64,000 bases of DNA from Kiloniella spongiae. GTDB taxonomy: Bacteria; Pseudomonadota; Alphaproteobacteria; Kiloniellales; Kiloniellaceae. The stretch lies in assembly GCF_001026905.1 (NCBI RefSeq), contig NZ_LAQL01000007.1:1-64000 (forward strand), read 5' to 3'. Each line of letters starts with the position of its first letter. The first letter of the stretch is position 1. Below, piece by piece: positions 1-64,000 of this stretch. Both the position numbers and the translations under genes were made by a program. Below the pieces are notes generated by a model, which was given only the letters and a program-made list of their open reading frames with translations, was not told the DNA's origin and did not search any database.

Positions 1-683
1 ATGACCATTATTAACACTGATACGATCTAAATCGCTTGGGGTAGAAAATACTAAGTTAAAGAAGTTACTTGCAGAACAAATGCTTGATGTCGCGACCTTG
101 AAGGAAATGCTGGGAAAAAATTTCTATGGCCTAGTTCTAGAAGAAAAGCTGCGAGTTGGCCAATGAAAGTGAAAGATTATTCTTAATGCAAAGTGTGTGA
201 CCTGGAGGGCATTGCTCCACGTGTTTATCGCGATTAACCTTGGCGATCGGCTGACACTCATCTGCGCAAGTGGTTGGTAGAACTCTCATCCGAACGCAGA
301 CGCTTTGGGTATCGTCGCCTCCATTTTCTTCTGAAACGTGAAGGTTGTGAGTTGAATTGGACGAAACTTTACCGTTTATACAAGGAGGGGAAGTTGACCG
401 TATGCAAGTGTGGCGGCAGGAAGATAGAAAAAGTAGAGTGGCATTATATTGCACCAGACATGCCCATGCAAAACGGATTTGTCGAGAGTTTTAACGGTCG
501 CCTACTCACAAACTATCGTCATGCAAGAGAATTGATCGGGGAGTGGGAAATCGATTACAATATAAAAAGGCCCTACACTAGCTTGATGGGTCTAACACCA
601 AATGAATATGCAATCAGACCAAAAATAGATTAAATGATGAACACTGCTAACTTATTAACGAGTAGAACCTGGGGAGCAGGTCA
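1..683 (+). mobile_element. Decayed IS3-family insertion sequence (remnant)
   Basis: The stretch holds two out-of-phase fragments typical of an IS3-type element. Positions 23-166 encode the end of an orfA-like protein (ENTKLKKLLAEQMLD...LKEMLG), and 190-633 encode a broken orfB transposase. The sequence TGGGGAGCAGGTCA at 670-683 resembles the terminal inverted repeat of IS3-group elements, so I place the right end there. The left end is missing or lies outside the window. The orfB part has an in-frame stop and a large internal deletion, so the element cannot move by itself. The end assignment rests on resemblance only. Confidence 0.75.
190..633 (+). pseudogene. IS3-family transposase orfB, stop codon plus internal deletion
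   Basis: The reading frame contains family-typical blocks: GIAPRVYRD near the start, ERRRFGYRRLHFLLKREG, then EWHYIAPDMPMQNGFVESFN and YNIKRPYTSLMGLTPNEY at the end. A TAA stop at 235-237 interrupts the frame. At about 420-435 the sequence jumps from the block after RRFGYRRLH straight to the block around the final catalytic glutamate. Roughly one hundred residues that normally carry the first two acidic residues of the DDE triad are therefore absent. The glutamate in FVESFN is retained. The open part (274-633) is 119 residues against about 270-290 for the intact family. It is a fossil and not a working enzyme. Confidence 0.8.
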
Positions 684-860
684 GTGCACGTCACTCATCA
701 CTCTTCGGGTCAACACTGATCTCTTTTGTTTCTTATAAAGAATCACAAATTAGCACTCTGGAAAAGCCTAAATGTCAACAAACTCTAATGTCTTCTAGCT
801 CTATTTCAAATTTACCAAGAGTGCAAGCAAGTTATAATTTGGATACCTACACTATCTTAT
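634..860. other. Gap between IS remnant and AraC gene
   Basis: Noncoding. It contains the putative IS right end at 670-683 and AT-rich sequence after it. No ORF, RNA gene or convincing terminator is visible. Confidence 0.4.
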
Positions 861-1892
861 TTACGCAATTTCTTGGGTAGCTCTGAATTGCTCGGGAGTT
901 AAGTTAAATTTCTTATGGAATGCTCGGTAAAAACTGGGAGGGTGTTCATAACCTGTCAAATAGGCAATTTCATTGATGGTTAATTCTGTACCCAATAAAT
1001 ATTGTCGTGCTAATGTCATTCGTGATTCATAGAGAACCTTTCTGAATGAAGTTCCGTTTTTTGATAAACGTCGTTGAAAAGTATGAATTGAAAGTCCAAA
1101 ATGTTCCGCGGTTTCTTCTATATTTGAAAAAGCAATGTTTGCAGTTTGAAGAAGATATAATCGGACATCATCAACCAAATGATTGGCTTCATGCATAAAT
1201 GGTAAAGTTGCAATACTATGCTCAAAGCACAGTTTTGAAACAGAGCTACTGGCAGATGAAAAAGGGTGTGCGTTGAATTCAATCGGGAAAGAGAATGATG
1301 TGCGCAGTTGATTAAATAAAATTTTTCCAGGGAAAATATTTTCATAAAATTCAGTATGATCAGGCTTCGCATAAGATAAGCGAATTTCAACGTCTTGACA
1401 ATTTTGAATTTGAGGAAGTCTTTGGCATGTCCATTTCCAAGTACTGGTTAGCCATTCTTCTGATAATCCTTTTGATTGAAACTCATTGAGTTTCAGTGAC
1501 TGCAAGATGATCTCAACTCTGTCATTGAGTATTTTCCTTTCTGTTTTGATGGGGTGAAAGAGAAGAGCAGAAGAAAGCTCCCAGGATCTTTGTAAATTAG
1601 TCGTGCTAACAAGTGCATACCCTAATAACCCTAAATCAAAAATATTGTAGCTGTGTCCAAGATGTAGAAAAAAGCCACGGTTCCAGCAAGATGGGGCAAC
1701 AAGTAATAAAGTTTTATAATATGTATCAATATTAACCTTTTGCTTTTCTTTGACGATGGCGTTTTTGTTGTAGCCCATAGGTGCCAGTATTTTATCAATA
1801 GAAATATCTGGACAGCTTTTGTCCCACTGGCTGAAGAATCGCATAAAAAACTGATACGCCATTGTCTGATTTTCAACAAATTGGGTTTTCAT
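861..1892 (-). CDS. AraC-family transcriptional regulator
   Basis: 343 residues. The last hundred residues form the two-helix-turn-helix AraC DNA-binding domain: IEETAEHFGLSIHTFQRRL is the first HTH, and INEIAYLTGYEHPPSFYRAFHKKF followed by LTPEQFRA is the second. The N-terminal part (about residues 15-200) matches the layout of the arabinose-binding-like domain found in the OruR/ArgR-like branch of the family (PF12625 type). It is transcribed divergently from the TRAP operon at 2106 and probably regulates that operon. An inverted repeat lies between them at 1923-1946. The gene is AT-rich compared with gabTD (18 G+C in the 60 bases at 1321-1380). The effector is unknown. Confidence 0.9.
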   Translation of the reverse strand: MKTQFVENQTMAYQFFMRFFSQWDKSCPDISIDKILAPMGYNKNAIVKEKQKVNIDTYYKTLLLVAPSCWNRGFFLHLGHSYNIFDLGLLGYALVSTTNLQRSWELSSALLFHPIKTERKILNDRVEIILQSLKLNEFQSKGLSEEWLTSTWKWTCQRLPQIQNCQDVEIRLSYAKPDHTEFYENIFPGKILFNQLRTSFSFPIEFNAHPFSSASSSVSKLCFEHSIATLPFMHEANHLVDDVRLYLLQTANIAFSNIEETAEHFGLSIHTFQRRLSKNGTSFRKVLYESRMTLARQYLLGTELTINEIAYLTGYEHPPSFYRAFHKKFNLTPEQFRATQEIA

Positions 1893-1922
1893 CGTTATTC
1901 CTTATAAAATCTTGACGAGTAT

Positions 1923-1946
1923 ATTATACACAAATTGTCGTATAAT
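1923..1946. promoter_or_regulatory. Inverted repeat, candidate operator between AraC gene and TRAP operon
   Basis: ATTATAC at 1923-1929 and GTATAAT at 1940-1946 are exact inverted copies separated by 10 bases. The right arm contains TATAAT, which could also serve as a -10 box for the TRAP operon. The position between the divergent regulator and transporter suggests an operator; this is inference. Confidence 0.4.
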
Positions 1947-2105
1947 GCTAGCAATATGCTGTGTAATGCTATTGTTCGTGTGGTTTTTCATAACTATGGT
2001 GTTTGAAGAAATAATGTAGCGTGAACGAACCCTCGGAATAGCATCTGTTCTTTTTTTGGTGTTTGCTCGTGATTACGTTTAACAAAAACATATGGGGTTT
2101 GCTAA

Positions 2106-3158
2106 ATGTCTGAGGAAGTAAAGTTGTTTGCTAAATGGGCTAAGAAATTATCTTGTGTTGTAATTGGTGCAAGTGTGTTTGCCTCGGCACTAACGATAGG
2201 TGCTGATACATTTGCGGCAGACGAAAAAATCTATCGCTGGAAAATGCAACGTTATACTGGAACAGAAAGTCAAAAAATTTTCAGGAATTTTGCCAAAGAC
2301 GTGAAAGAGGCGAGCAATGGTCGTTTGAGAATTACGACATTTGGCGGCGGTGAATTGGTTCCTAATGATCAGTTATTGAAAGCAACGGGTTCTGGCGTTC
2401 TCCAAATGTCATATGGGTATGGTGCTTATTGGAGTGGGAGTGTCGATCTTGCTCGTATCGAATCTGGCCTTCCACTTGCTTGGACAACGCTGGATGAAGC
2501 AAAAGACCTTTGGTTCAATAAAGGCATGAACAACCTTCTTGTCGAAGCTTATGGCGAGCATGGCGTGCGCTACATGTCTCCATCTTTTGGTGGTGATTAT
2601 GATCTATTGTCAAAAGAGCCAATTGAATCACTTGATCATATGAAGAAAATTAAAATTCGGGCCACATCAAACGTAGCGGTAATTCTTGAAAAATTTGATG
2701 TACCGACAGTGTATTTGCCGCCTGAAGAGTTCTATACATCAATGAGTACAAACTCTATTAGTGGTATTATTTATGGTAGTGCTTATGACTATGAGCAGCT
2801 TAAGCTGCAAGAAACAGCCAAGCATTATACAAAGCTTTCCCTTTTGACACCTGGATTTGTCGACAACATTCTGGTCAATCAGGAAGCTTGGGATGAATTA
2901 CCAAAAGATCTACAGGAAATTTTGGACACCAGCGTTAAGAAATTGGCGGAAGATCACCATAATTGGCTGATTGACGGAGCTAAAAAAACACTGAGTGATA
3001 ATGTTTTTGAAGTTCATACTTTGCAAACAAGTGATGTTACCAAGCTTACTGATGCTGCCCAGGACCTATGGAATGAAGAAGCAAAGCGTTCTGTACGTAA
3101 TGAAGCTGCAATCAATATGATCAAAGATTTAGCAGGTTCTAACGGACGCCTAAAATGA
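2106..3158 (+). CDS. TRAP transporter solute-binding protein (DctP family)
   Basis: 350 residues. It is the periplasmic binding protein of a tripartite ATP-independent periplasmic transporter. The N-terminus has a positively charged segment, a hydrophobic stretch (CVVIGASVFASALTIG) and a small-residue cleavage zone near residue 37. KIKIRATSN at about residues 179-187 holds the conserved ligand-binding arginine of the family. The ATG at 2106 is the longest start. A TTG at 2124 is preceded by GAGGAAG at better spacing and would give the cleaner signal peptide MFAKWAKKL. The stop overlaps the next gene by 4 bases (ATGA). The substrate is unknown; the downstream genes suggest an amide- or guanidino-containing compound. 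Confidence 0.92.
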   Translation: MSEEVKLFAKWAKKLSCVVIGASVFASALTIGADTFAADEKIYRWKMQRYTGTESQKIFRNFAKDVKEASNGRLRITTFGGGELVPNDQLLKATGSGVLQMSYGYGAYWSGSVDLARIESGLPLAWTTLDEAKDLWFNKGMNNLLVEAYGEHGVRYMSPSFGGDYDLLSKEPIESLDHMKKIKIRATSNVAVILEKFDVPTVYLPPEEFYTSMSTNSISGIIYGSAYDYEQLKLQETAKHYTKLSLLTPGFVDNILVNQEAWDELPKDLQEILDTSVKKLAEDHHNWLIDGAKKTLSDNVFEVHTLQTSDVTKLTDAAQDLWNEEAKRSVRNEAAINMIKDLAGSNGRLK

Positions 3159-3688
3159 CTTGGATGAAAATCCTTCTGCAACGACAATTGGAATTAGGCG
3201 ATCGATTTGGTCGCCTAATTTCCTGGGTCAATTTATTGATTATTGCCGTTCTTCTGTATGAGGTCTGCATGCGCTATTTGTTCAGCGCTCCGACAAATTG
3301 GGCTCATGAAATGTCAACAATGTTGTTTGGCGGGTATTGCCTAGCTGCAGGGGTTTATACGCAAGCATATGATAAACATGTAAAAATTGACGTGATTTAT
3401 CATCTGTTTGGCGAAAGAAGCCGTGCCTTTTTAGATGTTATCTCAGGCCTGTTTATCCTTGCCGGTTTTGCCTTTTTATTTATGATTTCGTATCAGTATG
3501 CGCTGGACTCCTGGATACTTTCTGAAGTGTCATCAAAAAGTTCTTGGCGTCCTATACTGTTTCCTATCAAAGCTGTTATTCCTTTAACAGTTTTTCTATT
3601 GATACTTAACCAGCTTATTTACTTTCTGCGTGACGTTATGATCGCTCTCAGAATGATTGATCGTGAAGGGGAGATTCTTCATGATTGA
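3155..3688 (+). CDS. TRAP transporter small permease (DctQ family)
   Basis: 177 residues with four hydrophobic segments (about 20-40, 50-70, 90-112, 135-157), the usual architecture of the small TRAP membrane subunit. The first loop contains the family-like motif NWAHEMSTMLFGGYCLAAGVY. It starts inside the end of the binding-protein gene and its stop overlaps the start of the large permease, so the three subunits are translationally coupled. Confidence 0.92.
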   Translation: MTWMKILLQRQLELGDRFGRLISWVNLLIIAVLLYEVCMRYLFSAPTNWAHEMSTMLFGGYCLAAGVYTQAYDKHVKIDVIYHLFGERSRAFLDVISGLFILAGFAFLFMISYQYALDSWILSEVSSKSSWRPILFPIKAVIPLTVFLLILNQLIYFLRDVMIALRMIDREGEILHD

Positions 3689-5003
3689 TATGGATCCTCT
3701 TCTCGTTACCGCTATCATGTTTGGCTCAATGCTGTTTCTCATGATTATTGGTACTCCGCTTGCTTGGGCGTTACTCATAGTTGGTACCGGTTCAGCCATT
3801 AATCTTTGGGGCTGGGACTCTTTGGATATGGTGGTGATTAGCACCTTCGGGGTGATGAATACCTTTATCCTGGTTGCTTTACCCATGTTCATTTTTATGG
3901 GGCTTGTTTTACAGCGTTCTGGAATTACCGATGATTTATTCGGTATGGTTTATAAGGTGATGGGGGGTGTCAAAGGGGGGCTTGGCGCCGGTACAATTCT
4001 TATTTGTGCTGTAATTGCTGCGATGGCAGGTGTAACTGCAGCTGCAACGGTCAGTCTTGGCCTTATTGCATTACCTGCAATGTTAAAACGGGGATATGAT
4101 AAGAGACTTGTTACGGGTGCTATCATGGCTGGTGGAGCGTTAGGATTTCTGATCCCACCAAGTATTACGATGATCCTCTACGCTTTTTTAACACGAGAAT
4201 CAATTGGTAAGCTCTTTGCCGCCGGTGTAATGCCAGGTCTTATGCTGGCTGCAATATATATCATATATATTCTTGTCGTTTGCCGGGTTAAGCCATCTCT
4301 CGGTCCTGCAATCGCGGAAGAAGAGCGTGTGGATTGGCGTGGCAAGATTGCCTCTCTTCGTTCTTTAATTCTGCCGGGCATTATTATTACGACTGTTCTT
4401 GTTTTCACAATGAAGGGTGTTACGTCCCCAACAGAAGCCTCTGTAATTGGAGCGGTGGGGGCGGTTCTTAGTGCTGCGGTTAATCGGACACTTAGTTTGC
4501 AAGTGTTGAGAGGGGCGTTGCAGGAAACAGCGCGTATCATGGGGATGTTGATGTGGATCATGATCGGTGCTGTTATCTTTAGCAAAATCTATATTGGCTT
4601 GGGAGCAGGCCAAATTATTGCTGAAAGCATTATTGATGGTGATTTAAGTCCGAATCTTGTGCTTCTGATGATTATTTTGACCTATTTCCTGCTTGGAATG
4701 TTTCTGGATGATTCAGCCATCTTGTTCATTACAGTTCCATTATTTGTTCCGATTATCAATGAACTTGGCTATGACCCTGTCTGGTTTGGGATTGTCTTTA
4801 TTCTGGCAATGCAAACGGCTTATCTGACCCCACCCTTTGGTTATAATCTGTTCTATATGAGATCAGTGGCTCCACCTGAAATTAGAACGGTTGATATCTA
4901 TCATTCAGTTACACCATTTATCCTTTTGCAGATGGTTGGACTGGCTCTGGTTGTGTTCTTTCCTCAGATCGCATTATGGCTACCTCAAGTGCTGTTTAAC
5001 TAG
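3681..5003 (+). CDS. TRAP transporter large permease (DctM family)
   Basis: 440 residues, highly hydrophobic, with about a dozen membrane segments. Family-typical features include GGALGFLIPPSITMILYAFLT, the SPTEASVIGAVGA block and TPPFGYNLFYMR near the C-terminus. I chose ATG at 3681 because AAGGGGAG sits 9 bases upstream and the start overlaps the dctQ stop; a TTG at 3657 in the same frame has no ribosome binding site. It is the substrate/sodium symport channel of this TRAP system. Confidence 0.93.
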   Translation: MIDMDPLLVTAIMFGSMLFLMIIGTPLAWALLIVGTGSAINLWGWDSLDMVVISTFGVMNTFILVALPMFIFMGLVLQRSGITDDLFGMVYKVMGGVKGGLGAGTILICAVIAAMAGVTAAATVSLGLIALPAMLKRGYDKRLVTGAIMAGGALGFLIPPSITMILYAFLTRESIGKLFAAGVMPGLMLAAIYIIYILVVCRVKPSLGPAIAEEERVDWRGKIASLRSLILPGIIITTVLVFTMKGVTSPTEASVIGAVGAVLSAAVNRTLSLQVLRGALQETARIMGMLMWIMIGAVIFSKIYIGLGAGQIIAESIIDGDLSPNLVLLMIILTYFLLGMFLDDSAILFITVPLFVPIINELGYDPVWFGIVFILAMQTAYLTPPFGYNLFYMRSVAPPEIRTVDIYHSVTPFILLQMVGLALVVFFPQIALWLPQVLFN

Positions 5004-5006
5004 AAT

Positions 5007-5025
5007 GGAGGAGGTGATCTCCTCC
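5007..5025 (+). terminator. Hairpin after TRAP genes
   Basis: A 7-bp perfect stem (GGAGGAG/CTCCTCC) with a 5-base loop lies just after the dctM stop. No T-run follows, so this may be an mRNA-stabilising or processing hairpin and not a true terminator. The next gene starts 70 bases on. Confidence 0.4.
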
Positions 5026-5094
5026 TTCAGCAACAAACGACAAAATAAGTGGCCTTAAATAGTACTCTCGCCAGACCTTACAAAGGAGAAGTAG

Positions 5095-6828
5095 ATGAAG
5101 AGTATGCAAGACTTTGAGTCTTCAAACTGCACATTGACAGCAGGAAAAGCAGACCTTTTTTTAAAAAACGGACGCATTTACACCGTAAATTCAATGCAAC
5201 CATGGGCTGATTGTGTTGCTATTCGAAATGGGCGATTTATCGGCGTCGGCAGTTTTGAAAAACTCTGTGAACTGATTACTTCAAACACGCATATTATCGA
5301 CCTTCATGGTCAATTTGTTATGCCTGGAATTTATGACATGCATACACATCCAGATTTGGCATTGGCACCATCTTATGCTGGATATCTGGATATAGGTTGC
5401 GAAGATCCTTCACCGGATAATGTTAAAGATGCGATCCTAAATTATTCGAAGAAAAATACTGAAACCCCTTGGGTCTATGGGCAATCATTTGTCCGCTATA
5501 CTTTCAAAAAAGAAGGGCTTGTGCCAGATCGATATTGGCTTGATAGTTTTATAAGTGACCGTCCCGTTGCCATTCATGATCGTTCATGGGGGTGCATGTT
5601 GGTAAATAGTAAAGCCCTAGAGCTTGCTGGGATTACATCAAAAACGAAAGACCCCGGTAATGGCTACATCGAACGAGACCCGCTAAGCGGAGAGCCCACG
5701 GGCATTTTGGTCGATGGTGCCTATTCTCTGATTTATCACGTAATGCCCCCGACACCGGCACCTGCATTAGAACGTGCATATCGTGATGGCTTGAATTATC
5801 AGGCAAGTCGCGGTGTCGTCGGGACAAAATATCTTCATGTTTGTGAATATCGATTGAATGCTTTGAAGGCCGTTGATGATGAAGGTCAAATGACGGCTCG
5901 CGTCGAAGCGGCGATTAGTTGGCAGGATGATATTTTTCCAGTTAAAAGGCGTTGGGAGCTGCTTGCTGGGGAGCGTCATTATTACAGAAGCAATCGCTTA
6001 AATGCGAATGCTGTTAAGTTCCACTTTGATGGGACACATGAGTCACGTTCGTCGTATCTTTCAACATCCTGGCCAGGTGAAAGCAAGTGGCGCGGCGGAT
6101 TGAACCTTACGCCAGAACATATAACGGATATGGTTGTGGATATGGACCGCAAAGGCATCCGTGTTATCGCGCATTGTACAGGTGATGGTGCCTCAGATAT
6201 CTTTTTGGATGCGGTTGCAGAAGCGCGCCGTAAAAATGGCAATAACGATGTGCGTCATCAATGTGCCCACTCAACCAATTTACTTGATGAAAACTTGCCT
6301 CGATTTGAAAATTTGAATGTGACGGCTGAGTTTTCACCAGTCGGATGGTATCCATCAGCATTTGCAACCGCGCGGCAAAATGTGGGTGAGGAACGTTGGC
6401 CTCGGATGTATAATTTTAAAGGCGTACTTGACGCTGGTGGTATTGCTGTAATGGGAACAGATTGGCCTGTTTCACATATCAATCCATGGGTTGGCTTTGA
6501 GGCCATGATCACACGACAAAATCCGATAACTGATTCTGTTGAAAATTTTCCAGGGCAACCCGTCAGTTTGGAAGAAGCGATTCAGGTTATGACCTTGAAT
6601 GGTGCGTGTGCCATGGATTTAGAAGATCAAGCGGGATCAATTGTACTTGGAAAATCAGCAGACTTTATTGTTCTGGAAAACAATCCTTTTGAAATGGACG
6701 TCAGAGGCAGTCTCCACAAGATGAATGTCGAGATGACCTTTGTTGAAGGTCAATGTGCGTGGGATGTATTGGGGCGTATGGACGGGACGGACAATGAAGC
6801 GGTTTGGAAAGAAAGACCAAATTTCTAG
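5095..6828 (+). CDS. Metal-dependent amidohydrolase, YtcJ-type
   Basis: 577 residues, amidohydrolase superfamily (Amidohydro_3 / YtcJ-like). Recognisable elements in order: N-terminal beta-sandwich segment (LFLKNGRIYTVNSMQPWADCVAIRNGRF), MPGIYDMHTHPD with the HxH metal pair near residue 83, VKFHFDGTHESR with a lysine where the bridging carboxylated lysine would be, IAHCTGDGASD and RHQCAHS with further histidines, and GTDWPVS near residue 455 with the catalytic aspartate. The C-terminal EDQAGSIVLGKSADFIVL closes the sandwich. AAGGAGAAG precedes the ATG. There is no signal peptide, so it is cytoplasmic. Members hydrolyse amides, formamides or carbamates; the substrate here is unknown. Confidence 0.88.
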   Translation: MKSMQDFESSNCTLTAGKADLFLKNGRIYTVNSMQPWADCVAIRNGRFIGVGSFEKLCELITSNTHIIDLHGQFVMPGIYDMHTHPDLALAPSYAGYLDIGCEDPSPDNVKDAILNYSKKNTETPWVYGQSFVRYTFKKEGLVPDRYWLDSFISDRPVAIHDRSWGCMLVNSKALELAGITSKTKDPGNGYIERDPLSGEPTGILVDGAYSLIYHVMPPTPAPALERAYRDGLNYQASRGVVGTKYLHVCEYRLNALKAVDDEGQMTARVEAAISWQDDIFPVKRRWELLAGERHYYRSNRLNANAVKFHFDGTHESRSSYLSTSWPGESKWRGGLNLTPEHITDMVVDMDRKGIRVIAHCTGDGASDIFLDAVAEARRKNGNNDVRHQCAHSTNLLDENLPRFENLNVTAEFSPVGWYPSAFATARQNVGEERWPRMYNFKGVLDAGGIAVMGTDWPVSHINPWVGFEAMITRQNPITDSVENFPGQPVSLEEAIQVMTLNGACAMDLEDQAGSIVLGKSADFIVLENNPFEMDVRGSLHKMNVEMTFVEGQCAWDVLGRMDGTDNEAVWKERPNF

Positions 6829-6867
6829 TCACTCAAAAATAGAAATGCGGATAAAGCGAAGTCAAGG

Positions 6868-7827
6868 ATGATGCAGAAAATTAACAAAATTCCTGTTTGT
6901 GTTATTTCCGGTTTTTTAGGAGCAGGAAAGACAACTCTATTAAATAATATTCTTAATGGGGAGCACGGTCTTAACATAACTGTGCTTGTAAATGATTTCG
7001 GCGCTATTGATATTGATAGTCAGCTTTTGTCTAAGCAGGATGGCAATAGCATCAGTCTGAAGAATGGATGTATTTGCTGTAGTCTTCAAAATGATTTGGT
7101 TAATGAATTAACGCAGTTGCTTAACCAACCTGATGGGCCACCAGAGTATATCATTATTGAATGTAGTGGTGTCTCAGACCCTGGCAAAATCATCAATTCA
7201 TTGCGCTACCCTCAGCTACGTGAATATTTTCAAATTGACACGGTTCTTACTCTGATTGATGCCAAAATGATTAACTCTCTCGAAGGAGAGGTGAAGTACT
7301 TGGCAACCGCACAGTTGGATGTGGCTGACATTATCATTTTGAATAAAACAGATATTGTCTCACAAGATGAAATTGAAAAGATATATCACGACTGGCTGTA
7401 TCCAGCTGCTCGGGTACTTGAGACGACGTATGCAAAAGTTCCAATGGATATTCTCTTCTCACGAGACCATGTTGAAAATGCGTCCATAGAGACAGAAAAA
7501 ATGTTGGAAACAAAGCATATTCACACGCATTTGTTTCAATCGTGGAACTGGAGCAGCACAGCGCCTGTTTCTATTGAAAAGCTACGTTTGGCAATTACGG
7601 ATTTGCCCAGAGAAACTTACCGAGCGAAAGGTATTTTCTATTCCGATCAATATCCACGCAAGCGCATTATTCTACAAATGGTCGGCAGCCGGCAGGAATG
7701 GTCTGTTGAAGAAAGTAATACTGATAAATGCGTTAGTGAATTGGTGATGATTTCTACAGATGGTGAGATTAACCAATTGCAGGTAGAACGAACTCTGAAT
7801 AATTGCGTTCTATCTCCTACATTTTAA
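6868..7827 (+). CDS. CobW/P47K-family (G3E) GTPase, putative metallochaperone
   Basis: 319 residues. GFLGAGKTTLLNNIL near residue 13 is the Walker A/P-loop. CICCSLQNDL near residue 70 carries the CxCC metal-binding motif that defines the COG0523 group. IIIECSGVSDP is the Walker B/switch region and LNKTDIV is the guanine-specificity NKxD motif. The C-terminal CobW domain is present (YRAKGIFY...). G3E GTPases deliver or insert metals (Zn, Ni, Co) into enzymes. Being sandwiched between metal-dependent hydrolases suggests that it matures one of them, most likely the ureohydrolase or the amidohydrolase; that is inference. ATG at 6871 is an equally good start. Confidence 0.9.
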   Translation: MMQKINKIPVCVISGFLGAGKTTLLNNILNGEHGLNITVLVNDFGAIDIDSQLLSKQDGNSISLKNGCICCSLQNDLVNELTQLLNQPDGPPEYIIIECSGVSDPGKIINSLRYPQLREYFQIDTVLTLIDAKMINSLEGEVKYLATAQLDVADIIILNKTDIVSQDEIEKIYHDWLYPAARVLETTYAKVPMDILFSRDHVENASIETEKMLETKHIHTHLFQSWNWSSTAPVSIEKLRLAITDLPRETYRAKGIFYSDQYPRKRIILQMVGSRQEWSVEESNTDKCVSELVMISTDGEINQLQVERTLNNCVLSPTF

Positions 7828-7840
7828 AAGGAATAATACT

Positions 7841-9439
7841 GTGAAAGATGCAAAAAGAGATGCATTGTCATGGGTAGAGGAAAACTTGCCTCGTCTTTCA
7901 GATTGGAATCAAACAATCTTTGATTACGGCGAAACAGCATGGCGGGAATATAAATCCTGCGCTTGGTATGTCGAACGCTTAAAAGCAGAAGGTTTTGATG
8001 TAGAGGAAGGTAGCGGAGGTATGCCGACCGCATTCTGTGCTGTTTGGAGAAATGGTGATGGTCCGACAATTGGAAGTTACGCAGAATATGATGCGGTACC
8101 TGGTAATTGTCAGGCTGCGGACACTGTTCAACGTCCTCGTGACAATTTAAGCGAACATGCTGGCGGGCATACAGATCCTCATTCAGCATTGGGTATTAGT
8201 GCTCTTGGTGGCCTGCTTGCTGCAAAAGAGACTATGCAACGTCATAACATACAAGGAACTTTGAAGTTTTTTGGCGAGCCTGCTGAAAAAGTACGTGGAT
8301 CAAAACCGATCCATGCGGCAAAGGGGTATTATGATGATCTGGATGCGGCCATCAGCTTCCATCCTTTTTATATGTTGCCTCTCTCCAATACGACGCGTTG
8401 GAATACCCATTGTGGTGCGGCTTATGCGGTTATTTATACCTTTGAATGTAATGACCCGGAAAACTGGCTATTCCAAAGTGGTGAAGCAGCCTCTCCAATC
8501 CCTGCATCTCACGCTTCAGCACGTGCACCCGGAGCGAATGACGCCTTGATGCAAATGTATATGACATCAAAGATGCTTAAAGCGTCCATGGTATCGGCAG
8601 GTACTGGTTGGTCCATGAATGAGTGCATTCTGACGGCGGGTCAAGCAACTGCAGATAACCTTCCAGCTCAGATCGCACAAATTCAATATATGATGCGGGT
8701 GCCGGATCTTGAAATGGCTGAAACGATTATGCGTGTCTTGGATAAAAACGCAGAGTCCGCAGTCAATAATTCTCATTGCAGTTTCAAAAAAGATTGGGTT
8801 TGTAAATCTCGCCCCGGGCTGCCTAACCATGTCATGGCACAATTGACGTATGACAATTTGGAACGTGTTGGCGCGCCAATCTTTAACAAAGGTGAAGCCG
8901 TTACAAAGGCACAGGAAATTCAACGCAATCTTGGCATTGAAGTGATGGAACAGCCTTTTCTGTCTGAATGCGAGAAACTGATTTCCCCTCAAGATGCTGA
9001 ACATGAGTTACGCAAACAGCTTCCCGAATGGCAGAAACATTTTACTTCGGATGACTATACGGAATTCTGTTGGCATGCACCGACCGTGCGCTTGTATGTT
9101 GCTCGTCCTATGTTACGAGCACCTGATAATGGTTTCAAATATCCTGCATGGGTAATGAATGCATTGGGGGGAATTCGTGAAACCATTGATCCAATGATTG
9201 AATGCGCGAGCAAGACGATTGGCGCAACTATTGTTGACCTGTTTTGCCGACCTGAAATGTTGGAAAAAGCACAAAAGGAATTCAATGAGCGCACGGGTGG
9301 TATCGGTGGTGAAAACTGGATACCTCCTCAATGTGACTATGACTCTCCCCATCATTTTCGCTGGCCTGAATATGTGGAGACAGACCGGGGGTATGAATGG
9401 TGGATACCAACGTTAGAAAAAGCAAGCTTGCGAAACTAA
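7841..9439 (+). CDS. M20-family amidohydrolase, AbgB-like
   Basis: 532 residues from a GTG start with AAAAGGA 9 bases upstream. It resembles the AbgB branch of the M20 peptidases/amidohydrolases: the GSYAEYDAVPGN block near residue 85 and EHAGGHTDPHSALGISALGG near 107-126 stand where AbgB has its metal-binding GHACGH segment, and FFGEPAEKVRGSKP contains the catalytic/metal glutamate region. It is longer than E. coli AbgB (about 480 residues). Such enzymes cleave amide bonds of N-acyl amino acids such as p-aminobenzoyl-glutamate. It sits 13 bases after the G3E GTPase gene and 12 before the ureohydrolase, so it is co-transcribed. The exact substrate cannot be read from sequence. Confidence 0.85.
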   Translation: MKDAKRDALSWVEENLPRLSDWNQTIFDYGETAWREYKSCAWYVERLKAEGFDVEEGSGGMPTAFCAVWRNGDGPTIGSYAEYDAVPGNCQAADTVQRPRDNLSEHAGGHTDPHSALGISALGGLLAAKETMQRHNIQGTLKFFGEPAEKVRGSKPIHAAKGYYDDLDAAISFHPFYMLPLSNTTRWNTHCGAAYAVIYTFECNDPENWLFQSGEAASPIPASHASARAPGANDALMQMYMTSKMLKASMVSAGTGWSMNECILTAGQATADNLPAQIAQIQYMMRVPDLEMAETIMRVLDKNAESAVNNSHCSFKKDWVCKSRPGLPNHVMAQLTYDNLERVGAPIFNKGEAVTKAQEIQRNLGIEVMEQPFLSECEKLISPQDAEHELRKQLPEWQKHFTSDDYTEFCWHAPTVRLYVARPMLRAPDNGFKYPAWVMNALGGIRETIDPMIECASKTIGATIVDLFCRPEMLEKAQKEFNERTGGIGGENWIPPQCDYDSPHHFRWPEYVETDRGYEWWIPTLEKASLRN

Positions 9440-9451
9440 GGTAAAAATAAA

Positions 9452-10534
9452 ATGGCTAAAATTGAAAAAGAACGTTTGGAAAAATACCGCAAGCTTTCTG
9501 AGAAAGGCTTGTGGGATATTAATGATGACGGTTTTCGAGATTTTTATGCTCGTGCAATAGGCGAAGGTGTAGAGCTTGTTAGCAACAATTTCAATATATT
9601 AGGAATGTTCCGGGCTCCACATAGAAAAAACCTCATAGACGTGGATATGGCGTTTGTTGGAATTCCCTTGGATCTTGGTGTGCCCAATCCTCGTCCCGGT
9701 ACCCGAAAAGGCCCCGAAGCCGTTCGCTACTGGTCACTTGATCGAAACCTTGTTCATTATGCAACTAAAGTATGCCCATTTGATCTGTGTTCAGTGATTG
9801 ACTGGGGAGACATAGAGTTTACGCAAGATGCCTATAATTTGGAGGCCTGCCTCAATGAAATCTATTGCGTATATAGAGAATTCAAGGAAAAAGATATTGT
9901 CCCCCTGACAATAGGGGGAGAGCACACATGCACATATCCTGTTCTCAAAGCTTTATCAAAAGACGGTGAGGAACCATTAGGTCTTATTCATCTCGATGCT
10001 CATGGAGACACCAGCTGCAATTTCGGGGGAACGCGTATTAGCGACGCAACATTGTTTCAAGTTGCAACTGTTGATGGCTTGATTGATCCGGAACGAACCA
10101 TTCAAATCGGGTTAAGGGGACGTGGCGTACCACGCTGTGATTTCTCACATGATAGTGGTATGCGTGTCGTTCTTGCCGATGAATTGCAGGAAAAAGGTGT
10201 TTCGTATGTGTTGGAAGAAATTCGCAGGGTCGTCGGTGATAAACCTTGTTATCTTTCAGTTGATACGGATGTTTTAGATTGCTCTGTCATGCCGGGAACA
10301 ACACTACCAGAACCTTTTGGTCTAACTGGTCGTGAAGTTCGTGATGTGATTAGAGGCACGCGAGGACTTGACGTGGTTGGGGCTGATTTAATGGAGCTAA
10401 GCCCGACCTATGATCCAACGGGTATGTCGGCATGTTTAGCCTCTGGTCTCGCGTTTGAATTGTTCTGCTTGCTTGCTGAAGCGCGAAGTAAAAGCAAGTC
10501 AAAAAATGAACTGACGCGTTGGAAAATTGCCTAA
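9452..10534 (+). CDS. Ureohydrolase (arginase/agmatinase/guanidino-acid hydrolase family)
   Basis: 360 residues. All metal-ligand motifs of the family are present: GGEHTCTYP (His ligand), LIHLDAHGDT (Asp-His-Asp) and SVDTDVLDCSVMPGT (Asp-x-Asp), with LPEPFGLTGRE following. Family members hydrolyse a guanidino group to an amine plus urea using two Mn or Ni ions. About 60 residues precede the ureohydrolase core, more than in typical agmatinases (about 305-320 residues); guanidine hydrolases of the GdmH type also carry N-terminal extensions. With gabT and gabD following, 4-guanidinobutyrate to 4-aminobutyrate is the simplest reading, but agmatine, guanidinopropionate or guanidine cannot be excluded. 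Confidence 0.88.
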   Translation: MAKIEKERLEKYRKLSEKGLWDINDDGFRDFYARAIGEGVELVSNNFNILGMFRAPHRKNLIDVDMAFVGIPLDLGVPNPRPGTRKGPEAVRYWSLDRNLVHYATKVCPFDLCSVIDWGDIEFTQDAYNLEACLNEIYCVYREFKEKDIVPLTIGGEHTCTYPVLKALSKDGEEPLGLIHLDAHGDTSCNFGGTRISDATLFQVATVDGLIDPERTIQIGLRGRGVPRCDFSHDSGMRVVLADELQEKGVSYVLEEIRRVVGDKPCYLSVDTDVLDCSVMPGTTLPEPFGLTGREVRDVIRGTRGLDVVGADLMELSPTYDPTGMSACLASGLAFELFCLLAEARSKSKSKNELTRWKIA

Positions 10535-10551
10535 TTCACATTGCTTTACAA

Positions 10552-10568
10552 CGTTCTTTTCAAGAACG
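10552..10568 (+). terminator. Hairpin between ureohydrolase and gabT
   Basis: CGTTCTT at 10552-10558 pairs with AAGAACG at 10562-10568 around a 3-base loop; TTAAATTTTT follows. It could act as a weak terminator or attenuator separating gabTD from the upstream operon, or as a differential-expression hairpin. Confidence 0.4.
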
Positions 10569-10595
10569 AATTAAATTTTTAAAAGGAAAACCCTA

Positions 10596-11885
10596 ATGGC
10601 AACTAATTCAAACCTTTTGAAGCGCCGCGTTGACGCCATTTCTCGTGGCGTAGGTTTTTTGACAGATTTTTTTGCAGAATATGCGGAAAATTCAGAGATT
10701 TGGGATGTCGAGGGGCGTCGTTTTATCGACTTTGGTTCTGGGATTGGCGTGTGTAATACGGGGCACCGCCACCCTAAAGTCATGGCAGCCATTGAAAAAC
10801 AATTGTCAGCCTTTACTCATACCTGCCATCAGGTCACACCTTATGAGAACTATATTGAGCTGGCAGAAAAACTGAATGCAGCAATGCCGGGTTCTTCGAA
10901 AAAGAAAACGGCTTTTGTGTCAACAGGTGCAGAAGCCGTTGAAAACGCAATTAAAATTGCACGCGCCCATACCGGGCGCCCTGCGGTGATTTCCTGTGCA
11001 GGTGGGTTTCACGGTCGCACCTTCATGGGCATGAGCCTTACTGGCAAAGTCGTTCCTTACAAAGTGGATTTCGGTTCGATGATGAATGATGTTTTCCATT
11101 TTCCGTTCCCCAATGACGTTCATGGCATTTCCATTGACGAGTCAATTGCGGGTTTGGAACGTTTGTTTAAAGCTGACGTCAGTGCCAACCGTGTGGCTGC
11201 GATTATTTTTGAACCAACCCAAGGTGAGGGTGGTTTCTACGTGGCGCCGAAAGAATGGGTTAAGCGCATTCGCGCCATCTGTGATGAGCATGGCATTGTG
11301 ATGATTGCTGATGAAGTTCAATCCGGTTTCGGTCGTACAGGTAAATTCTTTGCCATGGAACATTACGGCGTCGAAGTCGACCTGATGACATCGGCAAAAG
11401 GTCTTGGCGGTGGTATGCCGATCTCAGCTGTGATCGGTAAAGCGGATATTATGGATGCGCCGAACCCGGGTGGTCTTGGTGGCACTTACGCAGGGAATGC
11501 GGTTGCTGTGGCTGCAGCCAATGCGGTGTGTGACATCATGTCTGAAGAGGCGTTCCACACGCGCACAACTGAATTGGGTGTGAAACTTAAAGACATGCTC
11601 AATGGTTTGAAATCTGATGTACCTCAAATTGCTGATGTACGCGGTCAAGGTCTTATGGTTGCCGTTGAGTTTATCGATGGCAAAACACCACGTGCAGATA
11701 TGGTTGCCTCTGTCGTGAGTTATGCCAAAGAAAACGGCTTAATTTTGTTGTCTTGCGGTATTTACGGAAACTGTGTGCGTTTCTTGCCGCCGTTAACCAT
11801 TCAGGATGATATTTTTGATGAAGCACTCGGCATTATTTCCAATGGCATCAAACAAGCTTCAAATACTGTGCAAGCAGCAGAATAA
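10596..11885 (+). CDS. gabT: 4-aminobutyrate aminotransferase
   Basis: 429 residues, class III PLP aminotransferase. AFVSTGAEAVENAIKIARA binds the PLP phosphate, IADEVQSGFGRTG contains the aspartate that pairs with the pyridine nitrogen, and SAKGLGGGMP carries the PLP lysine at about residue 267, close to Lys268 of E. coli GabT. It moves the amino group of 4-aminobutyrate to 2-oxoglutarate, giving succinate semialdehyde and glutamate. AAAAGGAAAACCCTA precedes the ATG. gabD begins 13 bases after its stop, so the pair is an operon. G+C content is higher here (33 of 60 bases at 11221-11280) than in the genes upstream, which may mean that gabTD is native and the upstream genes were added. Confidence 0.92.
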   Translation: MATNSNLLKRRVDAISRGVGFLTDFFAEYAENSEIWDVEGRRFIDFGSGIGVCNTGHRHPKVMAAIEKQLSAFTHTCHQVTPYENYIELAEKLNAAMPGSSKKKTAFVSTGAEAVENAIKIARAHTGRPAVISCAGGFHGRTFMGMSLTGKVVPYKVDFGSMMNDVFHFPFPNDVHGISIDESIAGLERLFKADVSANRVAAIIFEPTQGEGGFYVAPKEWVKRIRAICDEHGIVMIADEVQSGFGRTGKFFAMEHYGVEVDLMTSAKGLGGGMPISAVIGKADIMDAPNPGGLGGTYAGNAVAVAAANAVCDIMSEEAFHTRTTELGVKLKDMLNGLKSDVPQIADVRGQGLMVAVEFIDGKTPRADMVASVVSYAKENGLILLSCGIYGNCVRFLPPLTIQDDIFDEALGIISNGIKQASNTVQAAE

Positions 11886-11898
11886 GAGAGAGTGTGTG

Positions 11899-13353
11899 AT
11901 GCTTAAACTTACAAATGAAAACCTGCTGAAAAGCCAATGCTACATTGATGGTGAATGGATTGATGCTGACAATGCAGAAACCATGGATGTGCTTAACCCG
12001 GCCACAGGTGAGGTTATCACCAGTGTACCCAAAATGGGCCAAGCTGAAACAGAACGCGCCATCACTGCGGCAAACGCTGTGCAAAAAAACTGGGCGAAAC
12101 GTCCGGCCAAGGAACGTGCAAATATTCTGCGCAACTGGTTCAACCTGATTATGGCGAATCAGGAAGATCTTGCGCAAATCATCACCGCTGAAATGGGAAA
12201 GCCTTTGGCGGAATCCCGGGGCGAGGTCGCTTATGGTGCGAGTTATATTGAATGGTATGCTGAAGAAGCAAAACGCGTGTATGGCGATACCATCCCCGCA
12301 CCGGGTGATGATAAACGCATCATCGTGATGAAACAGCCCATCGGGGTTATTGCGTCGATCACGCCATGGAATTTCCCCAATGCGATGATTACACGTAAAA
12401 TTGCTCCTGCCTTGGCGGTCGGCTGTGCCACGGTAATGAAACCTGCCGAACAAACGCCTTTGTCTGCCCTTGCTTTATGTGTCCTGGCTGAAGAAGCCGG
12501 CCTCCCCAAAGGCTTGGTCAACTGTGTCGTGGGTGACCCGGTGGCGATTGGTGGTGAGATGACATCAAACGATATTATCCGCAAACTGACCTTTACAGGC
12601 TCCACCGAAGTCGGACGCCTGTTGATGCGTCAATCGGCACAGCATATCAAGAAACTCGGTTTGGAATTGGGCGGAAACGCACCGTTTATCGTCTTTGATG
12701 ATGCCGATATTGATGCTGCGGTTGAAGGTGCAATGATTTCAAAATATCGAAATTCCGGCCAAACCTGTGTCTGTGCCAATCGCATCTATGTTCAAGAAGG
12801 CGTTTATGACCAATTTGCTGAAAAACTCGCTGCCAAAGTCGCCGATCTTAAAATCGGTAACGGTGCTGAAGACGATGTTGTTCAAGGTCCGCTGATCGAT
12901 GACAAGGCGGTTGCTAAGGTTGAAGCTCACCTCACAGATGCGGTTTCCAAAGGTGCTGAAATTGTTTGTGGCGGACAACGTCATGAATTGGGGCGTACGT
13001 TCTTTGAACCAACCATCGTTAAGAACGTCACCAAAGAAATGAAAGTGGCACGAGAAGAAACTTTTGGCCCCATCGCGCCTCTGTTCCGATTTAAAGATGA
13101 TGCCGATGTGATCGCTCAAGCCAATGATACTGAATACGGTTTGGCTTCTTATTTTTATGCCAAAGACATGAGCCGTGTCTTCCGTGTGGCAGAAGAGTTG
13201 GAATACGGAATGGTTGGCGTGAATACAGGTATTCTGTCCAATGAGGTCGCGCCCTTTGGTGGTATCAAGCAATCGGGACTGGGCCGCGAAGGCTCTAAGT
13301 TCGGTCTCGATGACTACCTTGAGATCAAATACGTTTTGCTCTCTGAGATTTAA
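11899..13353 (+). CDS. gabD: Succinate-semialdehyde dehydrogenase
   Basis: 484 residues, aldehyde dehydrogenase superfamily. LELGGNAPFIVFDDADID holds the general-base glutamate, and NSGQTCVCANR carries the catalytic cysteine near residue 290, followed by a second cysteine two residues later as in GabD enzymes. EETFGPIAPLFRF and PFGGIKQSGLGREGS are also typical of GabD. It oxidises succinate semialdehyde to succinate with NAD(P)+. ATG at 11899 was chosen because the first residues (MLKLTNENLLKSQCYIDGEW) fit the family; a longer frame from 11806 overlaps gabT. It completes the route from 4-aminobutyrate to the TCA cycle. Confidence 0.92.
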   Translation: MLKLTNENLLKSQCYIDGEWIDADNAETMDVLNPATGEVITSVPKMGQAETERAITAANAVQKNWAKRPAKERANILRNWFNLIMANQEDLAQIITAEMGKPLAESRGEVAYGASYIEWYAEEAKRVYGDTIPAPGDDKRIIVMKQPIGVIASITPWNFPNAMITRKIAPALAVGCATVMKPAEQTPLSALALCVLAEEAGLPKGLVNCVVGDPVAIGGEMTSNDIIRKLTFTGSTEVGRLLMRQSAQHIKKLGLELGGNAPFIVFDDADIDAAVEGAMISKYRNSGQTCVCANRIYVQEGVYDQFAEKLAAKVADLKIGNGAEDDVVQGPLIDDKAVAKVEAHLTDAVSKGAEIVCGGQRHELGRTFFEPTIVKNVTKEMKVAREETFGPIAPLFRFKDDADVIAQANDTEYGLASYFYAKDMSRVFRVAEELEYGMVGVNTGILSNEVAPFGGIKQSGLGREGSKFGLDDYLEIKYVLLSEI

Positions 13354-13858
13354 GTTTTTCCTTGGCCTGCTTTCTTTCTGTTGGGGGAGAAAGAGCGGCT
13401 CACAATATGAGATAAAAAGTGCTTGAGCGTTTTTCGGTGGTGAAGGAGGTTGCTATAAAAGCATTGAGTTTTTTCAATGTCTCTGTTGGCTTGCCTAAGT
13501 TGTGTACCGATATTATCTTTCCAATGCATGCTGCTCGGACAGCAACGAGTAGCCGGCAATATGCGCAATTGAAACTAGTTACTAATTTGAGTCTTCAAAA
13601 AGTCTGTCTAAAGTGTTGCGTGCCCCCGCAACCAACGAAATCAAAACACCCCTTACCAGAAATGGTAAGGGGTGTTTTGCGTCCGGGATAAAATATATGA
13701 AAAGGATCGAAAAGAGTGGTACTTGGAAATTGAGGGTTATTTAGTTTGGTTCCTTGAGAAAACAATGGGAAATTTGGAACGGTTTACTGATAAAGTAAAA
13801 TCAACTAGAAATAATTAAACTGAGTTACTAAATATCCTTAAGTTTTTGAAATTGGGCA
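13354..13858. other. Long noncoding gap between gabD and the XRE regulator
   Basis: 505 bases with no convincing gene. It contains a CTTTCT/AGAAAG inverted pair just after gabD, the strong terminator at 13643-13678, and AT-rich sequence before 13859 that probably holds the promoter of the next gene. A 90-codon frame at 13419-13691 runs through the terminator and looks spurious. Confidence 0.5.
13643..13678. terminator. Strong bidirectional intrinsic terminator
   Basis: A perfect 15-bp stem (AAAACACCCCTTACC at 13643-13657 and its exact complement at 13664-13678) with a 6-base loop. The A-run and T-run flanks make it work in either direction. It lies nearly 300 bases past the gabD stop. Confidence 0.85.
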
Positions 13859-14623
13859 ATGAACAAGAATTTTGCAAAAAATCTAAAATACTTATGCGCA
13901 GAGAAGGGACCTGTCGCCCAGGTTTGCCGGGAAATTGGTATTGTGCAACAGCAGTTCAGTAAATATCTACGCGGCCCGACAATGCCCTCAGCGCACACAT
14001 TGCACAAAATTTGTGTGTATTTTGGCGTGACAGAAACGGAAATACTCGCACCTCATGATGATTTCCTGCGGGAGAATAAGGTGTTAAAGAGCAGAGGCGG
14101 AGAATTATCCAACCACCCCTTGTTTCGCGCTTTTCCAGGTGAGTTAGCCAAGCTCCGCCCGCTGTTGGGAATACATCATATTTTCTTTAAGCCACCTGCC
14201 TGGCCGAAATCGATTGTTGTTGGTGCCACGTTCCTACACGAAGAAAATGGCCAGATCCAGTCACGTACCATAGAGGGCGGGATCGCACCTGATGGTAGTA
14301 ATATGGAAAGTACGCGGTTTGAGGGGTTACTTTGTTATCAGGGGGGGCGAATATTTGTGTGTGAGCGAGAGCGGCATAACGAAGGTGGTGTTATCGAAAC
14401 CATACTGCTTCCGGCACACAGGCAGAATAAGAGATATCATATGGGGGTTTTCCTTGGGATGACATGGCAACCGCGCCGCTTTCCCTTTGCTGCTAATATT
14501 GTCTGGCGGAAAGCATCGTCTATTTCGACGGCCAGAGAAGTGCTCTCTGAATGTGGTGTTTATCCTGAAAATAGTCCCAAAATTGATGCTATTGTACGCA
14601 AACATTTGGATCAGGGAATGTAA
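13859..14623 (+). CDS. XRE-type transcriptional regulator
   Basis: 254 residues. The first 65 residues form a lambda-repressor-like helix-turn-helix: VAQVCREIGIVQQQFSKYLRG, then the MPSAHTLHKICVYFGVTETEIL block typical of XRE/Cro domains. The remaining 190 residues contain no motif that I can name but have the mixed alpha/beta character of a sensor domain; this long C-terminal extension is shared by alphaproteobacterial XRE-like regulators. It lies next to the dimethylglycine/sarcosine dehydrogenase gene, oriented convergently, so it might regulate methylamine/glycine-betaine catabolism. That is inference. Confidence 0.8.
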   Translation: MNKNFAKNLKYLCAEKGPVAQVCREIGIVQQQFSKYLRGPTMPSAHTLHKICVYFGVTETEILAPHDDFLRENKVLKSRGGELSNHPLFRAFPGELAKLRPLLGIHHIFFKPPAWPKSIVVGATFLHEENGQIQSRTIEGGIAPDGSNMESTRFEGLLCYQGGRIFVCERERHNEGGVIETILLPAHRQNKRYHMGVFLGMTWQPRRFPFAANIVWRKASSISTAREVLSECGVYPENSPKIDAIVRKHLDQGM

Positions 14624-14825
14624 TTTCTGATCTACGAATGTACTTAAATAGGGGGAGAGCCGTTCTTATTAAAGCTATTTCCCTCTTAGTAATTTAGTCC
14701 AATTTAAAAAACCGTCTTTGATTGATAACTGCCAATAAACCTCATCATTACTCACATCGTCTGGACCTCTTCCTTGAGAGGCCCAGCTTGAAGTAACGTT
14801 TAATCTCGCTGTTGTCTTTAAGACA

Positions 14826-17273
14826 TCAAGTACGCAGGCGTTCGTTTGCCGGATCCCAAAGTGGTTCGTCTTTCTGAATCACGGCAGGATATTTCTTACC
14901 GTAAATTTCGACTTCAAGTTCGGTGCCTGGTGCCGCGAAGTTGGAGCGCACGATGCCCAGTGCAATTGATGCGTTTACACGATACCCCCAACCACCTGAG
15001 GTGGTTTCTCCAATGATTTCGCCATCTTTCCAAATACAGGACATGTAGGGTGCATCTGCCTCACCTGCGTCGATAATCAAAGTGACAAAGGATTTTTTAA
15101 CTCCTTGCTGCTTTTCGTTTTGGATTGCTGCTTTGCCTGGGAAATTCTGTGATTTGTCGAGTTTGACAAAACGTTCTAGCCCACCTTCAAGTAAGGAGTA
15201 GTCAGTTGACAGATCTCCTTTCCATGCACGATAGCCTTTTTCCAAACGCATGGAATTCAGCGCATACATGCCAAAAGGCTTCGCTCCACCATCCAGAATG
15301 GCCTCGTATATTTCAGGCATATCTTCGTTCAGGGCGTGGATTTCCCAGCCCAGTTCACCAGCGAAGGAAACGCGGATTAAGTGTACTGGTTTGCCTGTGA
15401 TAGCCGCAAACTGATGAGTTAACCACCCCAGAGAAAGATCAGCATCGCTCAGATTTGACAGGATCTGGCGTGAGTTTGGACCTGTTACGATGAGGGTATC
15501 GCGTGTGGTGGTCACGTCTTCAACGGTGACGCTTGCTGGCATTGCCTGGATGAGAATATCACGATCATGCCACTGTGCTGTCGCGGCGGTGATCATAATG
15601 AATTCATTCTCATCCAGACGGATGCATGACATTTCAGTCAGTATCCGGCCTTGAGTATTCGGGATATAGACCAAGTTGATCCTGCCGATTTTTGGGAGGC
15701 CACCGGCTATTAGGCCTCGTAGGGCCTCAGCTGCTCCTTCGCCCCTAACCTCGAACCTGGAGAAACCAGGTAAATCCAATACACCGCAGTTATCACGCAC
15801 GTTTTCTACTTCTTCCCTGATGCGTTGCTGCCAGGGTCCTGAACGGTTCCAGGTATGGGTACTCTCTTCAGAGGTATCGTCACCCGGTTTGGCAAACCAG
15901 TTGGCTCGTTCCCAACCGTTATAAGCACCCATCTGTCCGCCTAGTTCCTTAACTCTACTGTGTACGGGGGAGAGTTTCTTATCACGTGCTGCGGGCCATT
16001 CGTGGTGGGGGAAGTGCATGGCATATTCATTGCCATAGACCTCAAGCCCTTTCTTGTTGCAATAATCCTGATCGGTGTAGTCGGTGTAACGACGCGGATC
16101 GACAGCCCACATGTCCCATTCTGTTGCACCGTCGATAATCCATTCGGCCATAACTTTGCCTGCGCCGCCGCCCTGAGCAATGCCGAAAGTAAAGACACAG
16201 GCTTCGAAGGCATTTTCGACACCAGGCATAGGGCCTATCAGGGGCAATCCGTCTGGGGCATAGGGGATCGGGCCGTTAATGACACTTTGGATGCCTGAGG
16301 ATGCCATGAGGGGAACGCGTTCCATAGCATCAGTTACGATGTCTTCAATGCGGTCCAAATCATCGGACCACAGTTGGAAAGAAAAGTCATCGGGCATCGG
16401 GTCGTCTTTGGTTGTCCAGTGTGCTTTGCAGTTCGGTTCGTATGGACCTAAGTTATAGCCGTTCTTTTCCTGCCTCAGGTAATAAGATACATCTACATCA
16501 CGGATCAGTGGTAATTTGCCTCCATGCTCGTTTGACCATGCTTCAATTTCGGGAATTTGTTCTGTCAGTAAATACTGATGGGACATGACCATCATCGGAA
16601 CGGTACGTCCCCCGTACGGTTTGAACCACTCACCAACTCGTTGTGCGTAATAACCAGCAGCATTGACCACGTAATCGCACTCTATATCGCCTTTTTCGGT
16701 GTGAACGATCCAGGTTTTGTCTTCCTTTTGGGTTACATCAGTAGCAGGACAGAAGCGAATGATTTTCTGCCCCATATCGCGTGCGCCCTTTGCCAGAGCC
16801 TGAGTGACCTGCGCCGGGTCAATATCGCCATCAGAGGGATCCCAAAGAACCCCTTCGAGGCCGTGGGTTTCCAAGAAAGGATAGCGTTCCTTGGCTTGTT
16901 CTGGAGTCCATATCTCCATTTCGATCCCCTGGTAGTGACCCATGGACATCGCGCGTTGGAATTCTTCCATTCGCTCCTTACTGTGTGCCAGACGGATCGA
17001 ACCAGTCTGATGGTAGTTCATAGGGTAGTCGACTTCTTCGCCAAGACAGGAATACAGCTCAGTCGAATAGCGTTGCATGTTCATGATCGCCCAAGATGTG
17101 GAGAAAGTTGGTACATTGCCCGCTGCGTGCCATGTTGACCCTGCAGTTAGTTCATTTTTTTCGAGCAGAACACAATCGTTCCAGCCTTTCTTGCCCAGAT
17201 GATAGAGAGTAGAGGCGCCTATGATGCCACCGCCAATAATGACCACTTGAGCTTTGGTTGGAAAATTAGACAT
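14826..17273 (-). CDS. FAD-dependent dimethylglycine/sarcosine dehydrogenase with GcvT domains
   Basis: 815 residues. The N-terminal half is a DAO-type flavoprotein: VVIIGGGIIGASTLYHLG is the Rossmann FAD motif (about residues 10-27), and TAGSTWHAAG at 43-52 carries the histidine that covalently binds FAD in mammalian dimethylglycine dehydrogenase. From about residue 430 the protein continues into GcvT/aminomethyltransferase folate-binding domains (LDLPGFSRFEVRG..., LRLEKGYRAWKGDL). The reaction is oxidative N-demethylation of dimethylglycine or sarcosine, with the methyl passed to tetrahydrofolate. I chose ATG 17273 because GGAGAA lies 5 bases upstream and the FAD motif then starts at the usual place; a frame start at 17321 is also open. 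Confidence 0.9.
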   Translation of the reverse strand: MSNFPTKAQVVIIGGGIIGASTLYHLGKKGWNDCVLLEKNELTAGSTWHAAGNVPTFSTSWAIMNMQRYSTELYSCLGEEVDYPMNYHQTGSIRLAHSKERMEEFQRAMSMGHYQGIEMEIWTPEQAKERYPFLETHGLEGVLWDPSDGDIDPAQVTQALAKGARDMGQKIIRFCPATDVTQKEDKTWIVHTEKGDIECDYVVNAAGYYAQRVGEWFKPYGGRTVPMMVMSHQYLLTEQIPEIEAWSNEHGGKLPLIRDVDVSYYLRQEKNGYNLGPYEPNCKAHWTTKDDPMPDDFSFQLWSDDLDRIEDIVTDAMERVPLMASSGIQSVINGPIPYAPDGLPLIGPMPGVENAFEACVFTFGIAQGGGAGKVMAEWIIDGATEWDMWAVDPRRYTDYTDQDYCNKKGLEVYGNEYAMHFPHHEWPAARDKKLSPVHSRVKELGGQMGAYNGWERANWFAKPGDDTSEESTHTWNRSGPWQQRIREEVENVRDNCGVLDLPGFSRFEVRGEGAAEALRGLIAGGLPKIGRINLVYIPNTQGRILTEMSCIRLDENEFIMITAATAQWHDRDILIQAMPASVTVEDVTTTRDTLIVTGPNSRQILSNLSDADLSLGWLTHQFAAITGKPVHLIRVSFAGELGWEIHALNEDMPEIYEAILDGGAKPFGMYALNSMRLEKGYRAWKGDLSTDYSLLEGGLERFVKLDKSQNFPGKAAIQNEKQQGVKKSFVTLIIDAGEADAPYMSCIWKDGEIIGETTSGGWGYRVNASIALGIVRSNFAAPGTELEVEIYGKKYPAVIQKDEPLWDPANERLRT

Positions 17274-17392
17274 GTTTTCTCCGTAAATCAGTTCTGTTGC
17301 CGCACACAGTTCGCGGTGCAAGTTCTTCTGTTCAATATGTTTTCAAAATGAACGTTTAAAATGGTTTTTCAAGAAAGCTAACTACAGCAAAA

Positions 17393-17420
17393 TTAAGCTA
17401 ATTAGATCTAATTAGCTTAA
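17393..17420. promoter_or_regulatory. 28-bp perfect palindrome upstream of the dehydrogenase
   Basis: The half-site TTAAGCTAATTAGA (17393-17406) is followed immediately by its exact reverse complement, with AGATCT at the centre. It lies 120 bases upstream of the dehydrogenase start. A 28-bp perfect dyad suggests a dimeric repressor/activator site. It could belong to the TetR, to the XRE protein or to another regulator. Confidence 0.6.
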
Positions 17421-17534
17421 AAAAGCTTAAGTTAATCAAATGTAATCGTGCTGATATATGTGGATTAGGTGGGATTTAATATCCTGTTCAATAGACGCCG
17501 ACGAAAGCCCGTCAGTTTACAATGATAAATTTTA

Positions 17535-17569
17535 TTATGCAGTTGCATAAATTTATGCAATTGCATAAA
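17535..17569. promoter_or_regulatory. Two tandem palindromic operators (TATGCAnTTGCATA)
   Basis: Site 1 at 17535-17550 (TTATGCAGTTGCATAA) and site 2 at 17552-17569 (TTTATGCAATTGCATAAA, perfect) are tandem dyads with centres 18 bases apart. They lie about 80-110 bases upstream of the arginine-deiminase-like gene. TetR-family proteins often bind such paired dyads, and a TetR gene is co-transcribed two genes on, so autoregulation is the natural hypothesis. Confidence 0.6.
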
Positions 17570-17647
17570 GTGTGCTTTAGTTAATTTGTACGTACAAGCC
17601 GATTGCATGAATTGTGGCTAAAAAAATTAATAGTTGAGAGTGTTCCA

Positions 17648-18523
17648 ATGTTGAAATACGGATGTCAAAATATGGTTGCTCCCATGACGCGGGTTCTGAT
17701 GCGCAGACCGGGAGAGAGTTTGCGTAATGCCGATCCCGTAAAGTGGCATTACAATGAGTTGTTTGATGCTGAAAAAGCTATTATTCAATATCAAGGGCTT
17801 GTTGAAATGGTCGGAGAGACAGGTGCCGAGATTGTCTGGATTGAAGACAACAGTGATGGATTGTCGGACGCGATGTTCACCCGGGATGCTTCGCTCATTG
17901 TTAAGGCTGGTGCCGTGCTGTTACGCATGGGGAAGTCTTTGCGTGCAGAGGAGCCTGCGTTACATGGCAAGATTTATGAGGCGGCAGGTATCCCGGTTCT
18001 CGGGGCTTTATCCGGCGACGCGCTGGTGGAAGGTGGCGATACGATCTGGCTCGATGAAAAGACGCTTGTGGTCGGTCTAGGATTTCGATCAAATCGTGAA
18101 GGGGTGCGTCAGTTAAATGAATTGCTGAACCCGCATGGGATCGATGTGTTGAGTTTTGATTTGCCTACATGGCATGGGGAAGAAGCCTGTCTTCATCTGA
18201 TGTCTGTGATTTCGCCGCTGGACGAAGATCTTTACTTGGTCTTTTCGCCATTGATCCCCGCATCTCTATATTCTCTGATAAAACAGCGTGGTATTCAGAT
18301 GATTGAAGCACCGTCGAAAGAGTTTACGGCGAGTTATGGTTTGAACCTGAATATCATGCCTCTTTCACCACGAGACTGCATCATGATCGATGGGTTCCCC
18401 GAGACAAAAGCGATAATGGAAGCGCATAATGTCAAGGTGCGGACTTTTGATGGGGATGCCCTGTGCATGGCATGCGAAGGTGGACCAACCTGTTTAACGA
18501 ACCCTATCCTGCGGGAAGTTTGA
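17648..18523 (+). CDS. Arginine deiminase/dimethylarginine dimethylaminohydrolase-like enzyme
   Basis: 291 residues, guanidino-group-modifying (GME) superfamily. Visible active-site elements: FTRD at 77-80, VEGGDTIW around 127-134, HLMS with the catalytic histidine at 183, and GGPTCLTNP with the nucleophilic cysteine at 282. These enzymes hydrolyse arginine or methylated arginine to citrulline plus ammonia or methylamine. The FTRD element is closer to arginine deiminases, while the length (about 290) is closer to DDAH, so I leave the substrate open. I chose ATG 17648 because GAGAG lies 7 bases upstream; a TTG at 17603 in the same frame lacks a ribosome binding site. It is divergent from the dimethylglycine/sarcosine dehydrogenase. 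Confidence 0.85.
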   Translation: MLKYGCQNMVAPMTRVLMRRPGESLRNADPVKWHYNELFDAEKAIIQYQGLVEMVGETGAEIVWIEDNSDGLSDAMFTRDASLIVKAGAVLLRMGKSLRAEEPALHGKIYEAAGIPVLGALSGDALVEGGDTIWLDEKTLVVGLGFRSNREGVRQLNELLNPHGIDVLSFDLPTWHGEEACLHLMSVISPLDEDLYLVFSPLIPASLYSLIKQRGIQMIEAPSKEFTASYGLNLNIMPLSPRDCIMIDGFPETKAIMEAHNVKVRTFDGDALCMACEGGPTCLTNPILREV

Positions 18524-18534
18524 GGCGTTTTCCC

Positions 18535-19209
18535 ATGCCTAAACTACAAAAGTTGAAACAACAGAGACCAAAGCAATTAAAGCCCAAAAGGGAAAAAAGC
18601 GAGATCCGCAAAGACGAGTTGATTGAGGCGACACTGGAGTGTATCGCCTGTGAGGGATTGCAAGGCGCGACAGTACGTAAAGTAGCTGAATATGCTGGCG
18701 TTACCAATGGTTTGATCCGGTTTCATTTTGGTAGCAAAGACGAGATGATCCAGGTAGCCTACCAACGGTTATTAGAGGGAATTTTTCAATCTTCCCTTAC
18801 CGCTGTCGCGGATGATAAATCTCCCCCACGTCAACGCTTGAGACAATTCCTGAAAGCCAATCTGTCTCCGCCGATTGTGACGGCAAAGACAGTGGTCCTC
18901 TGGGCGAATTTCCTTCCTCTGACATACAAAGATAAACAGATGGCGTTTATCCGCCGTGCGGCTAATGCCAAAACAACAGCTTTGTTTGAAGACTTGATAG
19001 AAGCTGCATTGAGCAGTGAAAGGAAGATTCGTTCTGATAAAGGCTTTTCTGAGCAGGAGTACCGCCATTTAGCCGTCAAACTCAATTCACTGATTGATGG
19101 TCTGTGGTTGGAGGGTAGTATGGCAGAGAATAGCAGCTATAAAAAAGAATTGGTTGAAATTGGCTTGGATGCTGCATCTGACTTGATGGCGATGAACTTG
19201 AGGGAATAA
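18535..19209 (+). CDS. TetR-family regulator (BetI-like)
   Basis: 224 residues. After a lysine/arginine-rich leader of about 30 residues, the TetR N-terminal domain is clear: RKDELIEATLECIACEGLQG, then ATVRKVAEYAGVTNGLIRFHF, the helix-turn-helix with the GLIRFHFGSKDEM signature. The C-terminal helices resemble BetI-type repressors. It begins 11 bases after the deiminase-like gene, so both are likely one transcript. The paired dyads at 17535-17569 are candidate binding sites. The ATG at 18535 gives the shortest complete protein; a longer frame from 18463 lies inside the upstream gene. Confidence 0.88.
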   Translation: MPKLQKLKQQRPKQLKPKREKSEIRKDELIEATLECIACEGLQGATVRKVAEYAGVTNGLIRFHFGSKDEMIQVAYQRLLEGIFQSSLTAVADDKSPPRQRLRQFLKANLSPPIVTAKTVVLWANFLPLTYKDKQMAFIRRAANAKTTALFEDLIEAALSSERKIRSDKGFSEQEYRHLAVKLNSLIDGLWLEGSMAENSSYKKELVEIGLDAASDLMAMNLRE

Positions 19210-19423
19210 TGTTGCATTAATAAGAAATAAAAGCGGCTTGCAGGTATCAATGCGAGAGGTCAGTGCGGCATAGAAAAGCTACGTGTGAAGTTTCTTGTTC
19301 CTTTTGCATAGATTGTTACACTCGCTGGAATCAACTTCAGTGAAGTGAATGTTTCATGAATACTAATGAGATTAATCTTTGATAAATCGTATAAGCACTC
19401 TCCCCAAGGACAGCTGTAAATAG
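19210..19423. other. Gap before mtgA
   Basis: About 210 bases, AT-rich, presumably containing the mtgA promoter. No ORF, RNA gene or clear repeat is seen. Confidence 0.35.
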
Positions 19424-20089
19424 ATGAAAATTTTTCTCCGTCGATTTATTTGGACCAGCGTGTTTGTCGGGCTAGTCTTTCCTGTCGGGGTGATCTTGTT
19501 GTATCGGGTTGTGCCGCCTTTGGTAACACCACTTATGTTGCTCAGGGATACGCCGATGCAGTATGATTTTGTCGCATTGGAGGATATCTCTCCAAATCTG
19601 GTGAAAGCCGTTTTGGTTTCAGAAGACCAACGCTTTTGTGACCACACAGGTTTTGACTGGAAGCAGATGGAGATCGTTTGGGAAGAGTTGCTTTATACAG
19701 GAACTGCTTCGCGTGGTGCCAGCACGATTTCCATGCAGACAGCAAAGAACCTGTTTCTTTGGCCATCGCGTAGTAAAGTTCGAAAGCTTCTTGAGATCCC
19801 GCTTACTCTGATGTTGGAAACATTATTGCCCAAGCGTCGAATTCTGGAACTCTATTTGAATATTGCTGAATTTGGTGATGGCGTTTATGGCGCAGAGACT
19901 GCTGCACAAAATCATTTTAAAAAGACAGCAAAAGGTTTAACACGAGGGCAGTCAGCCCGCCTTGCCGCGGTGTTGCCTAATCCGCTGACTAGAAATGCAG
20001 CGCGACCTAGTCAAAATGTGCAGAAAAGAGCAGATAAAATTCAGAGAGATATCAGGATTGCGCCTGCGTTCCTCTGGTCTTGTCTTTAG
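19424..20089 (+). CDS. mtgA: Monofunctional biosynthetic peptidoglycan transglycosylase
   Basis: 221 residues, glycosyltransferase family 51. One N-terminal membrane anchor (about residues 8-32) is followed by the lytic-free transglycosylase domain: VSEDQRFCDHTGFDW around 66-79 has the catalytic glutamate in the EDxxFxxHxG motif, RGASTISMQTAKNLFLW around 97-113 is the second conserved block, and KRRILELYLNIAEFGDGVYG carries the second catalytic region. It polymerises lipid II glycan strands on the periplasmic face of the inner membrane. It stands alone here and is the only clear housekeeping gene in this part of the window. Confidence 0.93.
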   Translation: MKIFLRRFIWTSVFVGLVFPVGVILLYRVVPPLVTPLMLLRDTPMQYDFVALEDISPNLVKAVLVSEDQRFCDHTGFDWKQMEIVWEELLYTGTASRGASTISMQTAKNLFLWPSRSKVRKLLEIPLTLMLETLLPKRRILELYLNIAEFGDGVYGAETAAQNHFKKTAKGLTRGQSARLAAVLPNPLTRNAARPSQNVQKRADKIQRDIRIAPAFLWSCL

Positions 20090-20213
20090 GTAGTGATTCG
20101 CTTTAAATTGCAGTTGATATTGTCGGTTAGTTCGTTCTTCATTTTTGCGATGTTGTAATTAATGATTCTTATGAATTTTAATCAAATAACGTCCCTGGTT
20201 AAATAAAGCTAAC

Positions 20214-20594
20214 TTAAAGTTCTCCTGCTTCTTCAAGAACTTTGCGCGCGCTTCGAAAACATTCCACACCTTGAGGGACGCCTGCGTAAATAGCGATGAC
20301 GTGACACGCTGCACGGATCTGTTCTTTTGTTACGCCATTTCTCAGTGCGCCTTTGCAGTGAAGTTCCCATTCATGCATTTTTCCAAGCGCGCCGATCATG
20401 GCTAAATTCATCAAACTGCGTGTTTTTGGGTCAATGGCTTCATCACCCCAGCCAAATCCCCAGCACCATTCGGTCATAGCTTCTTGAAAGGGGAGTGTGA
20501 AATCATCCGCTTTTGCCAAGTTGTTTTCGACATATTCCGCGCCAAGGGTGGCTTTGCGTTGTTTGAGGCCTTCTTCAAAGCGTTTGCTTTTCAT
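20214..20594 (-). CDS. Carboxymuconolactone decarboxylase (CMD) family protein
   Basis: 126 residues, matching the length of PcaC-like CMD proteins. The core ALGKMHEWELHCKGALRNGVTKEQIRAACH, followed by IYAGVPQGVECFRSARKVLEE, is the family signature. Members are 4-carboxymuconolactone decarboxylases, peroxidase-like (AhpD) proteins or uncharacterised partners in catabolic operons. It is the last gene of the minus-strand operon that begins at 25487, lying 59 bases after the aldehyde dehydrogenase. Its role in that pathway is not known. Confidence 0.85.
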   Translation of the reverse strand: MKSKRFEEGLKQRKATLGAEYVENNLAKADDFTLPFQEAMTEWCWGFGWGDEAIDPKTRSLMNLAMIGALGKMHEWELHCKGALRNGVTKEQIRAACHVIAIYAGVPQGVECFRSARKVLEEAGEL

Positions 20595-20653
20595 TTCGTG
20601 ATATCTCTTCAGCTTATGATGGTTTTAACTGATTAATTTTCTTTGGTTGTAGC

Positions 20654-22120
20654 TTAACGCATAACAAAGGGATCGGGGATCGGATCATCCGATGTACGCA
20701 ACCATACTGTTTTCACTTTTGTATAGTCCAGCGCGGCTTCAATGCCCCCTTCACGGCCATGACCGGAAAGCCCATGACCACCAAAGGGAGCAATAGGGGA
20801 TACAACGCGATAGGTGTTTACCCAGACAATGCCAGCCTTGATCCGTTTGATCATCCGATGTGCTCGGGCAAGATTTTGAGTGAAGACACCCGAGGCCAAT
20901 CCAAAAGGCGTATCATTGGCAAGTTCAATGGCCTCTTCTTCACTGTCGAAGGTTAGAATGGATAGGACGGGGCCAAAAAACTCATTTTGAATAGCTGCAG
21001 CATCTTTCACATCGCTACAATCCAGAATAGTTGGAGGGTAGTAGAAACCTTCCTTTTCTATAGGACGCCCGCCAGTAAGAACCTTCGCGCCTTGCTCCTG
21101 TGATTTATCAACAAGTGCTTGAATATGTTCTACTTGTTGAGAGCTACAGAGAGGACCAACTTCGGTATTCATTTCCAAAGGTGAGCCAATAGTAATTGTT
21201 TTAGCTTTGTTGGTTAAGAGCTCAAGAAAGCGATCTTTCACTTTTCGTGAAATAAGTAATCGGGATCCTGCCACACAGCTTTGCCCTGTTGCGGCAAAAA
21301 TGCCGGCAATTTGCGCGTTTACTGCACTTTCAATGTCGGCATCTTCAAAAACAATAAAGGGTGATTTCCCACCGAGTTCCAAAGATGTACTGGCAAGATT
21401 TTCAGCCGAGTTACGCACGATATGTCTGGCTGTTTCCGGCCCGCCTGTGAAGGCAACGTGAGCAACAGATGGATGCGACGTTAGAACGGCACCACACTCG
21501 GATCCAAAACCAGTAATAATATTGACGACACCTGCTGGGAAACCTGCTTTGTGGACAAGGCGTGCAAATTCAAGCAAAGGCCCCGGACCTTCTTCAGAAG
21601 CTTTTACAACTATGGTACAACCAGCGGCCAAAGCCGGGCCAATTTTCACTGCTGCAAGAAACAACTGGCTGTTCCAGGGAACAATCGCTGCGACAACCCC
21701 AACAGGTTCACGACGTAACCAGACTTCCATATCTGGCTTGTCGATAGGTAAATGTGCTCCCTCAATTTTATCTGCCAGACCTGCATAGTAGCGATAATAT
21801 TCAGCTACATAAGAGATTTGTGCGGATGTCTCGCGGATGATTTTTCCTGTATCTCGGGTTTCAATCTCTGCGAGTTCTTGAACATGTTCTTCGATCAGAT
21901 CTGCCAGTTTTAGAAGTAATTTCCCACGCTGTGTCGCTGTCAGATTACACCATTCTGGCGCATCAAATGCTTTTGATGCCGCTTTGACCGCACGATTTAC
22001 ATCGTCACTTTTTGCTTCAGGCATTTGTGCCCATGGCTGACCTGATGATGGATCAAGGCTCTCAAACGAGACTGACCCATCTTCAAAATTCCCATTCACA
22101 TACTGCTGAAATCTTCGCAT
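20654..22120 (-). CDS. Aldehyde dehydrogenase family protein
   Basis: 488 residues. LELGGKSPFIVFEDADIE contains the general-base glutamate, and TGQSCVAGSR has the catalytic cysteine near residue 281. IVPWNSQLFLAAVKIGPALA forms part of the NAD-binding fold, and FGGHGLSGHGREGGIEA is the C-terminal signature. It oxidises an aldehyde to the acid with NAD(P)+. Its start codon overlaps the stop of the monooxygenase gene (TAATG), so the two are translationally coupled. It probably oxidises the aldehyde released by the flavin monooxygenase, which is inference. Confidence 0.9.
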   Translation of the reverse strand: MRRFQQYVNGNFEDGSVSFESLDPSSGQPWAQMPEAKSDDVNRAVKAASKAFDAPEWCNLTATQRGKLLLKLADLIEEHVQELAEIETRDTGKIIRETSAQISYVAEYYRYYAGLADKIEGAHLPIDKPDMEVWLRREPVGVVAAIVPWNSQLFLAAVKIGPALAAGCTIVVKASEEGPGPLLEFARLVHKAGFPAGVVNIITGFGSECGAVLTSHPSVAHVAFTGGPETARHIVRNSAENLASTSLELGGKSPFIVFEDADIESAVNAQIAGIFAATGQSCVAGSRLLISRKVKDRFLELLTNKAKTITIGSPLEMNTEVGPLCSSQQVEHIQALVDKSQEQGAKVLTGGRPIEKEGFYYPPTILDCSDVKDAAAIQNEFFGPVLSILTFDSEEEAIELANDTPFGLASGVFTQNLARAHRMIKRIKAGIVWVNTYRVVSPIAPFGGHGLSGHGREGGIEAALDYTKVKTVWLRTSDDPIPDPFVMR

Positions 22121-23166
22121 TATTTTGTCTCTGTAAAGGCGGGCATGACTTCGTTGATGAAACGTTCCAATGATGCTTTTTTACGGTCAAAGCTCATGCC
22201 GGAATCAATCCAGAAAGAATATTCATCATAACCTAATTCTTCATAAGCTTTAAGACGCTTGATGACGTCATCAGGTTGCCCGATAACATTGTTCTCTCGC
22301 ATGCTTTGGGCGCTGTACATCGGATTATTAGCAATGTCTTCTGCGCTCAAACGTTCAATAAGTCCCTGTTTTACGGGGCGTTCGTTTTTAAACCATGCTC
22401 CAAAGTAATTGTAGAAGGTATTTATTTCTTCAGCACCTAGTTGAACGTCTGCTTCGCTATCACCAACATAGGTATGGCGTAACAGCATGATCTTGGGGCG
22501 TGGAACTTCGGCGTTATTTTTACAGGCCTCTTCGAAGCGTTCCATCAGGCTGATGACTTCTTCATCGCCAAGCCATAGCGGAGTTACTTGAACATTACAG
22601 CCATTAGCAACGGCAAAATCATGACTGTTAGGGTCTCGGGCGGCGACCCAGATTGGTGGATGGGGATCTTGTAGAGGTTGAGGTGTCGATGTGGTGCTTG
22701 GGAAGGACCAATGTTCTCCTTCGTGGGCATAATCCCCCTCCCACAATTTTTTTACGGCGGGGATAAGTTCGCGCATTCTTTGCCCGGCTGTCCAGGCATC
22801 CAGTCCAGGTGATAACCTTTCGTATTCGTAGCTATAGGCTCCTCTGGCGATACCAATATCAAGGCGGCCATCCATAATAATATCAGCCATGGCTGCTTCG
22901 CCTGCGAGCTTTATTGGATGCCAAAATGGGGCAACAATTGTACCTGTTCCCAACCGGACATTCTTTGTTCTTCGAGCAAGGTCAACCAGATTAAGGAAAG
23001 GATTAGGGGCCATGGTGAAATTCATACCATGATGTTCACCTGTCCAGATTGCATGCATGCCGCCTTTATCAGCAATTTCGCATAGCTCCAGAAATTCGTC
23101 ATAGAGTTGCTGTTGGCTTTCTTCGGCTGAAATACGCTCTAAATGTGCAAAGAGTGAAAATTTCAT
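22120..23166 (-). CDS. Luciferase-like (LLM) flavin-dependent monooxygenase
   Basis: 348 residues, bacterial luciferase-like TIM-barrel family. Family-typical blocks: WTGEHHGMNFTMAPNP, LGTGTIVAPFWHPIKLAGEAAMADI, GRLDIGIARGAYSYEYERL, and PPIWVAARDPNSHDFA near the phosphate-binding region. These enzymes use FMNH2 supplied by a separate reductase to oxygenate a substrate, often an alkane, sulfonate, amine or aldehyde. The adjacent flavin reductase gene (3 bases away) makes a two-component monooxygenase the clear reading. The substrate is unknown. Confidence 0.9.
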   Translation of the reverse strand: MKFSLFAHLERISAEESQQQLYDEFLELCEIADKGGMHAIWTGEHHGMNFTMAPNPFLNLVDLARRTKNVRLGTGTIVAPFWHPIKLAGEAAMADIIMDGRLDIGIARGAYSYEYERLSPGLDAWTAGQRMRELIPAVKKLWEGDYAHEGEHWSFPSTTSTPQPLQDPHPPIWVAARDPNSHDFAVANGCNVQVTPLWLGDEEVISLMERFEEACKNNAEVPRPKIMLLRHTYVGDSEADVQLGAEEINTFYNYFGAWFKNERPVKQGLIERLSAEDIANNPMYSAQSMRENNVIGQPDDVIKRLKAYEELGYDEYSFWIDSGMSFDRKKASLERFINEVMPAFTETK

Positions 23167-23169
23167 TGC

Positions 23170-24099
23170 TTAAGCTCCTGATACAATCTGGCGGACTTCA
23201 CCAGAATTCTGATTTCCAAAATATATACCATAATTTCCCATCCAGCTTTCGGCCTGCAGGCGTTTAAGCATGTCGATGGTTGCGCTGTCTTTTATTCGGG
23301 CAAATGTTTCATCATTGAGAGGGTAGAATGCACCTGATGAGGTTGTAGTATCTGCGGCAGCACAGTGATAAATAATGTTCTGCTGATTTTGGTTCATATC
23401 TTCATACACTGAGTAGATAAAGCCAACAGACGCTTGTAGCTTGGTTTCGGCGAGTATGGTGTTTATTTGTTCACTCGCCCCATGTGTTGGAGTAACAGAT
23501 TTGTGAGGAAGTTCTAGGTTTCCCTCTTCACTTTCTGTGAATAGAACTTCGCCCTGATGATCAATTATGGCGCTTACAACAACATCCGTGCCTGTTGAGG
23601 CTACAGATGTGGCTTTATCTTCCAATGCCGGGGTAAAATAAGCGCCACGGGCATAGCCCAACCCATTGGCAAGACCGTTTTCAAAAGCCTCAACTTTGCC
23701 AATCAGGATCGCGTGGTCACCTGCTTCAACAATTTGATGTGTTGAACAGTCAAACCATGCCGCGACGTTATCAATAACTGGGGAGCCGTGAGGGCCCTTC
23801 TGCCATGTAACGGTTGCGAAACGATCGTCTACCGGAGTTGCAAAGGTTTGTGATACGTCCTTTTGATCTTCAGTCAGGATATTTACAGCAAAACCGGTGG
23901 CAGTAGTGAAGGCATCATAGTTCCGGGATGTTTTTGCCAGACTAATAAGCAGTAAGGGCGGGTCGAGCGATACACTGGAGAAGGAGTTGGCTGTAAATCC
24001 AAGTGGAGTACTTTGGCTATCATGTGTTGTCACAACCGTTACGCCTGTTAGAAATGCCCCGAAAGCATCTCGTAATTGTCTGGGGTCAATTGTGCTCAT
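23170..24099 (-). CDS. Flavin reductase with unusual C-terminal Nudix-like domain
   Basis: 309 residues. Residues 1-155 are an HpaC/RutF-type NAD(P)H:flavin reductase: LRDAFGAFLTGVTVVTT, PLGFTANSFSSVSLDPPLLLISL, FAVNILTEDQKDVSQTFA. Residues 165-309 are extra. They open with VVVSAIIDHQGEVLFTESEEGNLELP and continue with ASEQINTILAETKLQASVGFIYSVYED, the order and spacing of a Nudix fold, but the Nudix box glutamates and arginine are largely missing. Typical reductases are 160-190 residues. The extension may bind a nucleotide or sense a ligand. It supplies reduced flavin to the LLM monooxygenase encoded next. Confidence 0.85.
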   Translation of the reverse strand: MSTIDPRQLRDAFGAFLTGVTVVTTHDSQSTPLGFTANSFSSVSLDPPLLLISLAKTSRNYDAFTTATGFAVNILTEDQKDVSQTFATPVDDRFATVTWQKGPHGSPVIDNVAAWFDCSTHQIVEAGDHAILIGKVEAFENGLANGLGYARGAYFTPALEDKATSVASTGTDVVVSAIIDHQGEVLFTESEEGNLELPHKSVTPTHGASEQINTILAETKLQASVGFIYSVYEDMNQNQQNIIYHCAAADTTTSSGAFYPLNDETFARIKDSATIDMLKRLQAESWMGNYGIYFGNQNSGEVRQIVSGA

Positions 24100-24100
24100 T

Positions 24101-24913
24101 TTAGCTACTCCTGTGATGACAGACAGGTTGGTTCAACCAGTCGGTGAGGGCATCATTTACGGTATCTGCTGCGGTCAGGTTTGCCATATGCTTGTGCCCT
24201 TTGATAATGCATAGATGTCCCCGGGGGGCTTGTTCTGCCATTGTACGTGACATCTCGGGGGTAGAGTTTGGATCGCCGTCGCCAGTCAGAAAAAGCGCCG
24301 GGCACTTAACTTTTTCCCATGAATCGGTATAGGTTGCATCACCGCGGGCAAAAGCACGGTAGGTGATTGCGTAGCTTTGTTGGTTCATTTGAGAAAGCCA
24401 GCGTTCAGTTTTCTCTTTCGCTATTAAATCTGTTGGACTTTCTGTAAACCATCTAGCTAAAGGCCCTTTTAGGTCAATGCCGCCATTGGCAATTTCGTCG
24501 GCTCTCGTAAGAACGGCTTTTTGGGCTGTTTCTGTACGTTTGTAAACTCCGTTTAGCAGAGCAACACGATTAACGCTCTCTGGGTGTTCTGATACATATC
24601 CGCCTGCAATTAAGGCTCCCATTGAATGGCCTGCGATATTTGCTGGCCCGCAATTGAGGGCAATGATGAAATCATGCAGCCATTGAACAAAATCAGGAAG
24701 CTCTGAGCCTTTTTCAAGGGGCGTGCTCTCGCCATGTCCGGGTAAATCAATTGCGATAACGCGGTGTGTCTGGCTAAAGGCCTCAATCTGAGGAGACCAC
24801 GCCTGATGTTGCATGCCGACACCATGGATAAGTATCAGGGGTGAGCCTGTTCCTTGGTCGAGATAGGAAACTATTTGATCAGTTCTTAACCGCAGCCGGG
24901 TTGTCAACGTCAT
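24101..24913 (-). CDS. Alpha/beta hydrolase
   Basis: 270 residues. The oxyanion segment LILIHGVGMQHQAWSPQI, the nucleophile elbow AGHSMGA (Ser97), an acid near FLTGDGDPNST (about 217-219) and the histidine in IKGHKHMANL (about 244) form the catalytic triad. DLPGHGESTPLEKG is typical of 3-oxoadipate enol-lactonase or C-C hydrolase-like members. It overlaps the preceding AA_synth gene by 35 bases. In the operon it may hydrolyse an ester, lactone or ring-cleavage product made by the monooxygenase. Confidence 0.88.
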   Translation of the reverse strand: MTLTTRLRLRTDQIVSYLDQGTGSPLILIHGVGMQHQAWSPQIEAFSQTHRVIAIDLPGHGESTPLEKGSELPDFVQWLHDFIIALNCGPANIAGHSMGALIAGGYVSEHPESVNRVALLNGVYKRTETAQKAVLTRADEIANGGIDLKGPLARWFTESPTDLIAKEKTERWLSQMNQQSYAITYRAFARGDATYTDSWEKVKCPALFLTGDGDPNSTPEMSRTMAEQAPRGHLCIIKGHKHMANLTAADTVNDALTDWLNQPVCHHRSS

Positions 24914-25487
24914 GACCCAAGTCCTTTAAATCCTGATATCGGTCACCAATCCGGTGATGAGGTCGTCCGCCAAGTGAAGCGCCCAAGGCGATGACAATTT
25001 CATCATCAGCGGGAGCATCTGGTACGGAGAGCTGGATTGTTAAGTAATGTGAGCGGCGCCCACCATCATTTTTATCCATCAGAGGAATCATGATCGGGGC
25101 GTTCGCACCACCGCGCGTGTTACAAAAAGCGAGATAGGATTTTGCGCCTACAGCCTCTCGATAATGATTGCCAAATCTAAGCGTGTGTATCAGGGCTGAA
25201 GCATGTTCGACTTCGCCATTTAAGCCCACTACGGCTGATTTTCCATATCCTTCAACTGAGTCACCGCTTCCGGCTTCTTCAATGATCATTTTGGTGAGAA
25301 GCTCGCCAAGTTCTGGAGCAACGCTGTGTATTCCGGGTTTTAGATCTTCAACAAAACCTTGGCCTGCCCATGGATTTTTTATGATAGCCACAGCTGCAAT
25401 CATTTTTAACGGTTCGTCTGCTTTCTTTCCACCTTCGATAAAGGTGTTTTCTACATGGAGGAGGGTTTTTCTAATTTCAGCAGGCAT
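24879..25487 (-). CDS. Amino acid synthesis family (AA_synth, DUF1185) protein
   Basis: 202 residues. It resembles the AA_synth/DUF1185 family: EIRKTLLHVENTFIEGG, AAVAIIKNPWAGQGF, YGKSAVVGLNGEVEHASALIH, and NTRGGANAPIMIPLMDKNDGGRRSHYLTIQ. The biochemical role of the family is not established; it recurs in catabolic operons with luciferase-like monooxygenases. I chose ATG 25487 (MPAEIRKTLL) because GGAAACC precedes it; the longer frame from 25553 would run through the palindromic operator. It is the first gene of the minus-strand operon. Confidence 0.82.
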   Translation of the reverse strand: MPAEIRKTLLHVENTFIEGGKKADEPLKMIAAVAIIKNPWAGQGFVEDLKPGIHSVAPELGELLTKMIIEEAGSGDSVEGYGKSAVVGLNGEVEHASALIHTLRFGNHYREAVGAKSYLAFCNTRGGANAPIMIPLMDKNDGGRRSHYLTIQLSVPDAPADDEIVIALGASLGGRPHHRIGDRYQDLKDLGHDVDNPAAVKN

Positions 25488-25522
25488 TGGCGGTTTCCAT
25501 AAATACGTAATAATAATGATAA

Positions 25523-25536
25523 TATGGTATACCATA
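25523..25536. promoter_or_regulatory. Perfect palindrome, likely GntR operator
   Basis: TATGGTATACCATA is a perfect 14-bp palindrome in the 105-base gap between the divergent catabolic operon and its GntR gene. It matches the GT...AC half-site logic of FadR/FCD-type GntR operators, close to TGGTnnACCA. It sits 36 bases upstream of the AA_synth start and 57 upstream of the GntR start, well placed to control both. Confidence 0.7.
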
Positions 25537-25592
25537 ATACGGAATGTCAACAAATTGTTGCTCTGATCATATTTGCTGTGTAAATTCCCTGT

Positions 25593-26294
25593 ATGAGTAA
25601 TAGCTTAAGCCAAAGTCTTAAAATTGAACGCCCTCCCGTAACATTGCGAGAAATGGCGCTGGAACGTATGCGTGCAGCTATCATTGCTGGCCAATTTCCA
25701 TCGGGGACTCGATTGGTAGAACGCCCCCTTTGCGAGCAACTGGGGGTTAGCCGTTCAGTTGTACGAGAGACAATCCGTTATCTGGAAGCAGAAGGGTTGG
25801 TCGAAATTATCCCCAACAAAGGGCCTATAGTTGCCTTGATGGATTGGGATCAAGCAAAGCAGATTTATGATGTACGTTTGCTGCTTGAAGCCAAGGCTGC
25901 AGAGACCTGTGCTAGTGTTGCAACTAAAAAAGATAAGGCTCGGTTGAAAAAAGCACTAGATGCTTTAGAGGCGGCTTATCATGCTGGTGAGGTAATACAG
26001 CTGTTTGAGACAACAACTGATTTTTACAAGGTAATCTTTGAGATCAGTGGTCATCGTGTCGCTTGGGAAATCGTGCAGCGGTTAAATGGTCGTATAAGTC
26101 GATTGAGAGCGATGACTTTGGGGACGTTTGATCGCCATCAAACCGGGTTTTCGCGTATTACAGAAATCTATCAAGCGATTGCGGATAATGATCCGGATAC
26201 AGCTTCAAAATCTGTTCAGGTGCATTTGAATGAGGCGTCAGAAATCGCAAGAAAATTATTAACCAACGAGAATGACGGTAAGGGCAATTCGTAA
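25593..26294 (+). CDS. GntR-family regulator, FCD (FadR) subfamily
   Basis: 233 residues. The winged helix is clear in residues 15-80: LREMALERMRAAIIAGQFPSG, RLVERPLCEQLGVSRSVVRETIRYLEAEGLV and PNKGPIVA. The rest is the helical FCD ligand-binding domain (YDVRLLLEAKAAETCA, FYKVIFEISGHRVAWEIVQRL, HLNEASEIARKLL), which usually binds a metal plus an organic acid. It is divergent from the monooxygenase operon, with a palindrome at 25523-25536, and its stop overlaps the next start (TAATG). Confidence 0.92.
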   Translation: MSNSLSQSLKIERPPVTLREMALERMRAAIIAGQFPSGTRLVERPLCEQLGVSRSVVRETIRYLEAEGLVEIIPNKGPIVALMDWDQAKQIYDVRLLLEAKAAETCASVATKKDKARLKKALDALEAAYHAGEVIQLFETTTDFYKVIFEISGHRVAWEIVQRLNGRISRLRAMTLGTFDRHQTGFSRITEIYQAIADNDPDTASKSVQVHLNEASEIARKLLTNENDGKGNS

Positions 26295-26599
26295 TGACAA
26301 AAGCCTATTGGATTGCGCATGTTACTGTTACAGATCCGAATAAATACAAGAGCTATATGGCGATGGCCCCAGAAGCTTTTCGCCGACACGGAGCACGTTT
26401 TCTGGCGCGTGGTGGTATGGTAACAACTTTTGAAGGTCAGGAATTTGACCGCCATGTCGTGATTGAATTTGATTCAATAGACCAAGCAAGAGCCTGTTAT
26501 AATTCACCAGAATATCAGATGGCAAAAAAAGAGCGCGATGGTGCTTGTATTGCGAGTGTCACAATTGTTGAAGGTATTGGTGATATCAACTCAATTTGA
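26294..26599 (+). CDS. DUF1330 family protein
   Basis: 101 residues, dimeric alpha/beta barrel type. AYWIAHVTVTDPNKYKSYM at the start, RHGARFLARGG in the middle and VVIEFDSIDQARACYNSPEY are the family pattern. The function of DUF1330 proteins is not established; they may bind small molecules or act as monooxygenase-like accessory proteins. It is translationally coupled to the GntR gene by a TAATG overlap. Confidence 0.88.
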   Translation: MTKAYWIAHVTVTDPNKYKSYMAMAPEAFRRHGARFLARGGMVTTFEGQEFDRHVVIEFDSIDQARACYNSPEYQMAKKERDGACIASVTIVEGIGDINSI

Positions 26600-26649
26600 T
26601 TTAGTGGCAGATAAGCTTGAATTGGTAATGTCGAATGAGGTTCTTTTAT

Positions 26650-27420
26650 TTACTCGTACAAATCGGAAGGCATAACAATATTATGTTTGGCGTATATATT
26701 TGCCAAGGTGCCATCTTTTTTGATTTGTGCAAGTGAAGCATTAAAATCTTGAATGATTCTATCTGCATCCTTACGTTTTTTGCTAATGATGAAATGTAAA
26801 GCTTTGCGGCCAAGCACTGGGCTAGCAAAATCGAAGATCTCATTCCATTTTGGATAAATCTTTTGGAGCAAATGACGCGCCACGTTTTCGTCTTCTGGTA
26901 ATAGGTCAATACGGCCACGTCGCAGGAGTTCCAGACCTTGGTAAAAGTCATTTACTGTTGTGGTGTTCAAATCTTCATGGGCAACAGGTAATTCGTAAGC
27001 ATAATTTCGCAGCAGACCGATTGAGTAGGTGGGGAGCGCATTAGGATTATCTATAGAGACGTTCTTTTTTGTCAGCTTGATCATACGTAAGCCACTTTTC
27101 ACAAAAGGCATGCTATAGATATATTTTTTACGACGTTCTTCTGTATACCAGGCCCCTAAAACACCATCCGCTCTTCCCGTTTCAGCGTATTTCAATGCTC
27201 TTGACCATGGCAAGAATTCTATTCTTGTGTCGTAACCTGCACGGTTGAGCGTTGTTGTGACTATTTCGGTAACAAGCCCACCGTTTTGAAGTGATGCACT
27301 GTTATAAGGTGGGAATTCATCATTAACTAAATAGAGGGTTTCAGCCGAGGTTATTCGGGAGAAAAAAATTAGGATAAAATAAGCACAGATAGCTGGTTTG
27401 CAGAAAAGAAGCCTCTCCAT
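26650..27420 (-). CDS. Periplasmic substrate-binding protein, family 3 type (orphan)
   Basis: 256 residues with an N-terminal signal peptide (hydrophobic run to about residue 25, FSRITSAET). The mature part begins LYLVNDEFPPYNS and has AGYDTRIEFLPWSRALKYAETGRADGVLGAW, the pattern of extracytoplasmic solute-binding proteins of the SBP_bac_3/amino-acid type. No permease or ATPase gene is next to it, so it may serve a distant transporter or act as a sensor. The lack of partners makes its substrate unpredictable. Confidence 0.82.
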   Translation of the reverse strand: MERLLFCKPAICAYFILIFFSRITSAETLYLVNDEFPPYNSASLQNGGLVTEIVTTTLNRAGYDTRIEFLPWSRALKYAETGRADGVLGAWYTEERRKKYIYSMPFVKSGLRMIKLTKKNVSIDNPNALPTYSIGLLRNYAYELPVAHEDLNTTTVNDFYQGLELLRRGRIDLLPEDENVARHLLQKIYPKWNEIFDFASPVLGRKALHFIISKKRKDADRIIQDFNASLAQIKKDGTLANIYAKHNIVMPSDLYE

Positions 27421-27539
27421 TTGTGCATGCCTTTTTAGTCATGGGTTACATGCTATTGTATGAATGGAGAGGTTTCAAAAATGTTAAGCGCAGTGCTGCA
27501 ACACTTTGTAGTTTTTTTTAATAAAACAGGATTAAATCT

Positions 27540-28352
27540 TTATGACTTCAGCATCCATTCATGATCGGGGTCGTTATGGAATTTCCAGACACGTTTGGGG
27601 CCGGCCATTACATTGAGATAATAGAGATCGTAACCATGAGGTGCGCCACAAGGGTGGTAGCCTTCCGGCACTAAAACGACATTACCATCTTCTATGGCAA
27701 AGGTTTCATCCAATGATCTATCATCCGTATAGACACGTTGAAAGGCAAAGCCCTGGGATGGATTGAGACGATGGTAATAGGTCTCTTCCAGCAATGATTC
27801 ATTTGGTAAGGCATCCTGATCGTGTTTGTGAGGGGGATAGGAAGACCAGTGCCCACCGGGTGTTATAACCTCAACGACAAGCAAGCTGTCTGCAGGTTCG
27901 GTCTCTGGTAAAATGTTGGCTACATGGCGAACGTTTGTACCTTGTCCGCGTGTTTCCCTGCTTGCTTGCTTTGGTGAAATTACGCGGGGCTTCAAACGCT
28001 TGTCAGGTGCCGATGTTACTGGTGCTGAGCAAACGGCCAATTCTACATCAGTCTCTGCAGTTAAAGACCATGTGCATCCCCCTGGGATATAAACTGACCA
28101 GGGATCTCCTTCGAAGGGGGACATGCGTTCACCTAAAGAGCCAAAGTCCTGATCGTCCACACTGACTGTACCTTTGCCGGATACAAAAACGAGGCAAATT
28201 TCACGATCAGTGGTTTGTTCTGATATGGCTTGGTCTTTTGAAAGCTTGTGCACGTTAAAGCCAACATATTTCCAGCCGGCGTTTGCGGGGGTGACTTCTA
28301 TCACCTTCCCGTTTTGATCCGGTGTTGATGGTTTTACAAGTAAGTGGCTCAT
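27540..28352 (-). CDS. iolB: 5-deoxy-glucuronate isomerase
   Basis: 270 residues, the expected length for IolB. The cupin-like protein shows EVITPGGHWSSYPPHKHDQD with metal-binding histidines and LPNESLLEETYYHRLNPSQGF, then FQRVYTDDRSLDETF and VLVPEGYHPCGAPHGYDLYYLNVMAGPKR, which are IolB signatures. It converts 5-deoxy-D-glucuronate to 5-dehydro-2-deoxy-D-gluconate. It is the last gene of the iolC-D-E-B run, 60 bases after iolE. Confidence 0.93.
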   Translation of the reverse strand: MSHLLVKPSTPDQNGKVIEVTPANAGWKYVGFNVHKLSKDQAISEQTTDREICLVFVSGKGTVSVDDQDFGSLGERMSPFEGDPWSVYIPGGCTWSLTAETDVELAVCSAPVTSAPDKRLKPRVISPKQASRETRGQGTNVRHVANILPETEPADSLLVVEVITPGGHWSSYPPHKHDQDALPNESLLEETYYHRLNPSQGFAFQRVYTDDRSLDETFAIEDGNVVLVPEGYHPCGAPHGYDLYYLNVMAGPKRVWKFHNDPDHEWMLKS

Positions 28353-28412
28353 TATTAATTTCTCGTGCTATTCAATTTGGTCGTTTAAATTTGTTCGATG
28401 GTGTAGCAGGTT

Positions 28413-29309
28413 TTACGCTGCTTTTTCAAGAAGACCTGCTTGTTGCAAATAACTAACCAAATTAGCATAGCCCAGTTTGGCAAAGGAAAGGGCTGAAATT
28501 TCATCCGAATACTGTTCTGCCTCAACAACAACCCAGCCTTGATATCCCTGAAGCTCTTTTAAGGTACTCACAAAATCAATCATACCATCGCCTGGGACGG
28601 TGTAGACACCAGCAATGACAGCCTCCAGAAAACTCATCTTCTCGTCGGTAGCTTTTTCCATAATTTCTGGACGGACATCTTTTGTGTGGACGTGACTGAT
28701 CCGGTTTTTGTAGCGTGCAGCAAGGGCCGCAGGATCTGCGCCAGCCCAAGTGGCATGTCCTGTATCCAGCAGTAAATGAACGGATTGACCTGTGACACGC
28801 ATAAAGTTGTGAATGTCTTCTTCAGACTGTACTACCGTGCCCATGTGATGGTGATATACAAGGCGAACGCCTTCGGCCAAGGTTGCATTGCCAATCTCGG
28901 TAACGCGTTTTCCAAATTCGACCCAATCTTCATCTTTTAGAACAGGACGTTTGGAGAGAGGTGTGTCGATATCACCATGAACAGCGTTTGATGTTTCGGC
29001 AAAAACCAGAACATCTGCGCCACAGTCTTTAAGAAGATCTAGGTGAGGGCGCAGGTGTACAAGTTCATCTTCAACTCTGCGGATTAACAATTCAGAAGAA
29101 TACCAGCCGGATACAAGGCTATGTCCGTATTCGGCAAGTGTTGCTTTTAGCGTTTCACTTTTGCGCGGGAATTTATTGCCAAGTTCCATACCAACAAAAC
29201 CGGCTTCCTGTGCTTCTCGAAGACATTGTTCCAGCGGAATGTGTCCGCCCAGTTCAGTCATATCATCATTTGACCAGCCAATAGGATTGGCACCAATACG
29301 AATGGTCAT
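28413..29309 (-). CDS. iolE: myo-inosose-2 dehydratase
   Basis: 298 residues, TIM-barrel sugar-isomerase-like fold. IRIGANPIGWSNDDMTELGG at the start is an IolE hallmark. RLVYHHHMGTVVQS, LLLDTGHATWAGADP and HVHTKDVRPEI carry the metal-binding residues. It dehydrates scyllo-inosose to the trihydroxycyclohexane-dione. I chose ATG 29309 because GGAG lies upstream and the sequence then starts MTIRIGANPIGWS; a frame start at 29351 overlaps iolD. It overlaps no coding sequence beyond the iolD stop and is co-transcribed with it. Confidence 0.93.
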   Translation of the reverse strand: MTIRIGANPIGWSNDDMTELGGHIPLEQCLREAQEAGFVGMELGNKFPRKSETLKATLAEYGHSLVSGWYSSELLIRRVEDELVHLRPHLDLLKDCGADVLVFAETSNAVHGDIDTPLSKRPVLKDEDWVEFGKRVTEIGNATLAEGVRLVYHHHMGTVVQSEEDIHNFMRVTGQSVHLLLDTGHATWAGADPAALAARYKNRISHVHTKDVRPEIMEKATDEKMSFLEAVIAGVYTVPGDGMIDFVSTLKELQGYQGWVVVEAEQYSDEISALSFAKLGYANLVSYLQQAGLLEKAA

Positions 29310-29313
29310 AAAT

Positions 29314-31161
29314 TTAGTCTCCGATACGTTGTTGCTTGAGCGCGGTTTCATAGTTTTTACGCGCAGAATTTACATTTTTGTCTGCCGATACTTCTGGGAC
29401 GGCGACATCCCACCAGTGCCCACCGGCTTCTGTTGATTCCAGAGGATCAGTGTCGATCACAATAACGGTTGTTTTATCGTTGCTTTGAGCTTGTTCTAAA
29501 GCTGCTTCCAGTTCGTCAATCGTACCGACCTTTGAGGCAATGGCCCCTAGGCTTTCGGCGTGGGTTTTAAAATTAATGGTCGGCAAAGACTGATGATTTG
29601 TGTGTTCGAGCAAGTTGTTGAAAGAGTGATTACCTGTACCGCGCTGCAGGCGATTGATACATCCGTAGCCACGGTTATCAAGTACGACAATTGTGAGCTT
29701 TTGTCCTAGAAGAACAGAGGTCGCGATTTCCGAATTCATCATCAAGTAGGAGCCATCGCCGACCATGATCACGACTTCCTTTTCAGGATTGGCAATCTTG
29801 ACACCAAGGCCCCCCGCAATCTCATAGCCCATACAGGAGTAACCGTATTCTACATGATAACTGCCGGGCATTGAAGCTTGCCAGAGTTTATGCAATTCAC
29901 CGGGCAGTCCGCCTGCAGCACAGACAACGATACTGTTCTCGGTTGATTGGCGTTGAACTGCGCCGATGACCTGGGCATCAGAGGGATAAAGGTCTAGTGT
30001 CGGGGCTGTAACTTTGTTGGCGGCATCTAACCAGCTTTGATAGGCATTTTGCCCTAAGGTTGCCCACTCATCCGGTGCTTTCCAGTCTTCTAGTTTAGCA
30101 CTTAACTGCCTTAAGGTGCTTTTTGCATCGCCAACAAGAGGTAAGGAGCGATGTTTTGTTGCATCAAAGTTTTGTACGTTGATACCAATAAACTGTCGGT
30201 CGGGATTTTTGAAAAGTGCCCAGGATCCGGTTGTAAAGTCCTGAAGTCTTGTGCCGACAGCCAGGATGAGGTCGGTTTCTTCGGCTAGTTTGTTTGCTGC
30301 AAAGGTTCCCGTTACACCGATTGCTCCCATGTTCAAAGGATGATCGTGAGGCAAAGCTGATTTGCCGCCCTGTGTTTCTGTAACCGGGATATTGTGCTGC
30401 TTTGCAAAGAATTGAAGTGTGTCACACGCTTGTGAATAGTGAACACCACCCCCTGCAATAATGAGAGGTTTCTTGGCTTCTTTTAAAGCAGCAATCGCAA
30501 TCTCAAGTTCTTTGGGGTCGGATGCGGGGCGGCGGATGTGCCAGATTTTCTCGTCAAAGAAACTCTCTGGATAATCGTAGGCTTCTGCCTGAGTATCTTG
30601 GCAAAGGGATAGGGTTACCGGGCCACAATCTGCCGGATCTGTGAGAACGTTCATTGCTCTGTTAAGGGCCGGGATAATTTGTTCTGGGCGTGTAATGCGA
30701 TCAAAGTATCTGGATACAGGCTTGAAGCAGTCATTCGCCGAAATCGTGCCATCGCTAAAATCTTCGATTTGCTGAAGCACGGGATCAGGGTTTCGGTTGG
30801 CAAAGACATCACCGGGCAGTAGTAAAAGCGGCAGGCGATTGACGTGAGCCAATGCTGCAGCGGTGACCATATTCGTGGCACCGGGGCCGATGGATGTCGT
30901 GCAAGCCATCATGCGGTGACGCTGGGATGATTTGGCATAGGCGATTGCTGCGTGTGCCATGCCCTGTTCGTTGTGCGCGCGATAGGTCGGCAGCTTATCC
31001 CGAACCTGATAGAGGGCTTCCCCCATGCCGGCGACATTACCGTGCCCAAAGATAGCCCATACACCACTAAAGATTGGTTCTACCTTGTTATCAATTTCAA
31101 TTTTTTGAGCGCTTAAAAAGCGAGCGACAGCTTGCGCCATTGTTAATCGTATTGTTTTCAT
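29314..31161 (-). CDS. iolD: 3D-trihydroxycyclohexane-dione acylhydrolase
   Basis: 615 residues, thiamine diphosphate-dependent. FGHGNVAGMGEALY and YRAHNEQGMAHAAIAYAKSS hold the active-site glutamate that activates ThDP. VMVGDGSYLMMNSEI is the GDG...N ThDP/magnesium motif. IolD opens the ring of 3D-(3,5/4)-trihydroxycyclohexane-1,2-dione to 5-deoxy-D-glucuronate. It lies about 100 bases after iolC and its stop overlaps the ribosome binding region of iolE. MKTIRLTMAQ at the start is typical of the family. Confidence 0.93.
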   Translation of the reverse strand: MKTIRLTMAQAVARFLSAQKIEIDNKVEPIFSGVWAIFGHGNVAGMGEALYQVRDKLPTYRAHNEQGMAHAAIAYAKSSQRHRMMACTTSIGPGATNMVTAAALAHVNRLPLLLLPGDVFANRNPDPVLQQIEDFSDGTISANDCFKPVSRYFDRITRPEQIIPALNRAMNVLTDPADCGPVTLSLCQDTQAEAYDYPESFFDEKIWHIRRPASDPKELEIAIAALKEAKKPLIIAGGGVHYSQACDTLQFFAKQHNIPVTETQGGKSALPHDHPLNMGAIGVTGTFAANKLAEETDLILAVGTRLQDFTTGSWALFKNPDRQFIGINVQNFDATKHRSLPLVGDAKSTLRQLSAKLEDWKAPDEWATLGQNAYQSWLDAANKVTAPTLDLYPSDAQVIGAVQRQSTENSIVVCAAGGLPGELHKLWQASMPGSYHVEYGYSCMGYEIAGGLGVKIANPEKEVVIMVGDGSYLMMNSEIATSVLLGQKLTIVVLDNRGYGCINRLQRGTGNHSFNNLLEHTNHQSLPTINFKTHAESLGAIASKVGTIDELEAALEQAQSNDKTTVIVIDTDPLESTEAGGHWWDVAVPEVSADKNVNSARKNYETALKQQRIGD

Positions 31162-31260
31162 CTATTTTAATCCGGTTCACGCAGATTTTTGTTTGCCTGA
31201 TAGAAAACTAAGTATGACACATTTCGTCTTCATCGGCTTTGTTGGTATGGGATTTTTTGT

Positions 31261-33180
31261 TTACGAAGCGCGTGTTGATTTCTCGACTTCTATCCATGCA
31301 TCTGTCAAACGACGGAATTTATTTTCCATGTCTGCAATAGCCGCGTTGTCATCAATCTCGCCCTTTAGCCATGCATTAGCTGCTGTGGCAAAGATTGTCC
31401 GCCCGACAGCAAATCCCTTGACCCAAGGGGAAGATATCGCCGACGCAAAGGCTTCTTTTAACTCGTCTTCAGGGGCTTCCAATCCCAATAGGACGATACC
31501 CCGGCAATAGAGATCATTTTCTTCAATGGCGTGGCTGATGTTTTGCCATGCAATCGTGCTGGTTTGTGGTTCCAGTTTCCACCAATCCGGTTTTATGCCT
31601 AAACAATAAAGTCTGTTCATGACCGTTGAAATTGTTTCATCATCGAGAGGGCCATTTTTCCCTGCAATGATTTCAATAAGGAGTTCACGACCAACTTTAC
31701 GGGCAGCTTCGTGAAGCCTTAATAGCGATTTTTCTTGCTGTTCCCTGAGGCTTTCTTCGTCATCAGGATGGTAAAAGCACAGGCATTTAACAACATGTTC
31801 CACGGGCCACTCGTTCAAATGTGATCCCAGATCTTTGATTTGGTCAAAATCCAGAGGGCGAGAACCCGGCAACTCCACAGGTCGTCCAATCCATAAAGGT
31901 TCTTTTGCAGCATCAAACATGGCTTTTACACCATAGGTACTGTCCAGGAGCATGCCGTAGTTCGGGCGTCCTTGAGCAACGTTGCTGGCAGCTTTTACCG
32001 CGAGTTGTTTGAGCTCTGAAATACGATCGCGAGATACGCCAGCGCGGTCTGCCATGTCCTCTAGCTGAGATCTGTGGTCAATGGCAAAAGCCATCAGGCT
32101 TGTGTCCGCAGGGCGTCTTGTTGTGGCCCAGTGGATGTGATTGATATCCTGATCCTTGCGTAGGGCACGGTGTTTACTGCCAGCCTTCAGGAAGTATTGT
32201 AACTCGTCCCATGTGGGGATCTCCGGGGAACAAAGCAGGCGTGATACGGCAAAAGCGCCACAGGCATTGGCCCATTTAGCACAGGTCTCAAAGTTTTCAT
32301 CTTTGAGCCAGCCTCGTAAAAATCCGGACATAAATGCGTCGCCAGCCCCCAACACATTGTAAACCTCAACAGGGAAACCTGGACCAGTAATACCGTCTTC
32401 CAGGTTTGACGGTATCGCGTCGGGATAGACAACGCAGCCCATGGGACCCCGCTTGAGAACAATAACGGCCTTGGAAAGAGAGCGAATTATCTTGAGGGCG
32501 TTGAGTGTATTTTCAGTGCCGCTAGCAATGTGAACTTCTTCTTCGGTGCCAACGATAAGATCACAGTCCGCTAAAGCAGATTGAAGGTGCTTTGTCACCA
32601 AATCCGATTTGATAAAGCGTTCTTCCCCTGCTTCATGGCCAGCCAGTCCCCAAAGATTGGGGCGGTAATCGATATCCAGAATAACTCTACGGCCTGCGGA
32701 TTTCGCTATGGATACAGCCTTTTGGCTTGCTGCAAGAACATTGGGTTTTGACAGGTGCGTGCCGCTGATAAGAACTGATTGTGATCTCTGAATAAACGCA
32801 GGATCAATGTCTTCTTCACACAGGGCCATATCGGCACAGTTTTCGCGATAGAAAATCAAAGGAAAGGTGTCATCATCCTTTACACCCAAAAGAACCAATG
32901 CAGTCAATCGATCCTTGTCGGTGATAATGCCATCAGTAGCAACGTCTTCACGGGCCATTTGTTCTCTAATATAGCGTCCCATCTGTTCATCGCCGACCCG
33001 TGTGATGAAGCCGGATTGCAATCCCAATCTAGACGTACCAATTGCGATATTCGCTGGACATCCGCCGACTGACTTCGCAAAACTTGCCATATCTTCCAGG
33101 CGACCGCCAATTTGCTGACCGTAAAGATCCACGGAAGCCCGTCCAATGGTGATAACATCAAGATCGTGTTGCTTTGTCAT
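31261..33180 (-). CDS. iolC: 5-dehydro-2-deoxygluconokinase fused to DUF2090 (IolC-aldolase type)
   Basis: 639 residues. Residues 1-330 are a PfkB-family sugar kinase: DVITIGRASVDLYGQQIGG at the start, VGGCPANIAIGTSRLG, and VYNVLGAGDAFMSGFLRGWL with the catalytic aspartate. Residues about 345-639 are the DUF2090 domain (MAFAIDHRSQLEDMADRAG..., WWKLEPQTS, VKGFAVGRTIF), a TIM-barrel aldolase-like module. The fusion is common in proteobacteria and is thought to cover both phosphorylation and aldol cleavage, so a separate iolJ is not needed. It is divergent from iolG across a region with RpiR-like dyads. Confidence 0.93.
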   Translation of the reverse strand: MTKQHDLDVITIGRASVDLYGQQIGGRLEDMASFAKSVGGCPANIAIGTSRLGLQSGFITRVGDEQMGRYIREQMAREDVATDGIITDKDRLTALVLLGVKDDDTFPLIFYRENCADMALCEEDIDPAFIQRSQSVLISGTHLSKPNVLAASQKAVSIAKSAGRRVILDIDYRPNLWGLAGHEAGEERFIKSDLVTKHLQSALADCDLIVGTEEEVHIASGTENTLNALKIIRSLSKAVIVLKRGPMGCVVYPDAIPSNLEDGITGPGFPVEVYNVLGAGDAFMSGFLRGWLKDENFETCAKWANACGAFAVSRLLCSPEIPTWDELQYFLKAGSKHRALRKDQDINHIHWATTRRPADTSLMAFAIDHRSQLEDMADRAGVSRDRISELKQLAVKAASNVAQGRPNYGMLLDSTYGVKAMFDAAKEPLWIGRPVELPGSRPLDFDQIKDLGSHLNEWPVEHVVKCLCFYHPDDEESLREQQEKSLLRLHEAARKVGRELLIEIIAGKNGPLDDETISTVMNRLYCLGIKPDWWKLEPQTSTIAWQNISHAIEENDLYCRGIVLLGLEAPEDELKEAFASAISSPWVKGFAVGRTIFATAANAWLKGEIDDNAAIADMENKFRRLTDAWIEVEKSTRAS

Positions 33181-33390
33181 GATTTTTGTCGTTTCTACTT
33201 ACTGCTCTATGACTTGTTAGGCCGTTTGTAACGCGGGGCTCTGTTTGTCGTTGCGTTGCTTACGTAAAAGAGATCAATGTTCAAATCTTAAGTTTGAGGT
33301 ACTGAATCTTTCGTATCTTCTTCTTGTGGTAATGAAACACATATTCTATATTTAAGTCAATTCAGAATATGTATTCCTTTGGAGGTTCTT
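33181..33390. promoter_or_regulatory. iolC/iolG divergent control region
   Basis: 210 bases between divergent genes. ACATATTCT at 33339-33347 and its inverted copy AGAATATGT at 33364-33372 flank a 16-base centre. Within the right arm, GAATATGTATTC (33365-33376) is itself a near-perfect dyad of the form GAAT-N4-ATTC, matching one upstream of the RpiR gene at 41077-41089. These are probable binding sites of the RpiR (IolR-like) regulator. Confidence 0.6.
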
Positions 33391-34380
33391 TTGGTTGGGT
33401 TTGGATTAATTGGTGCTGGCCGGATTGGGCAGCTCCATGCAGATAATATTGTGGCAAACAGTCGGGCAAAATTGGTTACCGTTTCAGATGCCTTTGCTGA
33501 GGCTGCAGAATCTTTGGCAGCAAAAACAGGAGCTGTTGTTTCTTCTGTTGAAGATATGCTGGCTCGAGATGATGTTCAGGCGGTTTTTGTTGCGTCTTCG
33601 ACGGATACGCATGCGGACTTTATTGAAGCTGGCGCACGTGCAGGTAAGGCTGTTTTTTGCGAGAAACCTGTGGATATGGATGCGAGTAGAATTCGTTCCT
33701 GCCTTGAAGTTGTTGAGAGTTGCAATCAATCCCTGATGATCGGCTTTAATCGTCGTTTTGATCCCAATTTTGCGTCATTGCAACGACGATTGTCTGAGGG
33801 TGAAATCGGGGATGTCGAAATCGTCACCATTCAATCCAGAGACCCTTCACCTCCTCCGGTTTCCTATATTGAGCGTTCCGGCGGTTTGTTCAGGGATATG
33901 ATGATTCACGATCTGGACATGGCACGCTTCCTTTTGGGCGAAGAACCCGTTTCTATCTATGCCACAGGGTCGGCATTGGTTGATCCGGCTATCGGTGATG
34001 CCGGGGATGTGGATACCGCGCTTGCTGTCCTCAAAACCGCAAGTGGCAAGGTGTGTCAGATATCCAATTCGCGTCGCGCGACCTACGGCTATGACCAGCG
34101 CGTAGAGGTACATGGATCAAAGGGCATGCTCCGCGCAGGAAATGTTCATGAAACAACTGTGGAAGTCGCGACCTCTGCTGGTTTTAAGGCCGATCCCGTT
34201 CAGCATTTCTTCCTGGAACGCTATATGGCTGCGTACCGTGATGAGCTTAATGCCTTTATCGATGTCGTCGAGCAGGGTGCAAAGCCGTCGCCAAGTGGTT
34301 ATGACGGACTCATGGCACAAGCCTTGGCCGATGCGGCAACCGAATCTCTAAAAACGGACGTGCCTGTTTCACTTGCCTAG
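33391..34380 (+). CDS. iolG: Inositol 2-dehydrogenase
   Basis: 329 residues, Gfo/Idh/MocA family. GFGLIGAGRIGQLHADN at the start is the NAD-binding Rossmann motif, and VFCEKPVDMD holds the catalytic lysine motif (EKP). RDMMIHDLDMARFLLGEEP contains the conserved DxxxHD-like active-site segment. It oxidises myo-inositol to 2-keto-myo-inositol with NAD+. I chose TTG 33391 because GGAGG lies 5 bases upstream and the Rossmann motif then begins at once; the longer TTG start at 33379 would lie before that ribosome binding site. Confidence 0.92.
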   Translation: MVGFGLIGAGRIGQLHADNIVANSRAKLVTVSDAFAEAAESLAAKTGAVVSSVEDMLARDDVQAVFVASSTDTHADFIEAGARAGKAVFCEKPVDMDASRIRSCLEVVESCNQSLMIGFNRRFDPNFASLQRRLSEGEIGDVEIVTIQSRDPSPPPVSYIERSGGLFRDMMIHDLDMARFLLGEEPVSIYATGSALVDPAIGDAGDVDTALAVLKTASGKVCQISNSRRATYGYDQRVEVHGSKGMLRAGNVHETTVEVATSAGFKADPVQHFFLERYMAAYRDELNAFIDVVEQGAKPSPSGYDGLMAQALADAATESLKTDVPVSLA

Positions 34381-34406
34381 TCTTGCTTAAAAGGCCGAAT
34401 GCTCAA

Positions 34407-34439
34407 AAAAGAGAGGACGTAAAATGCGTCCTCTCTTTT
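34407..34439. terminator. Bidirectional terminator between iolG and the phosphatase
   Basis: A 13-bp perfect stem (AAAAGAGAGGACG at 34407-34419, complement at 34427-34439) with a 7-base loop between convergent genes. A-rich and T-rich flanks support termination in both directions. Confidence 0.85.
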
Positions 34440-34471
34440 GGTGCAGGTGTGAAAAGATATAGGTGGCAGCT

Positions 34472-35293
34472 TTAGGCTAGGCCTGTCATCTTTTGTAGAT
34501 CAGATGCAATGCCGCTTGCTGATGAAAGAATAGGATTACCCTTGTTCAAACCATCATTAGCAAGGAAGGGTGATGACCATCCGCCAGCCTCATTGATCAG
34601 AATAATACCTGCCAGACAGTCCCAAGGGTTGATATGGGGTTCGTAGTAACCGATCAAACGGCCAGAAGCCACATATGACATCATTAAAGCGCAGGAACCA
34701 TTCCGGATAAACATGCCGCCTGCTGAAAGTAGCTGGTCGAGAAAAGGCAAGAGCTCTGACGGTGGGATACGATGGGATGTTCCCACCCCCATGACCCCTT
34801 GTGTAACAGAGGTAATATCCTGTGTTTGAATGACCTGATTATTCAGGTGAGTGCCATTCCCTGTCAGGGCAGAAAATAACTCATCTTTATTGGGGTCATA
34901 AACAAAACCGGCAACGATTTTATTCCCTTTCATCAGGGCGATTGAAATACACCAGGCATACATACCTGTTAGAAAACAGGCCGTACCATCTATGGGGTCA
35001 ATAACCCAAAGATAATCATTGGTGCCTTTTTCCTGTCCGTGCTCTTCGCCGAGATAGCCATCATTCGGAAATTTGTCCCGTGTTAAATTCCGAATAATTT
35101 TTTCGACATTTTGGTCTGCGATACTGACGACGTCCTGCGGATCTGTTTTGGTTTCGACAATTAGTTCATCGCGGCGATTAAAGTAATCAAGCGCAATTTC
35201 GCCCGCCTTTTTTATCATGTCCTTGCCGTGAATAAATCTCTGCTCAATGTCATTTTTATCTTCTGGTGTGAGATCCTGATAATCGAGAAACAC
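34472..35293 (-). CDS. Inositol monophosphatase family protein
   Basis: 273 residues from a GTG start with AAGGA 7 bases upstream. The IMPase signature is complete: LGEEHG (metal glutamates near 83-84), VIDPIDGTACFLTG (DPIDGT, 99-104) and INPWDCLAGIILINEAGG (WD..AG, near 225). Such enzymes dephosphorylate inositol phosphates, sugar phosphates or PAP with magnesium. It lies next to an ABC transporter and an inositol catabolic operon on the same strand as the transporter, so hydrolysis of an imported phosphorylated inositol is plausible. The specificity is inference. Confidence 0.9.
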   Translation of the reverse strand: MFLDYQDLTPEDKNDIEQRFIHGKDMIKKAGEIALDYFNRRDELIVETKTDPQDVVSIADQNVEKIIRNLTRDKFPNDGYLGEEHGQEKGTNDYLWVIDPIDGTACFLTGMYAWCISIALMKGNKIVAGFVYDPNKDELFSALTGNGTHLNNQVIQTQDITSVTQGVMGVGTSHRIPPSELLPFLDQLLSAGGMFIRNGSCALMMSYVASGRLIGYYEPHINPWDCLAGIILINEAGGWSSPFLANDGLNKGNPILSSASGIASDLQKMTGLA

Positions 35294-35343
35294 AATAAAG
35301 TCCTTAGGTATTAGTTGTCTGAAAAATATTTTCTTTGGGCAAT

Positions 35344-36414
35344 TTATGATGCAATGAGAGACATACCCTTGGTGGCAAAGGTGATAGAGATATCGCTACC
35401 TGCCTTTATGGCGTTTTCAATACGATAATCGACCACAAACAGTTCACCCAAAGGACTATCGACGGAATAGTGGATTTGATTACCTAAATAGGTTGAATGT
35501 GTGACACTTCCTTTGATGCCAGCTTGATTTGCAGAGGCGGGTTCAAGCAAAATTGAATCCGGACGTATGGCTATCTGTGTTGAACCATTTCCCAAACCTC
35601 TGTTCGGGAGTTCGTATTCAACGCTCTCGATGCGTACCTTCGCGGTTTTCTGGTTTGACTGAGTTACTTCGCCAGTAACCAGGTTTGCATCGCCGATAAA
35701 GTCGGCAATAAAGGCGGAAGCAGGTGCTTCATATAACTCTCTAGGTGTGCCTTCCTGCGCAATAACGGATCTGTTCATAACAATGATGCGGTCAGAAACG
35801 GCAAGGGCCTCTTCTTGGTCGTGTGTTACATAAACTGCCGTCAAACCTAAGTTTTGTTGAAGATCTCTTATTTCTTCACGGACTTTGCGGCGTAGTTTGG
35901 CATCCAGATTTGATAGGGGTTCATCAAGCAACAAGACTTCTGGCTCCAACACCAAAGCACGTGCGACGGCGACCCTCTGTTGTTGGCCACCGGAAAGCTC
36001 GCTTGGTAAACGTGATGCATATCCAGCAAGGCCAACCAGAGCCAAGCCTTCTTCTGCTCGTTCTGTCGCTTCTGATGCTTTTAGACCGCCCACGTTCAAC
36101 CCGTACGCTACGTTTTCTCCAACTGTCATATGGGGGAAAAGGGCATAGGATTGAAAGACCATGCTGACATCGCGATCCGTGGCGGGAAGGCTGGTAACGT
36201 CTTTCCCGCCAATTAAGATCCGCCCGGAAGAAGCGTGTTCAAGTCCGGCAATCATACGCAATGTGGTGGTTTTTCCACATCCACTCGGCCCTAAAAGGGT
36301 GACGAGATGACCGGGCTCAATTGAGAACGAGACGTTATCAATTGCGGTAACTGCGCCATAGTTCTTGGTGACGTTTTCGAAGGTGACGGATCCTGCTTGA
36401 AGTTGCAGACTCAT
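35344..36414 (-). CDS. ABC transporter ATP-binding protein (FbpC/AfuC/PotA-like)
   Basis: 356 residues. Walker A is LLGPSGCGKTTTLRMIAGLE, the signature motif is LSGGQQQRVAVARAL, Walker B is VLLLDEPLSNLD and the switch histidine is in AVYVTHDQEEAL. The C-terminal third is a TOBE-like regulatory domain (VRIESVEYELPNRG..., IAIRPDSILLEP). It powers the permease encoded upstream, whose stop it overlaps by 4 bases. Iron(III), spermidine and sugar-phosphate importers share this architecture. Confidence 0.92.
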   Translation of the reverse strand: MSLQLQAGSVTFENVTKNYGAVTAIDNVSFSIEPGHLVTLLGPSGCGKTTTLRMIAGLEHASSGRILIGGKDVTSLPATDRDVSMVFQSYALFPHMTVGENVAYGLNVGGLKASEATERAEEGLALVGLAGYASRLPSELSGGQQQRVAVARALVLEPEVLLLDEPLSNLDAKLRRKVREEIRDLQQNLGLTAVYVTHDQEEALAVSDRIIVMNRSVIAQEGTPRELYEAPASAFIADFIGDANLVTGEVTQSNQKTAKVRIESVEYELPNRGLGNGSTQIAIRPDSILLEPASANQAGIKGSVTHSTYLGNQIHYSVDSPLGELFVVDYRIENAIKAGSDISITFATKGMSLIAS

Positions 36415-38645
36415 GCTTGTTTCTCCATCGGGGCAGAGTTTGTTGGTGATTTTGTCGTGTCGGATTGAGGTGCCAAGCGGTTTGTTCTCCGCAGTTTTCT
36501 CTCGCCAATGGCTTTTTGAACAAGAAGGATTGCGCTTAGCATCACAAAGATCAGGACAGAGGAATAGGCAATGGCGATCCCATATTCGCCATTTTCAACG
36601 AGGCCGATGATATAGGATGTTGCCATGTTATGATCTGCACTGACCAAGAAGATCACAGCGCTGACCGATGTGATGGCGCGAACAAAACTGTATACCAATG
36701 CAGCAACAATGGCTGGGCGCAATAAAGGCAATATAACTTTTCTCAGTGTTGTAAAGCTGTTCGCCCCAAGTGTGAGAGAAGCTTCATCCAGGCTTTTATC
36801 AAGTTGGCTCATGGCCGCGATTCCGCCTCGTACACCGACAGGCATATTCCTGAACATAAAGCAGAGCACAAGAATGGCAGCGGTGCCTGTTAACTCAAAA
36901 GGGGGAACATTAAAGGCGAGAATATAGCTGACACCGATAACAGTCCCGGGGATTGCAAAGCTCAACATCGTGCCGAATTCGAAGATGTTTTTCCCGCCGA
37001 ACTTCTGGCGTACAAGAAGATAAGCAGTTAACAGGCCGAGGGCTGCGGTAAGAGGTGCTGCGATTGCTGAAATTGTTATGGTCGTCCAGAAGGAATCCCA
37101 TGCGGCACCTTCCCATACCAGACTGCCTTCGCTCCAGCCAATGCCGAAACCCTCTGCGTAGTGTTGCAGGGTAAAGCTGTTGTTCCGACCCCAATTTACA
37201 ACAAAGCCGCCAAAGAGAACTGTGCCGTATATAACAAGTGTAAACAGTGCCCAGGGAATAGTAACGCACAGGCAAATTCGACGCAGCAGCGGGTTCATCC
37301 CGGCGTGGATACCTGAATCTGCTTTGCCGGCAACTGTGGTGTAGGATTTTTTGCCAAGCCATATACGCTGTGCAAAGAAGGCGCTGAGCGTGAACATTAA
37401 GAGTGTGATAGCCAGAACGGCGGCCATGCTTTGATCATTTTGGGCGCCGACGATGGCAAAAAAGATTTCTGTGGACAAAACGTCATAGTTTCCGCCAAGC
37501 ACCATGGGGTTACCAAAGTCGGCCATGCTTTCGATAAAGCCAATCAAAAATGCATTGGCGATACCGGGGCGCATCAGGGGCAAGGATACCTGTTTAAAGG
37601 TATGCCATCGACTGGCGCCAAGTGTTTGTGAAGCCTCTTCCATTGAAGGGCTGACGCCCTCGACGACACCAATCAGCACAAGGAAGGCGATGGGGGTAAA
37701 AGAAAGCGTTTGTGCCAACCAGATACCGGGAAGACCATAGAGCCATCGCCCGGCCTCAATATTTAAAAGATCAGCGACAAATTGAGTGATGGTCCCTGAG
37801 CGCCCCAAGAGAAGAATAAGGGCAAGACCGATAACAAAAGGCGGCGTGATGATAGGAAGGATGGTGAGAATTCTGAGGGATTTTTTCCAACGGAAATCAG
37901 TTCTTGTTGCAACCAATGCAAAGCCAAGCCCGAGCAATGTCGTTGATGTGGCAGTTAAAATTGCGAGAAAGAAGGAGTTTAATCCAACACCGCAAGAGAC
38001 GCTGGTGCTTAAGCATTCGACCCCCCATATTTTTTGGGTGAAGAAGTTATCGGTAAAAGTACTGAGTGCATAAAGGCCTTCGTCATTTACAAAGGCGGAA
38101 ACCAGAATTTTCCCGACAGGTAAGAATACAAATGTAGCGACAAGGGCAACGACAATCCCAATAGCCGAGGTTACAAAAACGTCACCTCGTAAATTCCCCG
38201 CTGCAGCAAGACCGGTGGTCAGAAGAATAAGAAATGAGCCTGCTGTGAGAAGCGCCCCGTAACCCATGCCGTATTGGCGTGTTTCCAAAGTACCAAACAG
38301 GCTTTCCAGCGTGTCGAATTCCCAACCACTGATCCCAACACTAAAGCCTTGTCCAAGCAGATAGGCAAGGCCGAAACCACCGGAAATTATCAGAGTTGAT
38401 GCGTATTTAGGATCGCTTTTAATCCTGTTAAAAACCCGCAAAGGCAGAAGAAGAGGGAAGAAAAGTGGTAATAACCACCCTTTATCCTGAAAGATCTGAA
38501 GAAGTGCCGGGGCATAATCGCTATCAAACGGATACCCGTCGATAAGCCATTCAAAGGCCCAGAAGCCATCTTCAAGCGCATACCAGGGAAGAATGGCAAA
38601 GCCGATCCACCCCATAATAAGCCATGGAAAAAAAGATGTACGCAC
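36411..38645 (-). CDS. ABC transporter permease, fused double-domain (FbpB/AfuB-like)
   Basis: 744 residues with two copies of the binding-protein-dependent permease domain. Each has the EAA loop: SMEEASQTLGASRWHTFKQVSLPLMRPGI (about residues 335-365) and SLDEASLTLGANSFTTLRKVILPLLRPAI (about 630-660). About twelve membrane spans are visible, plus extra N-terminal spans. The fused design is typical of FbpB/AfuB transporters, here longer than the usual about 520-560 residues because of extra N-terminal spans. It overlaps the ATPase gene and starts 37 bases after the binding-protein gene. Confidence 0.92.
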   Translation of the reverse strand: MRTSFFPWLIMGWIGFAILPWYALEDGFWAFEWLIDGYPFDSDYAPALLQIFQDKGWLLPLFFPLLLPLRVFNRIKSDPKYASTLIISGGFGLAYLLGQGFSVGISGWEFDTLESLFGTLETRQYGMGYGALLTAGSFLILLTTGLAAAGNLRGDVFVTSAIGIVVALVATFVFLPVGKILVSAFVNDEGLYALSTFTDNFFTQKIWGVECLSTSVSCGVGLNSFFLAILTATSTTLLGLGFALVATRTDFRWKKSLRILTILPIITPPFVIGLALILLLGRSGTITQFVADLLNIEAGRWLYGLPGIWLAQTLSFTPIAFLVLIGVVEGVSPSMEEASQTLGASRWHTFKQVSLPLMRPGIANAFLIGFIESMADFGNPMVLGGNYDVLSTEIFFAIVGAQNDQSMAAVLAITLLMFTLSAFFAQRIWLGKKSYTTVAGKADSGIHAGMNPLLRRICLCVTIPWALFTLVIYGTVLFGGFVVNWGRNNSFTLQHYAEGFGIGWSEGSLVWEGAAWDSFWTTITISAIAAPLTAALGLLTAYLLVRQKFGGKNIFEFGTMLSFAIPGTVIGVSYILAFNVPPFELTGTAAILVLCFMFRNMPVGVRGGIAAMSQLDKSLDEASLTLGANSFTTLRKVILPLLRPAIVAALVYSFVRAITSVSAVIFLVSADHNMATSYIIGLVENGEYGIAIAYSSVLIFVMLSAILLVQKAIGERKLRRTNRLAPQSDTTKSPTNSAPMEKQA

Positions 38646-38682
38646 GAATCTTCCCTCTTTTATCTCAAGTAACGCTTATGAA

Positions 38683-39714
38683 TTAGCGTGGTAGAGATTT
38701 AATTTCGTCATCCCAACGCTTCAGGAGACGTTTGCGTGTCTCGCTGGAACCGTAAGTGGCGAAGTCATAGTTGATCAATTTGATTTCTGTGAGTTTTGGC
38801 GCGCCTTCTGGAACGGAAGATCCTGAATTGGAAGGAACCTGATAGGCTTTTGCCTTTTCGGCCAAGGATTGTACGTCCGGACGCAGTGCAAATTCCGCGA
38901 ACTTTTTAGCATTATCGAGGTTGCGTGCGCCTTTGATGATGCTCATGGAGCCAACTTCGTATCCTGTACCTTCACAAGGGGCGACAACCTTGATCGGAAA
39001 GCCCTTTTTAACCTGTTTCACCATGTCATGCATGAAGGTGATTGCCAAAGTGGTTTCGCCACGAGCTGAAGCCTTAATCGGCGCAGATCCAGATTTTGTG
39101 TATTGGTTTATGTTCGAATGAAGTCCGGCCAGAAATTCAAATCCTCTTTCTTCGCCAAGAAGCTGCACAACAGTTGCCAATGTTGTGTAGGCAGTACCTG
39201 AAGAATTCGGGTTTGCCATTTGTATTTCACCCTTGTAGGCAGGGTTGGTTAGATCGGCCCAGCATTTGGGTGCTGGAAGGCCTTTTTCTTTCAAAAGCTC
39301 TTCGTTGTATCCGATGCCAAGGGCTCCGGCATAGATTCCAACTGTTTTATAGTCGCCTTGTTTTGCCTGATTTTGAGCCCATTCAAGAAGGTTATCAATC
39401 TGATCTGATTTATAGGGTGTTGTTAAATCTTCTGCCGCAGCTTGCAGATGAGGATCACCAGTCCCGCCCCACCATACATCAACTTTAGGGTTTCTTGCTT
39501 CTGCTTTAACATGGGCGAAAATTTCGCCAGAGCTTTTCCGCACCATGGAAACATCAACGCCGGACTCTTTCTCGAACGTTGATTTCATCAGGTTGCACCA
39601 TTCTTCATCCGCAGCGCAAAGGACATTCAGCTTTTCTTTCGCCTGTGCAGAAACCGCTGATACAGCGCAAAGCGTCGCAACTGCGAACCCGAATGCGATA
39701 TTTTTCTTTGTCAT
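38683..39714 (-). CDS. ABC transporter periplasmic binding protein (AfuA/FbpA-like)
   Basis: 343 residues with a signal peptide (MTKKNIAFGFAVATLCAV, cleavage near SAQA at residue 25). The mature protein begins EKLNVLCAADEEWCNLMKS and has DVWWGGTGDPHLQAAAED, the pattern of the AfuA branch; AfuA of Actinobacillus binds hexose phosphates rather than iron. GGGAGG precedes the ATG. Given the neighbouring IMPase and iol genes, a phosphorylated cyclitol is a reasonable candidate ligand, but iron(III) cannot be excluded from sequence alone. A LacI-type operator lies at 39770-39789. Confidence 0.9.
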   Translation of the reverse strand: MTKKNIAFGFAVATLCAVSAVSAQAKEKLNVLCAADEEWCNLMKSTFEKESGVDVSMVRKSSGEIFAHVKAEARNPKVDVWWGGTGDPHLQAAAEDLTTPYKSDQIDNLLEWAQNQAKQGDYKTVGIYAGALGIGYNEELLKEKGLPAPKCWADLTNPAYKGEIQMANPNSSGTAYTTLATVVQLLGEERGFEFLAGLHSNINQYTKSGSAPIKASARGETTLAITFMHDMVKQVKKGFPIKVVAPCEGTGYEVGSMSIIKGARNLDNAKKFAEFALRPDVQSLAEKAKAYQVPSNSGSSVPEGAPKLTEIKLINYDFATYGSSETRKRLLKRWDDEIKSLPR

Positions 39715-39769
39715 CCCTGTGACCTCCCTTTTTGGTCGTTTCTTTTGAGGTTATTCTTCTTGGATTGAA

Positions 39770-39789
39770 TTGTGCACACGTTTGCACAA
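39770..39789. promoter_or_regulatory. LacI-family operator upstream of the binding-protein gene
   Basis: TTGTGCACACGTTTGCACAA is a near-perfect 20-bp dyad centred on ACGT, the form expected for LacI/GalR regulators. Its central 12 bases, read on the other strand, recur exactly near the start of the LacI gene (41030-41041). It lies 56 bases upstream of the transporter start. Confidence 0.75.
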
Positions 39790-39928
39790 TTTGGCTAAAA
39801 AACCTTACTGAGAATCCTAGCTCTTGATATGATGATAAGAGGGGATAATGTTGAATGAAAGAAAAATTTCAAAAAATATAATGTTAGAATTTATTTTCTA
39901 AATCTGGACTTGTAGAAGGATATTCATT

Positions 39929-41062
39929 TCAATCCTTTAGGGATGGCTTTCCCGAAGGCTCTTGGGGTGGGGCCGTAATAGTTTTCCTCTTAATCAAGGA
40001 GACAGGAATTATTTTGCGTGTCCGTTCAGAGGTACTGTCAATCTTATCTATGCATTCTGCGACAGCTTTTGCCAGGTCGTTGGGGCATTGTTTAATTGTA
40101 GTTAAGTCGTAAGTTGGGCGCGCAGAAAGGGGCAGGTCATCAAACCCGATTACGGACACATCATCAGGAATTTTTTTACCCATTTCATAGCGTGCGGCAT
40201 CCATAAAGCCAAAGGCGATATTGTCGGTTGCACAGAAAAATCCAGTTGGATGATCTGGTTGAGATAGTGTTTTAAGGGCAGCCTTAAACCCGGCTTCATA
40301 TCCTGTCTCGTCGACGTTTATTTTTTCGAGAGTTACGTCGCCTGTACTTGTTTTCAGTGCAAGTGTTTGTTCGAAAAAATCACGTCTGGACACGCCGCTG
40401 AAGGTGCTGAAGCTGCTGTTAATAAAAGCAAGCTTCTTGTGTCCGGCATCTATGAGGGCCTGTGCTGCTAGCATAGCGCCTTTTTGATTGTCGCAATTTA
40501 TCAGGTTTGCCTGATCTAGCTGTCCGGCTCTGTTTAGCAAGATAACAGGTATGTCCCGGTTTATAAATTTGGCGCCAATAGAAGAAGAGGGACTTCCCGA
40601 TGTGATGACAATGCTTTTGACTTGGTACTGGGCAAGCTTCTTTATGGATATATCAAGCTGTGTTTCATTAGACGCATCCAGCAAAATGGGATGCAAACCC
40701 ATTTTTTGGAGCGTTGAAATCAGCTGGTCCACAAGAATAACGGCAAAGGGGTCATGCAGGCCAGAAGAGACCAAGCCGACCAAATCGCTTTCCTTGGTGC
40801 TCATTGACCGTGCAAGCTTATTGACTTGATATCCCAGTTGATCCGAGATTTCTAATACCCGCTTACGTGTGTTATCGGATATTCGACTATCTTTTTTGAA
40901 GCAGCGTGAAACTGTCGAGCGCGATACACCGGCCAGCCTTGCTACATCGGCAGAGGTGATATTTTGTGTTTTTATACCGGGTCCTGATTTGGTCATAGGT
41001 GTTTTATCTACATGCTTTTTGGGTTTTGCGCAAACGTGTGCATAGGCTTGAGTTGTTATCAT
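39929..41062 (-). CDS. LacI/GalR-family transcriptional regulator
   Basis: 377 residues. The helix-turn-helix is TSADVARLAGVSRSTVSRCF, followed by the hinge and LGYQVNKLARSMSTKESDLVGL; the remainder is a periplasmic-binding-protein-like effector domain (FFCATDNIAFGFMDAARYEMG, VSVIGFDDLPLSARPTYDLTTIKQ). ATG 41062 has a good ribosome binding site (AAAGGA), but the HTH then starts unusually far in (about residue 37); ATG 40996 fits the family better but has a weak site. An operator copy at 41026-41045 lies inside or just before the coding region depending on the start. It likely controls the adjacent ABC transporter and itself. Confidence 0.9.
   Translation of the reverse strand: MITTQAYAHVCAKPKKHVDKTPMTKSGPGIKTQNITSADVARLAGVSRSTVSRCFKKDSRISDNTRKRVLEISDQLGYQVNKLARSMSTKESDLVGLVSSGLHDPFAVILVDQLISTLQKMGLHPILLDASNETQLDISIKKLAQYQVKSIVITSGSPSSSIGAKFINRDIPVILLNRAGQLDQANLINCDNQKGAMLAAQALIDAGHKKLAFINSSFSTFSGVSRRDFFEQTLALKTSTGDVTLEKINVDETGYEAGFKAALKTLSQPDHPTGFFCATDNIAFGFMDAARYEMGKKIPDDVSVIGFDDLPLSARPTYDLTTIKQCPNDLAKAVAECIDKIDSTSERTRKIIPVSLIKRKTITAPPQEPSGKPSLKD
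41026..41045. promoter_or_regulatory. Second LacI-type operator, at the LacI gene start
   Basis: TTGCGCAAACGTGTGCATAG contains GCAAACGTGTGC (41030-41041), the exact inverse of the core of the operator at 39770-39789. It implies autoregulation. If translation starts at 41062 the site is inside codons 6-13; if it starts at 40996 it is in the leader. Confidence 0.7.
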
Positions 41063-41076
41063 CTATTCCTTTTATA

Positions 41077-41089
41077 GAATTTATATTCC
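41077..41089. promoter_or_regulatory. RpiR-type dyad between LacI and RpiR genes
   Basis: GAATTTATATTCC has the form GAAT-N4-ATTCC. The same form, GAATATGTATTCC, occurs at 33365-33377 upstream of iolG. It is probably a binding site of the RpiR protein encoded just downstream; this is based on two sites only. Confidence 0.5.
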
Positions 41090-41137
41090 ATTTGCGTGTC
41101 AGTCTGTTATGAATAATGGAAAACGAAAGGCTATTTG

Positions 41138-41965
41138 ATGATTGCGCCCGGTACCTATGATGCTTTACGGAATGAGTTGGCGACACGCCACGATGAACTA
41201 AGTAAGCGTCTCAAACAGATCGCAGAGTATGCGCTGGAAAATCCAAATGATATGGCGCTGGAAACTGTTTCTGCGATTGCCGCGCGTGCAAAGGTTCAGC
41301 CTTCAAGTCTTATCCGTTTTGCTAAGGCCTTTGGGTACACGGGTTTTAGTGAAATGCAGAAGGTGTTTCGTTCGCACCTTGTCGAGAATGGCTCTAACTA
41401 TAAAGAACGTATTCGATCATTAAGTCGGGATAATGCTCGTCAATCCAATAGCTCCAGTGTGGTCTTGGATGATTTTATTGATGGAGGTATCGCTGCGTTG
41501 AACAACCTGCGTCACGTAGTGAGTCCCGAAAAGCTCGAACAGGCCGTTGAGACTCTGGCGAATGCTGATGTGATATATCTGACAGCACAAAAAAGGGCTT
41601 TTCCTATTGCAAGTTATTTGGCCTATGCTCTGGCACAACTGGATAAGCGCTGTGTTCTGATAGATGGGAATGGGGGGATGTTTTTTGAGCAGGCGCGTTC
41701 TATCCGTAAGGGGGATGTATTGCTCGCGATTAGCTTTAAAAGCTATGCCTCTGAAGTTGTTCAGCTCGTCAAGGAAACGAAAAACAAAGATATACCTATC
41801 GTTTCAATCAGCGATGGTGTTTTAAGTCCTTTAGCACAGCATTCGGATGTGTGTTTGGAGGTCGAAGAGGTTGAAGTGCACGCTTTCCGTTCTCTTGCTG
41901 CAAGTATGACACTGGCTCTGACGCTGGTAGTTGCCTTGGGACGTGCTTTGGATCAGGAAAGTTGA
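41138..41965 (+). CDS. RpiR-family regulator, IolR-like
   Basis: 275 residues. The N-terminal HTH_6 domain (LATRHDELSKRLKQIAEYAL, ETVSAIAARAKVQPSSLIRFAKAFGYTGFSEMQKVF) is followed by a SIS sugar-phosphate-binding domain (ADVIYLTAQKRAFPIASYLAYAL, GDVLLAISFKSYASEVVQLV). RpiR-type IolR proteins control inositol catabolism in Sinorhizobium and Salmonella, and shared dyads at 33365 and 41077 support the same role. I chose ATG 41138, where AAAGG lies 8 bases upstream, over TTG 41135. Confidence 0.88.
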   Translation: MIAPGTYDALRNELATRHDELSKRLKQIAEYALENPNDMALETVSAIAARAKVQPSSLIRFAKAFGYTGFSEMQKVFRSHLVENGSNYKERIRSLSRDNARQSNSSSVVLDDFIDGGIAALNNLRHVVSPEKLEQAVETLANADVIYLTAQKRAFPIASYLAYALAQLDKRCVLIDGNGGMFFEQARSIRKGDVLLAISFKSYASEVVQLVKETKNKDIPIVSISDGVLSPLAQHSDVCLEVEEVEVHAFRSLAASMTLALTLVVALGRALDQES

Positions 41966-42012
41966 TGGTGTGATTATTTGCTTAGGTGGCATGCTTGGCG
42001 AGGGTAAGTAAA

Positions 42013-42046
42013 ACTAACGCCCTGAAATTATTCTCAGGGCATTAGT
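42013..42046. terminator. Hairpin between RpiR gene and lipoprotein operon
   Basis: ACTAACGCCCTGA at 42013-42025 pairs with TCAGGGCATTAGT at 42034-42046 with one mismatch. It lies between convergent genes and probably terminates one or both transcripts, although there is no long T-run. Confidence 0.55.
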
Positions 42047-42100
42047 CATAGAGTTATCGTAAGCTTGCAAAATCTGCATCGGGCAGCACGAAAAGATTAT

Positions 42101-42781
42101 TTATTGAACGGGAGTTGGGGGCGTTTCTTCTTCTGGCAATCCATAATCTTTATGGTATGGACCGGGAAGTAGGCCTCGGTTCTGCTCGTTCACAGCAAAG
42201 TAGTTTGCTCTTCGGCTTAGAGGGATGTAGTTCGGTGATGCTTTTTCTATCGCAGAAGCAACAACTTGAACAATCAATCCGGCAAGTCCTCCGCCAGAAT
42301 TCCCGTCATTTGGGGAGTATGATATTGTTGATGCGCTGTCCCATATGGTCTCGCCTGTTTCACCACTTTTTAGGATGTAAGAAAAACTGACGGTGGTTCT
42401 GGCGTCCAGAACAATGTATTGGGATGTCCATTCATCAATGGAGATGTAAAGGACGGAATCTGCACCAAAAAGTTCTGCAAGAACGGTTGGGTCGGAGTTA
42501 TAAACGAGATCCGCATCAGACATTCCTTCTTCTTCCATGACCCGTTTAACAAGGTTCACAGGAAAGACATAGTAACCTTTTTCTGCAACTGGCTTGCTGA
42601 TGGTCGATAGGAAATAATGCGGGGCTTCGACTTCGACACTTTTGTTTATTGGCATTACAACAAGAACTGAATGAGGGTCTTCTGTGCGCAGTTTTGTGTA
42701 ATTGTAGGGTTCTGCCGTATGCTGGCAAGCGCCAAGCGTCAACAGTATAAGGGCGGATATTATTAGTTTTGGGAAATTCAT
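42101..42781 (-). CDS. DUF799 (GNA1162-like) lipoprotein
   Basis: 226 residues. The lipobox LILLTLGAC places the lipidated cysteine near residue 19. The body matches DUF799: DPHSVLVVMPINKSVEVEAPHYFLSTISKPVAEKGYYVFPV and LVYNSDPTVLAELFGADSVLYISIDEW. Members such as Neisseria GNA1162 form outer-membrane lipoprotein complexes together with CsgG-like and DUF4810 proteins. It is the last gene of the operon and overlaps the DUF4810 gene by 4 bases. Confidence 0.9.
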   Translation of the reverse strand: MNFPKLIISALILLTLGACQHTAEPYNYTKLRTEDPHSVLVVMPINKSVEVEAPHYFLSTISKPVAEKGYYVFPVNLVKRVMEEEGMSDADLVYNSDPTVLAELFGADSVLYISIDEWTSQYIVLDARTTVSFSYILKSGETGETIWDSASTISYSPNDGNSGGGLAGLIVQVVASAIEKASPNYIPLSRRANYFAVNEQNRGLLPGPYHKDYGLPEEETPPTPVQ

Positions 42782-43134
42782 TGTTTTTTGACCTCGGCTT
42801 CAGCAACCTTAATCATCGCCTGCATTAATGTTGCTGACTCTGGCCAGGCGTCGCGCTCTTTTTTAAAGTATAAAATACTGTCTTTCGCGTTACCGCTCTC
42901 TAATAAAAGATACCCGTACTCGGCGTAAATGCCTGGTGGTACTAACCCCTTTTCTTCTCCTTTGGTGATTGTTTCACTCAGATTTTCAACAAGAATAGTT
43001 CCTTTGTCGCTATCTCGATAATAGGTCAGAAGGTCTTGTTCGTAACTTCCCCAGTGATATTTGTCTTGCACCATGCAGCCTGATAGCAGGGCAGCCGTCA
43101 GTGCAGCAGTCCCCATGCGGACGACAGTTCGCAT
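42778..43134 (-). CDS. DUF4810 lipoprotein
   Basis: 118 residues. The lipobox LLSGCMVQ gives a lipidated cysteine near residue 20. YHWGSYEQDLLTYYRDSDKG and VPPGIYAEYGYLLLESGNAKDSILYFKKERDAWPES, with a TPR-like helical pattern, are typical of DUF4810. The protein lies between the PEGA-like lipoprotein and the DUF799 protein, in the usual conserved trio with a CsgG homologue. Confidence 0.9.
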   Translation of the reverse strand: MRTVVRMGTAALTAALLSGCMVQDKYHWGSYEQDLLTYYRDSDKGTILVENLSETITKGEEKGLVPPGIYAEYGYLLLESGNAKDSILYFKKERDAWPESATLMQAMIKVAEAEVKKQ

Positions 43135-43157
43135 TGTTGTATTCCCCCAAATAAAAA

Positions 43158-43454
43158 TTATGGTCGTAAAATTGTGACGGATGGACCGTTCAGGTATATA
43201 TTCTGCGAGAGAATTTCTTGGCCGTTGTGGACAAGTTTGACTTTATGGCTGCCGTTAACAAGTGTCAGGCTACGTGTCTTTCCATCAAAATCTCCAGCAA
43301 GACCCATGTTTAATCCATCAATGATAATTTCTGCATCTTTGGGGACGTTGGAAAAGCCAATGCTTGGGCGTTCATCTAAAGTCCTCGTTGTTTCTGCTGT
43401 TGAGCACGCGCTGAGGAGGAAAATTGAGGCAACGAATAATAAGATTTTTGACAT
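43158..43454 (-). CDS. Small PEGA-like lipoprotein
   Basis: 98 residues. The lipobox is IFLLSACST (cysteine near residue 17). The rest has one PEGA-like repeat: IGFSNVPKDAEIIIDGLNMG followed by LTLVNGSHKVKLVHNGQEIL, the pattern of a short beta-sandwich surface domain. It overlaps the CsgG-like gene (TAATG) and sits between it and the DUF4810 gene, a position where the standard trio has no gene. The function is unknown; a structural or cell-wall-binding part of the lipoprotein complex is possible. Confidence 0.8.
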   Translation of the reverse strand: MSKILLFVASIFLLSACSTAETTRTLDERPSIGFSNVPKDAEIIIDGLNMGLAGDFDGKTRSLTLVNGSHKVKLVHNGQEILSQNIYLNGPSVTILRP

Positions 43455-44419
43455 TAGTTAGCACCTTCGGCGATGAAATACTCCGATACGCTACTGTTTT
43501 CCATTGTACCAGAGGTGATTTGTGTGACTGAGCCTTCATTGGTTTCGTCTGTGCCAAAGAAACTTAGAATTTTTAGGCTTCCGATTTTTTGAGCCGGTAA
43601 TTCGATATCAAAACCACTTTGAGCACTTCGGATGGTGTCGCCTGCTTTCATAATATCGAGAGTATCGCCAATAGATAACCCCTGGCTTTGTCCCCCACTA
43701 ATAAAGACCGTCGAACCTTCTCTTTTTAGTATATCTGTGCGCCAAGGACGTTCATCAAGTTTGCGAACAATTTCGTTCATGACTGATGACACTGCAGCAG
43801 CAATTGCTTTGTCGTTTAGAGTTGCGTCATATTCTGATCTATTGCCAAAGCCTGCGACACTATTTGCTTCATTGCTTGCCTCGCCTGCACCGTTGGCGGA
43901 AAAGAAAATGTGCCCGGTTTTACTGTCGACCAATCGAATTTCGACTTTTGCTCTGGCAACTTGTTTTTTTGTTGAGCTTAAAAATCCGCTTTTTCCAACG
44001 GTTTTTCGGCCAAACTCGGTAACCGAGCCAACAATAAGTGTATCGACGCCAATCAAGTTTGATGCTTGCGTGTATTCTTGTTCTTTTTTGATTTTTTCGA
44101 TGTCGGGACGTTCGAACACCAGAAACTTCCCTGATTCCACCAGTCTTGATGACAGCATATCTGTGGCTTGCTTGCCCAAAGGATCATTCTCACCGTCTCT
44201 CAAGAATGTTTTCCCGTAACGTGTTTCATTGGAAAAGCGCGCAATTGCAACTTTGCGTTTTAGTCTGGTGACCTCTGGCGTTGCAAAGGCTTGTTTTTGG
44301 GCTTCTTCCTGTTGAGCCTGAGATACAGGGGCTTCGACAGGTTTTGCGACTTTGTCTGGAACGGCACATGCTGAAAGTGTAAGCGCTGAAATTCCTGCGA
44401 GAATAATTTTTTTGATCAT
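43454..44419 (-). CDS. CsgG/HfaB-family outer-membrane lipoprotein
   Basis: 321 residues. Lipobox SALTLSACAVPDK (cysteine near residue 18). The CsgG domain follows: KRKVAIARFSNETRYGKTF, ATDMLSSRLVESGKFLVFERPDIEKIKKEQ, GVDTLIVGSVTEFG, AKVEIRLVDSKTGHIFFSANGAGEAS. The C-terminal part from about 225 is an extra domain (TVFISGGQSQGLSIGDTLDIMKAG...). CsgG forms the curli secretion pore; homologues in this trio act in other outer-membrane assemblies. It is the first gene of the four-lipoprotein operon. Confidence 0.9.
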   Translation of the reverse strand: MIKKIILAGISALTLSACAVPDKVAKPVEAPVSQAQQEEAQKQAFATPEVTRLKRKVAIARFSNETRYGKTFLRDGENDPLGKQATDMLSSRLVESGKFLVFERPDIEKIKKEQEYTQASNLIGVDTLIVGSVTEFGRKTVGKSGFLSSTKKQVARAKVEIRLVDSKTGHIFFSANGAGEASNEANSVAGFGNRSEYDATLNDKAIAAAVSSVMNEIVRKLDERPWRTDILKREGSTVFISGGQSQGLSIGDTLDIMKAGDTIRSAQSGFDIELPAQKIGSLKILSFFGTDETNEGSVTQITSGTMENSSVSEYFIAEGAN

Positions 44420-44590
44420 TTAAGTGGCCAATTTATCAAGGTTCTCTATTATACGATCAATATTTTGCAAATAATTTAGGTTGCATAGCATTGATGAGCT
44501 TTGTGGATTTTCTACTTAAAAACGAAATTGGCAAGAGTAAAGTGTTAATTATGCTTGGTTTCAACTTGTAGTGTAATTGTGTTGAGTAGA

Positions 44591-44626
44591 AAAAATCCCT
44601 TTAGGTGGGTTCCTAAAGGGATTTTT
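44591..44626. terminator. Bidirectional terminator
   Basis: A 15-bp stem (AAAAATCCCTTTAGG at 44591-44605 and its complement at 44612-44626) with a 6-base loop, A-run before and T-run after. It lies between the pspC end (minus strand) and the lipoprotein operon start, so it serves mainly to end the psp transcript. Confidence 0.85.
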
Positions 44627-44652
44627 TTGATCGGATGTATTCTAGGGGGATT

Positions 44653-45135
44653 TTATTTGTCGTCTTTCTTCATCTTCTGAAATTCTTTGTTGAGTTTGTA
44701 TTCTTCAGAAGAAACATGTTTTTCCATGTCTGCTGTTCGACGTTCTAGGTCTTCGAACTCTCGGCAAAGCTCAGAAAAGTCCAGATTGTCATCTCGACTA
44801 TACTCATGGGATGATGGTTGTTCAGCGCCAGCATAGGCGTATTGTGTCTGATATTTTTCAGTATGATTGCCATTTGCCCAGTTTTTCGCTTTGCTGGCCA
44901 TTCTGTTGAATTTTCTCTCTAGGCGGCCAGGGTTATTTACCCAGTAGAGGGAGAGAAAAAAAACGATTAAGGTCAGAACAAAGTTTATAAAAAGACCAAT
45001 AATAAAGGCGGCCAACACGAGTTTCCGTGGTACGCCAAAGCGATCTGCAATGGCGCGGGTTACCCGTTTGATGGGGCCTTGATGATGATAGGCCTGATAG
45101 CTATGACAGCCTGATTTTTTTCTTTGATTGTGCAT
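44653..45135 (-). CDS. pspC: Phage shock protein C
   Basis: 160 residues. The PspC domain is IKRVTRAIADRFGVPRKLVLAAFIIG followed by FVLTLIVFFLSLYWVN, a membrane segment (about residues 38-70). The rest is a hydrophilic, charged tail with a predicted helical end (FEDLERRTADMEKHVSSEEYKLNKEFQ). It senses membrane stress together with PspB and releases PspA from PspF. It is the third gene of the operon starting at 46187. Confidence 0.9.
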   Translation of the reverse strand: MHNQRKKSGCHSYQAYHHQGPIKRVTRAIADRFGVPRKLVLAAFIIGLFINFVLTLIVFFLSLYWVNNPGRLERKFNRMASKAKNWANGNHTEKYQTQYAYAGAEQPSSHEYSRDDNLDFSELCREFEDLERRTADMEKHVSSEEYKLNKEFQKMKKDDK

Positions 45136-45213
45136 TTGAATAATCCCGTTCTCTTCTGGTCGCTGTTCTGATTGGGTGAGTGTGTCGTTGGCGCTTGTTT
45201 GCAGGCTTGGTGG

Positions 45214-45441
45214 TCAATCCTGTTCAAGTACCTTCTCAAGTGTGGCAACGCGATCTGCCAATTTTCTTGCAACGTCACGCATCTTTAAAAGCTCTTCTTT
45301 GGGGACAGCAACCATACCATTTCCCAGATCTTGTTTTTTCATCGTTTTCCACTTTGTTATGTAATGGAAAATGATCCAGAGCGGGGCAACGATAGATAAA
45401 AACACTACCAAGGGGACGAAGAAAGCTACAGCGAAGCTCAT
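45214..45441 (-). CDS. pspB: Phage shock protein B
   Basis: 75 residues, exactly the family length. One N-terminal membrane segment (AVAFFVPLVVFLSIVAPLWIIFHY) is followed by a coiled-coil tail (KEELLKMRDVARKLADRVATLEKVL). It works with PspC as the membrane sensor of the phage-shock response. Confidence 0.92.
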   Translation of the reverse strand: MSFAVAFFVPLVVFLSIVAPLWIIFHYITKWKTMKKQDLGNGMVAVPKEELLKMRDVARKLADRVATLEKVLEQD

Positions 45442-45518
45442 TGTTTTAATTTCTTTCTCAGTTCAAAATCTGTTTGTTCTAAATCCCGGCCGCTCTGGAC
45501 CGTTGCAGGCTAGGGGCA

Positions 45519-46187
45519 TTATTTCTTGGACTTTGACATTTTTGCCTTTAATGCTGCAAGTTCGTCAGCGATTTCTGCTTCGGCTTCCAGTTCCGAGAAC
45601 TCATCGTTTAGCGTTTTTGTGCGACCAAGGTCGTATGAATCAGCTTCCGCGTCCAGTTCAGTAATTTTACGCTCTAGATTGTCGTAACGAGCCAGGGCGT
45701 CATCAACGCGGCCATCGTAAGTTGTCTTACGAAGTTTTACTCTTTTTTCTGCTGTGTTTAAACGAATTTCCATAGACTTCTTCTTGGCCTTGGCTTCGTC
45801 CAGCTTTGCCTGAAGTTTTGAAAGGTCGTCGCTGGATTTCGCGAGGCTTTCTTCGATGTAGCCAAGTTCTGTTTGAAGGGCGTCAATCTGCTCCTCAATC
45901 TTTCTTTTTGCCAAGAGAGCGCCTTTAGCGAGGTCGTCGCGTCCTTTGGATAGTGCAAATTCAGCTTTAGCTGCCCACTCAGTTTGGGATGTCTCAAGTG
46001 CCGTGAGCTTTCTCTCAATATCTTTTTTGTCGGCAATAGCCTTTACAGAAGATGAGCGTACCTCGATCAAGGTGTCTTCCATTTCCTGAATCATAAGGCG
46101 GGCCATTTTTTCCGGTTCTTCCGCACGGTCCAACAGTGAATTTATGTTGGAATTAACAATGTCGGTCAGACGGGAAAAGATACTCAT
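45519..46187 (-). CDS. pspA: Phage shock protein A
   Basis: 222 residues, the expected length. The N-terminal amphipathic helix IFSRLTDIVNSNINSLLDRAEEP and PEKMARLMIQEMEDTLIEVRSSS are PspA/IM30 signatures, followed by long coiled coils. It stabilises the inner membrane as an oligomer and inhibits the activator PspF under normal conditions. It is the first gene of pspA-B-C, with a sigma-54 promoter at 46227-46243. Confidence 0.94.
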   Translation of the reverse strand: MSIFSRLTDIVNSNINSLLDRAEEPEKMARLMIQEMEDTLIEVRSSSVKAIADKKDIERKLTALETSQTEWAAKAEFALSKGRDDLAKGALLAKRKIEEQIDALQTELGYIEESLAKSSDDLSKLQAKLDEAKAKKKSMEIRLNTAEKRVKLRKTTYDGRVDDALARYDNLERKITELDAEADSYDLGRTKTLNDEFSELEAEAEIADELAALKAKMSKSKK

Positions 46188-46226
46188 AACAATTTCCTTT
46201 CGAGGAGTAAGAATACTTCGATAGAT

Positions 46227-46243
46227 TGCATGAGGTGTGCCAA
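46227..46243 (-). promoter_or_regulatory. Sigma-54 promoter of pspABC
   Basis: On the minus strand, TTGGCACACCTCATGCA has the -24 TGGCAC and -12 TGCA elements at the exact spacing of the sigma-54 consensus (TGGCACnnnnnnTGCA). The -12 element is about 40 bases before the pspA start. PspF encoded divergently is the expected activator. The AT-rich sequence further upstream would hold its binding sites. Confidence 0.85.
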
Positions 46244-46318
46244 CTTTATAAAATGTTTTAAAACAATAGCTTATAATAATAGGTTGAAAATTTCATTATT
46301 AAAACCGATATTAATTAG

Positions 46319-46344
46319 CGAAAATAGATAACGAAAATAGATAA
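46319..46344. repeat. 13-bp perfect tandem repeat just before pspF
   Basis: CGAAAATAGATAA occurs twice in direct tandem (46319-46331 and 46332-46344), ending 4 bases before the pspF ATG. No Shine-Dalgarno sequence is visible between the repeat and the start. Confidence 0.85.
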
Positions 46345-46348
46345 TACT

Positions 46349-47344
46349 ATGGATGCACTTGTTAACATTATTGGGGAAGATCCACATTTTTTGGATGTGG
46401 TTGAAAAGAGCTCTCAACTTGCTCTGATTGATAAGCCTTGCCTTGTGGTGGGGGAGCGGGGGACAGGCAAAGAACTCTTTACGTCTCGCTTGCACTATTT
46501 GTCTCGGCGTTGGGATGGTCCTTTGGTCAAAATCAACTGTGCGGCTTTAACGGATAGTTTGTTGGAAAGTGAGTTGTTTGGGCACGAACGTGGGGCTTTT
46601 ACAGGAGCGCAGAGAACACATATCGGCCGGTTTGAGCGTGCAGATGGTGGTACTTTGATATTGGATGAGATCGCAACGGCATCCAGTGCAGTTCAGGAAA
46701 AAGTTCTCCGTGTTATTGAGTATGGGGAATTTGAACGGGTTGGCGGCAGCGAAACACTTCATGTGGATGTACGGGTTATTGGGGCTGCTAACGTAGATCT
46801 GCCTGCTCTTGCTGCTGAAGGAGGCTTTCGGGCTGATTTACTGGATCGCTTGGCCTTTGATGTCCTCACGCTGCCACCTTTAAGGGTGAGGCCGCGAGAT
46901 ATTCTGACACTTGCGCATCACTTTGCATTGGAAGTCACGCGGGAAGTGGGGCGCGACCTTTTTACCGGATTTTCAGGACGAGCGCGAAAACAGTTGGTTG
47001 AGTATGCCTGGCCGGGTAATGTCAGGGAACTTAAAAACGCAGTTGAACGGACAATCTGTAGATGGCCTACCTCGGATGCAGCAATTGATGAAATCTATAT
47101 AGACCCCTTCGCCAGTCCCTGGCGGTTTGGCTCGTTAGAAAAGAAAAAAGAAGATGCTGTTCAGGTTGAACGTGAAGTTGTTGATGACTTTGCCGAAGCT
47201 GTTGCGGGCTTTGAGCGTACAATTCTCACGCAAACTTTGGAGAGGCATCAGTTTAACCAAACTGACGCAGCGCAGGCCTTGTCGTTGAGCTATCACCAAT
47301 TTCGGAGACTTCTAAAGAAGTATGATGTGTCTGTGCGGTCTTAG
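46349..47344 (+). CDS. pspF: Sigma-54-dependent activator of the psp operon
   Basis: 331 residues, close to E. coli PspF (325). Walker A is VVGERGTGKELF; GAFTGA (the sigma-54 contact loop) is in FGHERGAFTGAQRTH; Walker B is GGTLILDEIA. The arginine fingers and the C-terminal Fis-type HTH (NQTDAAQALSLSYHQFRRLLKKY) are present. As in all PspF proteins there is no N-terminal receiver domain, since PspA itself is the negative regulator. The start aligns with the E. coli protein. It lacks a visible ribosome binding site and is preceded by a tandem repeat. Confidence 0.94.
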   Translation: MDALVNIIGEDPHFLDVVEKSSQLALIDKPCLVVGERGTGKELFTSRLHYLSRRWDGPLVKINCAALTDSLLESELFGHERGAFTGAQRTHIGRFERADGGTLILDEIATASSAVQEKVLRVIEYGEFERVGGSETLHVDVRVIGAANVDLPALAAEGGFRADLLDRLAFDVLTLPPLRVRPRDILTLAHHFALEVTREVGRDLFTGFSGRARKQLVEYAWPGNVRELKNAVERTICRWPTSDAAIDEIYIDPFASPWRFGSLEKKKEDAVQVEREVVDDFAEAVAGFERTILTQTLERHQFNQTDAAQALSLSYHQFRRLLKKYDVSVRS

Positions 47345-47368
47345 TCCGAGAACGCACATTTTCAGGAT

Positions 47369-48346
47369 TTAGACCGCTAATCCCAGAAATTTGATTTTTC
47401 GATGTAACGTCGCACGACTTATCCCCATGGCGTGGGCTGCAGCTGAGATATTGCCACCAGTGTGGGCGAGTGCTTGAAGGATTACCCGACGCTCAGCCAG
47501 TTCATATTCTTTGGCGTGATTAACGTTCCTTCCACGCAGGTCAGCAAGCAGAATGGGTTCATTTATTGGGCCATTTGGAAGTCCATAGAGACGTCGGGCC
47601 CCACGGGAGGCGCCGATAACAATTCCATCCTGATCGACAGCCAAAAGAGCGGTTTGCAGACTTGTTGACGTCTCTTGTTGACTGCTTGGTGGTGTGGCCA
47701 GAACAATATCTGCATTGTGGTATGTTTGTCGAAAATATTCTGATTCAATTTGTCGAGCCGTATCAATGACTGAAAAGGAGATGATCTTTGCAAAATCGGG
47801 TGTTAAGTCTGCCCGGCTGGAGGATACATCTATAGCGGCTAATAGGTGGCCTTCATGATCAAAAATAGGGGCAGCGCTACAGGACAGGTTGGTATTCTTG
47901 CTGTGAAAATGTTGATTTTTATGGATGGTCAGTGGGCGTTTTTCGACGATACAGGTACCAATGCCATTGGTGCCTTCGCTTTCTTCGCTCCATAATGATC
48001 CAGTGCTAAGGCCCCAATCATCATAGGTTTTATCGTCGCTAACGGCACCTCTTCGATCAACCGCAATACCGCTCGCGTCTGCGAGTACAACGCAACAACC
48101 GGCATTGCCAACGGCGAGGTAAAGGCGGTCGAGACTAGTCTCGGCTGTATGAATCAAGGAGCCCAGTTTTTCACGGGCCTGTTTTAATTCGTGTTCGGAT
48201 ATACGTTCCGGTGGTCGTGTGTAATCGGGGGAGAGGTGGTGCAAGAGTTTTGAGCGCCGCCATGATGCCGCGACAGCTGTTTGGGCGGCGCCATTTGCCT
48301 CTAGTGTATTTTCCACATGTGCTGCGTGGTTGCTTGTCGATCCCAT
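47369..48346 (-). CDS. AcoR-like GAF-Fis regulator lacking the AAA+ domain
   Basis: 325 residues. Residues about 20-205 resemble the sensor part of AcoR-type sigma-54 activators: VAASWRRSKLLHHLSPDYTRPP, a GAF domain (VGNAGCCVVLADASGIAVDRRG, WSEESEGTNGIGTC, HFHSKNTNLSCSAAPIFD). The region 215-275 looks like a short PAS-type segment (LLAVDQDGIVIGASRGARRLYG). The C-terminus is a Fis HTH (LAHTGGNISAAAHAMGISRATLHRKIKFLGL). The roughly 230-residue ATPase domain with GAFTGA is absent, so it cannot activate sigma-54 polymerase by the usual route. It could act as a repressor or co-regulator. It is convergent with pspF. Confidence 0.85.
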   Translation of the reverse strand: MGSTSNHAAHVENTLEANGAAQTAVAASWRRSKLLHHLSPDYTRPPERISEHELKQAREKLGSLIHTAETSLDRLYLAVGNAGCCVVLADASGIAVDRRGAVSDDKTYDDWGLSTGSLWSEESEGTNGIGTCIVEKRPLTIHKNQHFHSKNTNLSCSAAPIFDHEGHLLAAIDVSSSRADLTPDFAKIISFSVIDTARQIESEYFRQTYHNADIVLATPPSSQQETSTSLQTALLAVDQDGIVIGASRGARRLYGLPNGPINEPILLADLRGRNVNHAKEYELAERRVILQALAHTGGNISAAAHAMGISRATLHRKIKFLGLAV

Positions 48347-48616
48347 GTTCGTTGCCCCAAGAGCATCTCACAAGAAAATACAAAACTGTATTCTGGATAT
48401 TGCTCTATTCCTGACGTTTTTAGTGTGCCGTTTTGGTGTTCTTTTTTACGGCTTCACTATCCTTTTTATTTTTTTATGCAGAACTTTGTTCTGTTGAATG
48501 CGCCTGTTCATGCACTCTTGTTATTTATTCACGTTAAAACAAGTGGGATCATTTCGCAAACTTTACAAGTCAGCGAGTTTTTTTGCTTGGGAGCATTTGG
48601 GTGTGTTTTAGCTAAA
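48347..48616. other. Gap between GAF-Fis gene and MarR-like gene
   Basis: 270 bases. AATACA at 48377-48382 and TGTATT at 48387-48392 form a small dyad about 30 bases upstream of the GAF-Fis start and may be a regulatory site. A 159-codon plus-strand frame at 48317-48796 overlaps the MarR-like gene antisense and looks spurious. Confidence 0.4.
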
Positions 48617-49138
48617 TCAAAGAGACGCTGCGGCTCTGGATGCCTGATCGTAAAGGCCGGAAATACTGCGCAGGATCTGGGCTGTATGAGCAACTTCATC
48701 AAATCTGGTGTCGGTCGCAACAGCTGGATCTATCAAGCAAAGCTCTCTGATTTTTCTGTACTCAGAGCAGGCTTCTGCGCCTTCTTCCGTGGTTGAATAA
48801 AAGATCTCTTTCCCTTTTTTTGCTCCTCTGACCAACTTGGCTTTGATCAATTTTTTAAGGGAATAATTTACCGTGTGGGGATCTTCGACATTAAGCACGA
48901 AACAGATATCGTTCAGCCGCTTTTCCCTGTTACGGTGGTTTACATTGTGAAGTACCAAGACATCAAGTGGGTTGAAGTCCTGATGTCCTGCGGCGTTCAT
49001 ACAACGAACCATCCATCGGGAAAAGCCGTTAAAGGCGATGATCATTCCGTATTCAAGCTCACTCATCTGCCATCCCTGATCACTGGCCAGGTGTTCCGAT
49101 GAAACGATGTGGCGCGGGGCTTTGGATGTATCAGACAT
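48617..49138 (-). CDS. MarR-like winged-helix regulator
   Basis: 173 residues. FNPLDVLVLHNVNHRNREKRLNDICFVLNVEDPHTVNYSLKKLIKAKLV is the winged-helix core, followed by GKEIFYSTTEEGAEACSEYRKIREL in the wing and dimerisation helix. The N-terminal helix WQMSELEYGMIIAFNGFSRWMVRCM is typical of the MarR-like group. It lies 56 bases after the TRAP large-permease gene on the same strand, so it may be the last gene of that operon and its regulator. Confidence 0.85.
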   Translation of the reverse strand: MSDTSKAPRHIVSSEHLASDQGWQMSELEYGMIIAFNGFSRWMVRCMNAAGHQDFNPLDVLVLHNVNHRNREKRLNDICFVLNVEDPHTVNYSLKKLIKAKLVRGAKKGKEIFYSTTEEGAEACSEYRKIRELCLIDPAVATDTRFDEVAHTAQILRSISGLYDQASRAAASL

Positions 49139-49194
49139 ACTGGAACCTTTTAATCAATAAACGGAGTGTCTTACTGTTAGCAGACTTATCTTGC

Positions 49195-50490
49195 CTACAT
49201 ATTGTTCGGAAGATAAGTCACGATTTCTGGTACGGCAATGATAATAGCAAGTGCCAGTACCAGTAGGCCGAAGAACGGTAGGGCCGCTTTCGCAACCGTT
49301 AAAATATTTCGTCCGGTCAAAGCTTGTAAAACGAATAGGTTGAAGCCTACAGGTGGCGTGATCTGTGACATCTCGACAACGATGACGATGTATATGCCAA
49401 ACCAGAGCGGATCAATGCTTGCCTGTTCTACCATCGGCATGATCACTGATGTGGTTAGAACCACAACGCTGATACCGTCGAGGAAGCACCCAAGAACAAC
49501 AAAGAACACAGTCAATGCAGCAAGAAGAGCGTAAGGACTTAGTTCTAGACCGCCAATCCATTCAGCCAATAGTTTGGGGATGCCTGTAAAACCCATTGCG
49601 ACGGTAAGGAAGGCAGCGCCAGCGAGAATAAAGGCAATCATACATGATGTTTTGGTGGCGCCCATCAGTCCTTCGAAAAAGGTTGTTTTGTTGAGGTCCC
49701 CGGTAAACCAAGAGAGAAGCAAGGCCAAAACAACCCCAACGGCTGCTGCGTCTGTGGGTGACGCGATGCCTGTATATATGGAGCCGATAACGCCACTGAT
49801 GAGAATGACAACAGGGAGTAAGCTCTTGGCGCGCTTTAGCTTCTCACTCAATGATATTTCTTCAATCACATCGGGTAGAATATCTCGGTTTATCATTGCC
49901 CAGATAATCACAAAGCCAACAAAAAGGCCTACAAGAAGTAGTCCGGGCAAGACGCCAGCTATGAACAGGCGAGCAATGGATTGTTCTGTGGCAACGCCGT
50001 ACACAATTAAAATGATAGATGGTGGAATAAGCAGACCAAGAGTGGCTGACCCAGCTAAAGTGCCTATCATCATGCTTTCCGGATATTTACGTTTGGAAAG
50101 CTCGGGAATTGACATCTTCCCAATGGTTGCTGCTGTCGCAGCGGATGAACCGGAAACGGCTGCAAAGATCGCACAGCCAAAAATATTCACGTGTAGAAGC
50201 TTGCCCGGCACTTTTCCCATCCAGGGGGACAGGCCGCTGAACATATCTTCGGACAATCGGGACCGGAACAGGATTTCACCCATCCAGATGAAAAGAGGCA
50301 GGGCAGCAAGTGCCCAGGAATTACTCGCGCCCCAAACGGTTGTGGCGAGGACATCGCCAACTGGGGCGTCAGTGAAGAGTGTCATGCCGAACAGGCCAAC
50401 ACCAAAAAGAGAGAAGGCAACCCAGACCCCGGATCCCAAAAGGGCAAACAGGGTAATCATGAGAAGAAGGGTTAAATAAATTTCTGACAT
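49195..50490 (-). CDS. TRAP transporter large permease (DctM family), second system
   Basis: 431 residues, about a dozen membrane spans. TLGLLIPPSIILIVYGVATEQS, ASPTDAAAVGVVLALLLS and QITPPVGFNLFVLQALTG are DctM signatures. It is the last transporter gene of the run dctP-dctQ-dctM read on the minus strand. Because the operon faces pxpBCA, the likely cargo is 5-oxoproline or a related lactam; this is inference from position. Confidence 0.93.
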   Translation of the reverse strand: MSEIYLTLLLMITLFALLGSGVWVAFSLFGVGLFGMTLFTDAPVGDVLATTVWGASNSWALAALPLFIWMGEILFRSRLSEDMFSGLSPWMGKVPGKLLHVNIFGCAIFAAVSGSSAATAATIGKMSIPELSKRKYPESMMIGTLAGSATLGLLIPPSIILIVYGVATEQSIARLFIAGVLPGLLLVGLFVGFVIIWAMINRDILPDVIEEISLSEKLKRAKSLLPVVILISGVIGSIYTGIASPTDAAAVGVVLALLLSWFTGDLNKTTFFEGLMGATKTSCMIAFILAGAAFLTVAMGFTGIPKLLAEWIGGLELSPYALLAALTVFFVVLGCFLDGISVVVLTTSVIMPMVEQASIDPLWFGIYIVIVVEMSQITPPVGFNLFVLQALTGRNILTVAKAALPFFGLLVLALAIIIAVPEIVTYLPNNM

Positions 50491-50504
50491 TGGTCTTGCC
50501 CTTC

Positions 50505-51077
50505 TTATTCAGCGTGAAGATCGGCCTGATCTTGTTCGAGCAAGTTTTCACCCTTGCCTTCGTAACTTGGTTCGCCACCTGTAATGACACAAAACAGTTC
50601 ATCAATCAGGGCGAGGGCGAGAATGGCTAGCCCGACAAGCATGGGAAACATGGGTATCCAGATCGGAATAGCAATTATGCCGGGAGAGAGGTCGTTGTAT
50701 GTGTAGGCTTCATGTACAAGAAGGCTTGTGTAGATCGTGAAATAGACAGCCATCGAAGCTGCGACACCCAGGCACCATATTTCAACGCCGTGGCGTAGTT
50801 TCGGCGAGAGGTGTTGTAACACCAGTGATACCCTGATGTGGCTGCCGTCCCTTAGTGTGTAGGCCAGGGCAAGGAAAGAGGCGCCAGCTAGAAAAAAGCC
50901 AGTAAAGTCAGCATAGGATGGGATTGTGAGTCCGATGGCTTCACCTGTGATAAGGCTACTGAGGCGATCAAGCAGGTTCAGGAGGACTTGGGCCATTACA
51001 GTGAGGCAGATCGCGACAATAAAAAAAGCTGCCGTCCAACCGCTTACTGAATATATTTTATTGAGTATCTGTCTCAT
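50505..51077 (-). CDS. TRAP transporter small permease (DctQ family), second system
   Basis: 190 residues from ATG 51077, which has AAGGGTGAG upstream; a GTG at 51089 is an alternative. Four hydrophobic segments are visible (about 12-35, 55-75, 95-117, 135-160). YADFTGFFLAGASFLALAYTLRDGSHIRVSLVL is the family's typical second-loop motif. It lies 14 bases before the large permease. Confidence 0.9.
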   Translation of the reverse strand: MRQILNKIYSVSGWTAAFFIVAICLTVMAQVLLNLLDRLSSLITGEAIGLTIPSYADFTGFFLAGASFLALAYTLRDGSHIRVSLVLQHLSPKLRHGVEIWCLGVAASMAVYFTIYTSLLVHEAYTYNDLSPGIIAIPIWIPMFPMLVGLAILALALIDELFCVITGGEPSYEGKGENLLEQDQADLHAE

Positions 51078-51217
51078 GGTTTTGCTCACCCTTGAGTGAC
51101 GTTATGTCTTCTGGCATCCATCCAGATACAAAGATCTGGATATAAAGTTTGAGGCCCAGATAAAAAGGGCGATTCATCGCACGGTAATAGAGTGAAATGA
51201 ACCGCCCAACAGGGAAC

Positions 51218-52195
51218 TTAGTTACCGTAAGATGTCAGGATTTCAGATCCTTCATCTCCAGCAGACGCTTTCCAATCAGAAAGCATATCAGCACCAACTT
51301 TTTTCAAGCCAGTCATCAATTCAGCCGCAGGCGGGTTCACAATTGTGACGCCGTTGTCTTGCATGATTTTGATTTTCGCTGCTGTTTCTTCCTGGCTCAT
51401 TGCCCAGCCGCGTGTTTCCGCTTTTTCTGCTGCAGCCAAAACAGCTTTTTGTGTAGCTTCATCAAGCTTGCGCCAATATTTTTTGTTAATCACAACAATA
51501 TTTTTTGGTACCCAGGCTTGAATGTGTGTGTAGTGAGAAACAAAGTCCCAAGCCTTGCTGTTTGCGCCAGTAGAAGGAGATGTGATCATCGCTTCAACAC
51601 GACCAGTTGCATAGGCTTGTGGGATGTCTGGGACTTCTACTTGTGTTGGGGCGGCACCTGTTAGCTGTGCGAATTTCTCGAGCGTAGCATTGTAGGCTCT
51701 GAATTTAAGGCCTTTCAGGTCATCAACTGTGTTGATTTCCTTTTTGGTGTAAAGTCCCTGTGGTGGCCATGGAACAGAGAAGAGTGGCATCAGACCCTGT
51801 TTGTCCAGCAATGTGCTGATAACAGGTTTTTGGGCTGCCCATAGCTTTCCTGCCTCGTCGTAATTTGTTGCGAGGAAAGGAAGGGAGTCTGCGCCAAATG
51901 CAGCGTGTTCATTTGATAATCTAGACAGGAAAAATTCGCCGATGGGCACCTGACCGCTACGAACAGCGTTCTTGATTTCGGGATGCTTAAAGAGTGATCC
52001 GGCAGAGTGAATTTTAATTTTCAGATCACCGTTTGTCGCGGTCTCTACATCTTTGGCGAATTCAATGATATTCGCGGTGTGAAATGTTTTGTCAGGATAT
52101 GGTGTTGGCATATCCCAGGTGTCGGCAGAGGCAGTGGCAATTCCGCCTATAGTAAGAGCAGCAACACCTGCGGTGAAGTTACGTAAGAGTTTCAT
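51218..52195 (-). CDS. TRAP transporter solute-binding protein (DctP family), second system
   Basis: 325 residues with a signal peptide (MKLLRNFTAGVAALTIGGIATASA, cleavage near 24). FAKDVETATNGDLKIKIHSAGSLFKHPEI and LKGLKFRAYNATLEKFA, with the ligand arginine, are DctP features. GGGAGG precedes the ATG. It is divergent from pxpB, so the system may import pyroglutamate (5-oxoproline) or a similar compound. Confidence 0.92.
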   Translation of the reverse strand: MKLLRNFTAGVAALTIGGIATASADTWDMPTPYPDKTFHTANIIEFAKDVETATNGDLKIKIHSAGSLFKHPEIKNAVRSGQVPIGEFFLSRLSNEHAAFGADSLPFLATNYDEAGKLWAAQKPVISTLLDKQGLMPLFSVPWPPQGLYTKKEINTVDDLKGLKFRAYNATLEKFAQLTGAAPTQVEVPDIPQAYATGRVEAMITSPSTGANSKAWDFVSHYTHIQAWVPKNIVVINKKYWRKLDEATQKAVLAAAEKAETRGWAMSQEETAAKIKIMQDNGVTIVNPPAAELMTGLKKVGADMLSDWKASAGDEGSEILTSYGN

Positions 52196-52472
52196 TTTTA
52201 AAACCTCCCAAAGGTCTCGATAGAGTGGGCCCAGATATTTGTTATGATCTTTGTGGCCATAAACGTTCTTTTTGGCTCAATCCTCTTTGTTCTACGAAAA
52301 GCAGAGGCGAGCAATACAGCGCGATGAATGAGCCAAAAATACTTGTGTCATCATTAACGCATAAATTAACGATGACGTTTTGTTGACAAAAAGTCAATAA
52401 AACAATAACAATTTATAGTTGATGTGTATCTAAGGCTGTAGTTCAATAACGAAAAACTCAAAGAGAGCTAAA
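52196..52472. promoter_or_regulatory. Divergent region between TRAP operon and pxpBCA
   Basis: 277 AT-rich bases. TTGACAAAAAGTCAA at 52383-52397 is an inverted repeat (TTGAC-N5-GTCAA), and its left part also fits a -35 box for pxpB. It is a candidate shared operator. The regulator is not certain; the MarR-like gene at 48617 is a candidate. Confidence 0.45.
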
Positions 52473-53219
52473 TTGGATATCCGAGTCCTTACACTAGGCG
52501 ACAGCGCCTTTACGATTGAATTTCCTAAGCTCAAGGGAGCTATCGGTGCGCGTTCAGTTCGCGCTTTGAGACACTCTATTGAGCAAGAAGTTGAAGAGGG
52601 GCGGTTGCCCGGCGTTTTCGATATTATTTCTGCGAGTCGCTCTTTAACAGTGTGCTTGAATCCGGATTTGGCTGACTATAAGCAGGTGACTGAACGTGTG
52701 AGTGCGCTGGCGCAAATGCCATTGGATGCAGGAGGAGCAAACAAAGAACTTTGGATTTTACCTGCCTGTTACGAAGGAGAGTTTGCGCCTGATCTGGAAG
52801 AGGTAGCGCAGCGAAGCGGACTTTCGGTCACGGAGGTCATAGATATCCACTCTTCTGCAACCTACGACATTTTTTTGATCGGTTTTCTACCGGGCTTTGT
52901 CTTTATGGGGGAGATTGATAAGAGGCTACAGTTTCCCAGAAGAACAAGCCCACGGGTAAGAGTTCCGGCAGGATCTGTCGGCATTGCGAATGAACAAACG
53001 GCTGTTTACCCATGGGAAAGCCCTGGTGGATGGCACTTGCTTGCCCGCTGTCCGGTTCCCTTTTTTGATAGTACCTGGGCACAGCCAAGTTTGTTGTCTG
53101 CTGGTGGTTCGGTGAAGTTCAGGCCTGTAACGACAGAAGAATATAGCGATATTAAAGCTGACCTTTCTTCGGAACGGATTGCTCCACAGAGCTTTCTATC
53201 TCGAGAGGGAGAAAGCTGA
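52473..53219 (+). CDS. pxpB: 5-oxoprolinase subunit B
   Basis: 248 residues, KipI/allophanate-hydrolase subunit-1 family. ILPACYEGEFAPDLEEVAQRSGLSVTEVIDIHSSATYDIFLIGFLPGFVFMGEIDKRL and RTSPRVRVPAGSVGIANEQTAVYP are hallmark blocks. With PxpA and PxpC it forms the ATP-dependent enzyme that converts 5-oxo-L-proline to glutamate. The start is TTG with AGAGAG upstream, unusual but in keeping with the spacing. The stop overlaps the pxpC start (TGATG). Confidence 0.9.
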   Translation: MDIRVLTLGDSAFTIEFPKLKGAIGARSVRALRHSIEQEVEEGRLPGVFDIISASRSLTVCLNPDLADYKQVTERVSALAQMPLDAGGANKELWILPACYEGEFAPDLEEVAQRSGLSVTEVIDIHSSATYDIFLIGFLPGFVFMGEIDKRLQFPRRTSPRVRVPAGSVGIANEQTAVYPWESPGGWHLLARCPVPFFDSTWAQPSLLSAGGSVKFRPVTTEEYSDIKADLSSERIAPQSFLSREGES

Positions 53220-54310
53220 TGGCAGCGGTCTTAAAGATCCTTTCTCCGGGCATCCTCGCTTCTCTTCAGGATGAAGGGCGTCGGGGGTATGCTGGATTTG
53301 GTGTGCCAAGGAGTGGCGCGGCGGACTCGCTGTCTTTGCAGTTGGGCAATGCTTTGGTAGGGAATGCTGCCTTTGAAACGGCGATAGAATTTCGCTTCTT
53401 GGGGCCAAAAGTGACGGTTGAATCAGGGCGATTACGCCTTGGTTTAGCTGGTGATGTTACCGCAGAGCACAAGGGTGCTGATGGTGGTGATAGTGTCTCT
53501 ATAAAACCTTGGCAATCGGTTACATTGGATGAGGGGGATGTTCTCACTGTTGATCCATTGAAAAATGGGGCGACCGGTTATCTGACTATAGAAGGTGGTT
53601 TTGATTTGGCTCCAGTGCTTGATAGCCGCTCGACCTATGCGCGGGCAAAGTTGGGGGGCGTAAACGGCCTTCCTTTGCAAGCGGGCGATAGAATTCCGAC
53701 GAAGCTACCTCATCCCCGAGATGGTCTGGAGAGAATTGTTTCGGATCCAATCTCTACATCAACCAAAATAATCCGTGTGCTTGCTGGTCCACAGGATGAT
53801 TATTTCTCTGAAGTTGAGATCTCTAAATTCACAGGAGGAAGCTATAAAGTCAGTTCCGATGTGGATCGAATGGGAATACGCTTAGAGGGTCCTGAATTAG
53901 AATCTTTACCGGAAAAGGGAAGTGATCTTATTTCAGATGGGATTGTACCGGGGGCTATTCAGGTGCCGGGAAGTGGGCAACCAATTATTTTGTTTGTTGA
54001 TTGTCAAACAATCGGCGGTTATCCGAAAATTGGCGCTGTTATCACAGCGGACCTTCCGCTTCTTGGGCAGTTGATGCCCGGGAATGAAATCGGCTTTCAA
54101 CTGGTTTCTCTGGAAGAGGCACAAGCTGCCCGAAAAACTCGAAAATCAGAACTGGAACGGGCCATATCCTCTGTTCAGGATTATTTTGGCGAAGGCGTGA
54201 TGGATCTAAAGGCCTTGTATGAAGTGAATTTGATTGGCGGCGTAGTAAATGCCAGCTTAACGGGGCATTTCCCCGGTCATCTAGAGGGAGGTGCAAATGA
54301 AAAAAATTAA
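53219..54310 (+). CDS. pxpC: 5-oxoprolinase subunit C
   Basis: 363 residues, biotin-dependent carboxyltransferase/KipA family. LKILSPGILASLQDEGRRGYAGFGVPRSGAAD at the start and VPGSGQPIILFVDCQTIGGYPKIGAVITADLPLLGQLMPG near the end are family signatures. It forms the PxpB-PxpC complex. The end overlaps the pxpA start. Confidence 0.92.
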   Translation: MAAVLKILSPGILASLQDEGRRGYAGFGVPRSGAADSLSLQLGNALVGNAAFETAIEFRFLGPKVTVESGRLRLGLAGDVTAEHKGADGGDSVSIKPWQSVTLDEGDVLTVDPLKNGATGYLTIEGGFDLAPVLDSRSTYARAKLGGVNGLPLQAGDRIPTKLPHPRDGLERIVSDPISTSTKIIRVLAGPQDDYFSEVEISKFTGGSYKVSSDVDRMGIRLEGPELESLPEKGSDLISDGIVPGAIQVPGSGQPIILFVDCQTIGGYPKIGAVITADLPLLGQLMPGNEIGFQLVSLEEAQAARKTRKSELERAISSVQDYFGEGVMDLKALYEVNLIGGVVNASLTGHFPGHLEGGANEKN

Positions 54311-55070
54311 TTTAAATGCAGATATGGGCGAAGGCTTTGGCATGTATTCCATTGGGAATGATGCCGCGATGCTGGATATCATTGGATCAGCAAACATTGC
54401 CTGTGGTTATCATGCGGGTGATCCGCTGGTCATGTCAGGTGTAACTCGGGCGGCTCGGGATAAAGGGGTGAGCATCGGTGCACACCCGGCTTTCCCTGAT
54501 TTGCAAGGGTTCGGTCGTCGTAAGATGCATCTGCCATTGCCAGAGCTGGAAGCTATGATGGTGTATCAAATTGGTGCCCTGATGGCTGTTGCGAAAAGTC
54601 AGGGTACTAAGGTTACGCATGTAAAACCTCATGGTGCGCTGAACAATATGGCTGCGGTTGATATGGATATGTCTTTGGCCATTGCCCGTGGAATTGCAGC
54701 TGTTGATTCGTCTCTTATCATGCTGGCAACTGCGGGATCCTGCTTGTGCAAGGCTGGCCTTGAACTCGGCTTGCCAACAGCGGGAGAGATTTTTGCCGAT
54801 AGAACCTATGACGAGAACGGAAATCTAACCCCAAGATCTGAGCCGCATGCGGTTATACACGACCCAGAGCAATCTGCTGATCAGATTCTCTCTTTTGTCG
54901 AAGAGGGCAAGATTATCACGCCGTCGGGCAAACGCATTGATACGCCCATCCATAGTATTTGCGTTCATGGAGATACTGCAGAGGCAGTTGCAATCGCCCA
55001 TCGTGTGAAAGAGCGATTGGAAAAGGCTGGCTTTGAGTTGGTGCCTTTGCCTCGGGTTATGGAGGCTTAG
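54297..55070 (+). CDS. pxpA: 5-oxoprolinase subunit A (LamB/YcsF family)
   Basis: 257 residues. INLNADMGEGFGMYSIGNDAAML, NIACGYHAGDPLVM, ISIGAHPAFPDL-like block GVSIGAHPAFPDLQGFGRR and ICVHGDTAEAVAIAHRV are YcsF signatures. It is the cyclic-amide-opening subunit of the ATP-dependent 5-oxoprolinase. ATG 54297 was chosen because GAGGGAGG precedes it by 6 bases; GTG 54291 is within the same ribosome binding region. Confidence 0.93.
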   Translation: MKKINLNADMGEGFGMYSIGNDAAMLDIIGSANIACGYHAGDPLVMSGVTRAARDKGVSIGAHPAFPDLQGFGRRKMHLPLPELEAMMVYQIGALMAVAKSQGTKVTHVKPHGALNNMAAVDMDMSLAIARGIAAVDSSLIMLATAGSCLCKAGLELGLPTAGEIFADRTYDENGNLTPRSEPHAVIHDPEQSADQILSFVEEGKIITPSGKRIDTPIHSICVHGDTAEAVAIAHRVKERLEKAGFELVPLPRVMEA

Positions 55071-55089
55071 GCGTTACTGCAAGGTGAGT

Positions 55090-56172
55090 TTAAGTTACAA
55101 GGCCTCTGGCGCTTACCACAGTTTTTTCAATGTGATTGTCATTTACCAGATAAACATGATTCACCATATTGGATACGACACAGGCATGGTTGGGGATGAT
55201 ATGGATTTGATCCCCGACTTTCGGTGACCACTTACTGTTACTGAGATCAAGGATGCCGTGCTCTTCGCTTAGGCTGGTGATTTTTACATCTGGCGCTTCT
55301 TTGATCAGACCGAAACCTTCCATTCCCAAAAGATCGGATGTCAGCATCTTTGAGCCGGCATCAATAATGGCGCGATCATCTGTGGGGCGGCTGATAACTG
55401 TTGCCCGAACACTCAGGGCGCAATCTTCAATACGGCAAAGGCCTGCTTGAATAAGGGATCTGTCGTTATAGATATAGGTGCCTGACCGGTGTTCTGTTGC
55501 TACGGAAACTTCTTGTGAGCGCCACATGTTTGGCGTACCGCCGCTACTTATTTTAGGGCAGGGAAGGCCATTTGCTATTAATAGATCTTTAGCTTGTTTC
55601 AACCAGTTGTTGACACGGACCTGATCACCCATTGGAGGGTAGGTCATTAACCCGCCAAGTGTCAGACCGCTTGCATTGTGGATTAAGCGCGCAAGACCAA
55701 GCGCTTCTTCTGCAGATTGTACGCCGCATCGATTTGCCCCGGTATCGCACTCAATCAAAACTTCCAGCGGGTGATCAGCCCTGACAAAGGTTTTTGCCAA
55801 CCCGTCAACGACATAGGCATTGTCGGCAACAACAGACAGGGTACATCTCTGAGCAAGTTTTGCCAATCTATGTAACTTTTCATCCCCGATAATGTTGTAG
55901 GTAATGAGGATGTCTTTGATGCCTGCATCAGCCATCGTTTCAGCTTCACCAATCTTCTGACAGGTAATGCCGATTGCCCCGGCTTTAATCTGGCGTTGGG
56001 CCATAGAGGGTAATTTATGGGTTTTTATGTGAGGGCGAAGCGAGATACCGTGTTGGTCACAGTGACCTTGCAGTTTATCAATGTTTTTTTGAACGGTGTG
56101 TGTGTCGATTATAACTGCGGGGGTCATGATATCGCTTGTTACAACTGTTTCAGCCTGTGAAGTGTAATCCAT
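55090..56172 (-). CDS. D-threonine aldolase/D-serine dehydratase-like PLP enzyme
   Basis: 360 residues, alanine-racemase-type N-terminal barrel (DSD1/D-TA family). TPAVIIDTHTVQKNIDKLQ begins the domain, and LRPHIKTHKLP carries the PLP lysine (about residue 50). HACVVSNMVNHVYLV near the C-terminus has the histidine and cysteine that bind a metal in these enzymes. They act on D-serine, D-threonine or other D-3-hydroxyamino acids. ATG 56172 starts MDYTSQAETV; the upstream TTG at 56178 is less likely. It overlaps no gene; the RpiR stop lies 3 bases upstream, so both form an operon. Confidence 0.88.
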   Translation of the reverse strand: MDYTSQAETVVTSDIMTPAVIIDTHTVQKNIDKLQGHCDQHGISLRPHIKTHKLPSMAQRQIKAGAIGITCQKIGEAETMADAGIKDILITYNIIGDEKLHRLAKLAQRCTLSVVADNAYVVDGLAKTFVRADHPLEVLIECDTGANRCGVQSAEEALGLARLIHNASGLTLGGLMTYPPMGDQVRVNNWLKQAKDLLIANGLPCPKISSGGTPNMWRSQEVSVATEHRSGTYIYNDRSLIQAGLCRIEDCALSVRATVISRPTDDRAIIDAGSKMLTSDLLGMEGFGLIKEAPDVKITSLSEEHGILDLSNSKWSPKVGDQIHIIPNHACVVSNMVNHVYLVNDNHIEKTVVSARGLVT

Positions 56173-56174
56173 AC

Positions 56175-57053
56175 TCAATCCCCAATTGGCTGTGGATCTG
56201 TATTGCCATGAAGGGCGGTGAGAGATGCTCTGATACGGCGCAGTTTTTCTTTGGTTTTTTCCGGCATTTTACGTGCGACAGACGCGGCCAAAATATCGAT
56301 GACAGCAAGGAAGACCAGACGTGATGCTGTGGGTTTGTATATATCCGGATCTTCGGGTAGTTCCATGCCGACGGTAATCGTACAGACTTGGGCAAGCTCT
56401 GAATTCGGCTTGGTCAAGCACACGGTTGTAGCGCCGTATTGATTGGCAATCTTGGCCGTGTCAATCAAAGCCCTCGGGGTGCCTGTTGAAGAAATAAAGA
56501 ACATCAGATCATCTGGGCCGAGGGTGGCGGCATGCATTCTGAGAAGGTATGCGTCATTAAGAGATAAAGCGGTGATGCCAAGCCTGAAGAACCTGTTGGC
56601 AGCGTCAAAGGCAACCGTTGTCGATCCGCCACCTACGCCACAGAAAATGAGTGTTTTTGTTCGGGTCAGGGCATCGACTGCTCTGGATATTTCATCGTGA
56701 TTTATTTGATTTTTGGCGACCTCAGTTGTTGAGATAAGGGCATCAAGAACTTGATCAATTGTACTGTCTGTTGATGTCGCTGGCTTATCGGAACGAGATA
56801 GATATTGCATGCTGACAGCAACATTTTGCGCTAGTTGAATTTTAAAATCTCTGAAGCCATCGCAGCCAAGTTTCCTGCAAAAGCGAATGACGGTTGGTTC
56901 GCTGACATCGCAAAATTTTGCCAAGGAGTTTACGCTGATTTGGCTAACGCTTTCGAGGTTATTAAGAACGTAAGTGGCTACCTGTTGTTCTCGGGCTTTA
57001 AAACTGCCGTCCATTTTTTTTATTTTTGTGATTAAATCAAAAGTAGCAGCCAA
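56175..57053 (-). CDS. RpiR-family regulator, second
   Basis: 292 residues. HTH_6 domain (MDGSFKAREQQVATYVLNNLESVSQISVNSLAKFCDVSEPTVIRFCRKLGCDGFRDF) is followed by a SIS domain (KTLIFCGVGGGSTTVAFDAANRFFRLG, DLMFFISSTGTPRALIDTAKIA). The start is TTG with AAGGA 7 bases upstream; the methionine 13 codons on is an alternative. It is divergent from the third TRAP operon and co-transcribed with the D-threonine-aldolase-like gene, so it probably controls both. Confidence 0.88.
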   Translation of the reverse strand: MAATFDLITKIKKMDGSFKAREQQVATYVLNNLESVSQISVNSLAKFCDVSEPTVIRFCRKLGCDGFRDFKIQLAQNVAVSMQYLSRSDKPATSTDSTIDQVLDALISTTEVAKNQINHDEISRAVDALTRTKTLIFCGVGGGSTTVAFDAANRFFRLGITALSLNDAYLLRMHAATLGPDDLMFFISSTGTPRALIDTAKIANQYGATTVCLTKPNSELAQVCTITVGMELPEDPDIYKPTASRLVFLAVIDILAASVARKMPEKTKEKLRRIRASLTALHGNTDPQPIGD

Positions 57054-57258
57054 TTGAGCATCCTTATACGTTTAAACTCGATATAAATTTATACTACGTA
57101 GTTAAATTACAAAAACAATGATTTTTAATAATATAAATGTGATATATACCTAAAATTACGCCAAAATATTAATTTACGAAGTTTATCTACGTAATTTTGC
57201 TTTACAAAAGTCGATTCTGAGCAGTAAATGTAGTTAAATTACATTTTAGGGAGGCGTG
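57054..57258. promoter_or_regulatory. RpiR/TRAP divergent region with repeated motifs
   Basis: 205 very AT-rich bases. GTAGTTAAATTACA occurs at 57098-57111 and again at 57230-57243 (identical 14-mers). A related CTACGTAATTT lies at 57188-57198. The sites are near-palindromic (TGTA...TACA) and are likely RpiR operators: one beside the regulator start, one next to the TRAP start. Confidence 0.65.
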
Positions 57259-57783
57259 ATGAGAGCGTTCGCCGCAAAAGCCAGCAAAAGAATGAACTGG
57301 GTTATTGAGCGCATTGTTGCTGTGCTGATGTTGTTATTGGTTCTGGATGTGTGGCTGGGTGTCGTTGATCGATATCTCTTTCATTGGCAATTACCCTGGC
57401 CTGAAGTATTGGCCCGTTACCTGATGATCTGGGCGGCACTTTTGGCAATCTCGGCTGGTATTGCCCGCAGAGAACATATTGGCCTTTCCATTCTAATTGA
57501 TCGTTTGCCCCAGGCTTTTCGAAGACTACTTTTGGTTTTGGTTGATGTTATGACCTTTGCCTTGTTCGCCTTTTTGTGTTGGTACGGCATCGATTTTACT
57601 GTTGGTGGGAGCAACCGTCAGGCCATGATTTTTGGTATGACACTGGCGATGCCTTTTGCCGCAATACCGGTTTCTTCAGCCATTGCCGCGATTCAAGTTC
57701 TCCTTGTTGCTTTAAGAGATCAGGGCGAAGTAATGACTGATTCTAACGATAGCTTGTCGTCTGGTGCAGGAGCAGTTCTATGA
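57259..57783 (+). CDS. TRAP transporter small permease (DctQ family), third system
   Basis: 174 residues with four membrane segments. LVLDVWLGVVDRYLFHWQLPWPEVLARYLMIW is the family pattern. AGGGAGG precedes the ATG at 57259; a GTG at 57256 in the same frame is less likely. Here the small permease gene comes first in the operon, before dctM and dctP, unlike the first TRAP system. Its stop overlaps the dctM start by 4 bases. Confidence 0.9.
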   Translation: MRAFAAKASKRMNWVIERIVAVLMLLLVLDVWLGVVDRYLFHWQLPWPEVLARYLMIWAALLAISAGIARREHIGLSILIDRLPQAFRRLLLVLVDVMTFALFAFLCWYGIDFTVGGSNRQAMIFGMTLAMPFAAIPVSSAIAAIQVLLVALRDQGEVMTDSNDSLSSGAGAVL

Positions 57784-59060
57784 TCGTTGGTATTGCTTTT
57801 GTTGTTCTGGTTTTGATCGGCATGCCCATTGGCTTTGCCTTAGGGTTGGCAGGTGTTATCGGGCTTATTGACATGGGGGGTGGGGCCTTTTTTGCACTGG
57901 CACCAAGCAAGATGTTCAATGGCCTGAATATCTTTCCTTTCCTGGCTATGCCTTTTTTCATCCTTGCTGGTGAGATCATGAACCATACCGGGATTACTCA
58001 TCGTCTGGTAACGCTGGCGCAGGCGTTGGTTGGACATTTTCGGGGTGGATTAGCGCATACCAATATGCTTGCGTCTGTTTTTTTCGCCGGGTTGACGGGG
58101 GCGGCAACGGCTGATGCTGCCGCTTTTGGCAAGACACTTGTCCCGGCAATGGTCAAGCGAGGTTATAGCCGGGATTATGCCTGCGCGGTAACTGCAGCGG
58201 GGTCCATTATTGGTCCAACTATTCCACCGTCTGGTTTAATGGTTGTTTATGGCTCTTTGATGGGCGTTTCCATCGGTGGATTGTTCGCCGCGGGAATTCT
58301 GCCGGGTTTATTGATCTGTCTTGTTTGCATGATTGTTATTGCAGTCGGTGTTAAGGCGAACAATCTTCCGGAAGCTGAAGAAAGAGCGAGTTTCAAAGAG
58401 CTGTTGCAGATCTTCAGATCTTCGATACTGGCGCTTTTCATGCCGATTATCATTCTTGGCGGCATCCTGGGGGGGATTGTTACGCCGACAGAGGCTGCGT
58501 CTATCGCGGTCGGTTATGCACTGTTTATCGGTGTTGTTGTTTATCGAGCGATCACAGTTTCCGATTTTATCGGAATGTTGATCCGCACGGCCCGAATTAC
58601 AGGTGTGATCTTTGTTATTATTGCCTTTGCCGCGATTTTAGGCTGGTGGATGAGCTTCAATCGTATTCCACAGGAAATTGCCGAAGCCATTCTGTCTATT
58701 TCGGATAATCCTTACATCATTATTGCTTTGGTTATTGTTCTGCTATTGGCGATTGGGATGGTGATGGATATCACAGCGATTCTGATCTTGCTGGCCCCGG
58801 TTCTTGTGCCGTTGACGGAACAAATCGGCCTGGAGCCTATTCATGCCGGGATTATTTTTGTCCTTGCCTTGAACATATCCTTGATGACACCGCCCGTGGG
58901 TGCCTGCCTTTTTGTCTTGTCCTCTGTAACGGGGGAACGGTTGGAACGTATTGCGGCAAAGCTATGGCCTTTCCTGATTGCCGAAGTCGTTATCCTGTTC
59001 ATTTTTGCTTTTTGGGAGGATCTCGCCTTGGCCCTTCCGCGATTACTGGGATTTGCCTGA
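57780..59060 (+). CDS. TRAP transporter large permease (DctM family), third system
   Basis: 426 residues with about a dozen membrane spans. GSIIGPTIPPSGLMVVYGSLMGVS, TPTEAASIAVGYALFIG and LMTPPVGACLFVLSSVTGE are DctM signatures. The gene overlaps the small-permease gene, and the binding-protein gene follows 92 bases on. Confidence 0.93.
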   Translation: MIVGIAFVVLVLIGMPIGFALGLAGVIGLIDMGGGAFFALAPSKMFNGLNIFPFLAMPFFILAGEIMNHTGITHRLVTLAQALVGHFRGGLAHTNMLASVFFAGLTGAATADAAAFGKTLVPAMVKRGYSRDYACAVTAAGSIIGPTIPPSGLMVVYGSLMGVSIGGLFAAGILPGLLICLVCMIVIAVGVKANNLPEAEERASFKELLQIFRSSILALFMPIIILGGILGGIVTPTEAASIAVGYALFIGVVVYRAITVSDFIGMLIRTARITGVIFVIIAFAAILGWWMSFNRIPQEIAEAILSISDNPYIIIALVIVLLLAIGMVMDITAILILLAPVLVPLTEQIGLEPIHAGIIFVLALNISLMTPPVGACLFVLSSVTGERLERIAAKLWPFLIAEVVILFIFAFWEDLALALPRLLGFA

Positions 59061-59152
59061 TCCCAGCGAGATGAGGAGTGGCGACTGCTCCTTCACTTCT
59101 TAGAAACAACAGACGCAAGTTTGAAAAAGAAATAAATATAGGGAGACGTAAA

Positions 59153-60208
59153 ATGAAGTTACTGAAAAAAGTGGCGACATCTGTTGCTGTGGGTGCACTG
59201 CTTTGTTCCAATGTTACAGGGGCAATGGCGGAACCAAAGGTTCTCAAATTCGGTCACGATAATAAAATGGACCCGTTTGAAAATCCCGCTCATGCCTGTA
59301 CTGCTGTTTTTGCCAACATTGTTGAAGCTGATACCAACGGTTCTATCGAGGTTGAGGTCTATCCTTCGAACCAGCTCGGGTCAGCGAAAGAGCACGTTCA
59401 GTTGGTGCGGGATAATGTGATTCAGGCGACATTGACTTCCACTGGGGCAATCTCGTCTTACTATCCGCGCATTGATGTTTTGAACCTGGCTTTTGCTTTC
59501 GATCACAACGCCGCGACATATGATGTTTTTGATGGTCCCTTTGGTGCGGAGCTTTCCCGAGATATTGAAGAGACAGTGAGCGGTGTGAAGGTATTGGGTT
59601 TCCCTGATACAGGTGGTTTCTTTGCGGTGACAAACTCCAAGCATCCGATTAAAAATCTGGAAGATTTCAAAGGCATTCGTGTACGCACAATGACTTTGCC
59701 ATCTCATCAGAAGATTATTCAATCACTTGGGGGTGAAGCTTACCCCTTGGCGTGGGGAGAGGTCTATTCCGGTTTACAAACAGGTGTGATTGACGGGCAG
59801 ATGAACCCGGTGCCGATTATCTCTTTTGCCAAGTTCTCTGAAGTTCAGAAATACATGACTTTGACCAACCATCTTTTTGCGCCTTATACCTTTATGGTGT
59901 CCAAAACCTTCTGGGATGATCTGACTGCTGATGAACAGCGTGTTTTGAATTACGCAGCCAATTCCTGTGTGGTTGCCAGCCGTGGCCTTAGCCGTGTGAT
60001 TGAAGCTTCTGATCGCGGCTTGGCTGGTTTGAAAGACAAAATTGAGGTCACAGCCCTATCAGCAGAATCTCGTGAGCAATTTAAATCTGCCGCACAACCG
60101 GTTGTTCTCAAACATGTCGAAGAAACGCTGGGTGAGAAAGGCGTTACACTTTTGGATCTGTTCCAGGAAGAATTGGGTAAAGCCAATACGCGTAATTATC
60201 TCAAATAA
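59153..60208 (+). CDS. TRAP transporter solute-binding protein (DctP family), third system
   Basis: 351 residues. MKLLKKVATSVAVGALLCSNVTGAMA is a clean signal peptide with cleavage near residue 26. LEDFKGIRVRTMTLPSHQKII carries the ligand-binding arginine. AGGGAGA precedes ATG 59153; an open frame from 59078 would bury the signal peptide. It is the third binding protein of its class in the window, each next to different hydrolases, so each is likely to have a different cargo. Confidence 0.92.
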   Translation: MKLLKKVATSVAVGALLCSNVTGAMAEPKVLKFGHDNKMDPFENPAHACTAVFANIVEADTNGSIEVEVYPSNQLGSAKEHVQLVRDNVIQATLTSTGAISSYYPRIDVLNLAFAFDHNAATYDVFDGPFGAELSRDIEETVSGVKVLGFPDTGGFFAVTNSKHPIKNLEDFKGIRVRTMTLPSHQKIIQSLGGEAYPLAWGEVYSGLQTGVIDGQMNPVPIISFAKFSEVQKYMTLTNHLFAPYTFMVSKTFWDDLTADEQRVLNYAANSCVVASRGLSRVIEASDRGLAGLKDKIEVTALSAESREQFKSAAQPVVLKHVEETLGEKGVTLLDLFQEELGKANTRNYLK

Positions 60209-60220
60209 TTGCCAACTTGA

Positions 60221-60243
60221 CCCGAGGGAGTTTCTCCCTCGGG
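60221..60243 (+). terminator. Hairpin between dctP and M81 gene
   Basis: CCCGAGGGAG at 60221-60230 pairs perfectly with CTCCCTCGGG at 60234-60243 around a 3-base loop, followed by CTTTATTT. It probably attenuates transcription between the abundantly needed binding protein and the peptidase gene. Confidence 0.75.
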
Positions 60244-60286
60244 CTTTATTTAGAATATTTACACGATTAATTTACGAGGACTTCCT

Positions 60287-61741
60287 GTGCGAATATTTTG
60301 CGCATCAATCGCAACCGAGACAAATACCTTTTCTCCTCTGCGTGCCGATCTGAGTGATTTTAAGGAGAGCTTCTATGCGGCGCCGGGGGAACATCCTGAA
60401 ACCCCAACGCTTTGCAGTGCTGTTTTTCCGGTGTGCCGAAGAAGAGCGAAAGAAGAGGGCTGGGAGCTTGTTGAAGGTACGGCGACCTGGGCAGAGCCGG
60501 GGGGCATTGTGAATGCCAAAACCTGGGATGCATTAAGAGAGGAAGTTCTGGAGCAATTACGAAAGGCTCTTCCTGTTGATGCTGTTATCCTTGGGTTGCA
60601 CGGGGCGATGGTGGCCCAGAATTGTCAGGATTGCGAAGGTGCGTTACTAGAGGCCATCCGGGAAATTGTTGGTTCTGATGTTGTTATCGGGGCGACCCTT
60701 GATCCTCATAGTCATCTCTCGCAAAAGCGCGTTGCGAATGCAGATATTCTTGTTGCCTTCAAAGAGTTTCCTCATACCGATTTTGTTGAATGTGCCGAGA
60801 GTTGTGTTGATCTGGTTGTACGTACGGTGAGAGGAGAAATTTCCCCCGAGCTCCACGTGGCTGATTGCAACATGATCGAAGTTCTACCGACAAGCCGTGA
60901 ACCAATGCGCAGTTTTGTTGATAAGATACAAGAGCTCGAAGGCCAAAACGGTATTTTATCCGTCTCGGTTATTCATGGTTTTATGGCCGGGGATGTGCCG
61001 GACATGGGAACAAAAGTACTGGTTGTTGCTGAACAGGAACAGGGTCATGCCCGGTTATTGGCCAAAGACCTCAGTCAGGAACTGTTTTCATTTCGTGGCA
61101 GAACACGTCCGGAGTTTTTATCTCCGGCAGAGGCGGTCGCGCGAGCAAAGGCTGCGCCAAATGGCCCGGTTGTTATCGCTGATGTCTGGGATAATCCCGG
61201 TGGTGGTGTTCCCGGTGATTCAACAATTCTTCTCCGTACCTTGGTTGCGCAGGAGGCCTTTGATGCCGCTGTTGGTACTATCTGGGATCCAATGGCTGTA
61301 AAAACGTGTATTTCTGCGGGTGAGGACGCTACGCTCAAACTACGTTTTGGCAGTAAGATGTCTGATACAGCAGGCCCCCCGATAGATGCGGATGTGACAG
61401 TTCTAAAAATTGTTCAGAACGCAACTCAGGATTTTGGTACATCCATTGTTCCGTTGGGCGATAGCGTCGCGATTGACTATATGGGAATTACGGTGATTCT
61501 TAATTCCAATCGCAGTCAGAGCTTTGATCCGAGCCTTTTCCGAAACCTTGGCGTTGATCCGAAATCGAAAAAAATTCTGGTGATTAAATCTACCAATCAT
61601 TTTTACGATGCCTTTGTTCCCGTGGCGTCGGAAATTCTCTATGCCAGCGTTGACGGACCTTATCCGAATGACCCCAGAACAACGGATTACAAATTTGCCC
61701 GTACAGACATTTGGCCGAGAACAGAGAAGTGCGTTACGTAA
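60287..61741 (+). CDS. M81-family metallopeptidase (MlrC-like)
   Basis: 484 residues from a GTG start with GAGGA upstream. [18 protein letters not shown] is the characteristic N-terminus of the MlrC/M81 family. [36 protein letters not shown] and [15 protein letters not shown] form the metal-binding core, and [17 protein letters not shown] is the conserved middle block. MlrC of microcystin degraders cleaves linear microcystin products; most homologues are uncharacterised. It ends the TRAP operon and its stop overlaps the convergent M20 gene by 8 bases. Confidence 0.88.
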
Positions 61742-63119
61742 TCTTCTTTCCGTTTTCTGCAATATCCCAGAAAAGCCCGGCCATGTTTCTTAGGCCATCT
61801 CTTACGATCGGTTTGAGCAGGTGCTCATTGGGGGCATGTTGTGAACAACCGCCGTAAGAGTGAGGCACCCATACTGTTGGAAGTCCAAGAATTTCACTAA
61901 AGGTTTCGTTGGGAAGTGACCCGGCGAGATTGGGCAGTATGTGTGGGGGATTTCCGTTCGTACTTTCTATAGATCTTGCGGTAAACTGGACCCATGGGTG
62001 ATCAGGGTCAAGGCGCGTTGCTTGGAAAAAAGCTTCTTTGCTTGGAATGATTTCAACCGAGGGAAAACCGGCTTTATCAAGATGTCTGCGCAGTGCAGGC
62101 AAAATATCATCCGTATTGGTTCCTACCACAAAGCGAAGTTGACAATGGGCGCTTGCATGGCCTGCAATGGCATTGACCGGCGCTTCGGGAACACCGCTTT
62201 TCATGGCAAGAACTGCAAAGGAATTCCAGCCAAAGGCACGTTGTGCCGGATCCAATCCTTCTTCTCCCCAGTTCAAATTGATTTCCGGGCCTCCATCTAT
62301 GGGCAGATCCTTCAAGATTTTTTTGATGTCGCTTGTCAGGCTTGTCGGTCGCCATTCGGGGATTTCAATCTGACCTCTGGCATCTGTGATTGTTGCTATG
62401 GCGTGCGATAGTATTATCGCTGGATCCGCCAGCAACCCACCCCAGTTTCCTGAATGGTTAGCGCCTTCTCGTAAGTTTACAGAAAGATCAAAGTTAATGG
62501 CACCACGTGTCCCCATGAACAGGGTCGGTGTATCAGGTTGAAGCCTTGGACCGTCAGATGCAATCAAGACATCTGCTTTTAATAGATCTTTGTGACATTC
62601 AAAGAATTGGGCAAGGCCGGCTGACCCCGTCTCTTCCGACGTTTCTATGATGACTTTCAGGTTAAAGCCAAGAGATTCTCTTTCTTCTAGCAAACAAGAT
62701 AGAGCTGCGAGATTGATAAGGTGCTGCCCTTTGTTGTCAGCAGTTCCCCGTCCATAGATTTTTTCGTCCCGGGTGACGACTTTGAACGGGTCCAGTCCTT
62801 CCTGCCATTGATCCGTCTGCGCACGTATAACATCGCCGTGGCCATAGGTAAGTATCGTTGGTTGATCAGGGGATTCCTGTCGTTCTCCGACTAGAAAAGG
62901 CCCCCCGGCAGGATCAGGGTTTTCGTATATGTTGCTCTTGATATCCAGTTTGTCCAAGAGTGGTGTTATTTCTTTGCTAAGATATCTGTAAAGTTCAGAT
63001 CGTTGATCTGGGTTCTGGCTTTCAGTTTCAACAGCAATTAGGCGTTCGAGTTCTGCGAGAAAATGGCCATTGTCAAAATAATCTTCTGCCCGCTTTATGG
63101 TTGCTTCACGTGTTGCCAT
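61734..63119 (-). CDS. M20-family metallopeptidase/dipeptidase
   Basis: 461 residues. [11 protein letters not shown] (His, Asp), [12 protein letters not shown] (Asp), [11 protein letters not shown] (catalytic Glu pair), LIASDGPRL (Asp) and [14 protein letters not shown] (His) make the complete di-zinc set. The family hydrolyses dipeptides such as Cys-Gly, beta-alanyl or N-acyl amino acids. ATG 63119 overlaps the gamma-glutamyltransferase stop (TAATG), so the two are translationally coupled. A longer frame from 63176 lies inside the upstream gene. Confidence 0.9.
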
Positions 63120-64000
63120 TATTTTGTATCTCTCTCTGCAACAGCATCGCCCCAGGGGGACATAACTTCTGTACATCCAGAGTTCACACCGTTTTCTCTG
63201 GAAACACCAGCCGGACAGGCAAAGGCGTAGGGAAATACGGTTCGCTTTGTTGTGGTGACGGTGTGTTTTTGGGATAGCTCAGAAATAATTTCGGGGGCGA
63301 GATCCTCATCAGCGATAATAACGTCACCACCGGAAACATCCATTCTGGGATGGTGGAAAGCGTCTTCGAGACTCATATTGTAATCTGTCATAAAAGAAGA
63401 GAGTTGCATAACGGCAGGCATGATTTTTCGCCCGCCCGAGGCACCAATCGCAAAACGTTGCAGACTCTGTTTATCTGTCCCTTGTTCTCTGATTACCTGC
63501 TCACCGATAACGGGACAGACATTCATCAAGCAGCGTTTGTTAGGTGCCAGAGAGTTCGGGTGCCCCTGTTCCGGATCAAACCACATGATGCCATTGTTCA
63601 TAAGCAATCCGGTGCTTGGTGAAATAACACGAGATCCAAAAAGAGAAAGAAGAGTTTGGGTCATGGAGACCATGTTGCCTTGTCGATCAACGATAGAAAA
63701 ATGTGTGGTACATGACGGGGCATGGGGCGCATCTTGATCCCCCATTGTTACAAGGCGTTTTTCGTATGCTTTGCTTAAGGCCTCGGCATAGGCGCCGAAG
63801 CTGTTCGCTGCCGGAGAACTGCCGGGGGTAAACATGTTTTCCATCTGGCACAAAGTATCCGCGAGCGTGGGCCCCGCTGTGAGTGTCGGTGTCGCAAAAA
63901 TACGGCTGTCTCTATATGGAATAGTCAGAGGATCTTCGAATTCAATAGCATAGGATGCAAGGTCATCCAGTGAGAGAAAACCACCTTTGTCTTGAATGTC
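63119..64000 (-). CDS. Gamma-glutamyltransferase (partial, start beyond window)
   Basis: 293 codons to the window edge; the frame stays open through 64000. It covers the end of the large subunit ([14 protein letters not shown] near the cut) and the whole small subunit. [24 protein letters not shown] holds the catalytic threonine at which the precursor cleaves itself. [15 protein letters not shown] is the GGT glycine-rich oxyanion region. GGT cleaves gamma-glutamyl bonds, as in glutathione. Coupled to an M20 peptidase that could then cleave Cys-Gly or a similar product. Confidence 0.92.

Follow-up and report, generated by a model that had tools for sequence, protein, structure and literature searches.

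Which compound is taken up and degraded by an operon that combines a transporter, two putative hydrolases, a GTPase, a ureohydrolase and the GabT-GabD pair? The question is raised by ten genes at positions 861-13353 of the window, the whole 64,000 nucleotide stretch of the Kiloniella spongiae contig analysed here. The coordinates and gene order of the original prediction (TRAP, YtcJ, G3E, M20, ureohydrolase, gabT-gabD) are correct. Together with a divergent AraC gene and a candidate terminator, the features are:

861..1892, minus strand: AraC-family regulator (Arabinose_bd and HTH_18, Pfam), divergent from the operon
2106..3158, plus strand: TRAP solute-binding protein DctP (PF03480, 106.8 bits)
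3155..3688, plus strand: TRAP small permease DctQ (PF04290, 74.2 bits)
3657..5003, plus strand: TRAP large permease DctM (PF06808, 276 bits; TIGR00786 over cut-off)
5095..6828, plus strand: YtcJ-type amidohydrolase (Amidohydro_3, PF07969, 253 bits)
6868..7827, plus strand: G3E/COG0523 GTPase with a GCICC motif (cobW PF02492, 166 bits; CobW_C PF07683, 43 bits)
7841..9439, plus strand: M20 hydrolase (TIGR01891, 95.9 bits, under the cut-off of 153.75)
9452..10534, plus strand: divergent ureohydrolase of the arginase/agmatinase superfamily (PF00491, 233.1 bits, cut-off 22)
10596..11885, plus strand: GabT, 4-aminobutyrate transaminase (TIGR00700, 570.8 bits, cut-off 506.65)
11896..13353, plus strand: GabD, succinate-semialdehyde dehydrogenase (TIGR01780, 719.6 bits, cut-off 646.35)
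13642..13679, reported on the minus strand: stem-loop of 17 pairs, candidate terminator of the operon (consensus scan only)

The nine plus strand genes (2106-13353) are separated by gaps of at most 91 nt, an arrangement that makes a single operon plausible. The true start of DctM is probably the ATG at about position 3681. Pfam gathering scores were exceeded for DctP, DctQ, DctM, Amidohydro_3, cobW and CobW_C, Arginase, Aminotran_3 and Aldedh, and GabT and GabD were assigned by curated NCBIfam models above their cut-offs. The TRAP set is complete (DctP, DctQ and DctM). DctP has DctP-family solute-binding proteins as its best solved relatives, and TRAP binding proteins are described as carboxylate-restricted in PMC4646407. 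Relatives of DctM (64-74%) are found in 11 Halomonas/Billgrantia loci, and relatives of the AraC regulator in Curvivirga L045 (66%) and Halomonas L100 (39%), both divergent from YtcJ-G3E.

Our preferred reading, to which we give a probability of about 50%, is that the operon allows the cell to take up and exploit a guanidino compound derived from arginine, which would be trimmed and then converted to succinate by the ureohydrolase and GabT-GabD. Under the control of AraC, the TRAP transporter would bring in a guanidino compound that has a carboxylate group. YtcJ, metallated with the help of the G3E GTPase, and M20 would then trim this compound to a simple guanidino acid, with 4-guanidinobutyrate as the most likely product. 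M20 may break an amide-type bond adjoining the guanidino residue (a relative is named Xaa-Arg dipeptidase) and YtcJ may hydrolyse a modified guanidino/ureide or amide end. As family and context suggest, the ureohydrolase would free urea, leaving GABA, to be converted to succinate semialdehyde by GabT and to succinate by GabD, two steps assigned by the scores to the curated models.

Recurrence of the genes was assessed using M20 as bait, in 80 named loci (the best 80 of 406 relatives) and the window, 81 loci in all. Note that Mesorhizobium (17) and Phyllobacterium (9) make up a large share of the named loci, that class and phylum of some genomes were inferred from near-identical named loci, and that clusters were built from simple ORF calling, which makes an absence uncertain close to a contig end (L075 is 1.2 kb from the end of its stretch). 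YtcJ, G3E and M20 are found together in 21 of these 81 loci, distributed over Curvivirga, Halomonas, Billgrantia, Pseudomonas, Pseudaminobacter, Mesorhizobium and Sinorhizobium in addition to the window, and TRAP accompanies YtcJ in 12. This renewed grouping of YtcJ, G3E, M20 and TRAP in other genera is more than chance. In Billgrantia, one locus brings together AruI (2-ketoarginine decarboxylase), an aldehyde dehydrogenase (ALDH), YtcJ, M20, TRAP, G3E and an ortholog of the solved GbuA 3nio (494 bits). The recurrence on which the original prediction was to stand or fall is thus seen for YtcJ-G3E-M20-TRAP but does not extend to the distal part of the block: a ureohydrolase is associated with YtcJ in only five of the 81 loci (four Billgrantia and the window), and the GabT cluster occurs with this YtcJ in the window alone. 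Ureohydrolase, GabT and GabD are outside the recurring core. In Aestuariivita L112 (60% and 66%) and in Virgibacillus L097 (44% and 47%, together with a ureohydrolase), relatives of GabT and GabD are found no more than 10 kb from M20.

Two unrelated modules might have been joined by chance, YtcJ-G3E-M20-TRAP acting on another zwitterion (e.g., a quaternary amine) and ureohydrolase-GabTD on a polyamine or GABA. The divergence of the ureohydrolase and its rarity next to YtcJ are consistent with such a junction, and some M20 loci adjoin BCCT transporters, MttB-like methyltransferases or carnitine/betaine-type genes (others have no informative partner). We consider it very unlikely in view of the linkage of AruI to M20, both local and genome-wide (see below), and of the presence of GbuA inside the Billgrantia operon.

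YtcJ matches the Amidohydro_3 profile and has the HxH, His, His, Asp pattern of this family, which we take to be its metal ligands. Residues H83, H85, K308, H360, H388, H392 and D456 are invariant in the 12 aligned rows. On this basis YtcJ is probably a metal-dependent guanidino/ureide/amide hydrolase. The G3E GTPase has cobW and CobW_C domains and a CxCC motif (GCICC). Among the 81 loci (best 80 of 406 plus the window) it is present in 21 of the 22 with YtcJ and in none of the 33 with DDAH1, a dimethylargininase-like hydrolase; this co-occurrence points to YtcJ as the client of a probable G3E metal chaperone. YtcJ and DDAH1 never coexist (0/81), while 26 loci have neither, four of them carrying a Firmicutes YtcJ-like gene (cluster 61). 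In rhizobia, a syntenic Pot-ABC/LysR/M20 locus has YtcJ and G3E in L076, L077 and L106 where other rhizobia have DDAH1, whose conserved Cys and His are those of dimethylargininases. The swap suggests a guanidino/ureide group as the target of YtcJ, and YtcJ as the enzyme that G3E serves. It amounts to one change on the M20 tree and was therefore not counted as many independent exclusion events.

The same exchange is at the root of a possible, though doubtful, ureide route. YtcJ would be a metal-dependent deiminase that converts the guanidino acid to a ureido acid, from which M20 would remove the carbamoyl group to yield the amino acid; in rhizobia the deiminase step would fall to DDAH1, which is Cys-dependent. 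The ureohydrolase would act alongside in a single step, perhaps on a compound of different chain length. Neighbours of M20 in other genomes fit this scheme, namely a PuuE-like protein with a hydantoinase/carbamoylase in Shinella L196, Kozakia L197 and S. meliloti L193 (ORFs), and HyuA/HyuB-like proteins in L048 (read from sequence beginnings). Furthermore, six genomes of genus g39 (Mesorhizobium-like) that have M20 and AruI contain no GbuA homolog above 50% identity. The ureide route is weakened by the singularity of the YtcJ/DDAH1 exchange, by the proximity of M20 to peptidases rather than carbamoylases, and by the coexistence of GbuA orthologs with M20, e.g., in Billgrantia and Rhizobium L116. 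Absence of GbuA was rejected as proof of the route since five of the 15 M20-bearing genomes have GbuA at 60% identity or more. An imported amide or conjugate of a guanidino acid, as first suggested, would agree with the HmrA and Xaa-Arg dipeptidase relatives of M20, but the exchange in rhizobia and the PuuE-like/carbamoylase neighbours suggest guanidino/ureide hydrolysis rather than that of a simple amide.

The M20 protein gave no Pfam match at E ≤ 0.001. Its AlphaFold2 model (pLDDT 83.7) has a two-domain M20 fold that matches HmrA (E 4.9e-24, TMt 0.82); HmrA and human PM20D2 are the closest solved folds to this predicted structure. HxCGHD and PAEE, presumably containing the metal ligands of M20D enzymes, are replaced by GHTDPH and PAEK, and D112 and K150 are invariant in 42 aligned orthologs. 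A Cys to Gly change given by hhalign was not retained, because a gapless HMMER alignment to HmrA sets D112 opposite the Cys; the Cys is absent in both alignments. Judged by its sequence, the M20 protein is a distinct family with a predicted altered metal site (D112, K150), and, with two metal-ligand positions changed, it may not act as peptidases do. The AbgB-like label that it had received is abandoned, the TIGR01891 score being below cut-off and the two positions departing from M20D. The family occurs in at least three phyla (Pseudomonadota, Bacillota and Actinomycetota); one member is encoded by the symbiosis plasmid pSymA of Sinorhizobium meliloti Rm41 and others by plant-associated rhizobia.

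AruI is encoded near M20 in 24 of the 81 loci (best 80 of 406 plus the window). One of the 25 members of its cluster matched acetolactate synthase instead of AruI; it is taken to be the ThDP gene near M20 in L105, an outlier with 28% identity, leaving 24 loci. AruI is found in 18 of the 22 YtcJ loci, the exceptions being the window, L045, L100 and L075 (near a contig end). Genome-wide, AruI scored over cut-off in 14 of the 15 other M20-bearing genomes and in 4 of 18 M20-free genomes (Fisher p = 6e-5), the latter being 18 of the 20 listed out of 385 negatives, not matched by family. The p value is 2e-4 when the window is counted (14/16) and 5e-4 when genera are compared (8/8 with M20 versus 4/17 without). 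On the M20 tree, YtcJ and AruI give only four independent comparisons (sign test median p 1); their local linkage could thus be partly inherited, and they were not accepted as phylogenetically independent partners, the association being not significant. GbuA at 60% identity or more is found in 5/15 M20-bearing and 1/18 M20-free genomes (p = 0.07). AruI co-location and the Billgrantia GbuA ortholog tie the module to arginine/guanidino catabolism. The original assignment to guanidino catabolism gains from these co-locations in other genomes, but the window ureohydrolase did not prove to be a GbuA ortholog. In the window genome no AruI (5-guanidino-2-oxopentanoate decarboxylase) is over cut-off (best 262 bits, cut-off 500), so the arginine link of the other genomes is incomplete here.

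The closest solved relatives of the window ureohydrolase are 3-guanidinopropionase (217 bits) and guanidinobutyrase (213 bits), and it scores under the agmatinase cut-off (151.5 versus 174.3 bits). It is not orthologous to GbuA 3nio, to which it scores 213 bits versus 494 bits for the Billgrantia protein. The metal-ligand motifs GGxH, DAHxD and DxDxxD are kept (GGEH, DAHGD, DTDVLD), and the catalytic-loop His is missing (ISDATLF versus AHGTPF/DHGTMF in relatives; alignment A4, rows L027 and L031 left out as wrong-strand translations). The loop His163 of E. coli agmatinase is described as a proton shuttle in PMC8125230. No relative at E ≤ 1e-78 was found in 384 other genomes sampled from the class of the window. 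The protein is, on sequence criteria, a probable divergent guanidino-acid amidinohydrolase. A nickel guanidine or metformin hydrolase was discarded, its scores being far below those to guanidino-acid hydrolases and G3E tracking YtcJ. Use of the urea by urease was likewise dropped, no urease alpha subunit being over cut-off in the window genome.

The substrate could also be a side-chain-modified or cyclised arginine (e.g., glycated hydroimidazolone, methylated or hydroxylated). AruH, AruI and ALDH would shorten the amino-acid end, hydrolases would remove the modified guanidine, and what is left of the chain, a butyrate core, would emerge as GABA. In keeping with this, AruH-like genes, AruI and hydrolases of several ring- or ureide-type families occur by turns near M20. 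YtcJ shows a weak similarity (43 bits) to imidazolonepropionase HutI, and the Arthrobacter YtcJ scores 60 bits. A dimethylargininase-superfamily (DDAH-like) gene lies at 17651-18523, 4.3 kb downstream of the operon, with relatives that adjoin AruI in other genomes. We hold this substrate to be unlikely: the HutI scores are far under the 298-bit cut-off, the window lacks AruI over cut-off, and hydroimidazolone literature gave nothing on bacterial genes among the matches listed. Somewhat less unlikely, yet improbable, is a broader form in which the M20-centred module is a widespread undescribed pathway for such arginines, with interchangeable hydrolases around a shared core, a non-canonical M20 enzyme whose metal site is altered to Asp/Lys, the window version bypassing AruI and ending in a new ureohydrolase subfamily. 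The hydrolases concerned would be YtcJ in two forms, of which one comes with its own G3E, a dimethylargininase-like enzyme, and a PuuE-like protein plus carbamoylase.

The DDAH-like gene was rejected as an operon partner, as it is present in congener G007, which has no M20 ortholog. In G007 the operon is missing beside a stretch syntenic with the window, and it was probably acquired horizontally. Ectoine, ergothioneine and creatinine routes were weighed as candidates and dismissed: none of the equivalogs that pass their cut-off in the operon hints at them.

In line with the claim that no pathway of this composition is known to be described, no description of the module was found in the literature among the matches listed. 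An arginine transamination network is described for Sinorhizobium (PMC7268258), and the word "amidohydrolase" is absent from the main text of that paper. The M20 family spans at least three phyla, and genome-wide it goes with AruI, a gene of arginine transamination. Functions open to testing are thereby offered for three enzyme groups that have none assigned: YtcJ proteins accompanied by a G3E chaperone of their own, M20 proteins whose metal ligands are changed, and the divergent ureohydrolase. Should the compound be a modified arginine, an unexplored nitrogen source would be opened.

The M20 model shares the fold of PM20D2 (named Xaa-Arg dipeptidase and beta-alanyl-lysine dipeptidase) and HmrA, with TM-scores by target length of 0.75 and up to 0.83, but only 16-17% identity. 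Compared with AbgB-type M20D/HmrA, it has Asp (or Gly, in another alignment) in place of the Cys ligand, and Lys instead of the second Glu of PAEE, throughout the 42 orthologs aligned. The window ureohydrolase belongs to the superfamily of GbuA and 3-guanidinopropionase (PDB 3nio, 3nip) but shares only 38% identity with Billgrantia GbuA, has an N-terminal extension and shows replacement of the loop His. Operons for Ni-dependent guanidine hydrolase and metformin hydrolase, which include nickel chaperones, likewise combine a ureohydrolase-superfamily enzyme with a G3E GTPase, but the window protein is far weaker against these enzymes (93.6 bits to 7esr, 79 bits to metformin hydrolase) and G3E goes here with YtcJ, not with the ureohydrolase. 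The arginine transaminase pathway of Pseudomonas proceeds through AruH, AruI, an aldehyde dehydrogenase, GbuA and GabTD. The window differs from it by having TRAP, YtcJ, G3E and M20 and no AruI over cut-off; the likeness lies in the Billgrantia locus, where AruI, ALDH and GbuA are found with YtcJ-G3E-M20, and in what would be the same convergence on 4-guanidinobutyrate, GABA and succinate.

The ten genes at the beginning of the window lie where the original prediction had placed them. The nine genes of the plus strand are separated by intergenic gaps of at most 91 nt, and the operon and its borders comprise the following features:

274-633: IS-like transposase fragment bordering the operon region on its left, read from translation only
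861-1892, minus strand: divergent AraC regulator gene
2106-13353, plus strand: DctP, DctQ, DctM, YtcJ, G3E, M20, ureohydrolase, GabT and GabD genes
13642-13679: 17-pair stem-loop 3' of the operon, from a consensus scan only

Pfam-type families were confirmed for DctP, DctQ and DctM (TRAP), Amidohydro_3 (YtcJ), cobW and CobW_C (G3E), Arginase, Aminotran_3 and Aldedh. With curated models, GabT and GabD score above cut-off, and M20 and the ureohydrolase below it.

The M20 gene was chosen as bait because its family is sharply bounded: in a sample of 398 genomes of the window's phylum (its own genome included) 13 genomes matched at a limit of 1e-60, every one with E < 1e-268. A scan of an 84,980-species collection identified 406 M20 relatives, the best 80 of which were retained and their neighbours clustered together with the window (81 loci). 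YtcJ is found near M20 in 22 loci, G3E in 21 and the TRAP component DctM in 12, the last two always with YtcJ. YtcJ, G3E and M20 occur together in Curvivirga, Halomonas, Billgrantia, Pseudomonas, Pseudaminobacter, Mesorhizobium and Sinorhizobium, besides the window (best 80 of 406). The ureohydrolase is present in 7 loci (5 with YtcJ) and GabT in 3 (window, Aestuariivita and Virgibacillus). The block originally proposed is thus recurrent in its YtcJ-G3E-M20 part (21/81 loci), while ureohydrolase-GabTD is not a regular component. The closest locus among the best 80 of 406, in Curvivirga, has identities of 66% (AraC), 79% (YtcJ), 61% (G3E) and 82% (M20); no match for ureohydrolase, GabTD or TRAP was found in the stretch examined.

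The dimethylargininase-like cluster DDAH1 is found near M20 in 33/81 loci and the 2-ketoarginine decarboxylase AruI in 24/81. The AruI model NF005712 matched 24 of the 25 cluster members at E<=1e-110 (first member 775 bits; cut-off 500); the 25th, an acetolactate synthase, was dropped. In Billgrantia the order is ALDH-AruI-YtcJ / LysR / M20-TRAP-GbuA-G3E, and the ureohydrolase of this locus is an ortholog of guanidinobutyrase GbuA (494 bits to PDB 3nio). Genome-wide, 14 of the 15 other genomes with M20 have AruI over cut-off, versus 4 of 18 M20-free ones (p = 6e-5; p = 5e-4 counted by genus), the latter being 18 of the 20 negatives listed from the phylum sample. The fifteenth M20-bearing genome (G042) has AruI as two adjacent pieces, both under cut-off. 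No AruI over cut-off was found in the window genome (best 262 bits), whose inclusion gives 14/16 (p = 2e-4). GbuA (at least 60%) occurs in 5/15 M20-bearing versus 1/18 M20-free genomes (p = 0.07). Against the link, YtcJ and AruI yield only 4 independent comparisons on the M20 tree, with no significance; 26/81 M20 loci have neither YtcJ nor DDAH1, and some adjoin BCCT transporters, MttB-like or carnitine-type genes.

YtcJ and DDAH1 never share a locus (0/81). Pseudaminobacter (L076), Mesorhizobium soli (L077) and Sinorhizobium medicae (L106) carry Pot-type ABC, LysR, M20, YtcJ, G3E and AruI genes; Pot-type ABC genes are found in 32 of the 33 DDAH1 loci, and YtcJ or G3E in none. The exchange is one change on the M20 tree and therefore counts as a single replacement rather than as repeated evidence. 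A member of the dimethylargininase/arginine deiminase superfamily, DDAH1 has a conserved Cys and His (33 rows). Since enzymes of this superfamily act on guanidino carbons and DDAH1 replaces YtcJ, YtcJ may, by analogy, also act there. G3E was lost together with YtcJ while M20 was retained, and its client is thus most likely YtcJ.

The AlphaFold2 model of M20 (pLDDT 83.7, pTM 0.87) has HmrA and human PM20D2 as nearest solved folds; PM20D2, named Xaa-Arg dipeptidase in its sequence file, scores only 28 bits to the M20 profile. At two metal-ligand positions, D112 aligns with the HmrA Cys and K150 with the second Glu of PAEE, and neither residue varies among 42 orthologs; hhalign with canonical relatives likewise shows Cys and Glu lost. 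The likely metal-site residues of YtcJ are invariant in the alignment (12 rows). The ureohydrolase retains its metal motifs but its loop His, the proton shuttle in E. coli agmatinase according to PMC8125230, is replaced. In a sample of 384 other genomes of the window's class there were no ureohydrolase relatives at E<=1e-78 and no YtcJ matches at E<=1e-150. Ten plasmid records matched the ureohydrolase at E<=1e-60, all with <43% identity.

Other M20 partners are found on plasmids. On an annotated Shinella plasmid (L196) and, from ORFs, on S. meliloti Rm41 pSymA (L193) these are AruI, hydantoinase/carbamoylase, a PuuE-like protein, an aminotransferase and a class II aldolase. A Kozakia plasmid (L197) carries arginine-deiminase-family, PuuE-like and carbamoylase genes, and a Roseovarius plasmid (L194) Pot-type ABC, LysR and dimethylargininase-family genes. 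At 116 and 96 bits, the PuuE-like proteins score well short of the model cut-off of 424.6. An Arthrobacter plasmid (L195) combines M20 with YtcJ-like, AruI-like (454 bits, below the cut-off of 500) and SSADH-like genes. In four gammaproteobacterial MAGs (L048, L050, L051, L053) PhzF-like genes lie beside M20, with M19-dipeptidase-like genes in three and SHMT, MttB-like and FAD/GCV_T genes in some. A conserved cluster (L181-L184 and L192, from G227, G179, G107, G386 and G147) joins an amino-acid ABC transporter, DDAH2 and AruI; L181 and L183 also have TetR, and L192 an AruH-like gene. It is apparently an arginine-transamination locus with a dimethylargininase-like enzyme.

Among 58 genomes of the genus, family and order (window's own included), M20 at E<=1e-100 is confined to the window's genome and to G039, G042 and G046, which belong to another family; no ureohydrolase >45% identical to the window's was among the matches listed, its own gene excepted. 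At 17.5-20.1 kb and 26.7-33.7 kb the window shares 78-85% identity with the congener G007; no M20 ortholog was found in G007, and its syntenic stretch examined lacks both the operon and the adjacent minus-strand gene at 14826-17321 (FAD oxidoreductase and GCV_T, dimethylglycine/sarcosine-dehydrogenase-like), which lies between the operon and a DDAH-like gene. Because M20 and ureohydrolase are sparse in relatives, G007 is without the operon and an IS-like fragment lies nearby, the operon is judged a variable segment that was probably acquired.

Further downstream, a dimethylargininase/arginine-deiminase-superfamily gene and a BetI-type TetR gene (17651-19209) are 92% and 74% identical to a pair in the M20-free G007, and 52-54% and 34-36% to one beside Phyllobacterium AruI/AruH-like genes. 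A second block missing from the G007 syntenic stretch (20654-26294) has ALDH, luciferase-like monooxygenase, flavin-reductase-like, alpha/beta hydrolase, small-protein and GntR regulator genes, all but ALDH named by eye; hydrolase and small-protein genes near M20 in L112 (1-4224) look similar by eye. Inositol catabolism genes follow at 27540-33180 (IolD, 29314-31161, 974.6 bits versus a cut-off of 715; others named by eye).

No paper on this gene set was found among the matches listed in the literature searched. Fifteen subfamilies of COG0523 are described in PMC2770081, and the words "amidohydrolase" and "TRAP" are absent from its main text. We conclude that the recurrent catabolic module is real, with no description found in the literature searched. 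The names AruI and ureohydrolase, we caution, do not fix a substrate. The role originally put forward, catabolism of guanidino compounds, is well supported by the local and genome-wide AruI linkage and by the GbuA ortholog of Billgrantia; a ureohydrolase-GabT-GabD end-route, rare elsewhere, is plausible in the window.
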